Assembly (NCBI GenBank): GCA_037833965.1
Contig: AP031352.1
Location: 31,932,501-31,996,500, forward strand
Source: Marchantia polymorpha subsp. ruderalis
Lineage: Eukaryota; Streptophyta; Marchantiopsida; Marchantiales; Marchantiaceae
Reading direction: 5' to 3'
Length of the DNA stretch: 64,000 bases
The position numbers and the translations under genes are program-made. The stretch's first letter is position 1; every line of letters starts with the position of its first letter. Below the pieces are notes generated by a model, which searched no databases, was not told where the DNA came from, and saw nothing but the letters and a program-made list of their open reading frames with translations. This document shows positions 1-64,000 of the stretch, in pieces.

Positions 1-433
1 ATTAAACATGTTAAGAGATAAATCAATAACCTTGATTTGAAAAAAATCTCTTAACATATATTAAATTTACAACATGGATATTAGAATCAAGATTGATGAT
101 TTTTTCCAATGATTTTCTAGAGTGATTGTGAAAAGAAAAAAGTTTTCCTTGTGATGATAATGATATTTCATGATTTCAAGGTTGTAAGAACTTGTGATAT
201 TTTTCAGCAATAAACTGCATTCATAATTTTACTTATCTTTTGAAGATGATATTTACTTGACCTAACTAATAAAATAATTTTAGACATATGTAGAAAGGAT
301 ATTAAAATTTAAGTATAAAGTATTTCCATCTAATAAAAAAAATGTCAGACATTAGAATTTGAGATATTGTTCTTTTAAAATATGGAAATGCCTTGTTTAA
401 ACAACAGATTACAATTTGTATAAATCAATATAT
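1..433. other. AT-rich intergenic sequence
   Basis: I see no gene, RNA or clear repeat here. The sequence is strongly AT-rich with many A and T runs, like the flanks of the decayed mobile elements to the right. Confidence 0.6.
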
Positions 434-685
434 TGTTAGGGTTTAACTCATGTCTTGAGATGATTATGGTTAGGTTTAAATATCTTGCTATTAGATATTC
501 TACTACAATAAAAGTAGACTGGTTTAAACTAATTTCGAAAGTCATTGCTCATTTGTACAAAGCACTAAAAAGAAAGAGAGAAAAAAAGCTTGTACTAAAG
601 TTGGCTATGGAGATGGGTTTAAAGCTTCTGGGTAATTTTTTCTACTTGGACAGTGTGACTTAGAAACACATTTACTCTTGTAAAG
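434..685 (+). repeat. Left long terminal repeat of a TRIM-like retroelement
   Basis: The segment starts TGTTAGG, a common plant LTR start. It is repeated in direct orientation at about 1,580. Shared blocks include TGTTAGGRTTT near the start, a 'tcatg/ccatg-ncttgag' block, 'ggctatggaga' and 'aaagcttct' near the end. It is followed directly by a primer-binding-site-like sequence at 686-699. The two copies are clearly diverged, so the element is old. The right boundary is estimated from the primer site, because no clean CA terminus survives. Confidence 0.55.
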
Positions 686-699
686 TGATATCAGAGCAA
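686..699 (+). other. Primer-binding-site-like sequence (initiator Met-tRNA type)
   Basis: The sequence TGATATCAGAGCAA matches the common plant retrotransposon primer site TGGTATCAGAGC at 11 of 12 positions. It lies just inside the proposed left LTR, where reverse transcription would be primed. The match is short, and its position carries most of the weight. Confidence 0.5.
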
Positions 700-1579
700 A
701 CCTCAGAGACATTGAGTAGTTCTCAAAAGTTTCTTGTGAAATGTTGATGCTTTTGTGACAAGCAATTTGACTTTGGATTTGGCGCATAATAAAGTGTGTT
801 TTTTGAAGTTTTTATTAATTCGTGTTATAATTCTCCCAATTGTCATTATTTTGAGACAAATTTGTCAAAAATTTATGAGTGAAATTTTATGGACATTTGA
901 AGTTTAAGGTTTGATGTAGGATACCATGAAAGCTCTTCAAGCTTTTAGATCAGCTGATCTTCAATTTTATTTGTGACGCCTTGATCATTTGGCAGGAGGA
1001 TGTGTATTGCATTGTGTTGAAAAAAACTAAAAGACATCTTTAATTTGGTACCGGTTAGAGTACAAGTCGAGTTGCAGAAAAAAAGTAACAAATGATCAAA
1101 TCTTTTGGTATATTTTATTTTGAAGAAAAAAAATATAGCTTCAATTTGGTATCAAAATTGTTGAATAATGCTAAAATTATCTGAGAAATTGCATCTTGGA
1201 AGGAGTTTAAAGCATTTGACGGTTGACATTGAGCAATTACTTAAATTAACATCCTTGAATATAATGTTTACGCGTTGAATATCATATTTTACATTCTTTA
1301 ACGTGTGTAAAACAATTGAGGCGTTTAAAATATCAACCACACATTTTGAAACTTTCACCGAAAGAATTTGAAAGCTACTGTCAACAAGTGACAATATCTA
1401 ACTACCAAAAAGAAAAGAAAAATAAGCATGATATTTGCTAAGATTACGTCCTAGTTTCAATAACTCCTTGTATACACAAGGATCTATGTTTTAGATTTCT
1501 TTTAGGACAAATCATAGGTAGACGTATGGTTAATGGAAATTCAAAGCTTTAAAACATGAATAATTTCCAAGGTTAAGAT
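700..1579. other. Internal region of the TRIM-like element, no coding capacity
   Basis: About 0.9 kb lies between the two LTR-like repeats. No reading frame shows gag, protease, integrase or reverse transcriptase features. This fits a small non-autonomous LTR element. The internal part is longer than in typical TRIMs, so it could instead be a deletion derivative of a copia element. Confidence 0.4.
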
Positions 1580-1863
1580 TGTTAGGATTTCATCCATGAC
1601 TTGAGCTAACTATGGTTTGGTTTGTATATATTGTTGTGATTAGGATTTTTAATAAATCTAATTAAGATATTTATTACTATAAGAGGGGTATGATCTAAGC
1701 CCATTTCAGAGCAGTAAGTTCAGAAATGGGCTTAAATCAGAATTTGAAAAAGACATCAAGAGCTTGTTCTCATATTGGCTATGGAGATTGAGTAAAAGCT
1801 TCTTGATTATTATAGCTGTACATAATGGTTGAGATTACACAGTTCTTGACATGTATTTGTAAA
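1580..1863 (+). repeat. Right long terminal repeat of the TRIM-like retroelement
   Basis: This is the second copy of the 434-685 repeat in the same orientation, starting TGTTAGGATTT. It contains a small extra palindrome ('aagcccatttc ... gaaatgggctt', about 1,698-1,734) that the left copy lacks. The end is set by alignment of the final 'tgtaa' blocks and is approximate. Confidence 0.5.
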
Positions 1864-3690
1864 AATTTTCATTCATGCAAGATCAAATTTTATTCAGATT
1901 CAAATACAAACAAGCATTTTTTGTACGATATTTTATTTATGAAGAATATACATATATCTCATGTTGTTTATATTAATTAAATTTTTTTTCATTTTTTATG
2001 TATATTTCAAATAATTTTTTCATACATAGCTTTATCTTTCACATCTCTACTTCATGTCAGTTATTAAGTCAACCAATAATATGTTTTCAAGTTTCTTTTA
2101 ACATTTTAAAATTGTGGTAGCATGCATCATTCCAAACAATGTAACTTGATTCATATATAGATAATTGGAATAATTATTGAACTTTTCTTATGAAGATAAT
2201 GTATCATAAAATTGAAATTATGGAAATATAACTGATTCAAATCAATAAAAGGATAAATTTGATCAGAATTAGTAATTTGCTTTATGAATATGTATGTTTT
2301 TTCAAGCCACCACTTTAATGCCAAATTTTGTAATAACATTAATCTCTGCAACATCATGCATGTGATTGTAATAAAAATTGATTTTTTCCACATATTTTAC
2401 AATATATTAATTCACATGAATACTTTCAAAAGCAATATTTATTTGAATTGAATACGAAAAATTTCGAAATTAATAAAATCTGATTTCAAATTAATAATAA
2501 TGTCAAAAAACACGATATGATTAATTATGTAATTTGATAAATATATTAAAAAATTTCATTCTATTCATATCTTTTTCATCAACTTTTCAAAAAAAATAAT
2601 CTTTTCATCATGCAATTTTTTTAAATAAAAATTTGGTTTTTTAAAATAATTGATAAAATTGCAAATATATCAAATAATTAAATATGAATTGATGACTGAA
2701 ATGTAAATTTATATGATTCTATTAAAATATAAAATTATTGCACAATCACAAGTTTAATCATAATTTTTTATTGATGAATTATTAATTTGAATGACAGAAG
2801 TTAACATAAGATTAAGATTGATAAATTTGAAAACTATTTGTACCAAATTTGATATTTAATATCAGTATTTTACCATCAATTTGAGTTATTTTGTTCTAGT
2901 TTATTTACATATGTATCTACTTGGAAGAATTTAATGAGATTGTAGATGAATTCATAGTTCAAAACCTAAACATAGATAAAATAATTTGAATATTAGATTA
3001 TTGATATTTTTTGATCATTTATGAAGTGCAAAATGATTCATTGCAATCAATTTTAGCTAAAAGATAAAAGTAATTGTCATAAAAATATGTAAAAAAACAT
3101 GACAGTTCTATATTATTTTGTTGCACTTAATCTTATTTAGTGCAAATTTTAAGCTAAAATGTAATTTTTTTGGTGAAATTGATATAATGATCACCATAGA
3201 ATTGAATAGATAAATCAAAAGGAGTTATCAATTATATTTTATTCAAGTTTTGATGAATTGATCGTCAATATAGATGATTAGTTGACAGATTTGATTATTC
3301 TTTATTTTTGTCCAAAACAATGGTGACTTTTGATACAATTAAATATCAAAATAAAATATTTTTCATCTACTTTTTCTACTTTAAAATTTTTGAAGACAAA
3401 TTCACTTTGGACCTAAGATTTAGTTCACGCACTAGTATTTTCAACACATTTTAGCAAGTAATTTATCAAAATTTTTACAAATCTTATAACTTATAAGTAG
3501 AAACTTGCAACAATAGGAATTAAAGATTAGCTCAATCAAAGATGAAACATAACTTTCAAAATATAACATACGTAGAATGGTGTTTTTCACTGTTGTATAT
3601 ATCTTGTCAACATATATAAGGTGATAAAATATCTAATCCATCATCCATTTCACTCTTAGTAGAATTCTAACATGGCCTATGTACGTAAGA
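1864..3690. other. AT-rich sequence without a recognisable gene
   Basis: Only short broken reading frames occur. A minus-strand stretch at about 2,100-2,400 reads for several tens of residues in two frames, but I recognise no protein. It is probably eroded mobile-element sequence. Confidence 0.5.
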
Positions 3691-3825
3691 AGTATGGGAT
3701 TGCTGACATCTCATTTTCAACTTACACACATACTTCTAGCTAACAAGTGCACAAATTGCTAACGTGTCGCTATACACAAACACACTTACTTTTTAACTAC
3801 TAAGCACACAAATTGTAGAACTTGT
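3691..3825 (+). repeat. Tandem repeat, ~56 bp unit, copy cluster 1
   Basis: Related units start near 3,696 (gggattgctgacatc), 3,752 (caaattgctaacgtg) and 3,809 (caaattgtagaacttg), giving a period of 56-57 bp. The same unit family recurs at 7,585-7,745, and in reverse orientation at 57,692-57,860 inside a hAT transposase gene. The shared core is a WWATTG(C/T)TRACRTGTCGCT-like sequence. Confidence 0.6.
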
Positions 3826-5900
3826 ATTCTTATAATTGCCATTATAAGAAAATCTTGATAGTGCAATTTTTTTTCAACTTGATTTAACTCTACTTTAGTT
3901 TTAAGTAACTAAAAATAATAACAAATCTTTCTCATTTTGAGATGTAACATCCTTATTGCACATATGTTTAAATTCTTGAACTATCAAAGAGCCATTAGCT
4001 AGATTTCTAGCTGATTTTAATATGATTCATATGATAAATATCCTTTCTATTGAATCAAACATTGTATATTGAAATATTTATTACTTCAAATTTGTTTCTA
4101 AAATATATTTTGACATCAAATTTCTCATTGTCAGCTATCAAGGTTAAGAGAGTGATAATGATGATTGATTAGTGAATTTTTTTTATTCTGATTCATATTT
4201 TTGCAATTATGATACGTAAAAGACATAAAGTATTTTCACATGAAATAGAACTTTTAGCTTGAATGACTTTTAGTCAACACGTGTCGATATCATAAAAAAA
4301 AAAACAATGAATCTAAGGTTCAACCTTGATGTTTTTATAAGAGAATTTTTTTGTAGATAATCAAACATGATATCTTACTTGATGTACATCTTCATGTTAT
4401 CTTTGTAGATCTTCAACATTTATTAACTTCTTTTTGTACAATAGTTTCGCTTGAATATGCTCCACAAAATCAGTAACTGCGATTAATTTGATTGAAAATT
4501 TTCATTCTTTCCTAAACTTCATTTAAATTGATGAATTAATGAGTTGGAAAATGTACATGAGGTAAAGTGGAGACACATTGCATACACATGAATATAATTG
4601 TTACATGCAAATTTCACAAGAGTCAAATGAATATTTCACTTTTATTGTTTTTTCTAAAATAAATGCTAGTGGCATATGTTTTAGAGATTTATTGAACTTT
4701 GTTTGATAGTCACTTTCACAATGATTATTAATTAACATTGCTAATTTTTTCTAAAAAACAAATTAGCAAAAAAATTAAATGAAATGGGTAACTATATTAG
4801 TGATTTACCTATTATTTAATCCATGATCCACAAAATTTGCATCTAGATACAATTGAGCAAATTTTGAAACTGTCACTATTTTTGTGATTGGTTTGATATG
4901 AATCATTTTGATCAATTTGTACACATGAAGCACAAATGAATCATTTTTAACAAAGTTGTTGATAATTCATATATAAAATTCATGATGATATGTTCTCATC
5001 ATTGTTTTTGATCAGGAAAAAAAGGCTTTAATACCCCAATTGTTTTTTTATATTAACTTTATTTTGTTGGTAAGTTACACAACTTTGAACATAAAACTCC
5101 ACATATTTTCATCTTTTGGGCAAAAAATAGATTTGTTGCATCCATTCTAAGTTTTTCTTCATTTTCACATGTCGTACAACAAGTGCACCATAATATTCAA
5201 ATAAAATCATTGTGCGTAGTCTATATACTATGCATGTGAAAAACAAAAATTTAACCTTTTTGACTTCTAACTTGTAATGCTTTTATGCTCTCTACATCTT
5301 TCTTTGTGACATGCGTCATCTTGCTCCATACATCAATTTGAATTTTTGATTTTTCTACATGATAAAGACATGACATGAGTATGAAAGTTGTTTTTTGTCC
5401 TTTAGGTACACAATTGAAATGTTAAAATGCTGACATCACTTTGTTTATCAAATTGTTTTTAGACAAATATTTTTAAATTTCAAATTTAAACTATGATATA
5501 TAATCAGCATCCATCATAATCTACTCATCATCCATATAATGATCTAGTGTTATGTCACTAACATAGTGATTAGTTATTTTAGTTTTGTTATTTAGTAATT
5601 CTATTTTGCCGCCACCAACTTTCAAGAAAAAAATAAATTACATGTCATTTAATTTACTATTTGTGTTGAAATATATTATCAATTGTTGTGCAAAACGCAT
5701 CAAGAACTAACTTGATAAATTGATTAGCATCAACCATTACAAAAACGATGCATGTAACAAAACAACTTTCAATCTTTAAAAAACTATTACTTGAGTTGTT
5801 ACTCATTTTCATTTTAATATTTGCTTAATATATGTCAAGGATTGAATTAGACAAGAAAAATATTTCACATATCTATGATAAAAATTACTGAATCATAAAA
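3826..5900. other. AT-rich sequence without a recognisable gene
   Basis: Long A/T runs and short stop-rich frames on both strands. I see no convincing coding, RNA or repeat structure. Confidence 0.5.
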
Positions 5901-5929
5901 AATTCTTAAGTTGTGTAAGATACTTATAT

Positions 5930-7530
5930 TTTGTCCAATTTTCAATGTTATCTATCTTTTAATTCATTATTTAGTTTTACTTATTTATTTTTGATTTGTC
6001 AAACTCACATTCTGAAGTTTTGGCATATAATTCAATCTCTTGGAAGACCTAAGTTATCTTTTGTAAATGATGATTACAATCATTCAAAAATGTGTAATAC
6101 ATCAATATACATCTTAAAATAATAATAACAATATGTAATTCCAAATAAAGAAAAAATATTGTTCATCTATTGCATGAAAAAAAACATCATTAGATGCTCA
6201 AACTAATCACATTTAGTACAAAAAGAGATTTTCTGAAAATATATTTATCTGCAATTTGAATTAAATTGTAGTTGTTATTTGAATCCAATTGAATGAAATA
6301 TTTTGCTACTTGAACTTCATCAAAAATTATCTATATTAAGTGATATATATATATTGCATCATTTTCTAATTTAATTCACAAAATTCAATGCATCATTTCA
6401 TGCTTCAAAATTTCTTTTTCACAAATAGATTATCAAAATTTGTAAGGTGAAATAATTAGTTCAATAGATACTTTGCTTAATATATCTTACACATGAGCTT
6501 TGCATTCTTTTGATTTCTTAGATATCAAACAATATGAAACTTTACAAGTTGATATGTTTTCAAATATTTTTTTTAAATTTTGTGATCAATACGCATTTTC
6601 AATAGTAACCTCATAGCAATATCATCTGTAATGACATCCTTATACTCCATAATTGTATAAATTATGGAGTAAAACAATTCAAAATGTAAATTTTGTTCTA
6701 AATTCCAACAAATATCTCTTATAACATTCAAGAAACATACGGCAATTTTAGAAAAACATGTTTTATCTATCATAAATAAAATATTAGTTTTTATTAAGAG
6801 ATTTTAATTGTATTTTCATAGGTTATGTAACAATTATTTTTTATCCTTTTTTTTTCAATCTAACTCTAAATTATATTACTACTTTATGGCAATTCCAAGG
6901 TTACATCATATGAAATTTATCAATTTCTTTCATTCAATTCATTTTTTGTATATATCTATAAATAATTCTACATTTTTCAAAGTTGTTTATATATTCATTT
7001 TAATCTTTCATTGACATCAATTGTAATTTCATCGCCAACGTTTTTTACAATTTTTTTTTGCTGCTTTAGTATCAATCAAAACTCTCATCTTCTGTATTTC
7101 CATAGTACAATATGTGACCTTGGACTTTTTTTTCTAAGTTCATAAACTCTCAACTAATTTTTACTTCCAATTTTATCTAAGATTTGTTTCGTGAAGCCCG
7201 TAAGATCACGAGGCAAATTTTTTTGATGATCTTTGTTTTTCAAAGGTACTATATCAAATTTTTTGTACTTTGCATACTCCATACATCTTGTAATACATGA
7301 TGTATGTACATGACTTGGTTCTGATTAAACTTAAGTCTCAATGATTGAAGATCAACTCTCATCTTTTCAACTTGTTTTTTCTATACTTAAATACTTTCTA
7401 ATGCAAAAAAAATATTTTTCATGGTATGCTATTTTCTATTTTTCAATATTGTTATATTTTTCAATTTTCAATTCATTCATGTCAAGTGTTGTTCCCATGT
7501 TTTATCTCACTCATTCTAAAAAAAGATAAG
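5930..7530 (-). pseudogene. Broken minus-strand reading frames of unknown mobile-element protein
   Basis: Several minus-strand stretches read like protein across stops and frameshifts. The best runs from about 7,320 to 7,150, with strings such as CMEYAKYKKFDIVPLKNKD and LPRDLTGFTKQILDKIGSKN, then continues after a stop with LRVYELRKKSPRSHIVLWKY. A further stretch at 7,530-7,345 contains MGTTLDMNELKIEKY. A 66-codon open stretch lies at 6,773-6,573. The composition (Lys, Ile, Asp, Glu rich, few low-complexity runs) suggests true former coding sequence. I do not recognise the family. A retroelement or DNA-transposon protein is the likeliest source given the surroundings, but this is inference. 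Confidence 0.35.
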
Positions 7531-7584
7531 TATGATGACTATCTAACGATTTAAAAAAAATAGCGAGATATATGTTGAATACCT

Positions 7585-7745
7585 AACAAGCATACTGATG
7601 AATGAGATGTTATTTTCAACTAATGCATTAATTAACACACTCAATACTTATCCAATAAGCACAGGATTGCTGACATGTCGCTGTGAACCAATATAATTAT
7701 TTTTTATCCAACAAACACATGAATTGTTGACATTACAATTATATA
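7585..7745 (+). repeat. Tandem repeat, ~57 bp unit, copy cluster 2
   Basis: Units with the same core as at 3.7 kb start near 7,664 (ggattgctgacatgtcgctg) and 7,721 (gaattgttgacatta). A weaker unit lies just before, ending 'gagatgttattttcaac', which matches 'gacatctcattttcaac' of cluster 1. Orientation is the same as cluster 1. Confidence 0.6.
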
Positions 7746-8337
7746 TATCATTATAATGCATCTTTAACTTCAGTGACATTTACTTTGGATCTAATGAACT
7801 CATAATAATTACATTTATCTATTAAAATCGTGTGATAAAATTTTAAAAACGAATCCTTATTTGTAACTTCATATGTTGGCTAGTTCAAATTATGCTATTA
7901 AATTTTTGTGTAAAAAACGAGTTTACATCAATGAACACTTTGTTTGATGTGATAAAGTAATTGTTTGTTTAAAGATAATATTGTTTTTAATAATCAATAC
8001 TCTCAAAATATTTGTATATAAAGTCATAATAATAGTCCTTAATTGATACTTTAAATGCTAGAATAATAAATTTTAGAGCCATGAATGAATTGAACAAGAT
8101 AAATTTGTGCTTTGCACTATAAACCACATCATGAATCAAATTCATGTTTCAAAACATCCAACTTGATTATGTTCATTACAGTTTGTGGTACTATATATAT
8201 CATACATATCTTGCAAAAATGATGTGAAAAAATCATCCAATAAATTAACAAACTTAACTTTGTCACTTGTCATAAAATTTAATCATATATTTTTCAATAA
8301 ATATGAAGTGGAAAATTGATATTGCACTTCATTTTGA

Positions 8338-8575
8338 ATGCATGCACTGCTAATCCAGGTTATTATTCTTTTCAAAGTCTCAAATGATTTCCAAAGTGTC
8401 ATTAATGTATCTACTTCCTCACATAACAGCAAAATAACTCCAATTGAAATTCAATATCGCTATATGATTCTCCAAAAAATGCTCAAGCAAGAGTATACTA
8501 AAATCTGTCATTATTACACACATTCATCAATATTCTAGATCCTAAAATATTGTATCATGAAGGTAAAATACTATG
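8338..8575 (+). pseudogene. Possible hAT transposase fragment
   Basis: A plus-strand open stretch of 66 codons reads into a +1 frame containing ILDPKILYHEGKIL. This resembles the LDPR-K-(Y/F) block that precedes the C-terminal domain of hAT transposases, and the upstream part has the helical, hydrophobic pattern expected there. No dimerisation domain follows. It lies about 600 bp downstream of a tandem repeat whose relative is embedded in the hAT gene at 57.7 kb, with the same relative order. The resemblance is short and could be chance. Confidence 0.25.
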
Positions 8576-9550
8576 AGTGTGATTGGTGTGCAAATCCAAC
8601 CTTAGTTTTGTCTGGACATCTGAGCAGCAACACTCAAAACACATGATATCAATAATAGATCATGCTACATAAATAGTAAGACATGATCAATACTAAAAAA
8701 CATACATAATAATACTTCAATTCTTAAAAATGCGTCAAAGATTCAAACTTATCCAACCCAAATTCATTTAGTTTCATCGAAGCATTTGAAAACAGTATAA
8801 TTTGACTTTCAATTCAAGTGTCAAATTTGATAAACTCACTTCACAATGCTATTTATGAAACATTTTTCTTTTTGCGATTTTTTTTGGGTTTTTTTTCAAA
8901 CATACATCTTTTAACATTTTTGCATGTTGATAAGTATTTTACAATCTTTGATTTTAATTTAAGGTTTCAAAATCTGTACGTAAGTACTTTGTGCATAATA
9001 CACTTTCTTTTGAGTTAAGACATTGGACGTTTTTAGGATGGCTTACAAAAAAAAAAACAAACATCGTAAGGTAATCATATAGTATGCGGTTCCTCTCTTT
9101 GATGCAAATCCAACATCAAATTTTTAAGAAGATCATCTTATAAACTTATTACTTCAACTTTATTACTAACTATTACTTCCTTCCTCCCCCTGCTTTGATG
9201 ATGTTGTTTCAGTTTTTCTTACCCGCTAATACTCAAAACATCTGAACGAACTATTGATCTCAATCCATATTGGCCAATTCCGGCAGGGTTTCTGCTTGTG
9301 TAAATCCAACTTCAAATTTTTTACTAAGATTGACATACAAACTTATCTTAGCTAATTTTATGAGTTCTTGAGCCAATTTCATTTCTACTTGAAATAAAAT
9401 CTACTCATTAACTTCATTGTATTGAAGCCTTCAACATCTTGCAATCACCAGACACAATCTATCATCAATGCAAGATTTTCCAAATTACCACTGTCTCTTG
9501 GAGAATTCACAGGTTCTTCCAAAAACCACCCAGAGTTCTTCAAGTTATAA
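8576..9550. other. AT-rich sequence with imprecise repeats
   Basis: Sequences like 'gtgcaaatccaac', followed later by 'actcaaaaca', recur near 8,588, 9,103 and 9,298. The last two share 'aaatccaacWtcaaatttttt' and 'aaacttat'. They look like diverged copies of one repeat. No gene is visible. Confidence 0.35.
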
Positions 9551-12500
9551 TATGTATGTCAAACATTTATCATGACATGGTGCTCTTCGGCCAGAACATA
9601 AAGGATAATATTAGTTAGGGTGGAAGGGTTTAGAGTATGTGATATAAGATAGCCTATATTACGATTTATCGATTCAATTGTGATGCTTGTTATCCCACGA
9701 TCATGAAGTGACGATGTAAGAGACTGATGGACTATTAAACGAAGAGAACACGGGATTTCAGACATCCATAAATGTGCAAAAACATATGTGACAGTATCAA
9801 GGTTGCATGATGGTATGATCTGAAACTCGACAACGCAAGGCTGGCTTGGGGATCGGACGTGTTCAAGTTTGCAGCACGACAATATATATCATTCTGGACG
9901 AAATGGAAGGAGCTTCGATCCTTGGGCAGGGGGAGGAAGGAAGGACGGGCTGGCTGACCGACCGACAGACGCACTGACTTCCTAGCTTTTGCATCCTACG
10001 TTAGACTTGCAAGGACATGTCGTCAGGTGGGTCAGGATAATCACTTCGCACGTGTTTCTATGTTCGTCTGGACAACCTGCTATGGCGCCTGTCCGGTGCT
10101 GGTGCTATGATCGGATTGAAAGCCCAGGTTTCGAGTTGTAATCTCACTGAGGCCGTGTGTAGGATCCATAGCCTCTGGCTCCAGAGTATAAACTACTGGC
10201 GCAGGCAAGAAAATTTTAGCCGAATGTTCTATATGCGGCTGATGTCGTTAACGTCGTGCGGAAGGAAGGATGACGAGCGAGCATCTTCTTACTAAGTTGC
10301 CTCAGAGCTAGAAATGGTGTTCTAGCGAGCGGGGTATGTAAGCGAGCAGGACCACTGCTTCTGTTTGTGGGATACATCACTATGGAGGACATCACGGTGA
10401 CGTTTGAAAACTGTTATACTGAGTACCAACTGAGCCTAAGATGCTGCTGTGATAATCGATTCCAACGCATCTGTATCACGACAGGGTCTGCGATTGGGCT
10501 GGTTTTCACGAAATCTTTGCATATCCAGTAATGTAAGGCATTTCATACTTCAGGTGTTCATTGATTGCCTACTGAAGTTTGTTGGGTTGCAGAGTGGCAC
10601 TTTATCTGCTGCTGCTTCTGCTGCGCATGCTGCCGCTTGGCGCTCCAACACTCCAGCCCTTCAGGGGACATTTGTATTGTCGGCTGTCGTAAGTCTTGGA
10701 GATTCACATTTGCACTGCTCACGGATGTTTCCAAGTTTGTTATTCGATCTGACATTTCACGTACTCAAGCTAGCGTGATGCAGTCCAGTTGGCTCATTCC
10801 GGTGGGCGTTGCCATGTTCAGCACACAGGTCTGAGACTCGCGTAGTATTTGACAAGCACCCCTAGCTAGCCTCCTACCTTTAGCAAGATGCTATTGCTAA
10901 TTCAACAGCGCAAACCTGAAGGAGAATCATGTTCACCTTGCACATGTCCTGGCAGACAGGGCGAAATTCGAGAACCCAGAAGACAGTCATGACAGCTTAT
11001 TAACTATTTATCGTGTCGCCAGATAAGATTCTCGCATTTGTCGGCCGATCGATCGATCTATCGCTTCTGATATATCATCTCTCTCTCTCTCTCCCTCCCC
11101 GGAATCCCGAAACCAAGGAGCCTCGGCAGCTGATGATGTTTGCCTTCAAATTTAGCTACAATTCGCTGCTAGTGTGTGAACTACGTGCTCACAGAAGGAT
11201 CTGGTCTAGCTAACGAGCTGGCGATGAGACCATTTAGAACAAAAAGAAGCCAAACTCGCTTCATCCACTGAAAGTAGGAAGCTGCCAAACCCGAAGTTAC
11301 CGAGGCTACCATCAGGTAACTGGCACGGACGATGGTTGAACTGGTTGATGGTCAAAGATCGGTTCAATTGCGAATTGCACGATTAGCTAGTTACTTCGTC
11401 AAGGATCTCTCATTACATTTCCTACACCAAACTTGATGGTATGGAAATCATGAGCGTCTAGCAGGTGACGGTGTGAGTCAAGACAGTGTCAAGGCTCGGT
11501 GAGTGTCGAAGAACTTGCTACAGAATTACAGTGCTCGAGCGTGTGCGACCTCCTTCGAAGTTCGGACTTTGACATCTCCATCAGATCCCAGTAAGCTTGG
11601 GCATGAATGGCAGGGATGCTATCCATGGTGGGATTTCTTCCCTGGCCAAAGACGGGCTCGAATCATCTTAAGGTCTCCTAAAATATGATAACTTCTACCT
11701 GCGGCCGAAACAAGGACTTTTTACACTGAAGAAAACCGAGTCGTGAGTTCGAATGGGTTCTTTCACAACACAGAACGAGACTGCGGTGAAAAGCAATCAA
11801 ATTCATATCCAGGCTCCATGCCAAACACCTCACAACAACCTGAACAAGTGATGCAGTAATTGTCTACAGACCACATGTGAGAGTCGACCAGAATGAAACC
11901 TCACGATCCAGCATTTGCTGAAAGGGATCCAATTCGCAAAGATCGAAGTCTTTGAACTCTACGCAGTGAAAACACATCGTCTGCAGCGATCCTGGCCTGT
12001 TGCTGCTAATGCTCGAGCTTAGCATTTGCATCCTTGAGAAATAAGTCCCCTTCGTCACAATTGTGTTCGTAAATCACATGTGCCACTTCGCTTGTGGATT
12101 TTTCCAGGACTCGATCCAAACACTCGTGGAAAGGAAATCGCTAGCAGGAAGCGAAGATGAAACCAGCTATACCATTTGATGAGTAAAAATAAATCTTAAC
12201 CAGGCGATTGATGGTCACAAGTGAAGGCTCTGCGTGACCTCATGACGCACCCTGAGTCGATTCGGCCCATCACGTAGAGTCATCTTCGAAACATGGCGTC
12301 CGGTGCCAAAGTACCTACAAGCTATCGAAGGATGGAGGTACGTACATAGCCGAAATGAGTATACGAGGACCATGCCAGGGGCCAGTAAGTAGGAGAGAAC
12401 GAGTGGCAACAACTCTCAAGAACTGAAGATAGGTATCAGCGACATCCACAATCGTGCACTGTATTAAATGTTATCCACAAAGAGTTTAAAAATCACTCTC

Positions 12501-15239
12501 GAATGAAGATAACAGGATCGACGCGGAGATCCAAAAACACCAACGCCCGACTCGGACTTAGTACTTCATGCCATTGGTGCAGAAAAGAGAACAAGTACCG
12601 GACGTATGAGACGGAAGAGAATCTAAGGGATCGGTGGCACATTTCTGTTCTTCGATAACGAATAGCAGAAATCACTCACCAATGGCACTGCTCGATTCAA
12701 TCCCGTGAGAAAGTGAAAGACTCGTAGGTGGGACGAGAGTAATATGTCCCGGGTGAAAATGATACGAATTACATGCACCGTCGCTGATGCCAACCAGTTG
12801 GACGGACCATCAGACAAACAGACAGTAAGCACTTCAGGAATGAGAATGATGGTTATCTAATCTGGAGTGACCAAATATCGGCCGAACTCGATGACAGTCA
12901 CTCCGATACTCACTGAGAGTCGAAGAGTCTCCGACACGGGTTAGAGAACATTTCAAATCATTCTGGAGAGCTGCTGCAAATTGCCGCAGGTATACTCTGA
13001 AAAGAAGATTCTTCATGCAAGTGTCACCGAGGGAAGCCGAATGCAATGAGTTCGCAGGAAACAAGAGAAGGAAAAAGCCCACATCAATCATTCATTTCAT
13101 TTCTAGCAACCTTGACGAGGAGAAGAGTCTAGGAGATCGCCATCTCCCTGCCGTAATTGCATTCACATGGGTCGTACCAAGGCGGGCCACTTAGGAGAAT
13201 AACCTCGCTTGGTGAGTGTCGGAAGCTGACGATGCTCAGCAATGAAAACCTCTTCCGATCTGACTTCATACTCGATTCTAGACCTCACAACGGCGACAAG
13301 ACTCGAGTCCACTGTACAAACAATGATTGTGATCAGATTGTTTATCAACATGAGAATTGTTGTTGCATCAGGCTAGCCTGCATAACCAGCACGGACGGTG
13401 CGGAAATCTTAACATCCTGCATAATGTACATTGAATTTTAATCCGCCCCTTGCTAGCTGTTGAGCTGCAGGGTGGAGGAATTGCACTGCAGCTAACTAAT
13501 AAGATGAGCTTGAACATGAATCTGTATTTAATTGCAGCTTAGACATAATACTTGAAGACCACCCTGGTTGACTATGTTACAGTGGGGATCTTCACAAATA
13601 GTAGAATGAACAATTTGAGCGAGACTTGAAGCTCGTAATACCCAGTGCGTAGGGTGGATTTCTAGCTTCCAGCAGCGTCATACCCTTCGACGAGCTGCAT
13701 CATGATCATCCTTGTGCACGTCGTGGATTAAAGGTTTCTATTGCCTGAAACTTCTTCCTGCAGCTCGAAGCTGTTGTTTAATCTGCCGGCCAAACGTAAC
13801 AGCCCCTCAAAGAGACTATCCTTCTGCTGAAAGGAGTGCGGGGCCAAGTTGTCATGTATTCTTCTAAACGAATCCGAGTGTGAGAGCCAATGATGCCGAT
13901 TGCCAACCTAGACGTAGTCAGATTTGGCTTTAATTACATGGTACAGTAATATTATTTACAAACTCATCGATTCTGAAGTCGGCGCTGTCGGGCTCCTGGA
14001 GACGAGTGACAGAAGGAGAAATCTGAAATGCTTCTTCGCGTACATGAACTTCAATTCGGAAATGTTTGCGCGTCCCGAAGAAGAAGAAGGAGAAGAATCG
14101 TCGTTGAGGATTCACTGAAGATTGGATAACCTGTCGGCGCTCCTATGTTCCACATTCCCTGCCGAACGCAGATCCTGGAGCAATATGGAGCACATCAACG
14201 AATTAGACATATTTCCATAATCCGAATTGCCTAATCTCAATGTTCAGATTTGCAGCAGGTGGTCAAATTTCAGCGTCCCGATTTCGCGTCGCACAACGAT
14301 ATACAGGAGTCTGTACCCGAACCGAGCTCAAGAAAGCCAACCACGCCAGATTCAGTCTCCAGAACTACGTACCGAATTCGAAACCTCGAGCTGAGGAGCC
14401 ATTTCCGCATTCAACGTAGAAGAAACAGCCAGGAGTGGCAACCACCTGGATTTCGCAAATATACAGCAAAGTCTGTCAGACTCTGGAATATAGCAATGTC
14501 ACATCATCCTGCACGTCGTTAAAACCTTGAACTGCGAGTCTAAGATGGTCTCTGGCTTCAGCAATCCTTACCGGCGCAGCTCGGAATTGCCCGTCGAATA
14601 CAGGAGAGTGGCCCACCGTAAAGTTGTTTTCTTGCTCTGTGGTCGCTGTGAGCCAGTCAGGTACCTTGTCTCCTTGAAAGATCTGATCGAGCACAAATTA
14701 CAAAGTCCCACCATTCAGTTAGCTCGAGCTTGATTCGGGTGCAGATTGAAACAATGCATGAGTTCAGTCTCAGTATCTCAGTCGAGTCCACAATTCAGTT
14801 CTGCTTTGGGCTCCTTCTTCACTCACGTCGTTATTGTCAGTCATGGCTCCTGTTCGAATTCTTTCGAAAGGACGAGCTATGGGACGGCTGGCTTGTATCG
14901 ACAGCTCCAGGCACAGAGAGGGTGGCGCCTCGTGAAGAATGGCTCTTCTCGTTTGTCACGTCGGAGAGCGTGAGGCTAACGAGCGGACAGTGAATCACTC
15001 CGCAGCGTAGTTCTGGCTGAATTCTGCCTTTGCTGCGTTTACTATGTACGAATGGCGTGCAAGCAATTGCGTGGCACAGCGCTGCGAGCTGTGATTCGCA
15101 AGGGGAGAGATGACACAGAGCACGACCAAAATGGCCGAAATAATCGAACGCCCTTCGAGCTCTAGCTGTAGTTGTGGCGGAGGTGAGAGAAGCAGCTCAG
15201 TACGAGCCGTTTTATATTTTCTCATTGCGTTTTCCCGAA
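9551..15239. other. Balanced-composition region with no recognised gene
   Basis: Base composition rises sharply in GC near 9,560, and CT-rich and CGA-rich motifs appear (for example CTCTCT at about 11,080-11,095). All open frames are short (under 110 codons), overlap frames on the other strand, and show no domain I know. It may contain untranslated exons, noncoding RNA or promoters, but I cannot place any. One small exception is listed at 10,558-10,815. Confidence 0.45.
10558..10815 (-). pseudogene. Short helical protein relic with an in-frame stop
   Basis: An ATG at 10,815 opens a frame reading MATPTGMSQLDCITLA, then TGA, then continues in the same frame as VREMSDRITNLETSV and about 60 more residues ending in a Gln-rich tail (QQKQQQ). 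The heptad-like pattern MSDRITNLETSVSSANVNLQ suggests a coiled coil. The frame continuing across one stop suggests either a recent nonsense mutation or an internal start at the ATG after the stop (10,755). I do not recognise a family. A plus-strand frame overlaps it, so coding is unproven. Confidence 0.25.
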
Positions 15240-15281
15240 CTGTCAAGTGCCTCATAAGACAGGGCTGACCGAGTCTGCTGC

Positions 15282-15313
15282 GATCGGTCCCGGTTTTATC
15301 ACCGGGACCGATC
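15282..15313. repeat. Perfect 13 bp hairpin
   Basis: GATCGGTCCCGGT and its exact reverse complement are separated by TTTATC. It stands just left of a GGACAG-rich stretch and the duplicated unit at 15,467-15,684. Confidence 0.75.
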
Positions 15314-15466
15314 TAGTTGGACAGTACAGGACAGGGCAGGACGACAGAGGGCAGGACACAGGACGACACTGCGGAGTCCAGGGGGCGGGATCCGTTGGCA
15401 GCAGATGCTAGCCCAAGCACACGCTCCAAGCACACGCCCTCCAATCTGAAGTGAAATCACGGAACT

Positions 15467-15684
15467 CAAGTCAATGCCTCCCTTGCATCCGTGACTATCC
15501 GAGGCAATGGAGGAAGGGTACACTACCCTTTCAGTAGAGTACGCGTACGACGCAGAGAGGTGAAGACTCGAATCAGTATCAAGTCAATGCCTCTTCGGGA
15601 GGCATTGACTTGAGGAGGCTGGGAATGGAGGCTGGGTACAATACCCTTTCAGTAGAGTACGCGTACGACGCAGAGAGGTGAAGA
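15467..15684 (+). repeat. Tandem duplication (~115 bp) with internal hairpin
   Basis: Two direct copies both run from CAAGTCAATGCCTC to GAGGTGAAGA, at 15,467-15,566 and 15,580-15,684. Each contains 'accctttcagtagagtacgcgtacgacgcagagaggtgaaga' with almost no change. In the second copy a perfect 14 bp hairpin forms at 15,580-15,612 (CAAGTCAATGCCTC, loop TTCGG, inverse arm). The first copy has only a partial version. Confidence 0.75.
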
Positions 15685-15879
15685 GCCCCAGCTTCTCTAT
15701 CTGTAAGAGGCCGGCTCTTTTTCAGAGCTGGGTTCTCTTGCGTCTCGTTCGTACTCCACAAATGGGCCGACACTTTCGGTCACTGATTAATGCCCTTGTT
15801 CCTTAGCCAGGCCACCAATCTAGAAATCTTCATGTACGAGTGATCTTCTTGCCTCGATAGCAAATTCAGATTCAACATA
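15667..15879 (+). repeat. Dispersed repeat R1, copy 1
   Basis: Collinear with 29,936-30,178 in the same orientation. Shared blocks are GACGCRGAGAGGTG, AGCCCCAGCTTCTC, AATGGGCCGACACTTT, GGCCACCAATCT and AGATTCAACWT. Both copies show short indels but keep block order, so this is homology and not chance. I see no terminal features of a known transposon class. R1 is the first of three paired segments described under findings. Confidence 0.75.
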
Positions 15880-18180
15880 TTCTAACCGGGCGTGGCGACT
15901 TTATGCAGCATTGAGACTACCACTAGTGGACAAATCCACATACGATCCTTCGTCAAATTGTTGTGATTCAACATTTGTAAGTAAAGCCGTCGATGCGTAC
16001 GTTCTCTAAACGAGTATTAATAATCACCTCGTGGTGAATGGGGGTAGGGAGTTCGCTGCATTATGTTAAGTACCTGTATTTCAGTGGATATTGCTTAGTT
16101 GTGATGTGCAAGGCTGCTGGCTAAGAGAAAGAACAACCAACTGAAATGCGATCCATGATAAAGGTAGTCATATCACTAGATTTCTACATTGTGAGAGCTT
16201 TCAAGTCAATGAATACGCAGAAATATGTAAACTTTTCTGCACTGAGTAAATGGTCGGACTTATTTCTGGGAAGTCGTTTGCTTGTAGCAGTTCACCGACC
16301 TCCATTGCCTTCCGGTGGAGGCCAGCGGGTCCTCAAAGGGGTTTTCCTACTTGTAACCCAGTCTGTACTCTAACGCGTAGCAAATCACATGAAAGCAGTA
16401 TGTACTAACCAAGGATATCTTTGTGTGATTGCAACGAGACCCTCGGTAGGCATGGAATTCTTTCATACGCCCAATTACGTCCAGGGCTCATATCCAAGTT
16501 TTTCGATCTACTTGCACGTCTTCGCATTGGACGAGAAGAAAGAATTCTCCAACCGGACTTATCTACACATCAACTCATTAGTTCCCCTATCACAATATGA
16601 TAAACATATGATAGAGGAAATTATGAATTTGTCTATCATATCTTGTGGTTAACATCTTCATCTTACCTCCGAATACCTAGATGTCCCTCTTACTCAATCC
16701 TGTTTTCCAAAATCAATTTTAATCTGTGCTACTCCTAAGTGATTTTCACCACCCGGTATAAATAAATTTTTTCTTTCAATTTTCAATCTTAAAGGCATGA
16801 AAATTCTAATTTTGTTTTTCTATCTAACCTTTCAATATCTTCTTTATAACTCTTTGAAAATGGAAAATGAAGTATCCATACCTCAAGGCCATTTCTCATT
16901 GAGAAATGGTCTTGAAGTCATTTTTCATTGTTCATATAGATATTCACATGATCTGCAATATCTGTCATTAGAGCAAAACAAAGCATCTCTATCACCTTTT
17001 TCTAAGAATTATGCTCAAATTTAAACTTCAGTGTAGTTACTTCGTCAAATGGATATAATTTTTTCCGTTACAGCTTGTAACGCACTTATTACTAATTTTT
17101 CCTTTGATTATGCATATATCGTGGTTTAAAAAAAAATTAGAAGCTTGTACAAAGTACTCCAAAGGACTTTGATGTAAGATTTCTGATGTAAGATTCTTTG
17201 TGGTCAGGAAATACCACAAAATACTGCTGATATGATGATGTCTTGGTTGCTGATTAATAAAATAGCGATTTTTTTTGAATATTTTGTGGAATAGTCTAAG
17301 CTATAGTCCCTTGGTTTGTGTTGAACAAATTGGACATCACCTAAAGCGCTTCTGAGAAACTTGGCCACGGTTTTCAACTTTGTACAACAAAAGTATGGAG
17401 CACATATTATAAAAATAATCGGTGATCAGGTATAAATATGAAATCAGCTCCCAACACAAATCAAGATGGAGCACACAAGATCCAATTTGGAAAGATCTAA
17501 CATCCAACATAAAAAACCAAGATTGCCTTTCTATTTTGAAATTATTATAATCCATCCAAAATTTGGTGTTATACTTATTTCAAATTTGACATATAAATAA
17601 AATTAGGGGATTTTTTAGTTCATTTCAAGCTATTAAATTCACCCCATTGCTAGTATGGCTGTAAACTGAAATCAATATCTTGCTTGTATTTCCTGGTTAA
17701 CTCATGCATCAAACGCTAAAAAGTAAGTTTGTTGTGAGATTCCGTCAAATGTTGATATTTACATATCTCTTGGAGGGCGACTTGTTCTTTGGGTAAATGT
17801 GGTTGAGGTTCAGGTTTAAAAAGCTCTGCGCGCTCGCAAAGATCGTAAGATGTTAACGTTTCAGGAGATAGAGAAAGGTTTTTATTTTCGATACGGTTTT
17901 GGGGATGAATTGGTTGGATACCTTGCGGGTTTTTCTATAGTGTGTGCAATTGTTGGAAACAAGGCAATAAAATACACGATCAATTGTGGTGGCAAGTAGT
18001 AGGTAGGACTTTGTTAGCAAGGATGCACACAAAAACCAGAAGCTAAAAGCGCCACAAGATCTTCAGAAAGAACTTTAAATGCGTAGGTAGGGAGTGTTCT
18101 TATAAAATCTCTTTAGTGGAACTTAGAAGTTCCAATGATCTTGGGACATGAGTTGGTCTAGTGCGTGTCCCTGGAGTTCT
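15880..18180. other. Sequence without a recognised gene
   Basis: The first ~120 bases still align weakly with the sequence after R1 copy 2 (both contain GTGATTC followed by AACATTT). From about 16,700 composition becomes AT-rich. There are short open frames only, and none shows domain features. Confidence 0.4.
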
Positions 18181-19440
18181 GCAATGGGTACCCATCCTTA
18201 CCATGGTACAATGGGTGGGTAATGGATATCAGCTTGGACGCATGGATATCGGATGGGGACGAGAGAGCCGGATTTTAAAACAATTGAACTCTCGGATTGC
18301 GCCACTCTAATAACTATGACTTGTAATAAACTTGCATTCAACCGGGTGAAAAAGTCTAATTCATGCATTGAATACATACCTTTTTAAACACATGCTTTAC
18401 GAATGAGCAATTTAGTGTTGCTTGTAGATCAAAGTGGAGTAAAACACAAGATTGTGGTCTACGGCAAGCTTTCTAGCATATTCAACCCAATCCTTAGATT
18501 TTCAACCTCATCAACGTGCAAAAAATCTTGCCGTTTTGAAGATATATTAGAACTTGTTGATCATAATTAGCAGATGACATTGGAGTTCAAGAAGTTCAAG
18601 CACTCGACTCTTCACAAGGTCCTATGATGATGCCCATGTGATCTTCAGTCATCTTTGATTGGTACTTAACGATGTGGTGGACGAGGATGGCAACATGACA
18701 ATGGCCAAAGACTCCGACATGATCAAGAGGATCATACTAGCGCTTTTGTACAGCAAGTTTGTCCTTGATAGTGTCCACGTTATGGCGTTGTGGCTAGATC
18801 CAATTAAAAAATTTCATCTTGTCCGTTCCGATCTTGAGCGCAATCAGATTGAGCACGCTAAGGAAGCTTAAGTTCCGCTTGTTCGATCACCGGTCAGGAA
18901 GAACTGGCACTCATTGGTTTTGATGTACGATCAGATGCTCAATGACGACGATGAGTAAGATAACATACTTCCTGCTGAAGATCACAATGACATTGCCGCC
19001 ACCCTCAAAGCAAGAGTCAACAACGAGTGCGAGGCGCACATGAAACACAAAGTCACCAAATGAGACAGTGTCTTGATAATAACGCTAGCGGTGAGTTACA
19101 AGTTATGTCGTGGTAAAGGCACAAGGGCAAGGAACTATATTTTATACTAGCGCAAGTCGTGTTGTCCATCCTATGCATCCCAACATCCAGCGGCATGTCC
19201 GAGAATAACTTCTTGGACGCTGGCAACATCCTAATCAAGAAGCGCAATCGATTGAAGCTCTGAACGATAAACAACCTCATGTTCCTGCACTCTAATTGTG
19301 ACATTTGTATGTAATTATATATAATAAATCATTGGCGCGTCTATCTTTTTAAAAAAAAATCAATTTCTTCTTAAGTAGCTTTACTTTGGTGATGGATTGA
19401 TGGGTAGATAATAGATATGGATAAGGTGTCATGGGTGGAT
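18180..19440 (+). mobile_element. Truncated hAT-family transposon with broken transposase
   Basis: The transposase is recognisable in the plus strand at 18,659-19,303. An open stretch of 70 codons includes ALWLDPIKKF (about 18,785-18,814), the LDPR-K-F-type block of hAT transposases. After a frame break, 19,159-19,303 reads SIPCIPTSSGMSENNFLDAG, NILIKKRNRL and, after one TGA, TINNLMFLHSNC. These match in order the hAT dimerisation domain (Dimer_Tnp_hAT): S-IP-T-S--SE--F---G, KR-RL, N-L-FL. The BED finger and catalytic core are missing or unrecognisable upstream. Subterminal-like GGGTACCCATCC and TGGGTGGGTAAT motifs occur at 18,186-18,224, and GGGTAGAT/GGGTGGAT at 19,400-19,440, but I find no confident terminal inverted repeats. 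The element is dead. Confidence 0.75.
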
Positions 19441-22140
19441 ACAATTGATCTACGCACAACTCTGGATCAAATATGGCTAAAGTTGTCAAGCCCAGTGACT
19501 CTGTTGTTCATGCTCCACAGGCGAAGCAGTAGCAAATTGCGGTGTTTTTTTATATGCATATGAAGTATCATTACTCACTTGTGCACCAAAGATGAAAAAA
19601 AAATGAGAAAGAAAGTCTTGAAAGTATACTCGATGCAACAAAAAGAAAAATTAAATTCTTGTATGTCTTGTGGTCATAACAACAGCAGTGATGAATTTAA
19701 AAAGATGAATTACAAAATCTCAATAAATCAATGCTTTGAATTTTAGATGTAATGAGTTAAACTATAATGACATAAATATCATTTTTTTCAAGTATAAATA
19801 TTTATTGATTTTGCATCATATATATAAGTTTAAATAACAACTTGAACTTTTAACGTGCACTACATGTTTAGTCAATTATCATATCATAAATCACAATTCA
19901 CAAAGATTGAAAATGAAATCAAAAATAAAATTAAAGTTATATGTAAGTCAATGTCACGGAAGTTGCAAACTTTTTCAAATAGGGAAGCGGTATGTACATT
20001 ACCCAACAAGTAGGCAAGATGGACTTTTTCCAACTTGGAGGCGGTGCGCACTTTCTCAATTTAGTGCGTCCTAGCAATATAAATTTAGAGACTTGTAACA
20101 TTGTTCTTCACTAGTTGAACTTGCACTTTCAATATCAACATTATGTCTTGTTTTCTTGTTACTACTTCCATCTTTGTTGTTTCGAGTGTCATTACTTTCA
20201 TTGTTTGAGCTCAAGTTTTGTGTGAGTTGATGTCTGCAACAATCCAAGATTTCATTTCAAAAGTTTTTTCTATGTGAACAGTTAGATGAAAATAATATAT
20301 AACATATTTTGTGAATAATTTATCTTCATCTTCAAATATCTACATATGATGATCTAAAATGGATAATAATATAATATGATGTCAATATTATAATTTTAAG
20401 TTTTGTTTACATCACATCTATAATTTTTTTAAATCTTGTCATTATATTAAATAAAGTCATTATACCCAAGATTGTTCAGATATTTTTGAAGATTATACTA
20501 TATTACCTGATATCATAACATCATAATTAGTTATTTTTCTATATGAAGTTAAAGTTACATACTGCAATTCAAAATTTCTCAAAGTTTTTAAAAAAACTTA
20601 CATATCATACAAATATTATGTACAAATTGGAATTTTCTAATATTAATAATAATAAAGATATGAACATTACAATAATTTTTTATAATTAATCCAGTGATGC
20701 AATCAATAAAAATTAGCCTATATGTCATTAATAATCAATAAAATAAAAATTTAGCAAACATGTATTTTAAACAAAAATTAGTAAATAATTATTCCAATTC
20801 CAATATAAATATCAATTATAATTATATGATCTATATATTATGTGTCATCTGAATCAAATATTTCAAAATACTCAAAATTCTACAAAACTTATCGAAGAAC
20901 ACAATTTTAAATCTAGAATCTTAATCACTTCTAACATAATGATTCTAAAATTGTTGATTTCTAGATTATTTGTTCTCTTGAGATTGTAACCAAAAAATAC
21001 AATAAAAATCTTCAAAGCTTCATCAAGTTCAATCATTAGTCCAACTTATTACATCCATGATGATAGTTGTCATTATGACATGTAAGGAGGTCAAATGAGT
21101 TTTATACTGATAGAAAACAAAAAATTTATTCATCACACATTATAAAATATATCTTTATTTAAATATAAAGTAATTGAATTTAATTTGGAGATATATATGT
21201 CATGAAAAATTTCGGTGTTTGAAAATAAAATTACTTCCAAAATCTCTAGGAACATAATTTCTAAGATTTAAGACCAAAAAAAGAATGTTAGATTCAAATC
21301 CACAAGCTGAAATTGCTTACAACTCTTAAATTTTATGGTTGGGTATAGATACAAATATCACGATTTATATCATGAATCGTAATCAAACTGAAATCCAAGT
21401 TAAGTAGCATGTAATAAGATCATCAAGTTTCTATTAGCCAAAGGAGCTAGTCCTTACAATATTTTAAATTGTAATTTAAAAAAAATTTATGGTCATGAAG
21501 TTATTTCCATTATTTCTTATACATAGCTTCATTTCAAAAAATACAAACAGATTCTTAATTTAAACTTCAATTTATTTTTGTGTGTTTTCAATATCAAGAT
21601 CAGGAAATGATATTTCAAAAGTTTGTTGAATCCTAAATTTGTAATTTAACATCAAAAAAAGTTGGGAAAAAATCAAAATCTGGATAAAAGCATACTAATA
21701 ATCAATTTCCTAGATTTTTTATTATTTTAATAAATAATAAATGATAGTTTTCTATAAACGCTTTAAGTTTTACAGTAAGATTTATGAATGGATGATTTGA
21801 ATCCTTAGATTCAAATAAAAATCCTCATTTTATAAGAAATTACATTATTTTATTATACTTTATAGTTTATAGAAAACATTGAATTTATACTTAGAAATTA
21901 AAATAAAATGGAAAATTATCACGGAATTACAACATGTTCATTTTGCTTCGACTTGTTATGATTAAAATTCTCCATTTCCAAAAAATTCTATTTCCAAGTA
22001 TTTTAACTTGTTGAAATATAGTCAAAAAGTTTTAGTAAACTACAGTGAAGTTATATGATCTACGAATAAAAATTAAATCCACTCCATTCATATTCTTTTC
22101 ATAGAAGATGTTTTGACAGTCTTGTTTTATTCTCAAAGTT
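19441..22140. other. AT-rich sequence without a recognisable gene
   Basis: Very AT-rich with poly-A/T runs and frequent stops in all frames. I see nothing supportable here. Confidence 0.5.
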
Positions 22141-22970
22141 AATTGTAGAATCTCTGTCTCTGCGTTAAACAATGTCACGGCATCATCGAGGGTTTAAATG
22201 TTGGAATTCTTAGCAACTCATCAATCAAGAGGGTCGAAGCTATTTGCTTGACACCTTCCCCCTCCGGTTACCGAGTAGCCATGGCTTATGCAAAAAGGTA
22301 GGGCATGGGCTAGGGTGGGCGATTGCTTGCAAGGATTAGAATCTTGGCGTGAAGAAAATATCGATCTTCGTACGAATGCGGCGAAAAAAACTTGAGGGCT
22401 GCGGTGGAAAACCCGGATCCCTCCAAAGACTTGAGGGCCGCCAAGAAAAAACTTGAGTGCCTCCGTGTAAAACCCCGAATTAGCTGGTAGATGCGCGGAA
22501 AAGCAGAACCCGTGCAACACGGGATGATTATTTCTGAATGATAATTTGTGGACCAACTTGTAATGTGTGAGGAAGAGATATTGGAAGCCTGGATGAAAGC
22601 GAAAGCGTGATTATTGCGTCTGATCATGGTCCGACAACCTCTGTCCTAACAAGGCTTCACTACCTTTTCAGCGGCGTGTGAAGTGTAGCCAATGGATGCC
22701 GTGGATGCTGGAAGCCTCAAAAGCCGCAATCTCATTATCGAGTTGCAAGATTGTAGTAAAGGAATTTGCTGTGAATACGGGAAAAATGGAACGTATTGGG
22801 TCCCATCAAGCAGTCAGCGTTCTGATGGGGTCCATCAAGCAAATTTCTCTAGTAAATACCTTTCATAGCTTCTTTCGGATTCTCGGCGGATTCTGAAGTC
22901 TGAGCCCAGACTCCACTATGAACCAACCCAAAGCTCCTCTTGACGATGAGGAAGGAGTGATACGCACTTA
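22141..22970. other. Transition region with short internal direct repeats
   Basis: The block AAACTTGAGGGCTGC...GAAAACCCGGAT is followed by two similar pieces (ACTTGAGGGCCGCC and ACTTGAGTGCCTCC...AAAACCCCGAAT) at about 22,388-22,480, a degenerate three-copy tandem repeat. Overlapping minus-strand frames of 105 and 111 codons arise from it. They share the repeat's periodicity and show no known domain, so I do not call a gene. Confidence 0.4.
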
Positions 22971-23240
22971 GAATATCCGTGATCAGACTAGCTCATGGAC
23001 CTGGAAAGCAGTGGTGAAAAGCGCAGCCAGCCGCCTCGCCACTTCATAGAATAGATCAGATAATCCTCCTCCTCACGCCAGATATGTGTTCCCGTTCAGC
23101 GAGCAAGCCGCCATTGCATAGGGCTTCCATACCGAGAACTTTCAGTCTCGAGAGTGCCTAAACTAGTTCCGGTGTATCTAAACTGTCGAGCTCCTTCAGA
23201 GTGACAGGAGGAGAGGATATGTACAGGAATCTGACTGTCA
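22971..23240 (+). repeat. Dispersed repeat R2, copy 1
   Basis: Collinear with 31,301-31,566, same orientation. Shared blocks are AATATCYGTGAT, AGTGGT-AAAAGCG, CCGCCTC-CCAC, CCTCCTCACGC-AGAT-TGTGTTCCCG-TCAGC, AGCAAGCCGCCAT-GCATAGGGCT, and GCCTAAACTAG followed by TATCTAAACTG. It is the second of the three paired segments. Confidence 0.8.
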
Positions 23241-23813
23241 GTTTGTCGGGGGGCCCAGCGTTCGGGCCACCGGGAATTTTCTTTAATCCAGTAAAATTTT
23301 GGAACTGTTGTCGCTAATCTCGGACTCCAAGAATGCAGAGGAATGCAATCACTTTGGATGGGAGGAGGCTTTCCAGAAACGACCTCATCCTCCAGAGGGG
23401 CAGGGGAATCTGATGCAGACGATATTGAAATTGCTGGCAGTAAGATGTGAGGAAGCCTCCCAGTCTCTAATTGGAATTATATATGGCAGCAGACCGCTTC
23501 GAGCCGTATTGGATGAGTCCAAGTGTGGGGCTAGGCCCCAACTTCATCTGCGGTCTGCGGGGAGCGCGTTTGTCCGTGCTTCTGTAAAAGATCCACGCTT
23601 TACTCCTTGGGAAGTCCAGACTCCATTCCCAACGGATGACAAAGTCGGGCGTCCGGGGAGAACTCAATCAAGCCATGCTTCGTGCTGGTGTAGAGTAGGG
23701 GAGTCCTCCTCCACCAGCACCGCCAACATCAGGCTGAGTCGTCTTCTACGCGGAGAGTACTTCCCGTACGTAGAAATGTTAGCGCCACAGGCATCTGCCA
23801 GAAGGGTGAAACC

Positions 23814-24344
23814 ATGAAAATCAAACCACCAATACGGAGGAGGGCCTCCTGCCGGGCCGAATTCGCCAAATCTCTTCACCCGGGCGTGCATCATACGACT
23901 CCACACAGTAGCCACACGGACAGCGGAAGTTCTAAGGACATTCCGGAACCATTGCAACGGCACTACGAGAAACGATCACATAGGTTGCCTCAAATTTCAA
24001 CTCTCGTGCAGCCGAATCTACTGACGATCAAATGGTGGCCTCGGAACCACCGAATGGCTGAAGCCAACGAAGAAATTTCCCCCAAAGTTGGTGCGGTTGA
24101 CAGTCGATCACTTTTCGTGAATCTCCTCAACTACGCGGAAATGCATCCGCCGCTGGCTGCGGATGCATTTCCCGTCGTCGTCGCCGCAGCCAGCGGCGAC
24201 GACGATCTGCGTATGAGTGCTCTGGCTTCGAGACTCGGAGCTCTGCTCTCTGCTCTTTCTATCCCCAGCATGTCAAAACTAGGACCCTTCCTTCTTCCAT
24301 TGGAAGCCCACGCGTCAGCATCGCTTGCTTTCCCGGTGATTTGA
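23814..24344 (+). CDS. Uncharacterised 176-codon open reading frame
   Basis: This is the longest ATG-initiated frame in the window. The first part is basic and polar (His, Arg, Ser, Pro rich). The last third turns hydrophobic and Ala/Leu-rich (for example LGALLSALSIPSMSKLGPFL). No family is recognisable. Against it: the frame passes through a complex palindrome at 24,138-24,204, an antisense frame of 96 codons overlaps its 3' part, and local GC content alone makes chance frames longer. There is no visible intron or conserved motif. It may be a lineage-specific gene, part of a longer transcript, or chance. Confidence 0.22.
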   Translation: MKIKPPIRRRASCRAEFAKSLHPGVHHTTPHSSHTDSGSSKDIPEPLQRHYEKRSHRLPQISTLVQPNLLTIKWWPRNHRMAEANEEISPKVGAVDSRSLFVNLLNYAEMHPPLAADAFPVVVAAASGDDDLRMSALASRLGALLSALSIPSMSKLGPFLLPLEAHASASLAFPVI

Positions 24345-24421
24345 AATGCATTTGCCGTATCGATGAACGATGGTGCTTGGCCGGCACCGGAGACGGGATC
24401 GTTGTCCTGTGACGTGGGCAT
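24131..24421 (-). CDS. Uncharacterised 96-residue open reading frame
   Basis: It starts ATGCCCACGTCACAGG and encodes an acidic-to-neutral, Ser/Ala-rich protein with stretches such as QAPSFIDTANAFQITGKASD and ERAESRAPSLEARALIRR. It ends in a low-complexity Ala/Ser/Gly tail that coincides with the palindrome at 24,138-24,204. Composition is more protein-like than the sense frame opposite it, but I recognise no domain. The palindromic tail suggests that the 3' end is not ancestral coding sequence. Confidence 0.25.
   Translation of the reverse strand: MPTSQDNDPVSGAGQAPSFIDTANAFQITGKASDADAWASNGRRKGPSFDMLGIERAESRAPSLEARALIRRSSSPLAAATTTGNASAASGGCISA
24138..24204. repeat. Two adjacent perfect hairpins with mutually complementary cores
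   Basis: Hairpin 1 pairs GAAATGCATCCGC (24,138-24,150) with its inverse at 24,159-24,171, loop CGCTGGCT. Hairpin 2 pairs CGTCGTCGCCGC (24,176-24,187) with its inverse at 24,193-24,204, loop AGCCA. In addition CCGCTGGCTGCGG around loop 1 is the exact reverse complement of CCGCAGCCAGCGG around loop 2, so the two hairpins can also pair with each other. Confidence 0.85.
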
Positions 24422-24429
24422 GCCAGGTG

Positions 24430-26640
24430 CACCTTCGGCCAAGTGGATCCATCCCGTACGGAGTGACAATTGACGTCGGGCAACGAAAAAGAGAAAGCTG
24501 GGCAGACGAACGAGTACTTAAACATGTCATATCTACCCTCTACCCTCTTTCCTACATGTATGTCCCTTAAGCCCGACCCTGTGGAGGGGCACTACCTCGA
24601 CCGCGTGTGCTCTATAAGGGAACCTTCCATGTCTGTCCATGGTACGGGAATACTCCGAATGTGTAGGACTTCAGGAGGCGAGCTGAGAGCTAAGCTAACC
24701 ACGAGGGGAATACGGCAGTTGTACATGCGGTGATGGATAAGACGCACTGTGTTAGTTGTTGATTGTAGAGCATGTCGCTCATTTCACCTATTGAATAAAG
24801 CGGTGGAAGTAAGTTGCTAATGGAAATGGAAAGGTTCCTCCACCACCTGCTACATTCGGTCCACAATCGTTTCCCGTTGTGGCCTCAAGAGCAAGAGGCC
24901 TAAAGCAGGTGCCTTCCAGTACTGCTGTGGTACTTTGGGAATCTCTATCCCTGTAGGCCGCTATTAGTGCAGCATGTTCATCACGTAAATCAGGGATAAA
25001 GTTCACTTAAGTTATTCGATTGCGTATGTAACTTGCGTGTCCGTGGTTACGAAGTTATCTTCATCACACAGCCGCAGCAGCAGCAGCAGCGGTTCATGTG
25101 AGGAGAGTCTCGACGAATAAGTAGCGCCATTTTCTGCAATAACTCGATGCTTAACAACTCGATGACTTGATTCGAGAGTCCGGACTGACCTGATAATGCG
25201 GCTACCTGACAACGTACTTCAAAGATTCTCCAAGAGAGCCTTGTCTAGAAGCTCCGGCTAACGCAAGTTCGTGAGCCGCAGAGCCGACTCTTGCATAAGA
25301 GTCCACTCAGCTGGCCACGTGACGGATTCGACTTCTCTCATGTACTTGTCTCTCCTCACAAGGACATGCAAGAACCTTTGGACGAACGTGTGAAGATCAA
25401 AACCCATGTCCTTTCAGGTCTTAATGTTGAGAAAACTTCACAATCGGCGGAAGCTCACTTGAAGCGTGCCGTTGTGTTTCAGTCGTAGCATCCTCAAGAG
25501 TATCCAACACTCCATACTGCTGCGCTAGGCCTCCACCACATACTCGCCACTTCCAGTCTGGCTGGCTGTCCTGCTTCCTCACATGCACATCTGATCTTTG
25601 AGTCGACCACGTGAGTTGCACACTTGCACCGAAAATGGTCTTACAAGCATTTTTCAAAGCTCTCTCCTTCCGCGGCTGCTGCGTGGCCTTCCACTTGAAA
25701 GTCTGTTTCTACTGTCTTACAACCGCGTGTTGTTGTTCTTGTTATGTCCGAGAATCGTTTTCCAACGGATCGTGGAAGATGGTTTAGGTCTCCCTACAAA
25801 TATGAATCTAGCTCCTGGCTAGCTCCTGGCCGTCGGCTACCGCGTTCGGACAGCATTCGAGGCCTTTGCAGATACAACCCCATTGAAAGGGAGTCCATGC
25901 ATGTCCAGACACTACAGGTGCAAGGTCCAGGCCGTGCTCGACAATTGAACTTACCTTTACCTTTACTTGATTTCACAATATGCAGTGTAAGATCCAAAGC
26001 TTCCTCAACACTTCCTTCTCCTTCTTTTGGGGAATCGAATAATGCTTTTAAGCTTCCTTTACACTTCCTCTCAGACGAGAACCTGCGGGATCTGCATAGC
26101 TATAGTTAGATTAATGTTGATTTGGACTTGATGCAACATTTGATTGATCGTTTATTTTCGTACGCACGAATAATGGCTAAACAGCTACGGATTCCTAGCT
26201 CTGTCCGTAAAGGCTTCATCGCATTTCGTTCTTACCTTAACATTGGACTTCGATCTCTAGTCGTATTACCGTGATCCTACATGCCTGGGCTTGCGCTCGT
26301 ATCGACTTTCTTCTACGGTGCAGGGAAAGGTTTTGCAGATAAAGATAATCTGATCCAGATTCACACTTTGTGTAGAAGAACTGACCCGGTGCCCGAACTC
26401 GAAAGGGGAATCAACAAGTTTGAGAAAAAAGAAGTTGAAGAAAGTCAGTGGATCCATGTCGTGCTCGACGATTGACCTCAACCTCACTTCCTTCCTAACA
26501 TTCGATAACGACTACTACTGTACAGTCCTTTGTTTGACCTGCCATCAACGCTTGATAGTCAATGATATCTTCTTCGGATAACTACTTTGCTCTTGGGGGC
26601 TACGATTTGACATGGTGACGAGCAATGTAAATTGTACAGA
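24430..26640. other. Balanced-composition sequence without a recognised gene
   Basis: Only short overlapping frames occur. A (CAG)6 microsatellite lies at about 25,074-25,091 and a tandem 'tagctcctggc' pair at about 25,809-25,829. No RNA gene is seen. Confidence 0.4.
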
Positions 26641-26679
26641 CCGGGACATGAACAGCCTGCGCTCAGTTCGTGAGACATT

Positions 26680-26964
26680 GCTGTGGAGCTATAGACGCAT
26701 TTCATCACGTTTTCTCAATATTGTCAACATTTGCACCACGTGGGAACTGCGCTTCCTCATTTGTGTGAGTGTAGTCACTCAAGGTGACTTTAAGTTTAGG
26801 TTACCAGGTCGAAGGTCAGTTGCGGCTTCCATCAATTAGATTTCCAACTCAGGTGTTAACCTGAGTTGGAGATCTCGGGTTAGATGAGGAAGAGCAGTTC
26901 CCACGTGGTGCAAATGTTGACACTATTGAGAAAACGTGCTGAAATGCGTCTATAGCTCCACAGC
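26680..26964. repeat. Large foldback: 81 bp inverted arms, 78 of 81 matching
   Basis: Arm 1 is 26,680-26,760 and arm 2 is 26,884-26,964. Counting by eye, three mismatches separate them. Each arm contains a G-box in TTCCCACGTGGTGCAAATGT orientation. The 123 bp between the arms holds a perfect 11 bp hairpin at 26,844-26,869 (CCAACTCAGGT, loop GTTA). AGGTTACCAGGTCGAAGGTCAG at about 26,799-26,820 is the inverse of the sequence immediately outside arm 2 (26,964-26,985) with one mismatch. The arms resemble part of the R3 promoter-like module. Confidence 0.85.
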
Positions 26965-27315
26965 TGACCTTCAACCTGGTAACCTACACTCAAGGTAACT
27001 CAAGGTGACTGCCTAACCCGAGCTCAGGTTAGGCAACCAGAAACTCTCAATGGAATGTAAAGAGGTCAATCTGCCATCGCGGTGACTACAGAGCTAAGAT
27101 GAGGTTGGATGGTCAAGTCCGCAGTCGATGAACCCAACTGACCGGCAAGAGGGAAACCAGGACTCAAGGTGTGAACCTAACCCGAACCCAGGTTAGGTGA
27201 CCGGTTCCAGTCGTTGGGATTTCTCCTAGCAATTCAACGCCATAGATGGATCCGATTGACCAAGAAGACGATAACCAAGCCTGAAGGAGATAGGCTGACC
27301 CGAGATCAGGTCAAG
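26963..27315 (+). repeat. Three diverged tandem units, each with a CCTAACC/GGTTAGG-type palindrome
   Basis: Units pair a CTGACC/TTGACC block, about 50 bp, and an interrupted palindrome: GCCTAACCCGAGCTCAGGTTAGGC (27,011-27,034), CCTAACCCG-AACC-CAGGTTAGG (27,176-27,197) and TGACCCGAGATCAGGTCA (about 27,295-27,312). The intervening CTCAAGGTG is shared by the first two. The same palindrome occurs in R3 at 28,170-28,191. Confidence 0.65.
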
Positions 27316-27927
27316 TCCAATAGATGGTGCGTCGATGTGACGAGCCAAAATTCAACGTGGTTCGTGACGTCTGGTTTAAAGGTGGTACCGAACTTATGGA
27401 CATGTATCTTTCTTCGAACTATGAATGATCCTATGCTGAATTACCCAACTTTTTTCTTCAAGAGGCAATTGACAGTTAATTCAAACAGAAGAAGCTGTGT
27501 TAAACTTTTCTTGATATGTTCTCTTCCTGGAATGTCTTTCTGATTTTGTTTTAATAAAAATTGATACATTATCTTCTGACTGGCAATTTATAACTATCTC
27601 AGCATGACTTCTTATTTGTTGAAATAATATGTTGCGGTATGTGCAAAAGGTTTGAAGAAATAACTTCAAAAAATTCAACCACGGGTAAAATCATATCATT
27701 TTTGAAAGTAATCACGTTAATAGTTACTTGAACTTTAATTTCAAACTTTACAAAACTACTGTTTAAATATAAAGACTAGAGTAAGCTTAAATGCGTAACA
27801 TATGAAATTCATTGAACATGTACAAAATATTAAAGTTCTCGAACTGTCCTGTCTTTATTGGAATATCATGCAAGCAGTCAAGGATTGATGGAAAAATTTC
27901 ATGCATTTCTATCAACCTTTATAACTA

Positions 27928-27967
<40 letters not shown>

Positions 27968-28120
27968 ACTCTGTTGAATTCTCTATGCTCATTTTTTACT
28001 TAAATTTCTGATTTACCTTTTTCACTTGCGTTAGCTATCACATTTCTTTTTGTATGAAATATATCTCTTGTTGCAAACAAGAATTAAAATTCGCCACATG
28101 ATTTCTTCTTGTTCATCGAC
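27316..28120. other. AT-rich spacer
   Basis: Composition turns AT-rich from about 27,540. It contains a (TA)15 microsatellite at 27,933-27,962. No gene is recognised. Confidence 0.5.
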
Positions 28121-28420
28121 AATGGTCGACATGTACCTGGATAAACCTGAGTCCAATGACAGATAGAAACCTAACCCGTGTGCAGGTTAGGTGTCTCTCT
28201 CTCTCTTTCAGTCAAGTGAGAACGCCAAATCCCCACGTGCTGAATAAATTGACCACGGGAACATACTGAACAAAGAAGAGTTCCCGGCTCTATATACAGT
28301 AGGGAGACTCCCATCTCATACAGGAACACTGACGGAGCCCCTCCATGCAAAAGTACGGGTCGGCCAGACAGCGTTTTGACAGACTCTGACGACAGGTTTG
28401 CAGGCCGCAGGTGCTCATGT
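28120..28420 (+). promoter_or_regulatory. Promoter-like module R3, copy 1
   Basis: In order: CCTAACCCGTGTGCAGGTTAGG palindrome (28,170-28,191), a CT run, AAGTGAGAACGC, a G-box in CCCCACGTG (CACGTG 28,234-28,239), TTGACC, CCCGGCTC followed by TATATACAG (TATA box at 28,291), GGGAGACTCCC, and CCATGCAAAAGTA, then 'tttgcag|gccgcaggtgctcatg'. The whole order recurs at 31,895-32,390. CCTAACC resembles plant MYB AC-type elements and CACGTG is a bHLH/bZIP site. TATA at a fixed distance suggests a real RNA polymerase II promoter or an LTR-like promoter. The sequence after the ATG reads AAGAHVTLLSISAH, which hints at a glycosyltransferase-like start but soon breaks. Confidence 0.55.
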
Positions 28421-29930
28421 TACTCTTTTATCTATTTCCGCTCATAAATGCCAGGAAAGTTGCAGATCCAAGATTCTCGTGTCTTTGTATGACAATTTGG
28501 CTTTTTATAAGGCTGTCTGTTCTTGCAGCGTTCGTGTGTTAGCACTTGTGATTAAGTTTGTAACAATGATCATAAGACTCAAGTTGATTGATTTTAACAA
28601 ATTTAGTATCAATCCAAAAGTATTACATCTCAAAGTCATGATCATTACAATATTGCAAGCTCTTACAGATAATCTCAATTGCAACACTTACTAAATTCAT
28701 AAATATTTCATTGATTAATATAAAAATTCGTCGTTTTGTCAAATAAAATTCTTAGATTTCGCAAAAATGTTGCATTTTGAACTTAAACATTTCTTCTTCC
28801 GAGTTATTTTTTCAAAGCTAGATTTGTAGGATCTCGATTACTTTCAGTAATAAGGACTTATTCCAATTACTATAAAAAAATAACCATAAATCAATTTTCA
28901 TATCAAGTTTAATTCATGTAGGCTTCACAAATCACAACCTCTCGATTTGATCTAGTTGAAACTTTCACTTGGTAACTATAATAATTCATCATCATGCAAC
29001 CTAAACCAACTTGAGTTTTACATTCTTTGGCATTTGTATGTACTTTGAGTTCAAGTAAAGCAATTTTGAGCCCACATGTGCTGTATGGAGGCTTTTTTTC
29101 ATTCCCTATTTCCTACGAAAATTGCAAGTTGGGAGATGTCAGTGGAAGAGCAAAAATGCTACAACACAATATCGTAACATATATATATCAAAGGAAGATT
29201 GGGAATATCTTAGCAAGTGAGTTCTTTGAAAAAAATTTCTGAATTTGATGAACTCAGGATGATGAGCGCACACTCCAGAAGTCTCCTTCAAGAAGTCTAT
29301 GTAAGAAAGTGGAAATCATGTTCTTCACATGCAATTACATTCCCGAGCTATGCATTGACATATTTATTTGCACGGAAAGTTAACCGGGGCTGATTTTTAA
29401 AGTACACACCTAGAAGTGAGAAACAAGGGAAAATATTACATATATACAATCTATTCCTGACATTTATAAAGCTAAAATTCAAACTGAAACTGAAACTTTG
29501 CTATGCAAATGCATAGCAGTAATGGTTAATTTTTTGAACCGGGCGCTTTGAGAAATCAAGCAGGTTTGATGTTTCAAAGACCCTTCATTAGGATGATTCA
29601 ATTTGGCAATATGACTACGTGTTTGCGGACTAAAGTACCACCACTTAACATAAGTTGGCACTCTTTCTTGTTTATGAACCTGATTCATTTTTCGATGACA
29701 TAGTTTGCATATGATGTTGAATCGTCTACAAACTGTTATTTAATTCAGAATAATTTCTATTTGTATATTTATTTATTTCGATAGATCGAAGAAAGATGGA
29801 ATTAAAGGAGGGATGCGTGAAATTGGAGGAATCTCGTTGAAGCAGATCCAACATATCTTGAATTGAAGCTGGTCGCCTCGCTCCCTGTTTCTCCAAAGGA
29901 AACTGCACAGAGGGACGCAATGTACGATAC
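28421..29930. other. AT-rich to mixed sequence without a recognised gene
   Basis: Short overlapping frames only. The 98-codon plus frame from 28,398 is partly antisense to a 60-codon frame and loses protein-like composition after about 35 codons. I see no RNA gene or transposon end. Confidence 0.4.
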
Positions 29931-29935
29931 AGTTT

Positions 29936-30178
29936 GACGCGGAGAGGTGGACAGCCCCAGCTTCTCGAGCGCCCTCTCTTACGGCGCTGGGCGCCCTGGA
30001 CTCTCGTTCGCCCTCCACTAATGGGCCGACACTTTGGGACGGACACTGAATTAACGCCCTCGTTTTCCGGGTCCGGCCACCAATCTCCGGTGACCGCAAT
30101 CTGGAAGTCCTGAACCACGACTGTTCTTTTCCTAGACGAGACCTTTCTTATCCCTACAGCTAATTTAGATTCAACTTC
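29936..30178 (+). repeat. Dispersed repeat R1, copy 2
   Basis: Partner of 15,667-15,879. The similarity extends weakly upstream: CTCGTTGAAGCAGATCC at about 29,830 aligns with CCGTTGGCAGCAGATGC at about 15,392. A 152-codon minus-strand frame covers this copy, but copy 1 does not keep that frame open. The open frame is therefore probably a by-product of GC-rich repeat sequence and not a gene. Confidence 0.75.
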
Positions 30179-30327
30179 CTTCAAGCGGGAGCTCGTGAAA
30201 CTATTCAGAGCTCAGAATTCCACCTGTGCACCATTTGGACGCTTCCCTCACGTCAGTTTGCAGTGATTCCTCATTTGAACATTTAGAATTCGAGCAAATG
30301 TTTCTGAATCACGCGGAATGAGTAGTG

Positions 30328-30390
30328 AAAGATACATCATAGCCTATGATGTATCTTTTTTTTTTCCCCCATGATTCATAGGGGAAAAAA
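30328..30390. repeat. Two adjacent hairpins
   Basis: The first is a perfect 14 bp hairpin, AAAGATACATCATA, loop GCC, inverse arm (30,328-30,358). Immediately after it TTTTTTCCCC (30,360-30,369) pairs with GGGGAAAAAA (30,381-30,390). Confidence 0.8.
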
Positions 30391-30933
30391 GGATATCTCT
30401 ATGAGCGGGGTCTTAGAAGTTGCCTAATGTTTCGCCGGGAGAACCGGATTTCAACTAAGGACTAGCTCGTTGACTGATGAGTTGATTATCAATGAGTATC
30501 GAGAATCGTAATCGGGCGTTGAGGAAATACCAAGTACTAACGCAGAACAGAATATGAAGATACCATCGAGTCTTACAATGACGACACCCACTAGGTAGAG
30601 TGAGGAAAGCTGGAGGGTACAACGGCGACTAGCCCCACTAGCATCCCAATCGTTCTAAACGAGCATCCGAGTACGTCACTTTGTGCAATCCGAAGATTGC
30701 GTACACAGCGAAAAGCAGGAAACGCAGAGAATGAGGATCTCGGGCGCAGACAGCAGCAGCAGTGAGGACTGATAACTTTTCAACGTCAAGGACAACCGGA
30801 AGAAATCAGGAATTGACATTGAAGAGCATTCAGTAGGCACGCGCTAAGTATGAATTCGTTCCCTAAAAGCCGACGTGTGTGACCTTAATTACACTGCAGC
30901 CTAGACCCATTCCGACCGTATGCATGTGGGCTG

Positions 30934-31386
30934 ATGGCATACGGTCACCGTCGTGACGGTCTCTCCTGTGTAGGCGACCGCCACATTACCCGCCCATTCA
31001 CACTACGGCGCGCTCACTCACGCACAATCTGCGCAGACGTGCGCGCTGCATACGATCGATTATCCACGAATCTGAAGAATTTCTCTCTCACTAAGTCCAT
31101 GCAAGGAATCCGGAGAGCAGCATTAGCTAGTGTTGCAGTTCGGGCGGGTAGACTGTGGCTACTTCTGACTTTTCGGACAGTATACTGTAGAACAAATAAG
31201 GAGGAGATATTTGAAGACCGGAAGGAAATCCGAATCAAACGCGAAAGCGCAGTTAATGCGACAGACAGCTCCGACAGCTCAGAATCTGTGATGAGCACTT
31301 GCAATATCTGTGATTGGTGTACCTTCTGTCAGCTGCACCTGGACAGTAGTGGTCAAAAGCGAAGACGGCCGCCTCTCCACCCATAG
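30934..31386 (+). CDS. Uncharacterised 150-codon open reading frame
   Basis: It begins with ATG at 30,934 and encodes a basic first half (HRRDGLSCVGDRHITRPF) and a mixed-charge second half with a Ser/Asp run (ATDSSDSSESV) and four Cys (CNICDWCTFC), which could bind metal. The last third overlaps repeat R2 copy 2, whose partner at 23.0 kb does not preserve the frame. A 96-codon antisense frame covers the middle. No family is recognised. I judge coding possible but less likely than not. Confidence 0.22.
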   Translation: MAYGHRRDGLSCVGDRHITRPFTLRRAHSRTICADVRAAYDRLSTNLKNFSLTKSMQGIRRAALASVAVRAGRLWLLLTFRTVYCRTNKEEIFEDRKEIRIKRESAVNATDSSDSSESVMSTCNICDWCTFCQLHLDSSGQKRRRPPLHP

Positions 31387-31566
31387 TACCGATCGGATTG
31401 TCGATCCTCCTCACGCAAGATCTGTGTTCCCGGTCAGCCAGCAAGCCGCCATGGCATAGGGCTCCCATATTGGAAACTCTCAGTGTCCACTCTGCCTAAA
31501 CTAGAACTCGTTTATCTAAACTGATCAGCTCCTTTGACAAGAGGGTGTCTATCGGGATCTGACAAT
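31301..31566 (+). repeat. Dispersed repeat R2, copy 2
   Basis: Partner of 22,971-23,240. It lies about 1.1 kb downstream of R1 copy 2 and about 0.35 kb upstream of R3 copy 2, the same order as the first copies but far more compact. Confidence 0.8.
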
Positions 31567-31894
31567 TGTGCCATGAATCTGTCACCGTGCTACATAACGT
31601 TAGGCATAAACAGAAATTTGAGGCAAACCGGAAAAATGAAGAAAGTTTAGATAGGTTCCAGACTTTCAATAGTCTTAACATTCACAAGAAGTATTTTCAA
31701 TTCTGATAGTGCAACCTCAACTCTGGATTTTTCTTTCCTACACTAAAATACATTAAAATATTTATTGGCTAGAGTTGGAGTTTGCACATGTCAAATCTGG
31801 TGTCTTTCCACTTGGAACAACTGCGTATGCCAGTGCACCCTCATACGCGTCCAAACTAACAGATGACTAGAAAATACAGTAGTTCTCATCGTAC

Positions 31895-32390
31895 AAACAA
31901 TGTTCTGGATCCTGGAAAATTCGCAGTCCAAGGACAGATAGAAACCTAGACTGGACCTGACCTGTTTTCCCCCCTCCCCTCACAACCTTCTTTTATGTCG
32001 GGGGGAAAGCGCAGAGCGGATTGATTGAACCCACATATAAATCTACATATTCGCGGCTTCCCTCGCCCTCCGGGGCTCCCCCCACCAGTTATCCCCTTTT
32101 TCTCGCCACTTGCTGGATGGGGAGCCGGCCTAGTGCTAACAGACGAACCGAGGTACGGGTGTGCAGGTTAGGCCCTTCTCGTGGTTAAGTGAGGACGCAC
32201 ATTCCCCATGTGCACGATTTGTTGACTGTAGGGACTAATAGGAATAAGGGAGACTTTACGGGGCTATATACGGAGACTCTCCCTCTCTCATCGGACAGGC
32301 CATGCAAAAGTAGGGTGAGTGTGTTGTGAGATTTTTGTGACCCTCTGACCGATCTGGCGACATGTTTACAGGCTGCTGGTACTCATGTTT
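31895..32390 (+). promoter_or_regulatory. Promoter-like module R3, copy 2, with a ~180 bp insertion
   Basis: CAAGGACAGATAGAAACCTAG (31,929-31,949) matches CAATGACAGATAGAAACCTAA of copy 1. About 180 bp of unrelated sequence (31,966-32,150), starting TTTCCCCCC with GGGGGGAAA at 32,000-32,008, then interrupts the palindrome. Homology resumes at ACGGGTGTGCAGGTTAGG and continues through AAGTGAGGACGC, CCCCATGTG (a G-box with one change), TTGAC, GGGCTATATACGG (TATA at about 32,265), GGAGACTC, CCATGCAAAAGTA and TTTACAGGCTGCTGGTACTCATG. The ATG is followed directly by a TAG after four codons, so this copy does not encode the same start. Confidence 0.55.
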
Positions 32391-32523
32391 ACCTCTGTCT
32401 AATGGTCAACTGAGATCAAGACAAATGTTTTCAAGCATCATGGTCCCCTTTCATTCTGCCGAAAATTTGTCAACTCTAGACGTCCATGAGGACGAGCAGC
32501 TCTTCCAGGAGCGTCCTGCAGAA

Positions 32524-32696
32524 GATTCGATTTCGATTCGATTCGATTCGATTCGAAGATTCGATTCCTTTCCTCTCGTTCTCGTGGCAAAAGAATTTTA
32601 TAAGATCTCCATTTTCAACGATAGATCCCGTCAGCCTCCAGCATGACTACTTGCCCTCCGCTCCCTCTCTAGGAGGGGGGGGGGGGGGGGGGGGGG
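32524..32696 (+). repeat. GATTC microsatellite and a 22-G homopolymer
   Basis: A GATTC-type array (TTCGATTCGATTCGATTCG) occupies about 32,524-32,565. An uninterrupted run of 22 G lies at 32,675-32,696. Confidence 0.85.
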
Positions 32697-35190
32697 CAAA
32701 TAAAGTCTTGAGTCCGTTCCTCGTAGCATCGTTGCATGCATTTTATACTGGAATCGAATCGGTTACCTAATGATCTGTCGGAAGTGAATGAGGAGTAAAA
32801 AGCCAACTTTCAAACAACGATCTCCGGGACCAGCATTTCGATTTCGGAAAAAGCGAAAAGCAAGAAGGTTCAAGGAAGTTCATTCGATTAAGGAGCTCAT
32901 GACTTGCATTTAAGCTTATGAGACGGATTATAGACTTTCCTCCTTTCTTTTTGAAGTTATGTTGTTTTCCACTACCTTTCTCCATACTTATAACTGATTG
33001 ATCTATCTGAGAAGATGCTTTACTAAAATTTCCAGTTTGATATCACTCTCCATGTCTTATTGTTTCTCTATTATGAATACATTTATCTAACTTTACTCTT
33101 GAAGTTGTGGGCAGAGGTTCAGCTCGTTGATTTGGAGCATTTCGCTCAGGGGAACAAGCAACCACACGACAGGATTAGAAAAGAGACGAAATACTCCCAG
33201 ATCCATCGCTATGAATCTGTACGAAGTAATGCATGCACGATTTATCCATGGCCATTTGAAATTCCCGGCGAAGGATTTTAACTGCTGGGCTGTTCCATGC
33301 TTCAGGCTTTATGACACTTTGGTGAATTCTCGTTCGTTGTGACCGGTTATCGAGTTGTTCTTCTCCGTTACCATGTTTTCTGATTCGGTAGAAAACGATA
33401 AACAAGTTATGTAACCAGTGGACAAAAGCTGAGGCTCACACATTGTCAGGTTCGGAACGTGCGATGAAGAGATTGAAAGCTCTAATGGGAACAACTCAGC
33501 TCAAAATTTTTGTTCTCAGATTGGTTCGTTTGGGCAGTTTAGATCATATTGCGACTTTCATTGCTCAGCTCTAGAGCTACAATAGCTGATTGCACAAAAA
33601 TTTGGACACGAAGGCGATGTCGACATTAAGAAACCGGGGCCAAGTGGATAACAAGAAAGGATGGGAAAAGCCATCAAGGGTTACAAGGATGAAACGGAAC
33701 GGATAAGTCGGGGTTAGGCACCAGTAATATTACCACGGCAAATGTATATCCTAATGTGACATGTAATTTGACACGGAAATGTTGACATTCAGCTTGCTAC
33801 TTGTTCTCACAGGTGGTTGTGGGAGGCTGGTCCAAGACCTGGAGACTTTTCAGAGCTGCGAAAGATGGTGAGAAGTTGTGTACACGAACTCGATTTCTAG
33901 CCCCAAGTACAGACATGTGGGTTCCTTTCTGCTGGTCAATCTCTCAGCAAAGTCCTTGTGCAAACTATGCTGGACTGAGGAGAAGGGGGAGAATGAGGAC
34001 GAGGCATGATATTATGATGGATTGATAGATATTATGCAAATCTAGTGCGGTCAGCTTACTAGGAACGATCTCTCAGTCAGTCAATGCTCCTTTACATCTG
34101 TAGCACACCAGGATGAGGAGGGCGTCTTCAATGGGGAGGGAGGGACTGGTGTTACTACTACTACAGTTGAGGCGATGCACCCTGCTTAGACCTTTTTAAC
34201 TTGCTGTCTGACCATCTCATCCCAGTAGAGTCTCCGGCACGTCATCTCGATCGAAGAGCTTGTGGCAGAGTTCCTCACTAGTCGACTGACGAACTCCATC
34301 TGCTGCAGATGTCGGACTTCCACGTAAAAAGCACAACCCACTACGACCTGCGGGTGCCGAGCCGTGTCTGTGAAAGTTTATATCTAGCGTGAAGCACAAT
34401 CCATCTGTGAACACTGACCTGCATATGTGAAACTTCTACCCAACTTCAAGTTTTAACCACTAGTACCATCCTTCGAAACTTAACCGACGTGACATGAGCT
34501 AGTGCAATCAACAACTAACTCTATCAACTCCTCGATCATTCGATACGAGCATCAAGTAGGATCTTTCTGTCATCTTATAAGCTTGTTCGTGCACGTTCGA
34601 TGAAGTTTCTTAGACTCAGACGAAACATGAGATGATCACTCTCAGATTCTATTTAGGCTAGTTCCGGAATTTCATTCAGGGGTTACTATCATAGTACCGG
34701 TTCTGGCTTGAAAACTCTAGTTACATGGGATTTGCTTTGGAGCTTAACCGAGCATTTAGCTTTAACCGTGCATCCCTCATCTGTTCTGTTCGAGTCAAGT
34801 GTCTAGACGTACCAGCACCTGAGACGCCCCGAAGACTACGAGTCCTGTTGACATATCAATCCGCGTTCAGAGCAGACTGTATACGCGTATTGCTCTGGCT
34901 TCTATAAGGTGTTTCAGTCCGTGGCGATCCTTCTCAACTCACCAGAGAGCGACCACGTGTCAAAGTAGTCAAGAAAGAACCGAACATGTTTCTTTCCTTC
35001 AAGACTGGACTAAGTTTCACATGCGGAAGATACCCATCAAGCTTTTCGTAAACCTATCGGGTATTTGAGGCATGGGCCCTATTGTTAGCTGCTAAATAAA
35101 ACACCGAGCTGAGGCTTTGTTTTCCTGCTATCTATCTATTATTATCATCGGAGCGCTGTAGAAGGAGCCGGTAGAAGCTTCTCTGCATGC
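32697..35190. other. Sequence without a recognised gene
   Basis: All frames are under 80 codons and overlap on both strands. Plus-strand exons of an unrecognised gene cannot be excluded. Confidence 0.4.
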
Positions 35191-35197
35191 TCTTGAC

Positions 35198-35205
35198 TAT
35201 ATAAG
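35198..35205 (+). promoter_or_regulatory. TATA box
   Basis: TATATAAG sits in a GC-balanced context (TCTTGACTATATAAGATCCC), which is a good plant TATA box. Any transcript would begin near 35,230. No clear reading frame follows on the plus strand, so it may drive an untranslated or spliced RNA, or be chance. Confidence 0.35.
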
Positions 35206-35336
35206 ATCCCTCGCAGACTGAGACCTCAAGCATATACGTTTTATATTTCTACCCTTGCCTCAAGTGATTGAGCTGCTGTTCAGCAACAGTGATCAGATTC
35301 CGAAGTGACGATATCCAACAGTAGGATCAGCTCATT

Positions 35337-35660
35337 CTACGGATAACAAACAGATCCGATAGCGAAGAGCTCATCGGTTGTATTCCCACACAAAATATCC
35401 TCTGACGATACGTGTGCACTGTCACTCCTCTGCCTAGATATCAAGTGCCTGGGAACTATGAAGCTTTCAAAGCATTTTAGCATAAATTTTGAATGATAAA
35501 GCAGATATAATGTGGGCTGAGTATGCAAAAGCATAACAAATGACTTCATAGAAGATGCTTGACACTTCGTCCAGATAAAAGAAAACCGCTCAGTGGCAAA
35601 GATCCCGAACGGAGAGAATGAGGTGGAACATAACTGCAGAAAGATTGCGAACACTGTCAT
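35337..35660 (-). CDS. Uncharacterised 107-residue open reading frame
   Basis: Complete from ATG to TAG. The first ~25 residues are hydrophobic (MTVFAIFLQLCSTSFSPFGIF) and could be a signal peptide or membrane anchor. The middle is mixed and the C-terminal 35 residues are polar and acidic (RQRSDSAHVSSEDILCG). No known domain is visible. No long frame opposes it, which is unusual in this region. A TATA box on the opposite strand lies 130 bp beyond its 3' end. It may be a small secreted-type protein or a chance frame. Confidence 0.25.
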   Translation of the reverse strand: MTVFAIFLQLCSTSFSPFGIFATERFSFIWTKCQASSMKSFVMLLHTQPTLYLLYHSKFMLKCFESFIVPRHLISRQRSDSAHVSSEDILCGNTTDELFAIGSVCYP

Positions 35661-38600
35661 TAATCACATAGAGAAGATTGTTGCACGTCAACAGGACAGA
35701 ATCTGACAAAGTTGACACCTGAATGCAACCAAACACAGTTGAAGGCACCAAAGACCAACTGTGAAATCAATTAGAGTAATGGGGCTTACAATTGAGATTA
35801 GGCACATCCTTCTCATAAGCGAGAAAAACTCCTCTCCCACACAGATGGAGTGCGAGGTGACGTGTGTGGGATCGGTACCACTTCTCCATTTATTTCCAGT
35901 ACTAGTCGTCAAGCCCCATGAGCAGAAGGGTGTTGAGGTTCAGAATGAAAAGCGATCTTGCTTAGATCTCAAAGTTCGAGTGACATGTTAGGCCTGTGGA
36001 GCGATGGACTTTTGAAAGAATTTCTGACTTGAAATACGTCTAGACATGGGTTCACCATTCTATTTTGGCCCTGGTTAGACCCTAAGTCATTCAAGTCGGG
36101 TTTCTGCAAGGATTCTCCAAACTCCAGGTTGAAAAAGCATCACAGGATTGCCGATGAGTTTACTCCATATAAACTACCGGCTTCGTTCAAAACTTGAAGC
36201 TAGGACTATCGATGATCCGAGTGCGAAAAGGCTCCCTCCGGCAGTGCACATGAACTTCATCAAGCCCATATGATTTGCTTCGGACTCGAACAAAATGATT
36301 TCTGAAACAATGAGTTCATGATTTTCAGTTATATATGTCGATGCTCTTGTTTCAAGTTTTCATCTCACGGGCTTTCATTCGTATACCTGGAAAATGTCAA
36401 GGCTGCCAGCCAGTTTGAATGCTAGAAGTCTACCAACCTACGTTTCTCAGCTCACAACATTTTTCATGTGCTGCGAGTTCTAGAGAGGCGAATGATAGTG
36501 TTCGGGTCTGTGTCGAGTCATGACGGAAGCATTTTCATCTTCTTTTGTGCCTCGCACTGAGGACGACAACTGGATTATCTTGGACCCTTGCAGTGCATTG
36601 CGATGGTACGATGATGCCCGAACCTCAACTGCCATTCTTAAGCTCTAATTTTGTTTGATGCCCAATTACTGTCATCTCAATGCAGACAGAGTGACCTCTG
36701 ACTCGTGCACGAGGAGACCGGGAAAAGGACCCATACATATTGGTCATGAGTATCACGAGTAAATGATTATGTCTTGAGGACTTGATTTGAAACTATGAGG
36801 CATCGACACGTCGGCTCCAGGTTCAGAAGACATGTGTGTCTTCACCTAATTAACTGGATTAACACACACAATTACAAGTAGATGGCTTATGTTCTGAGGA
36901 CTTTCACTGACAATCTGAGGCATTGTCAGGTGGACTCCAGGTTCAGAAGCTTACTATTTCACTGCTACTCCTGCGGCCTTCAAGATCAGCCATTCCATTT
37001 AGAAGTACGCTGGTGTCGTGGTAGTCAGGAAGAAGAAGAAGTTGCATGATTGCACCACTTGCTCTCCTCTCCGATCATTTAGATATGATGGTTGTTTCAC
37101 AAGAACAGAGATCTGGATGTATCCTTCGTCTTCTGGTTTGTACAGTTATGACTGTCCGCTATCAGTCAATCAACGAAAACGCACACAATGGCCAATTTTC
37201 TGGCTTGTTCCATCATGACCTTGTCAGCGTTCATCGAGGAGCTTGCGATATGTTAATGAGAGCTGTCTCTCTGTCTGTAATACCGACAGCGATACCTCCC
37301 ATCGACCCAAAGGAGAAATGCTTCTTCATGCTTCTCAAAAAGAACTTCGGAAGCTTCGATCCAGACGTATATCTTCTCTTTTGTAAACCTTGACCAGTCA
37401 GCAATAGATTTCTCGTCGCACGGATAAATCGATCAAACAAAGACCATCGTGAATATTGATGGACTCCGAACAAACTCCATCTCTGGCAACTCCACTCGAA
37501 TATATGATAGCCTAATGATTAGCTGGGCTAAATGTCGCTCACCTGTTCCTTCTCCAACTCCGGAAGCTGCGCTCCACTCCACTGCTCGTTGTACTAAGGA
37601 CAGACCTGTCTAGATCCGAGAAGTGAACGAGTAAGGTGGAGGAAACCCCGCGGGGTTCTTGGGACCCAGCCATCCCAAAAGCAAGGCCCGAGCCAAAACT
37701 GTACTTCCATCTCGCATACGGATGCCCAAGGCCTCAACATCTCTCCTCTGACCTCCAAAAAGGTTGTGATCTCCATCGCAGACATCGTGGAGTTTAAATT
37801 ACAAGCAGGACAATGTTCACCCACGCAATGTGAACGGCGCGATTGTTGCAGAGTGAATCATCCATCCATGCATCCTATGCTCCTATCCAAGCCACTCTTG
37901 AGGTGTACTTACGACTCGTACAAGAAGGTTTAGTAGTCGGCACCGCACTGGTTCGCAACGCAGGCAAAGTGAGCGCTTCCGGTCGACATAGCCACTGGTG
38001 GAGGATGAGATGGACCCGACTGAAGCATGATCACATTGGAGTTTGTAACAATTATTGTCGAATGCAGGGAGTGATGTTGGTTGAAGAAGGATATCATGGA
38101 TTTGTTTTTTCTTGTCAGTGTTTACTCCGTAAAGTTGTTTCTGCAATGGCTTCAGGTTTTAAACCACCCTCGGGATGAAGACTTCCACATCTTCCTTTCT
38201 CATGAGGCTTCAAGACTTGCGCAAGACATGCCCTCTAAGTTTCTCCTCTACTCAAAGCGCTTTGAGAAATCTATTTATGCAAGTTACGTTTTGGTCGTTA
38301 CATTATAACTCAAACTCTTCCGGAATTCAATGAGCAGTGGCGAGATCTAAAAGACGTGTCCCAATAATAGCTGCAATATAAACCGACTTTAGTGGTGAGA
38401 AAGTAAACAACCGAAACCACTAAATTTCAGCGCGATCGGCTGAAGATAGATTCTCGTGAGGTAATTCAGAGGAGGTGCGGGTTCCTTCTGGAGAGGCACA
38501 CGGAGAGGAAGATTAAAGTGGAGTTGCGCAGTGTATGTGTAATGACCACAAGACATTGCTGCCAGGTTTGCCTCAGGATGATTTTAATTTCTCTAGCCCA

Positions 38601-41060
38601 ACCTAAGACTCACCACGCCGCTGCAGATTCTGGACTGGCGACAAACCTAAGAATGCGGAATTTGTGATGTACCAGGTGCATACATTCCCACATCTCCTCC
38701 TCAACGAACTCAGGTTTCCAAATTTTCTTAGGTGCATACGTTGAGGAATACACAATGTCTTGCCTGATTTAGTCTATCGATGTCGGATTTCAAGGAATTC
38801 TTGATTTCCTAGCGAGTAGAATATTCAGAAATTACAGAGCCAGGTGGTCGCCGAATCCTGGCTATCACAAAATATTCACTACGTTTAGCAGCAGCACTTC
38901 TTCGCAGTGCATAACTATAACATATCGATCTTGTTTACTTTACGACCATCGTAAAAGTCTGTCGTTTCTCGGATTTTCGATTCATGTTTTGGATGAGGAA
39001 ACAACAAAGAGAAAGAGGTCTAGGACCATGACTTGCACTCGGTCGAAGTTTTGAACTTGCCTTTGTAAGATTTGTCCACAGGTGCGCATGTAAACATCTA
39101 AATCATGATTGGAGATTATTGATCTGCCGGTATTTAAAATCACATTTTGAGCTGACGATTTTAAAACTGAATGAGAATTGAAGCGTTTGACAGAAACATT
39201 TTCTTCTACCTTTTTCTTTCCGAGCATCTGACTGTTTGACTTGATTGCCTGTCTTGAGATCTAGTTATTGACTGGTACACCTACCTTCCTTTTCTCATCA
39301 TGCAATTAATAGTACACTCGGTACGATGTTATTCCCCGCCTGTACAGTTCGTCACACAAGCGTACTACGGCATTCAATCTTCCATAAAGTTGGATTCTTG
39401 TACTCAGCTTACTGAAAACAGTACGATACTTCTACTAGAGAAGAACATGAATTATGACTATTTATAAATTAGTTTTCAAATAGGACTGAGATCCTTAAAG
39501 TGCAGGATTGTCATGTTGAACATGATGATGCGTGCTCGTTAATATTTCAAGCTAATCTGTCTTACAAACAATCAGAATTGTCAATCATCATGAATATAGC
39601 CAACGAGAGAAGATTCTTTCAATGTCCGTCCTGTTCCTTCCGTTGTGCCGAATCTGCACTTCATTCGTACGTCATCTCACAAGCACAAAGAGGGTTAAGG
39701 CAATGCATATCACTTTCTATAACATTCATCTCAGGTGAACATTCTCAGATAAGAGCGCAGATTTGCAGCCTCGAAGGCAGGAACTGAACTGGAAGAATTC
39801 ATTCGAAGGGTAACTCAGTGATATCGTCCTCTATCATCGAAGTAAATAGTACGTCAGGATCGCTGATAAGAAAGTGTAAACATCTTATCAGGCAAACCCA
39901 ATAATAATGTGAAGAATAAAAATCCATGCTTGTCCAGAATATCCTCCCCAGGGTTTGGATTGGGTCGCACTATGTACTTCACCTTCTGTCCCACAAGACA
40001 TTGTCAATCCTGGCTTGCTCTTTCCCCTGTTGATATGTTCCAGAGAAAAAAGCACTTTCCACTTTTCTCGCTGCAGTAGCTTATCCTGTTCAGACGGACA
40101 ACCGTTTTGGAACAAAAGACGATTCGCACAATCGACAACAGGGGTCAGCAGAAGAGATAGCCAATCATTGGCAGATAATACAGAGCAAGAGCAACAATCG
40201 AGACAAGAGGCAGACCTTCCGGTTTGGGGTGCATCAGACGTTTTATTAACAACTAGGATAGTTTTTTGTCACACGCCCCGCGTGCACAGGGATAGGCCAA
40301 TGTGGATCTCTATCACCTGAATCATCATCCTAAATTCCCGAAAGAAATCACTGGCCTATCTGATGAAACTCTCTACAAAATTGTTGATGAAGACGACGAG
40401 CAAGCTCGACGAGACGTGTCGTCCGCATGCTCCCTCTCCGCCTCTCGCCCTCGCTCTCTTTCCGCCGAATGTTGCCTCCATCCTCAAGACCTCGAGGTAC
40501 AATTTCGGGCCGACAAAGCCGAACCCAAGCTCGTAAGATGCATCACTGCCTTCCATCCTCTCAGTTTTCGGCGAATCTGTCTGTCTCCTCACAGGCTTTG
40601 TCACGTTGAATATCGAAAGAGAGAGTGAGAGAGAGAGCGCGCGAGTGGGGACAAGCTGGCGACTCGCCTCAGAAGCTGCTGCCGTTCCATCGATCAGTCG
40701 GGAGACCGTCGCTCCTACTGTAAAAAATAGCGTGCTGCACCGAGCGGATCTGATCCGGCTGGGAGAATCATGGTGCGATGGCCTGACCCACGTAGGGGTG
40801 CGCAAAGCTAACGACTAGTAATCAACAGGCTACTCTACCTACACTACGGCCTGATGCACTTTGGACGTCCTAAAAAGCTGGCAAACGAAAAAAGAATGAT
40901 TGAATAAGTGTCGACTGCACAGCGGCATCTACCCGTGGAGCTGCGTCAATGTGACCAAAATCGCTCGGATGCTGCTGGCCCTGGCTGGCACAAGTCCTAC
41001 ATCATCTCCTGTACAAGAAACTCGGAAGAGCGCTTATTTACAAAAAGTCCGCGATTACAT
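35661..41060. other. Long stretch without a confident gene
   Basis: Apart from the tandem duplication at 36,757-36,950 I see no firm feature. Frames such as 37,046-37,393 (+), 39,500-39,787 (+) and 40,356-40,556 (-) are open, but they have antisense frames or non-ATG starts and no domains. CT/GA-rich sequence at 40,600-40,640 resembles bryophyte 5' leaders on the minus strand. Confidence 0.4.
36757..36950 (+). repeat. Tandem duplication, ~119 bp period
   Basis: Two direct copies, about 36,757-36,831 and 36,876-36,950, share TTATGT-CTGAGGACTT, ATGAGGCAT/CTGAGGCAT, and CTCCAGGTTCAGAAG. Confidence 0.75.
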
Positions 41061-42671
41061 TCAGTAGTCGTCGTCTCCCCAGAATCGGGACTTCTTATGC
41101 AACTTCCGCACAACCTGTAGGACATCTGCCGGGGCAGCAGTTCCGGTGACAGTGATCATTTCTTTGCGCACGTCGCAGTACACAGATCGGACACCCTTGA
41201 GCTCGAATAGGGCGTTCTTCGCCTCCTCCGAGCACGATTCGCAGCAGATCGGAACTTTCAACACCACGGTCTGCACCACATCCAACCATCACCTCACCGA
41301 GGTCAGATTCCAGTCCAATCTCAATCCAGCATAATATCCACTCATCCACTCATCCTCCCGATCCTCCATCACAGTCAGCAATCAATCATTCACTCTGCAT
41401 CCAATTACACTCTTCGTCTACACGTCTACACATTAAACATATACACATCTTCACATCAGCCACATCTAAACCGCCGCGAGGCCGACTCAATCGAATTCTG
41501 CTCGATTCAGATCGACACCAATTCGATGGCGATTCCTAATCAATCAAGGGAGCACGGCGGGCAGTCGATTGAAGGAGAGAGCTGGGGGGCATGGGAGGGG
41601 GAGGTACCGAGGGCTTCCGATATTCGTAGTATTCGTTGGGCCTGGAGTCGTAGAAAGTAGCGTCGTATTCGTACGGGGTGTGGGTAGGGGCGTATGCGGG
41701 CGCCGCCGCCGGATAGTAGGCACCCGGAGTGGTGTAAGAATCACTGTAAGCATCGGTGTCGTAGTACCTGCCGGGCGACGACCGTCTGTAGTAGTCGTTT
41801 GAGTACCTGTCGCCTACGGCGTAAGCACCGTAGTCCGTGCGTCGCGTTTCACCGCCGTAGTAGTCCGAGTATCGGCTGCGGGAGTTACCTCGGTAGTAGC
41901 CTGCCGACTCTGGGTGACCACGGTAATACTTGTCGGCCGGTTCCACGTAGCTCGATACGCGGCCCCGGCGGACGGGGTATGCGGCGGTGTCAACAACGAA
42001 CACGGGCTCCTGATCTCCATAGAAGAGCTGCACAGCAATCATCAGTCCGCAGCCTTTGGTTAGATTTCGCTCCAGCTCGACGAGCAAAATCGCGGTACGA
42101 AGAAATGGAGCGGGATCGACTGGGTACGGATCGGTCTTCGGTCCTCGGACAGATGCAGTCTCGACAGCACACGACGCTTCAACTTACGCTGGGATTCGCT
42201 CCGCTTTTACACGCACGAGAATAGAGCAGAGTACAGCAGACAGTAGAAGAGAGAGAAGAGGTGAAGGCAAAAGAATTTGGAATAGCCAAGCAGGACAGAT
42301 GACCAAATTCACGAAACAGAACTGGACGACTTCAGCTGGGGAAACGGATACAACATCGTCGGATGCTATCTGAATTCCTCATCTTCCGCAATGCGAGAGC
42401 TCTGAATCGGTCGGAATTCGCTGAATTCGTGCTAAGTGGCCGACCTGGATTACGCAGGGGCAGACTCCTGAAGCTGGCGAGTGGCCTACCTACTCTGAGA
42501 CTCTGAGCTACAGACAACTCTGGGACTGTACAACCTATGAGCAATCAGGTCGGTCTGCCAGAATTGTAGGACATCAAAGAGTGAACTCGTCGACTCTGGT
42601 CTGCGGAATGGAGTAGATGCTAGCTAGATGTCCGGAGTCAGACTGTCACTTACTTCGTTTGCGGACATCAT
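41061..42671 (-). CDS. Heavy-metal-associated (HMA) domain protein, two exons
   Basis: Exon 2 (41,270-41,061) encodes an almost complete HMA fold: TVVLKVPICCESC, with the metal-binding CxxC as CESC, then the helix EEAKNALFELKGV, the strand SVYCDVRKEMITVTG, PADVLQVVRKLHKKS and the end RFWGDDDY. A donor GAA|GTAAGT at 42,654/42,653 and acceptor GGTGCAG|ACC at 41,271/41,270 join in phase to a tiny exon 1 (MMSANE, ATG at 42,671), giving 75 residues. An alternative start, MDVVQ at 41,285, needs no splicing. HMA proteins of this size bind Cu, Zn or other soft metals in the cytosol and act as chaperones or detoxifiers. There is no C-terminal CaaX box, so it is of the non-isoprenylated (HPP) type. The 5' leader is CT-rich and carries the 227 bp duplicated segment. 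The intron is 1,383 bp and contains another open frame on the same strand. Confidence 0.85.
41536..42042 (-). CDS. Tyrosine-rich protein resembling the tail of isoprenylated HMA proteins
   Basis: From ATG at 42,042 the frame encodes 168 residues beginning MIAVQLFYGDQEPVFVVDTA, then a long Tyr/Arg/Ser/Asp-rich region with repeated YY pairs (DKYYRG, GYYRG, DYYGG, DYYRR, RYYD, AYYP, EYYEY), and a proline-rich end (PSVPPPPMPP). Such Tyr/Pro-rich tails normally follow the HMA domain in plant HIPPs, but no HMA domain precedes it here and no CaaX box ends it. An intron acceptor may lie at GCTGTGCAG|CTCTTC, in which case MMSANE could splice onto LFYGDQEP in phase and yield an alternative product of the same locus. 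The frame stays open upstream to about 42,180 without another ATG. Antisense frames exist, but composition favours this one. Confidence 0.55.
   Translation of the reverse strand: MIAVQLFYGDQEPVFVVDTAAYPVRRGRVSSYVEPADKYYRGHPESAGYYRGNSRSRYSDYYGGETRRTDYGAYAVGDRYSNDYYRRSSPGRYYDTDAYSDSYTTPGAYYPAAAPAYAPTHTPYEYDATFYDSRPNEYYEYRKPSVPPPPMPPSSLLQSTARRAPLID
42124..42350 (-). repeat. Duplicated leader segment, copy A
   Basis: 227 bp, nearly identical by eye to 42,785-43,011 in the same orientation. On the minus strand it is CT-rich, contains CTTCTCTCTC-type pyrimidine runs and ends GGTCCTCGGACCGAAGACCG. It lies about 80 bp upstream of the ATG of the Tyr-rich frame and is probably its 5' leader or core promoter. 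Confidence 0.8.
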
Positions 42672-42784
42672 TTTCGCTGTAGATATGTAGAACTCCGGAG
42701 AATCGAGTTTAGGTGAGAAAGGTGGCAATCAAGACGCTTGAGGTCGAGGAGATCGTCGTCGCGTGAGATGTAAGGGATGAACTC

Positions 42785-43011
42785 GGTACGATTCGGTCTT
42801 CGGTCCTCGAACGGATGCAGTCTCGACAGCACACAACGCTTCAGATTACGCTGGGATTCGCTTCGCTTTTACACGCACGAGAGTAGTAGAGAGTAGAGCA
42901 GATAGTAGTAGAGAGACAAGAGGTGGAAACAAAAGAATTTGGAATCGCCAAGCAGGAGAGATGACCAAATTCACGAAACAGGACTGGACGACTTGAGCTG
43001 GGGAAACGGAT
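42785..43011 (-). repeat. Duplicated leader segment, copy B
   Basis: Second copy of the segment at 42,124-42,350. On the minus strand it precedes the HMA gene's ATG (42,671) by about 110 bp and ends with the same GAGGACCGAAGACCG block. After it the two copies diverge completely. Confidence 0.8.
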
Positions 43012-43808
43012 GAACGGATGATGATCGGTAACTCTAGGACGCTGCGATGATTGCTGTTGTGGGCTCCGAATCACTTGCAGATGAGTATCTCAGAATGCTT
43101 CGACAGATCGTTTGAATGCACAGGCAGGCAGTGAGAGTTGGTAGACAGACAGAGGGCGCGAGAGAGATGGCGAGAGAGGTGGATCGATGGCAGGAGTGAA
43201 GAGTTGTGAGTTGCTTGGGATGCCTGAGACTTGGCCGGGATGGGCTTTATGCACCCGAAGAGAAAGGAGCCCTTCGCGCGGCCGACCGACACGTGTTCCG
43301 ACCCGACGAACATATCTGCCGTGTCATCGAAGCAAGTTCCTACGTGGCAGAGGGGGGAGTCCTACGTTCCCTCCCTCGACCACATCGACAGATCCGACGC
43401 TCCGAAACCGACCTTTCCAGCTCCGAGCTGCCACCCGCGCGTCTGGACCGTTGAAGCCCCTTCGCCCATGCTGACGTGTCGCTCACCCGAGCGGACCGGC
43501 CCGACTCGCAATCCCGTTCCTCCCACCACCAACCCGAGCGTTAGAACCGGCTCCCTTCCATGCCCTCCACGCCCCACCGGTTCCGCTCTGCGGCATCCGG
43601 TCAGGCCCTACGGGGGATGGCAGAGTGTCCTCTGGTCGTACGCCATGCTGTGCGCGCCCTCCCAGAGGGCCCCGAGGCTGATGAAATGCTGAAGGGAATG
43701 GGGACCATAGGTCGGTGCCTTTTGTCTATCAGTCGACCCCAACTCTGACAACATACATCTCGCCTGTGGAATAAAATCTGTGCTCGCCACTCCGGCCGAA
43801 ATCAATTA
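43012..43808. other. GC-rich upstream region of the HMA gene
   Basis: Probable minus-strand promoter. It holds GA-rich runs (GAGAGAGATGGCGAGAGAGG). A plus-strand ATG frame of about 150 codons (MGFMHPKRKE...) runs through it, but high GC and overlapping frames in three registers make chance likely. Confidence 0.4.
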
Positions 43809-43835
43809 CCCCCCCCCCCCCCCCCCCCCCCCCCC
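43809..43835 (+). repeat. 27-C homopolymer
   Basis: Uninterrupted run of 27 C, followed by a pyrimidine-rich stretch. It creates a polyproline artefact in one frame. Confidence 0.9.
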
Positions 43836-44157
43836 TCCTCATTTTGCTTTATTTTTGTTTTTATTTCGCTTTGCTAGTTATGGTTCACAACCGGCCAAGC
43901 CGACCTCACCCTCTCCACAGTCCCAAGTCTTTTCTCCTCCTCCTCCTCCACCTTGCATTTTGCTCTTGCCACTTGAATCCTCTATGAAACGTTGAGTGAA
44001 TGGAAGGAAAAGTTCTCTTCAGATGTGTGTGCCTTTGGTTCGCTTTGAAGTGCCTAGATCTATTACATAAACATGGCTGTCGATTGTGCTCACCAATTGC
44101 GCTGCTTTCATAATATCCTTCGTTGAGATATACTATGCAGTATGACATATTTCAGAT

Positions 44158-44836
44158 TGTGATGATGTTGAGACTAGCCACATCCTCCCTCTCGGTTTTA
44201 TCCTTTCTGTTTTATTACCGGGTCTCTTCTTTGTATGCCTTGATCGGGATCTTCTTAATGTTTTCCATTTTATTATGAACATGTCCGCTCTGAATTGCGC
44301 TGGGTTTTCGCCGTGTCCTAATATGCTTTCTCGTCACTATTTGGGGTCAGAATTGTAATTCTGCTTTTCGTAGACGTTCCCGTTGAGGTTTCCAGGCTCT
44401 CGCTCATTGACCGATTGGAATGCCCTCCTTGACTTTACTGACCTCCGTGGTCGCACTGCCACCGCAAGTCTTGCTCATGCACACATTGTGCATCCCGTGA
44501 AGAGACGGAGTGAGTGAAGAATTTATGCGCTGCAACTTCATTCCCTGCCACTCTTCCCACTTTTCTGTGGACCCGGAGACCCTCATCGTCTATACAGTCC
44601 ACGAGCTCGAGCTGTTGCTTACTGTGCGCAAGGCTGGAAGGGACATTAAGAAGAATTTTTTAAATGCCGATGATCGGAATCGGCAACAGCGCCTTAAGAT
44701 TGACGCTCACACCTTGTGGTGGCGAAGCAAGCCAGTCCCTCGAGCCCCTCGGCAGAATGAGCCAGACAAAAATCTGCATTGTTTTCCGCCTTCCATCGCA
44801 GTTTGTGCGTGTGCAACGGCCTGTAAAGGCCCGTGA
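44158..44836 (+). pseudogene. Coding-like segment with stops and a frameshift
   Basis: From about 44,158 one frame reads CDDVETSHILPLGFILSVLL, then FHFIMNMSALNCAGFSPCPN. After two stops it continues in the same frame as SLTDWNALLDFTDLRGRTAT and SLAHAHIVHPVKRR. A +1 shift near 44,508 leads into EEFMRCNFIPCHSSHFSVDP, ELLLTVRKAGRDIKKNFLNA and DDRNRQQRLKIDAHTLWW up to a stop at 44,834. The composition and the way frames hand over suggest a once-intact gene of at least 220 codons, possibly with a membrane segment near its start. A splice-acceptor-like TATTTCAG precedes it. I do not recognise the family. Overlapping minus frames are shorter and less protein-like. Confidence 0.35.
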
Positions 44837-47800
44837 CAACCGTTCGTTAGGAGTGTCCGTTTTCGCAGACGGGTATTTATAATAATGAGAACAAACCACT
44901 TTCCTTCCATGTCTAAGTCAGACGTCGAGGACGCTGGTACCCTCTGGAGTGAAGCTACGGAAACCCACCCTCGACTAACGAGCATTCTCATTCCAGATAT
45001 TCAGTCCTCGCATTTTCTCCCTTTTTGCGCGATTACTTGGAACCCTATCCCAGATCATTAGTACGAGCATAAAGACTTTGGGCATGTAATTGACTTCAGC
45101 AATACATCAGCACTTAGACTTTTCTTTCCTCACATATTTTAAGTGCATTGCTGGGAAAGTTTCACGGATTAGAAAGTTGTCGTATTTCCTAGACGACAGC
45201 TCGTTTCACACAGGAACATGCAGGTAAGGCACCGGGAGGAGGAAAGGACGGGAGATCGGCTACCTTTCTCCCATCCCACACTTGTTACCAGGTCTGCGTG
45301 AATCCACCGAACGAACTCCGGCCCAGACAAATATCGCCAGCCAAACGAAGGCTGTTTTAGCCCTCACAAAGCTTCGACCGTGTGTAAAGCTTTGGACTGG
45401 TAATCGGTCTAGCTCAATCAACTTGGTAAACGGTGGGTCCTCAGTGAGCGGGCGTCCTGAGGTTTTGGAATGCAGACAGCTCCGATCCAACATGTTCGAG
45501 GACGAGGAGGACGAGGAGGGCTCGTGAGAAACTAGTGGCCCCAAGTACAGTGGGCTCGGGAGATTCTTCCGTCACGGTGATGGCTTTGTATTTGAAACCT
45601 CCTTTTGATAAAGCATGCCACTCGCTCTGTGCTCGCACAAGAGACGGGGTCCCATGCCCCTGTCGATTTTCGACTTGAGGCCCAGATTAACTCCCTCCCT
45701 CCTGCACAAGATACACACACCAAATGGATGCATAGAGTGGGCCATGGGCCTTCGCCGTCGCAATATTACGGTTTCTATCTTATGAGCGAGTGGATGGATG
45801 TCTGGTCAAACCTTCCATATCGTGTTATGTTTATGTTAAGAATGCTTATCCGAAGGAATTGTGTCGACTGACCGACGATAGTGCAGATTTTACAGCGCGC
45901 TGGTAGTCCATATTCTGTCCAAACCATACCCAAAAGATCTGGAATAGAACCTACTGAGCTGGGGGCAGGGCTAAGGTACTGAGGCGGCTCGGGTTGGGTT
46001 GGATACCTCAAGTTACGGCCCGGGGCGGGGCTCGATTGATCTGTGTACTGTCCATCAGCTGCCTATCCGACACATCCCTGCTGCCAATCGAGCACAACAA
46101 TCAGACGATTATCTGAGTTTTAGATAAGAAACAGCCGACCAATCAGCCATAATATTTGTCTTTCACCATGTTTCCGCAGTACAGAATGCCTAACCACCAA
46201 CAAGGAAGTTAGTCCATCTCTCTTAATTCCGTTCCCCGAGAAAGCCTCAGTGAGTCCATCCCTCTGTTTCCATCAACTGACCAACGATCGAGAACCAATA
46301 TGATTGCCGAATTATGACTCTCACTGCCTCGGCGACTCGGTCAGCTGGCTCATCATCATACTCTCGACTCTAGTACCACCTAAACACCACCCTCCTGCAG
46401 TTCAGTTCGGACTTGTTTCGATCCATCGCTCCGTTCAGATTTGACGTTCGAGTTCGTCCTCCGCTACCGCTGAGCACAGCTTATGAAAAATGCGGGAAGG
46501 GAAGGAATGGGCCGGCCAGGGGCCAGGGCAGGCTACTGTACTCTAGCCACACTCCACTGGACAGACTGACCCACACACACATACACTCACTGACAAACCG
46601 ACAGGGATCCATCGATCCATCGCCATAACTCCTCTCAGTGCTGGAGGCTATTGGCAGGATTCCACTAGCCAGTACCGAAACTGGGGCTGGCCTTCCATAG
46701 CCACCACCACTCGATCGCTCGCACTCCTTTAACGAGTACGCTCTCGGCCGACCAAAACTTTCCTCTTCCATGCTCCGGGCCCACACAACCTCATCCAGCC
46801 GGGCAGGGCGGGGGCGGAGGGAGGAAGAGGGGTGGGGGGCAGGGGGGCGGCGGCGGCGCCAGAGGAACGGAGGGCCCGGGGTCGCTTTCCACACTAATAC
46901 CGGACTTTCTCCCCCCTGGTGACAGAGTAGTGCCACTGAAAACCGCTGCATCCGTTGGGACCTCCAGGTGGCCGTACGAGAGGAGCGGGTTCGAGCGGGA
47001 GTCGATGAGTGGACAGAAGTTGTCCGTTCGCCGGTGACCGGCACCTGGCTACCAACCTACCCAGATACTTTACGTCGCTACCGTGACTACGTAGACGATA
47101 CTAATAAACGCCCGCAGGCGAGGACCGTAAGATCCTCGGCGATATCGAACTCTCTCACATCACTGGTCCACGTGGTGGCCGGCGATGGATGTATCCCGCT
47201 CTCCGCCAGCCACGTACGACGTAAGGATGCGCCCGAACTGCGTGCGTGGATTGGTTTGGGGCCTGTTGAGTCGGATGGCGGCACCTGCAAAGGCCCGGGC
47301 GTGATTTTCGCGCTTAAGGTCCCACTCCCTCTTGCCGTGCCTCCATTTTAGGGTCGGGTCAAATTTAGCTGGGGACCTTGTTTCTCTCGTCGTCCCTTTG
47401 GGGACGACGACTCGACTCTCGGATCTGGTCCTGGAAGGAACTTCGCTTGTAAGCCTGGCCCAGAGGCACTCAATTCCATCTACCACGACAGGCTTTGAGT
47501 CGGTCTGGGGAGCACTATCCTCCCCCGCGTTGGTGGTCCAAAAATATAATTGTACGAGCTCTAAATGGAAAAAAATATAGGCGTGCTGTTCCTTTGACTG
47601 AAGTCAAAAAATGTGACTTTAATATGATGGGCATCCCATGATGGATACTGGAAAAGACTTATCCAAATGCATTTACATACAACAGTAAGAGTAGATTGTG
47701 CAATGGGTGTCTGTTTCATTGGAGTAGCTCTTAGGGCCAAGAGCTCTTTCAGTAGAACTAGGACTCACAGTTTTGAGTTCAAATTATAATTCATTGTTTG

Positions 47801-50800
47801 AAGTTAAAGAGTACAGTTTCTAGTGGGAAATCAAGAGTATTCAAAGTATGCATAGTGATTTTCCATCAAGTATCAATTCGGTTTTATAATACGTAAATGT
47901 GAATTCTAAATAAACAAAGAAACTCAACTTGGATCTCTGAAGAAATTTGTGGCAGATTTGCAAACCAGTCATAATAGTCATGCTTCCCTTGAATGCGATA
48001 AAAGGTTTGTTTATGGTGATGGCAGGTGAGGCCTTAAACTGCATTTGAACGAATGTCTACACCCGATGTTGAGGAACAAATATCCATCTTGCAGTAGACA
48101 ATGATGCGAGGAAGAAACGGTATACATGACGCATATGTATATCATATAGTACCAATCAAGTCTATTCATCATGGGCTTATATGGGCTTATATTCATATAC
48201 ACAACACATGTGTTGGCTTATAGACAAGCCCCGTACACACCTTGAAAAACACTCTAGCCAATACTATACTTAGCAAGCATGTGGACACTCTCAATGGCAA
48301 TCTGGAAAACAGACCATCGCTCTCCTTTGATCTATAGCGGCAGGATGCTGCTCTTGTGAAGGAAATTGAGGTAGAATGTAGCGTGGAGGTTCTAATGTGG
48401 AAAAGACTACGACCTGGTAGATTTATTCCGAACACGGCTAGTAAGTAGTGGTGCACTCATGCATGCAGTCATTGGTTAAGACATGATAAGATTGTGGACT
48501 CGGTGGAAAAGGACAGGAAAATGTCACCTGTGGTCCGAAGCTAGACGAAGAAGGATGGGAAGAAAAGGTGAGTATCAAAAGTGGCCGAGTAAGTAGCCAA
48601 AAGTATCAGAAGACGGATGAAACCAAATGACAAAATATTTGACACTAGTTTTAACTACTAAATTAAATTGTCAACAAACAACATGATCAACACCCAGTGT
48701 GACGGTTGTTATTGTTCCATTAGCCATTCATCATTATAATTCATCATTTGAAAACTGCATGGTATGTAGTATCTATAAACAAGGCATCTGTGTTCACAGT
48801 GATAGTCAGTTTTCTCAAATGAAATATACTTGTATCTTAATTTGGTATACTTGTTTGAATTGTAAATATACTATCTAACTTTAGGTTTCTGTAAAGCATA
48901 CTTATGTTCATGGTGTAAAAATTGTGAAATACCCAGTAATAAATCACGTAATTGTACATTTTTTTTAAAGATTTTCCAATCCTACTTATAGTAAGTCATG
49001 TGAAAATGGTATAATCTGTAATTATATTAAATTAATTTAAAAAATAATAAGTCATGTGAACATTGGTTGAATCTAGATTTTTTCCCTTAATCTTTGTATT
49101 TATATAATTTAATTCTGATGAAAACAAATTATGTGAAAACCATCTGAAACTAGAGGTATAACAAAGTGACCCTTTATAAATGAAGATATTCTTGGATGTG
49201 ACGTTGAAAATGATGGAAGTTTATGCAAACGGAAAAGACAGATGGGGAAGATTCGAGAGTGTTCGAGCAAAACAATCCAAATCGCCAGATGCGACAATCT
49301 GGGAAACTAATGGAATGTGATGTTATCCAAAAGGTTACTTCCAAAGTCCCATTAGAATTAGTCAAGTGTTGATCCATTTTGGAGGCCAATGAGCCAACCA
49401 CAGTGGCAACCAAGTTGCCAACGACTCCGGGCAGAGACTCGCTCATCCTTCTCATGATCTCGATTCACGACATCAGTCGCATACCTCGGGTCTCCAGCCA
49501 ACTGCTCAAGCCGATTCACATCACAAAGACTTCGAAAGCAGTGCTCCATGATCCACACAATAGTGTAAATTTTGGTTGATATCCCCTCCTCCTAGTTTGA
49601 CTGATTAAATGATTGCATTGATCAAATCCACGCCCGAAGATTGTTTGCGCCTCGATATCAAAGCCAGTTGGCTTCATCATCATCCCATGGGATATGAGCT
49701 CACCTAGCAATCGGCAAATCTCGGGTAGCTTCATCTCTGAAGGCGAGGACCAGGTCAAGCTGTTCCCTCTTCCAATCAAGCAAGCGCTCGAGATTTTTCA
49801 AGTCAATGTATGACTTGAAAAATGACACACTCCTGTCGATTTCTTCTATGGGAATCCGTCATCATCAGAAGTGTGTTGTCAAACATGAAAGTTCGAACTC
49901 AAGTAACGAACCTTCTCCCGACAGGCAGGTGTTCAAAATCCCACCTGAATTATCACTCCTTACCTAGAATAGATCCATCCTCGACTTCTCATGAGCTTTG
50001 AAGTGGCAAATTTTGGTCGAGCCATCTGGCACCACGCTACCACATGACCTTAATTCACCTCAGACGGAAGTTTGGACTCTCATTGGACATTTGGCGGTAG
50101 CAGCATTATTAAAGAGATTTCTTTTTCATCTTCTTATGTTTTTTCTCGTTAGAAATCGGAGAGACATAATTGTGATGGTAATCGGACATTGCCGCACGAA
50201 AAAAGGAGAAAAAAAGAGAAGTGGTAGAAATGGCCGACGGGAGGAGTAGGTGCATAATTCGACATTTAATTCTCGTATTGAAACGAGACGTCTACGGACT
50301 GAGGTTCGAGATGCTGTCGCGCTGTCACGCTCATGATGATGGTGGTGGTAAAGACAGTAGCGGCAAGACCTGTCGAAATCATTACGAGGCTCGCCTTTGG
50401 ACAAACCAGATTCACATACAATCAGAGTTGCAGATATCGACTAAAAGGCGACCGAAAGTACGTCTCCACCTCTACGCTCGAGCAGGATAGGTATGGTAGA
50501 GGCAATTATGACGTGCCTGCGTGCGTGCCTCTCCAGGGCGTATTCAATACCGAACTGTGCCCAGCGTAGAGCGGTTTGAAGCAGTAGTAAGCCGGATTCC
50601 GACTTTCCACACCGGCAGGAGCCCTGCGTTTTGAAGCTTTGGAGGAGATTTGAGCCATGGCTTTCATGGACAGAGATTGTCGTCCTGACTCCTCGATCCG
50701 TCTCCACACTGAGCTTGTGGCTCACTGTCTAATGAAAATCTTCCAGCTGTCGTGCTCTGAGTCAATTCGAGAAGACGGGTCCGAGGCTAAAACACAACGT

Positions 50801-51100
50801 GGTCATCTGATCCGAAGCCTGTGGCAAGAGTGCGAGTTGGGGGTATAGGATTCAAAAATGGCTCCACATGCTCCAAATCCAGCCCATTGTCTAGGCGTAG
50901 GCGATGGATACATTTCACGCAATCATGACCGAGTTCAGTTTAGTTCGGGTGGGTTGGCTTGCTGCAGCACGGGGGAGCTGAGTCTGTGGCGCACATGATC
51001 TGTCTTTTCAGTTCCATGCCTTTTCATCTGTGCAGGAGATTCCTCGCCATTCGCATTCTGTGCACTTTGCTTTGCTTACTTGTTTCTCTCACAAGAGATA
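44837..51100. other. Mixed region with no confident gene
   Basis: GC-rich around 46,400-47,500, where a 156-codon minus frame (46,951-46,481) and a plus frame without ATG (46,968-47,351) overlap. Neither shows a domain. 47,600-49,200 is AT-rich and empty apart from a short TATGGGCTTA repeat at about 48,170-48,190. On the minus strand 49,779-49,360 reads well in two frames (EMKLPEICRLLGELISHG, then RLEQLAGDPRYATDVVNRD) and could be exons of an unrecognised gene. Confidence 0.35.
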
Positions 51101-51162
51101 TACGTACAGGAGCAACGATCGATTGACCGAGTACGTACAGGAGCAACGATCGATTGACCGAG
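51101..51162 (+). repeat. Perfect 31 bp tandem duplication
   Basis: TACGTACAGGAGCAACGATC plus GATTGACCGAG occurs twice head to tail with no mismatch, which indicates a recent event. Confidence 0.9.
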
Positions 51163-53529
51163 TGAGTGAATTCTCTAAGTAGGCCCCTCTCGTTACTCGT
51201 ACCGACGTACACTCGTCCCATGAATTTCCGATGCCCACTCGAATTCGATGTCAGCGAAGATCCGATTTCATTCCTCCTTTTCTTGTGTTTGAATCCTGAT
51301 ACTGAAAAGAGGAGATTACTACGTTGAAAATTGAGGCCTCAGGTAACGGCCGCCCAGGAAAAATGTCATACATCGCTCCTGCATGTGTGCATTTTCTCCT
51401 CTCTGCAATCAATTTTCTTAATTAATTTTCATTTACTTCTCTTGAACAGTATCTTCGGTATTAACCTTGGGTGCCTTGCAGAAGATGAAACCATCATGCC
51501 TACTTTTTAGCTCACTGGCATTTTCGCATGGGGATTGAGTCTTCATAAGAATAGCTTCCATGTGATATCCCAATTGAACAATTTTATCGGATTTCGCTCT
51601 CTCGCTCGCTCACCCACTCACTGCAATTATCTCGAGGACGAACAAATCACGTCTTTGGTGTAACAGTCCCTAGAGTAGTGTGATTGTCTTCTCGCACAAC
51701 AAATGGAAACTCTCTTGTGACAGAAGTGTGCATGAATCTCCAAGTTATTTGAGTCTCTGTTCTTGGATCTTTGGATTCACGGGAGGAACACTGTACCGGC
51801 CAATATTATCAAAGCGCAGAAAATCATTCGTCCATGATCCAATAAACTATTGATCATGCTACTCCCAAGAAATAGTTCCACTTCCTCGCTGTGCCGTGAG
51901 AAAATATAAAGAACAAAAGTTGTTTAGAAGCGATGATTGTCCAGCAGAGATATTTATTCCACCTGCAGGTATCAGGAAATCATCACAATCATCTCCGAAA
52001 GATCGAGGCTTTGTGCACTTGTGTGCAAAACATGTCAAAGAGGTACGATCCCCAATGATTATATCTTGTCTCAAACCCCAAAGCCTTCGTCTTAAGATAT
52101 GCAAAATGTCTAAAGAATAAGGACCATGCTGGCACAGATGAGATGCTCATTTACCCAAATACTAGCCCCGCTAGACGACTCTTGTAAGTGACCCCAAGTG
52201 ACCAAACCTCTGAATGGAGGACCAAAACTCGTACCTCCCCGGTGCCCAAGAAGTTTGGCAATCATATTCATAGGTGCCTTCCTCGGGTCATGATCAGCTT
52301 CCACCGGACATAGGAATGATGGTGCTTCACGAGCGCTGTACCGTATGCTCCGTTGATGGCATCGAGGTTTATATGAATTTCTCAATCAAAACACACACCG
52401 CGAGACATAGGAACATGGGAAGGTCCTCAATCGTGGAAGGTAAAACTCAAGGCTAGCCGAGAGTCCGAGATGATAAAGTCTTGTCCTGGATCAGGACTCA
52501 CTCATTGACTCACCTCAGTTCTATTCATGAGGAGCAACAACAGGAAATTTCCTGCTTCATCGAGCAAACTGAACTAATCAGTGTGTGCAACGTAACACGC
52601 TTGCTCGATGGTGCTGTGTTAGCCATCAAGGGACAAGGAACCAGTAAGGTGACTTCGAACCGATCTCGTACTCTGTCCTGAGCCCTGACGGGACGGACAG
52701 ACGGCTAGCCAGGCAGTAGAGGAGAGGGGACTCATGGGAAGAGATCGGCGATTTAAGTGACCCCGGGTATATCTGACCCCCTCCCCTCGTTGTGGCTTTT
52801 CACTCTTGCTTGGAAAAGTCGGTCGGCATCGTCACTTGGGAACCTGAGTGCCATCAGGAGATGGAGATTATACCACTGAACGTAATCCTCGAGTTTCGAG
52901 AATAATCCTTTGGTTTCCGGGATTCGTGACTCTCGATGACTACGCTGTCCTTGACTCTCTCTCTCTCTCTCTCTCTCTCTCCCTGGGAGTTGCAGTAACA
53001 GCCAATTGTCCAAGCTGATGAACTCCGGTGGCCAAATATGAAAAGGATGGTTCGATGTTGTTCAGGTATACCGAACCAAACAGCGTAGAACGCGCAGCAC
53101 CACGGTCATGTATTCGTAGGCATCGGGCCCAACAGAAATACCGTGTTCACAAAATTTGCTGAACATTTTAGTGTGCAATATTTCTACGACAATTCATCAA
53201 CCGTCTGTCGGAGGAACTGTTGATAAATCGGACGAGAACTTTGAGAATGTTAGAATATAAGTGAGCAGCTTTAACTCTCACTGCTTTACCTTGGCGGCTG
53301 AGGGATATGCGGGTTGGAGGAAAGTTAAAGGGGCTCTTTAATTAAAAATCGAATCAAGAGCGAATATCGTTGCAAGAATGAATGAATGAATGACTGACTA
53401 ACTGGAAGAAAGAAAGTTGATTTATTATGGGCGATTGATGGATGGAATCCACTTTGTCCGCATTTATTCGTCGGCGTATGTGTCCAGGATGATTGATCTT
53501 TTAGCGTAGCTCCAAATTGCCACAGACGC
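51163..53529. other. Sequence without a recognised gene
   Basis: Short frames only. A (CT)13 microsatellite lies at 52,955-52,980. Confidence 0.4.
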
Positions 53530-53838
53530 TCAGGCCCTGAATCCCGGGAAGGATTCCTCCTTGGCGCTATTCGAACTCGTGCCAGTCTCGTGGGTTCTGG
53601 GTCCTGGACTCCTGGACTGCTTGTCCTGAACGATTGTGTGTAATGTATTGTCCATAGAACTGCAGAGGGCTGTCGTCCTCCTCCTCCTGCTCCAGCTCTC
53701 CTCCTCCTCATCCTGTACTTGTCGTCTCCTCCATCTCTGGCTGTCCATAGACCGCAGGCCGACTCCGTTGTCGTCCCTGCATGAAGCAATGTCATTTACA
53801 GCCGGAACTTCTCGATTCCAGCAGAATGAGCCGCTCAT
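53530..53838 (-). CDS. Uncharacterised 102-residue hydrophilic protein
   Basis: The frame runs from ATG (MSGSFCWNREVPAVND) to TGA. It is strongly hydrophilic, with an Arg/Glu-rich centre (QRWRRRQVQDEEEESWSRRR) and a polar C-terminus (QSRSPGPRTHETGTSSNS). No domain is recognised, and the charged low-complexity centre suggests a disordered region. A plus-strand frame of similar length overlaps but starts without ATG and is Leu/Ser-repeat rich. The divergent frame at 54,120 (+) begins 282 bp away, so the gap could be a bidirectional promoter. Confidence 0.3.
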   Translation of the reverse strand: MSGSFCWNREVPAVNDIASCRDDNGVGLRSMDSQRWRRRQVQDEEEESWSRRRRTTALCSSMDNTLHTIVQDKQSRSPGPRTHETGTSSNSAKEESFPGFRA

Positions 53839-54119
53839 CTTTTGGCCTTTCGACACCAATGCACACGAGACTGGTGAATCAGAGGCTCAGAGTGAGCGCC
53901 AAGGTAAAGGCAAAGGGGGCGGCAACCGAATGAATGTCCGCCTCCAAAAATCTCCGCGGACCGGCCTAAAAGGCTCAGACTACGTACAGTAGAGAGTAGA
54001 GAGGTGCACCCAGGCTCGCACGCAGACCGTTACTTGCTTTTCCCCCCCTCCCCCGCCCCATCCCCACCCTCGCTCGCTCGATCTGCTTTGCTCTGCTCCG
54101 ATCTAATCTATTCTATTCT

Positions 54120-54566
54120 ATGCTATTGCATCGCATTCAACAGTGCCAGTGGAGCGGCGGGCATTCACCCGTCCCTCATCGTCAGACTTCACGTGTGGAA
54201 GCTAAAATTCCCTCTCTTTTCGAGCCCCTGTCGACTCTCCGTACGTTCGCAAAATTCTACACCTGCTCCCTTCCTCTCTTCAACTTCCCCCCTGGCTGCG
54301 CTTTGCGCATGCTGATCTTCGAGGCTCAGAGCAGAGCGGAGCAGGGAAGCGGAAAGAAAAGGAAGAGGAAGCTCCTCGCTTGTTCGGGCCACAGACGGAC
54401 CGGACGGACAGGTGGGAACGTTGGGTGCGTTTCCGAGTGGTGTCCGATAGTCCCCACCTTTCATTCGGCACAGCCTGTGATGCAACGGGGCTTTGCATCA
54501 TCTTTCCTTCCTCGTTCTGTACTGTCTACGTTCCCCAAACCACCCAAAAAAGTTAGGAAAAAATAG
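54120..54566 (+). CDS. Uncharacterised 148-codon open reading frame
   Basis: It starts at ATG after a CT-rich, leader-like stretch (TCGCTCGCTCGATCTGC, TCTATTCTATTCTATG). The product is basic with a Lys/Arg cluster (SGKKRKRKLL), which could act as a nuclear signal, and a basic C-terminus (PKPPKKVRKK). Two other plus or minus frames overlap it. No domain is recognised, and it may be part of a 5' leader. Confidence 0.25.
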   Translation: MLLHRIQQCQWSGGHSPVPHRQTSRVEAKIPSLFEPLSTLRTFAKFYTCSLPLFNFPPGCALRMLIFEAQSRAEQGSGKKRKRKLLACSGHRRTGRTGGNVGCVSEWCPIVPTFHSAQPVMQRGFASSFLPRSVLSTFPKPPKKVRKK

Positions 54567-55713
54567 GAAAAAGGCTTCAGGTGCGCTAGCAAACATGCAA
54601 CATCGATGTCAGCGGGTATGTCTTACTGGGCTCCCTCCAAAGAGCGAGTGTCCAGCTGCGGATCTGACTGTGGACTAGAAGCAGAAGTACAGTCCCTCGG
54701 TGTCTTCCGGGACTCATATTGTGTGTGTTGTAAGTGGCTGCTGCCGGCACCCACTAAAGCAAGCGCCTCGTCCAGCCTGCCGACCTTTGTCTCTCTCTCT
54801 CTACTCACTTTAGCAACTTCGAAACCTCTCATCTTGACTTTGATACCTTGCCCATCCCATCCCATCTCATCTGAAGCAGGAGTAGGCAAGCTTTAGCGCA
54901 CTGGTGACCGCGATTCTTTGGAAACCAAGCACATATAGAGAGATATGCATCCGCGAGTTGTAATTGGGAATCGTGACTCGCTCATGGAGGGACGCAAGCT
55001 GCAATCAAACTGCTCTGGACTCGGTCCCCAGCTGTGATAGTATCGTTGTAGGATGGACAAGACAAGTCACGTCCAACTGCGCGGAAAGGGTACTTGCAGC
55101 GCTTCGTACAAACTGCCAACATGCTGGTTGAGATTTGGGTCGGTACAGTTCGGTACAGCAGCGATGAAGAAAGTCCTCAGTTGCCAGTTGCCAGTTTTCC
55201 GTTGCGCCACCGGCGCCACTGGAGGCTTGCCATGGATGTCCTGCCAAAGCTGTAGTAGAAAGAAGCCAGTCATGCGTCGTTCCTCTCCCTCGCCATCTAC
55301 CATCGACCGACGGACCGACTGAAGGAAGTTCGTCGTTGTATGTTGCCGTTCAACAGGCTGCTTGGAATGTCTCGTCGTTCTTTCGGTCGCGTGGCTATGA
55401 CTTCACTTACTATTTTTCCCAAATCTTTTCTGGCCTTTCGTTTCGGGGCAAAAGTAGTCAAATAATTTTACCAGTACCTCCTGCGAACAATGACACAAAT
55501 GGCGTAAGTCTGGCCCCATTGATTATGGATTGTCTAATCTGTATCACTCCCTCCTACATTTGGGCAAGGCCAACTGAAGACCTCATCTAAATGGCAAGAA
55601 TAAACCTTTTTGCCACAACATAAGAATAAGGTTGTGTCACCACTGTGAAAATTACCCGAAAAGTAACGGGAACCTTCAAAAGTTCAATTGTTGGGCATGT
55701 GATCTTCCAGCGC
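54567..55713. other. Sequence without a recognised gene
   Basis: Short overlapping frames. Composition shifts to AT-rich at about 55,590. I see nothing firm. Confidence 0.4.
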
Positions 55714-55865
55714 GGCATGAAGATCTTTCCACTTGTTTTGTTGTTCTATCCATCCATTCATTCTACTTTTATGATTCTCGAAGCGATTTGGCATGAAGAT
55801 CTTTCCACTTGTCTTGTTGTTCTATCCATCCATTCCTTCTACGCTTATGATTCTTGAAGTGGTTT
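55714..55865 (+). repeat. Tandem duplication, 76 bp period
   Basis: GGCATGAAGATCTTTCCACT at 55,714 and 55,790 begins two copies that differ at only a few positions. The second copy ends exactly where the left end of the hAT element begins. Confidence 0.85.
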
Positions 55866-56191
55866 ACTACTAAGTCTCGGCAAGGGTAAGTGTTTAACGG
55901 GTAATAAAATGTCCTCTACCTTTACTTTACCCCTACCCTTACCACAATCGCCATGCTTTATACATCACTTTACTTTATCCAGCAAATTGATAATTATCAC
56001 AATAAGAATAAAATAATACAAAATTCAAATTGCCAACACAATTTTCACAATGTTGGAACACTTCAATTCAAGTTGGACTCAAAGAACGTTTCTTTAAACT
56101 GATTGTTGAGCATATGCATAACGCCGCCATCGAGGACTTCCTTGTACCAATCTTGTTCTTCAATCTTCAACAAGTTCACAACGTCTTCAAT

Positions 56192-58345
56192 CTAATATGT
56201 GGGATGACCTTTGTTAGCATATTCCATTGTTGCATCTACTGCCCGGTTTGCCGACACCTTGATGATCTTTGCATCCACACATGAGCGAAGGCACATGATC
56301 ATGATGAATACCGGACTGTCGACAGAGCTGGTAAACTTGCGACCAAGAACGTTGTTGACACGCTTAGATGATGTCGACCTCATTGGTGTTCCAAGATAAT
56401 CTATGGCCATCTGATAATGGGAAGGCAAGATTTTCATGCGGATTGACCACCAAGACAAGATGTTGATAAAAATTTTACACTGGACGATATCGATTGATAG
56501 GAATTGGTCTACCTCATCAAGCATGTTATTATCGCACTCAAATTGGACTATAATTTTGAAAAGCATATTGGTCGGCTCTTTGAGCTCAAAAGTTGAATTG
56601 TGAGATTACAACTTGGTCGAGCAATGACACTAAAGAGTGGATCAAATGAGATATGTCAACTTCTTTAGTTGCACATGCTCAGATGGTTTTGATATCAATG
56701 GGTTAAGGTAGGCTGCAACTATGATGGATTCTAACACCAGCAATTATTCATATTCTTCAAATTTTTTACTCATTCTGATTATTGTAATTTTGGGATCGAT
56801 CGACAACAATTGCACCTCACTCTTTTGGCAATGCTTCACAAGATGAGCAATGAAAGTGACAGCAGGTCAAAAGTCGATTTGTAATCTACGGCAAGATTTT
56901 GGATGACCTAACGCGGCGTGTACAGAATGGTAATCACGTCGTTGATTGCGTGTCATTGGTCATCATTGAGATAGAGTATGACCAATGTCACTTGCGAATT
57001 GCTCCATGATACTATCAATGACACCATGATTATCAAAAGCATCGATTTACATCTGATGCGTGGAATTCCAACGTGTTGGCGAATCCTAGTGTGTTAGCTC
57101 CTTGTTGTTAAGGTAGGCGGCCGCGACCTTCAAGCAATATTTCTGCTGCATCATCTTGCTGCAACAAATCTTGATGAGCGTATCGCGGAACGCATCCATT
57201 GAATTCTTTGTGAAACTCATGACTTTATCAACAACAAGTTGAATTGAATAATTGACGTAACACGTGATTGCAATTAGACATTTGCTCATAGCCAACTGAA
57301 GCATTGATCAACTGAAAAAGATGCTTTACTAAACCAACAGCGTTAGAGCCATTGTCGCTAATCACATTCTCTAATCGCGTAAGAGTACCGATGTCCATAT
57401 ACTTCAGGTGTTCAAAAAGGTTAGTTCTAACACCGGCACCGCATGTTACATCCAGAATCATGAGTAAAATACTCTTTGATGACAACGCTGAAATGTCAAT
57501 GTAATGTGCAATAACCACATGAAAACCCTTGAGATTCCGATTTGACCAGCCGTCCAATGTCAAAGAGAAGTCAACGTTTAATTCGTCTAAAAACAATATC
57601 AGCATGGTGTAATCATCTTCAATTTGTTAGAAGTAAAGTAAAGGTTACTCAGAATTGAATAGAATAGATTATAATAGAATATCTACAATATCACGTCAGC
57701 AATTTGTGTGTTAGTTAAGTGTGCTAGTTTAACACAACACGTCATCAATCCGTGTGTTTGTTAGGTAAGGATTGCCATTGCTAGTCAGTGTGTTAGTTGA
57801 GAGCGACACGTCAACAATTTGTGTGCTCATCAAGTATATCCACCATGTCATCAATCCACCAAGAGTGGATTAGATGGTGGGAATAAGATCTTATCTTCTT
57901 GTAATTGTTGTTATTACTTGCTTCATAAAGTAGAGGAGAACCATTGCTGGTATATTTCATCTTCAAAGTTTATGTTCCATCTTCGAATGAACTTATCTCT
58001 AATCCCTACTGTTACACATGGATAGCAAAATGCAATAGTGTTCCGAATTTGCCTCAAAATCATTGGGGATGACGATAATTCATATCCATTCGTGAGCGCG
58101 ATAATCATTGTCTTGAATTGCTCGCCGTCAAAAGCGCGCAAGATCACACCACTACCGATGATGTTGTCTACGACGGCATCTCATACTTACGTAGTGTAGG
58201 TTTCAGGATCATGGGTTTGTCGAATGTGAATGCTTTGCTACCTTTGACTTTGTGTGCTGATTTCAAATGATACTTCTAGCCTTACGCATTGATCTTCTAG
58301 AAGTACTATTTTTTGCACAACATGCATTTGGATTTCTTCTACTTC
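56192..58345 (-). pseudogene. hAT transposase, all domains present but broken
   Basis: On the minus strand, in order: a BED-like zinc finger at about 58,330-58,250 (CMLC, then KYHLKSAH); a conserved stretch at 58,147-57,923; the RNase H-like core start SLTLDGWSNRNLKGFHVV (about 57,570) with VISDNGSNAVGLVKHLFQ (57,350-57,300); TKNSMDAFRDTLIK; the DSPTRWNST block (about 57,090-57,060); IIVAAYLNPLISKPSE (about 56,730-56,680); and the dimerisation region WWSIRMKILPSHYQMAIDYL, RSTSSKRVNNVLGRKF and VFIMIMCLRSCVDAKII (56,460-56,200). Several stops and frameshifts separate these. It would have catalysed cut-and-paste transposition in the nucleus and is now inactive. An unrelated 57,692-57,860 tandem repeat lies between the BED region and the core. 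Confidence 0.85.
57692..57860 (-). repeat. Tandem repeat related to the 3.7 and 7.6 kb arrays
   Basis: CACGTCAGCAATTTGTGTGTT (57,692), CACGTCATCAATCCGTGTG (57,738), CACGTCAACAATTTGTGTG (57,807) and CATGTCATCAATCCACC (57,844) are units of one family. GAGCGACACGTCAACAATTT matches the reverse complement of 3,750-3,772 almost base for base. Confidence 0.7.
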
Positions 58346-58880
58346 TTTGGAAGATCGCTTGATTGCCAATCGTTGACACACATACAAGGATAATCGAGCT
58401 TCTTTCACTTACACTTGGAGATACTTGAGGTTATCACTAAGATCAGTTCCGCAAAGTTGTTATTTTCCTCTTCGTTATCATCATCAAATTGGACAATGGT
58501 ACTAAAAAATTTCGTCGACTACGTCGACGAAGTTCATCTTGATTCTTGATCACTCAGACCGTTGAGTGATGAGTATGCTCACTCTACCAAAACGACGGCC
58601 CACGGTTATCCACACTCCGCAAGCAACATTGGACATTGGTCAATGATGCTTTCAGAATATTTGAATGATGATGTTGGCTAGTGGCCAGCATCATGCTGGT
58701 AGCATGATAGCGCCAAGTTAATGGATAATTACCTCGGGAAGGGATAGTTAAATCGACGTTACCTTTACTCTATATTCTACCTTACTCATTGATTACCTTT
58801 ACACATTCATCAGTAACTATTACTTTTTACTCGTCAATAAAAGTTATTTACTTTTATTACCTTGTCGAGGCTTATTTACC

Positions 58881-59500
58881 ACATCCATATATCTTCATTG
58901 TTCAAAATGTATGATAATTTTGTGCTATCTGATTTGAGATTCAAATTGCTTGATACAAAATACTGTAATCATTCATGATTCATCTACACGTAGATGAATC
59001 ATGTTAGATAACATATCCATGTTAGATTTTTTTTCTCTTCTCAATTATTTCAAGGTGTAAAGATAGCTCTATTTCAAGATGTAAAGGTAACTTTATGTGT
59101 AAAGGTAATCATAATAATAAATATTTACTTCTATTTATCAAACTAACACATTTTATTTCTTTGCTGTAAAAATAAAATGTAATCAAACTTTGAAAATTAG
59201 TGATAAATCTACTAACTGATACCAAAGCACTATAAGGTTAAGTTTGGAAAGCTTGAAGATGTGGGTTCACAAGAGAGTCTGAAATATTGATAAAAAAATG
59301 ATTTGGATGATGCACAAGATTAGTTGAGGTTACATTCAGTCCGGGGCAGACCTAAGTCTATCCAAGCTTAGTAGGGATGATATGTCGTGGAATTTATTTG
59401 AGGCTTGGGACTACAATGTAGTTAGTGCTTTGTGTGATTATAAGCTATGGAAAAACACCATAAATAGTGTGGATGTTGTGTGTGTAAATGTAACTCGAAT
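58881..59500. other. AT-rich sequence without a recognised gene
   Basis: A short inverted repeat (ATGATTCATCTACACGTAGATGAATCAT, 58,974-59,001) is a perfect 28 bp palindrome. Nothing else is firm. Confidence 0.5.
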
Positions 59501-59501
59501 T

Positions 59502-59725
59502 GAGTGTAGTACGTATTTCCAAGTTGTATTACAAACTTGTACTACGTGTTACACTAGAGTTGGGTGTAGTACATACTTCCAAGTTGTACTACAAACTTGT
59601 ACTACGTGTTAACTAGAGTTGAATGTAGTACATACTTCCAAGTTGTACTACGTGTTGTACTAGAGTTGAGTGTAGTACGTACTTCCGAGTTGTACTACAA
59701 TTATACTACTCATGTACTACGTTTT
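59502..59725 (+). repeat. Tandem array, ~60 bp unit, about four copies
   Basis: Units begin GAGTGTAGTACGTATTTCCA at 59,502, with relatives at 59,562, 59,621 and 59,668 (periods 60, 59, 47). Each contains AAGTTGTACTACAAACTTGT and GTACTACGTGTT. The array is itself rich in short GTAC palindromes. Confidence 0.85.
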
Positions 59726-59736
59726 ACTTTTGAAAA

Positions 59737-59897
59737 TTTTCTTGAAAAGCTATATAGTATAGAGTGAACGGCTCATTCGGCTCAATCCCAACTTTGCGTT
59801 TTCACATGTTGACAGTTTTCTTGAAAAGCTATATAGTTTAATATAGAGTGAACAATTCATTCCGTTCAAACCAAAATTTGAATTTTCACATGTTGAC
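59737..59897 (+). repeat. Tandem duplication, ~79 bp period
   Basis: TTTTCTTGAAAAGCTATATA starts at 59,737 and 59,816. Both copies share ATAGAGTGAAC, TCATTC and TTTTCACATGTTGAC. It directly follows the 60 bp array. Confidence 0.85.
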
Positions 59898-62800
59898 GTC
59901 TCAAGGATGTTCACTTCTTTTTTAAACTTGTGTGTGTTTTAAGATCTTTTTGTTTATCTTGGTGACTTGCCATTGAATGTTGCAAGAATTTGACACATCG
60001 AACATGAGTAGTTAGTTGAAGAAGGTGCTTTTTTTCTAAACGATGTATGTTTTAGAGAAAAGTGGTCTTAGAGATCAAAAAAAAATTTCAAATCGTTTTA
60101 AAAACTTTTATTGATTGTAGAGCAAAATCTGAGGTATGTTTCACTTTTTGTTTCTAGTCTACATTGTATGTAAATAGAAAGTTATGAGTGTTGGAAGTTA
60201 ACGAATTTTTCACAAGTATCAAAAGTTTGCTCTTGGACAAATTTGTACATAGCAAGTTACATTTTTTCATATTTTGATTTATCATTAAGAAATTTGCGTT
60301 AGTGTATATTGGAAGATAAGCTATCAGACAACTCAAAGTTCACTCATCATGTCTAGAGAAAAAGTTCTGTTAATATGTAGTTCACAGGGTACAAAACCAA
60401 GAAAAAAAATCAAAATTTTTGGATTTTTTTATTTGCAGTTTTCTTCATGTAGAATGCACTTATCCGGAGAGACCTTTTCAGTGTTTTCACCTTATGAAAT
60501 TGTCTTATTGGTGTGATGGATTTTTGTTGCTAGCAGCCTTATGTCTGGCACCTTCTTGACCAACTCTTTTCTTCTAGACGCCTTTGAAAATGTATATATG
60601 CTTTGGTTCTAAAATATACATACAAGACCAATTGTTTTTGAACGCCAATGTTCCAGTATGATCAGCTTGACATATCTTTCAGAGTTGTTGTGGCATTTTG
60701 TCATGAAGAGACGTAATCATCATGCCAGGCGTTAGAACAACTTGCAAAACTTTATGACGATACTAAATTCATCACCATATCAATGCATCAAGAGACAACA
60801 TTGATGAATGCATTGTCCTTTGTGTTTTCAACTTTTGTGCCTTTGCTTTTTCTCAGGCACATTGAAAAGAAATCTTGTTGCAAAGCGCAAAAATATTGAA
60901 CTTTATTTTTACACATGTGAGATGACGTTGTGAAATTTTCATCTATGGATACATTCAAAGACAATCAGAACAAATCGTGAAATGCACATGCAATGCAACC
61001 TGCTTTATTATATGAAAAACACATGACTATTTCACAAGGAGAGTTTTGTAGCAATTTGGATGAATAAGTGCTCAAGAGATGTACAAATTTTGAAAATGTC
61101 TACATCTCTTGAGCAAAAAGCCAACAAGTTTGAAAAAAAAATCAATTTTACATCAACCCAGGTTTACGCGATGTTTATACAAAATTATTTCATCTTCTCA
61201 AAAATTGTGTGTAAATTGTAATCAAAAACTGTATGCACTATTTGCTTCAAATTTATTAAAGCACTAAGTGTATGAAGATAGCTTTGAATATAAACAAAAA
61301 CCTTTCTTTTGTGATGTTAAGTGACACATATTGGTATTCATCCTCAAAGTTGCATGAAATACCTGAAGCTTTTTTAAGATACGAAGAAGATGTCTGAAGC
61401 ATATATCTAAGTGTTTACAAGAACAATAGAAATTTTATGTTTTTATCATGTGTGATTTGAAAAGACTTCATGAAACTTTGTCTATGAATGATTTTAATCC
61501 AATAAGACATCATTTAACCTAGGAACTTCAACTTGATCAACCTCTAGCCCTTCAAATCATCTAATTGAAGTATCATAGAGGAAAAAAATTAAACTGCATG
61601 GATTTTGGAGATTGTAGATTCAACGCATCAAGAAGTGGCATCACATAAACAAATCCACATACGCAATGCACTCCTAAACATGTCTAAACAAATCTTAGAT
61701 TTGGCAAATCCATCTATTCATACTACTAGAGGACACCCATTAGGGTCAAACAGAAGTTAACAAAATACATGTTGACACAACGTGAATCATCTTGGTTAAG
61801 CTTATGAAAAGATCTACAAGTACTAGGCATGTTCACCGTTATTCAATCTATAAATAACTTGAACACAATTCACGTAGATGCTCACAACTTCCTATACTTC
61901 AATGGTAATTAATTTTGTAAAAGACATGTGTTTAATATTGACAAATACATTATATATATTTGTTAATCTTCTTTTTTAATTTAACAAATTACAACTATGT
62001 CTTTTTATTGAATGATTACACATTTTTCATGAATTACTACAAGCTATTGCTTGACAGATCTTGTTGCCATGACTATTAACACAACATGGATGAATTTCTC
62101 ACTTTCCTATTTTTTTTAAAAAATTATTGATTGTTAAATTACATAAGATAGCAATAAAGTGTTACTTTGAGTTTGCAAGCATAATATCAATGACAACAAA
62201 ATTGAATCTAATTGTTTCTATAAAAATAAACATAAAGACATAAATATGATTAATTTTGATTTTAATCTTGACTAGCCAATTGTGACGGACAACAACTCAC
62301 ACAAAGCTTGAACAGTAGTAATCAATAATGATAATAATATTGATGTTGTAAGCATACTACAAGTGGTGTTGACAAGACTGAGGTACAATGTCCCAAAGCT
62401 CTCCATTTTTACTGTCAAGGAAAATCCAAAGTTGGCAAGTTGACAGCGCGTCTAAGTGAGAAAAAGTTTGAACCGACTTCAAGTTTGAAAAGAATCAAAC
62501 TCTTGTTAGTTTGGAAAAAAAAAATCAATGATAAGCTTGGAAAGTGCCATACCTTTTTCCAGTTTTGGAAAAAAGCAACCGCCACTAAATTTGAAAAGAG
62601 CCAAATCTCCATTGTCCTCACCGTGCGTGATACTCATTCATTTTATCACATACAGTCTAAATGTTAACTTTTTAACTATATTTTGGATATTATTCTGTAT
62701 ATTTTCGCACAATGTTTTGCATCTTATGTTCCGCATCTTATGTTTAGCATGTTTTGCTTCATGCTTGTAGCATTAGTTCATCGGAGAGTAGAGTAGAGAA

Positions 62801-63128
62801 AGTTATGCAGGATGAATTTAGTACACAATTTTTGAATTTTGTAGGATTTTGAATCAACATTTATTGTCGATTCTGGCCTACATAACGAGATGGGCTGAGA
62901 CGAAAGATAGGAGGAGATGATAAATGAAATTGAATGTGCATCACATTGCTCAAGCTCAGGTAGTTAATTTGATATCATAGAAAGAAGAAATCAAAGAATC
63001 TACGAGAATGTGAATTGATGGTTTCGTATGAAATATCTCTCGATTAGATGGTAAACTTGTGATAAGTTTTGATTTGATTTGCTTGCACGGACGCAAAAAA
63101 TTGTATCAAGTTTCAGGGATTTGATCTG
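59898..63128. other. AT-rich sequence without a recognised gene
   Basis: At 60,400-60,600 a minus-strand stretch reads RRKELVKKVPDIRLLATKIH, suggestive of a mobile-element protein, but it is short. A hairpin lies at 61,069-61,115. Otherwise there are only short frames. Confidence 0.4.
61069..61115. repeat. Perfect 15 bp hairpin
   Basis: TGCTCAAGAGATGTA (61,069-61,083) and its exact inverse (61,101-61,115) are separated by 17 bases. Confidence 0.8.
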
Positions 63129-63997
63129 ACCACAGTAAGTGCCACAAATAGTCTTGCTAATTCTTCCACCAGTGGGAGTAGAGGAAGCAGTCATTGGAGA
63201 ATCTACAAATAGAGAGATGAAAACTTGGAGTTGATGAAACAAGAATTGATAAAGTTGAGAATACATGTGAGAAGGAATGATTGCAACAAGGGGCTGCAAT
63301 CAGATGGGAAGGAATGATAACCTCAAAGTTTGATAATGATTACACTATGATCTTTGGAAAAAAAAATACTCAATCTTGTTCAAACAATTTTGAATGATCT
63401 AGACGAACTTCAACAAGAATTCAAGGTACGTACTACTCAACTTACTCTTACTCAATTTCAGGAATTGAAAAGTTTACATGAAGTTATGAGAAAAGAGATA
63501 CAAGATAATTCTACGATGACGTTTTGTATTTTTGAAACTGTCACAGATGTTCAGAAAAAGACAACGTTACTGATGATTGTTTTGAGTAGTCCAGGATTAC
63601 ATGAGGTGGTAGACACTTTAGTGTCAAAACTCAAATTGTATGTTGACGCTACAAAGGTTGCTCACATTACTTCCTATCAAGAGCAAGAGATCAAAATTTC
63701 TAACAAATATACCCGTAGAAAAAATGTTAGAGTATCAAGTCTACCAAAACAGAAAATGAAGATGTGAGGAATTTCGTCATCAATTTATTAGTTAACGCAT
63801 TACATGTTCATAATCCAAGAATAGTTTAAGCTTTTCGATCCAAAAAATTGGCACACAATCTTGGGTCATTCTTGTTAAGTTTGTCGATCAAACTCAACGC
63901 GATACAATCATGGTTAGCAAGAATATTTTCAAAGGACAAAGAATATGGTTGAATCCTGATCTTACTCTAATACAAGTGGAAGCTAGGAAAAAGTAAC
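63129..63997 (+). pseudogene. Broken ORF1-like protein of a LINE-type retroelement (partial, window edge)
   Basis: One frame runs from 63,129 to 63,767 through two stop sites: SATNSLANSSTSGSRGSSHW, a helical part (RDENLELMKQELIKLRIHVR), then NLVQTILNDLDELQQEFKVR and ELKSLHEVMRKEIQDN, a probable coiled coil. After frame changes, 63,772-63,993 reads NFVINLLVNALHVHNPRIV, QKIGTQSWVILVKFVDQTQR and NIFKGQRIWLNPDLTLIQVE. This matches the pattern of the L1 ORF1p C-terminal domain (I--A-R-G, then (I/V)-VKF-----R, then LKG--I-(L/I)--DLT). ORF1p binds element RNA as a trimer. A following ORF2 (endonuclease and reverse transcriptase) would lie beyond the right edge. The copy here is inactive. Confidence 0.55.
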
Positions 63998-64000
63998 TTG

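Follow-up and report, generated by a model that had tools for sequence, protein, structure and literature searches.

Three segments, designated R1, R2, and R3, occur twice in the same order and orientation in the genome of Marchantia polymorpha subsp. ruderalis, and the pair very probably represents a single old, local, direct duplication of otherwise single-copy, apparently noncoding DNA. Both copies lie within the window, the 64,000-nucleotide stretch that was analyzed (C3:31,932,501-31,996,500), and coordinates below are window positions. Copy A spans 15.67 to 28.42 kb, and copy B spans 29.94 to 32.39 kb. Genome-wide searches covered the 241-Mb genome in 9 contigs. At the starts of three of these contigs, inspection for telomere repeats revealed no array.

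Collinear matches between copies A and B

A blastn comparison of 15.0 to 29.4 kb against 29.4 to 33.5 kb yielded five matches between the copies, which agree in strand and order: R1, R2, R3a, R3b, and R3c. The features of the two copies are as follows.

Copy A
15667-15821, plus strand: R1, 73% identity over 161 columns to 29936-30086 (E = 6e-20)
15827-16040, plus strand: weak continuation of R1
17649-22871, no strand: AT-rich block between R1 and R2, with dispersed repeats (at least 60 genome matches) at about 17649-19682, 20023-20219, 22207-22524, and 22778-22871 (union of 16 listed intervals, with small gaps)
22957-23196, plus strand: R2, 76% identity over 248 columns to 31288-31534 (E = 6e-45); core found twice in the genome
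23240-28130, no strand: 4.9-kb gap between R2 and R3, including a long inverted repeat at 26680-26964
28136-28173, plus strand: R3a, 84% identity to 31911-31948 (E = 8e-6); 24-base core found twice in the genome
28178-28421, plus strand: R3b-c, with a TATA-like CTATATAC at 28290-28297

Copy B
29936-30086, plus strand: R1 (blastn to R1 of copy A)
30127-30348, plus strand: weak continuation of R1 (HOXD scores against shuffles, divergence alignment)
30873-30971, no strand: dispersed repeat in the R1-R2 gap, at least 38 genome matches at 81 to 90% (best 40 of 113 candidates)
31288-31534, plus strand: R2 (blastn, core pattern search)
31911-31948, plus strand: R3a (blastn, core pattern search)
31949-32158, no strand: 210-bp insertion within R3 (in copy A, 4 bp separate R3a from R3b)
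32159-32389, plus strand: R3b-c (HOXD scores against shuffles), with a TATA-like CTATATAC at 32264-32271

Within R3b-c, R3c was matched at 82% (28377-28421 to 32346-32389, E = 8e-6) and R3b at 73% (28178-28240 to 32159-32213, E = 0.014), the latter being weak on its own and absent from the masked list at E 0.01. The other five of the ten blastn rows had an E of 0.60. The spacers differ greatly between copies A and B, at 7.1 versus 1.2 kb for R1-R2 and 4.9 versus 0.38 kb for R2-R3a. By the blastn and HOXD coordinates, about 7% of the span of copy A and 36% of that of copy B can be aligned.

Chance controls and extent of the similarity

Local similarity was scored with a HOXD70-type matrix against 100 Markov shuffles per segment. 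R1 scored 7008 (shuffle maximum, 1399) and R3 scored 6033 (shuffle maximum, 1466). As a further control, 34 other 4.1-kb stretches from the surrounding 164 kb were compared with copy A. Three of them gave matches at E 0.01, none in R1 to R3; the matches fell in the AT-rich block of copy A and an AT run. Copy B compared with the remaining sequence had no match leftward and one rightward (E = 0.007), outside R1 to R3. The twofold occurrence of R1-R2-R3 with order and orientation kept, as originally predicted, is thus borne out by blastn and lies above chance in both the shuffles and the controls.

Weak similarity had also been proposed on both sides of R1 and upstream of R3, and this was true only downstream of R1. 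There, 500 bp scored 3386 against a shuffle maximum of 1870, and the similarity reached 16040 in copy A and 30348 in copy B. A perfect hairpin at 30328-30358 overlaps the end of this continuation in copy B. Scores were not above chance upstream of R1 (970; shuffle mean, 1080), before R3a (1169; mean, 1222), or after R3 (1285; mean, 1325), and before R2 the score did not exceed all 100 shuffles. After R2, the score of 1382 was 2.5 standard deviations over the shuffle mean of 1080, yet below the shuffle maximum of 1496. Neither outer flank, left of R1 or right of R3, showed similarity above chance in these comparisons, and no duplication junction was seen; a junction need not survive in an old duplication.

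Copy number in the genome

A BLAST search of the genome with R1 returned R1 itself, copy B, and a local 64-bp tandem repeat overlapping the first bases of R1. R2 was found by BLAST in two places only, copies A and B, among the matches listed (best 40 of 113 candidates). In pattern searches allowing up to 3 mismatches, the 30-base core of R2 and the 24-base core of R3a each occurred at exactly 2 sites in the 241 Mb, again copies A and B, while the reversed control patterns of the R2 and R3a cores had 0 and 1 genome match, respectively. No third copy was present within 50 kb on either side at E 0.01.

Some matches of this weakness escaped BLAST. The R3 query from copy A found only itself and missed the known copy B; the query from copy B had one short match each on C2 and C6 and missed R3 of copy A. 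A long copy-B query likewise missed R1 of copy A (best 40 of 113 candidates). Because the searches with R3 failed to recover the known other copy, R3b-c could have undetected weak relatives. The presence of R1, the R2 core, and the R3a core at two sites only argues strongly against three dispersed families, for which many copies with unrelated neighbors would be expected, and upholds the earlier view of one old duplication.

Insertions in both copies

The original prediction held that copy A was expanded by insertions and that copy B stayed compact. For copy A, this is supported in the R1-R2 gap, which has at least 60 genome matches (best 40 of 212 candidates) and in which translated similarity to seven genomic relatives (L014-L020) persists at 18.2 to 19.5 kb. 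It is not supported in the 4.9-kb R2-R3 gap, for which the genome search returned no match apart from the gap itself and its internal inverted repeats; this gap may reflect either a gain in copy A or a loss in copy B.

Copy B did not stay compact. It carries its own 210-bp insertion in R3 and a dispersed repeat at about 30.87 to 30.97 kb. Within the 210-bp insertion, 54 bp match a locus on C2 at 85%, and 41 bp match one on C6 at 90%. Inspection by eye for a target-site duplication gave an imperfect 7-base candidate alone, and we claim none. Since both copies contain insertions, both have been altered, and the layout of copy B is not simply the original one. The dispersed repeats that were found by genome BLAST fall between the blocks, which favors a history of duplication.

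A hAT remnant proposed for the AT-rich block of copy A was not confirmed, as no Pfam hAT match was obtained in four ORFs of the gap or in six ORFs of its genomic relatives. Two observations favor such a remnant: the ORFs of some relatives (L017 and L020), which by eye we take to be hAT-like, and a Pfam hAT dimerization domain at 56195-56605, outside the duplicated region. That domain was the sole match to pass its cutoff in a Pfam scan of 24 different larger ORFs of the window and the six ORFs of relatives.

Divergence and probable constraint

The Kimura two-parameter distance between copies was 0.18 for R3a (38 columns), 0.26 for R2, 0.31 for R1, and 0.46 for R3b-c, compared with 0.65 in the homologous sequence that follows R1 (57% identity over 15822-16040). 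The divergence of R1, R2, and R3a is thus no more than half that of homologous sequence beside R1, and R3b-c is not especially slow. Identity in 20-column windows was overdispersed across all blocks, at a level reached in none of 5,000 permutations; inside R2 alone, mismatches were not clustered (P = 0.65, permutations). One uniform neutral rate fits poorly, given how much more the homologous sequence following R1 has diverged. The blocks were chosen by similarity, which exaggerates the contrast in rates. R1, R2, and R3a were likely held by selection, judging from the sequence comparison.

The same duplication could instead have left R1 to R3 as neutral relics that insertions and deletions happened to spare, a serious contender that falls short of probable. 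The even spread of mismatches in R2, the lack of Pfam matches above the cutoff in the tested ORFs of the region, and the blank Rfam result are all consistent with such relics. Relics fit less well with cores that are identical at 23 of 24 positions in R3a and 28 of 30 in R2, even though these cores were picked for conservation, next to homologous sequence of 57% identity.

Coding, RNA, and promoter signals

A pair of protein-coding exons, with a common frame and codon-phase bias, was rejected by translation and phase for R2 and by translated comparison only for R1 and R3. The best translated match of R2 has stops in both copies and gaps of 5, 2, 1, and 1, and its substitutions show no codon-phase pattern. 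Rfam at gathering thresholds gave no match in the window, and a tRNA scan found none. A lax Rfam scan of 29700-32600 returned six rows, all far below gathering scores; the best, a mir-219-like candidate at 31696-31801 (E = 0.0084), was rejected, with the other strand matching too and folding z scores of -2.0 and -2.6. RIP-type mutation was also considered and is not indicated, the TpA/ApT ratio being below 1 in 63 of 64 one-kilobase windows.

Consensus folding of R1, R2, and R3 on both strands gave z scores of -1.8 to -3.5 against column shuffles, with neither strand clearly ahead. R2 leaned to the minus strand and R3 to the plus strand, where both bases had changed in 14 of 51 pairs of R3; given two sequences only, we claim no structure. 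In both R3 copies the TATA-like CTATATAC occupies the aligned position. The motif occurs three times in the window, a count attained in 9 of 100 shuffles and so not unusual alone.

A reading of the same duplication in which the gaps are introns, and R1, R2, and R3 the exons of a noncoding (or UTR) transcript duplicated in tandem, is rather doubtful. Such exons would account for an order and strand kept across spacers of such different lengths, and some splice-like sites do align between the copies, e.g., an acceptor-like site at 28404/32372. With the same approximate scoring tables, however, neither strand yielded a consistent set of donors and acceptors at the block edges, and the consensus folding has no clear strand. 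Introns of 5 to 7 kb also seem long, which weighs against exons. On the side of exons, almost 30,000 undefined transcripts that may be UTRs or lncRNAs are mentioned in a review of Marchantia noncoding RNAs (PMC10721683).

That the copies are remnants of one low-copy mobile element inserted twice nearby is very improbable: the neighborhood is repeat rich, but no further copy was found in 241 Mb by R1 BLAST or the R2 and R3a cores, and self-comparison at E 0.001 revealed no terminal repeats bounding a unit. Three independent repeat families alike in order by chance are scarcely conceivable, as each would have, within the search sensitivity, just two members in 241 Mb, adjacent to each other.

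An old local duplication near a COI1-like gene

Under the preferred explanation, an old local duplication, one segment with R1, R2, and R3 was copied once, nearby and in direct orientation. Insertions and deletions then fragmented both copies, with dispersed repeats entering A and others entering B, leaving only R1, R2, and R3 still alignable. R1, R2, and R3a have accumulated changes at a lower rate than homologous sequence beside R1, presumably under selection. R3, with its TATA-like box, might serve as a core promoter directed rightward, and R1 and R2 might be elements upstream of it at a freely varying distance; the transcribed parts may perhaps now be too diverged to recognize. This regulatory role, with R3 as a putative core promoter and R1 and R2 as candidate upstream elements, is proposed tentatively. 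The lack of similarity after R3 in the HOXD comparison, where the product of the promoter would be expected, counts against it.

A COI1-like gene lies 72 to 76 kb to the right. The ORF at 3171-3947 of the neighboring locus L043, at about window position 107 kb, encodes a COI1-like F-box protein, whose best PDB match was Coronatine-insensitive protein 1 (E = 6e-73) and whose second was TIR1 (E = 1e-31). In M. polymorpha, MpCOI1 is designated Mp2g26590 (PMC11663715). Among the open-license PMC titles listed, none dealt with the R1-R2-R3 locus. The two copies could form a paralogous pair of unannotated candidate modules, either noncoding and regulatory or lncRNA genes, at some 70 to 90 kb from the jasmonate receptor gene COI1 in a liverwort lineage where duplicates are few, with both copies under selection and their spacing freely rewritten, though as a whole this picture is unlikely.

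The pair resembles local (tandem) segmental duplications of plants in having two nearby direct copies that are not found elsewhere and were later split by insertions; it differs in being old and apparently noncoding, with little of its span aligned and no coding paralogue identified. Like the conserved noncoding sequences of tandem duplicates, it consists of short, slower-changing blocks with order kept and spacing variable, but no duplicated flanking gene was found here. Plant lincRNA genes are likewise apparently noncoding, unique, and patchily conserved, whereas R1 to R3 have no convincing splice pattern and are known from sequence alone.

One study identified, in the liverworts that it examined, no genome duplications and few duplicated genes, much of which were thought to be formed by tandem or segmental duplication (PMC9985172). 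A local event is therefore the expected kind in those liverworts. The duplication itself is real but of a fairly ordinary type, and there is a hint that its surviving patches are functional; the finding is modest as long as neither transcription nor conservation between species is demonstrated. With two copies of very different spacing, the locus offers a natural experiment on which parts of the noncoding sequence selection maintains and on the importance of their distance from one another.

Repeats in and around the duplicated blocks

A tandem repeat with a 64-bp unit (94%) was found at 15503-15684. Its second unit extends into the start of R1 in copy A, R1 being the first of three blocks that keep the same order and strand in two local copies, and its spacer contains a perfect hairpin. 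In the R2-R3 gap of copy A, an inverted repeat of 81 bp (26680-26964; arm identity, 96%) holds a second, nested hairpin in its loop, and a genome search returned no match to this inverted repeat elsewhere. The R1-R2 gap of copy B carries a dispersed repeat of about 85 bp (30873-30971), copies of which are 81-90% identical and, among the matches listed, are present on eight of the nine contigs (C2-C9).

Farther along the window, a direct repeat (42112-43011; 238 bp, 89%) with a start-to-start distance of 662 bp is partially overlapped by a low-complexity open frame (41539-42183). At 56195-56605, a minus-strand open frame contains the hAT dimerisation domain PF05699 (E 1.5e-7).

Perfect short hairpins

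Hairpins with perfect arms of 13-15 bp and loops of up to 8 were found at eight positions in the window, two of them adjoining at 24.1-24.2 kb.

Perfect short hairpins in the window
15282-15313, hairpin
15579-15613, hairpin
24137-24172, hairpin
24175-24205, hairpin
27933-27962, hairpin, AT run
30328-30358, hairpin
49793-49823, hairpin
58974-59003, hairpin

Six more were present in a total of 100 kb of flanking sequence. By comparison with these counts, five sequences simulated from the window with a Markov model contained none. These hairpins may represent template-switch mutations or small-RNA hairpins.
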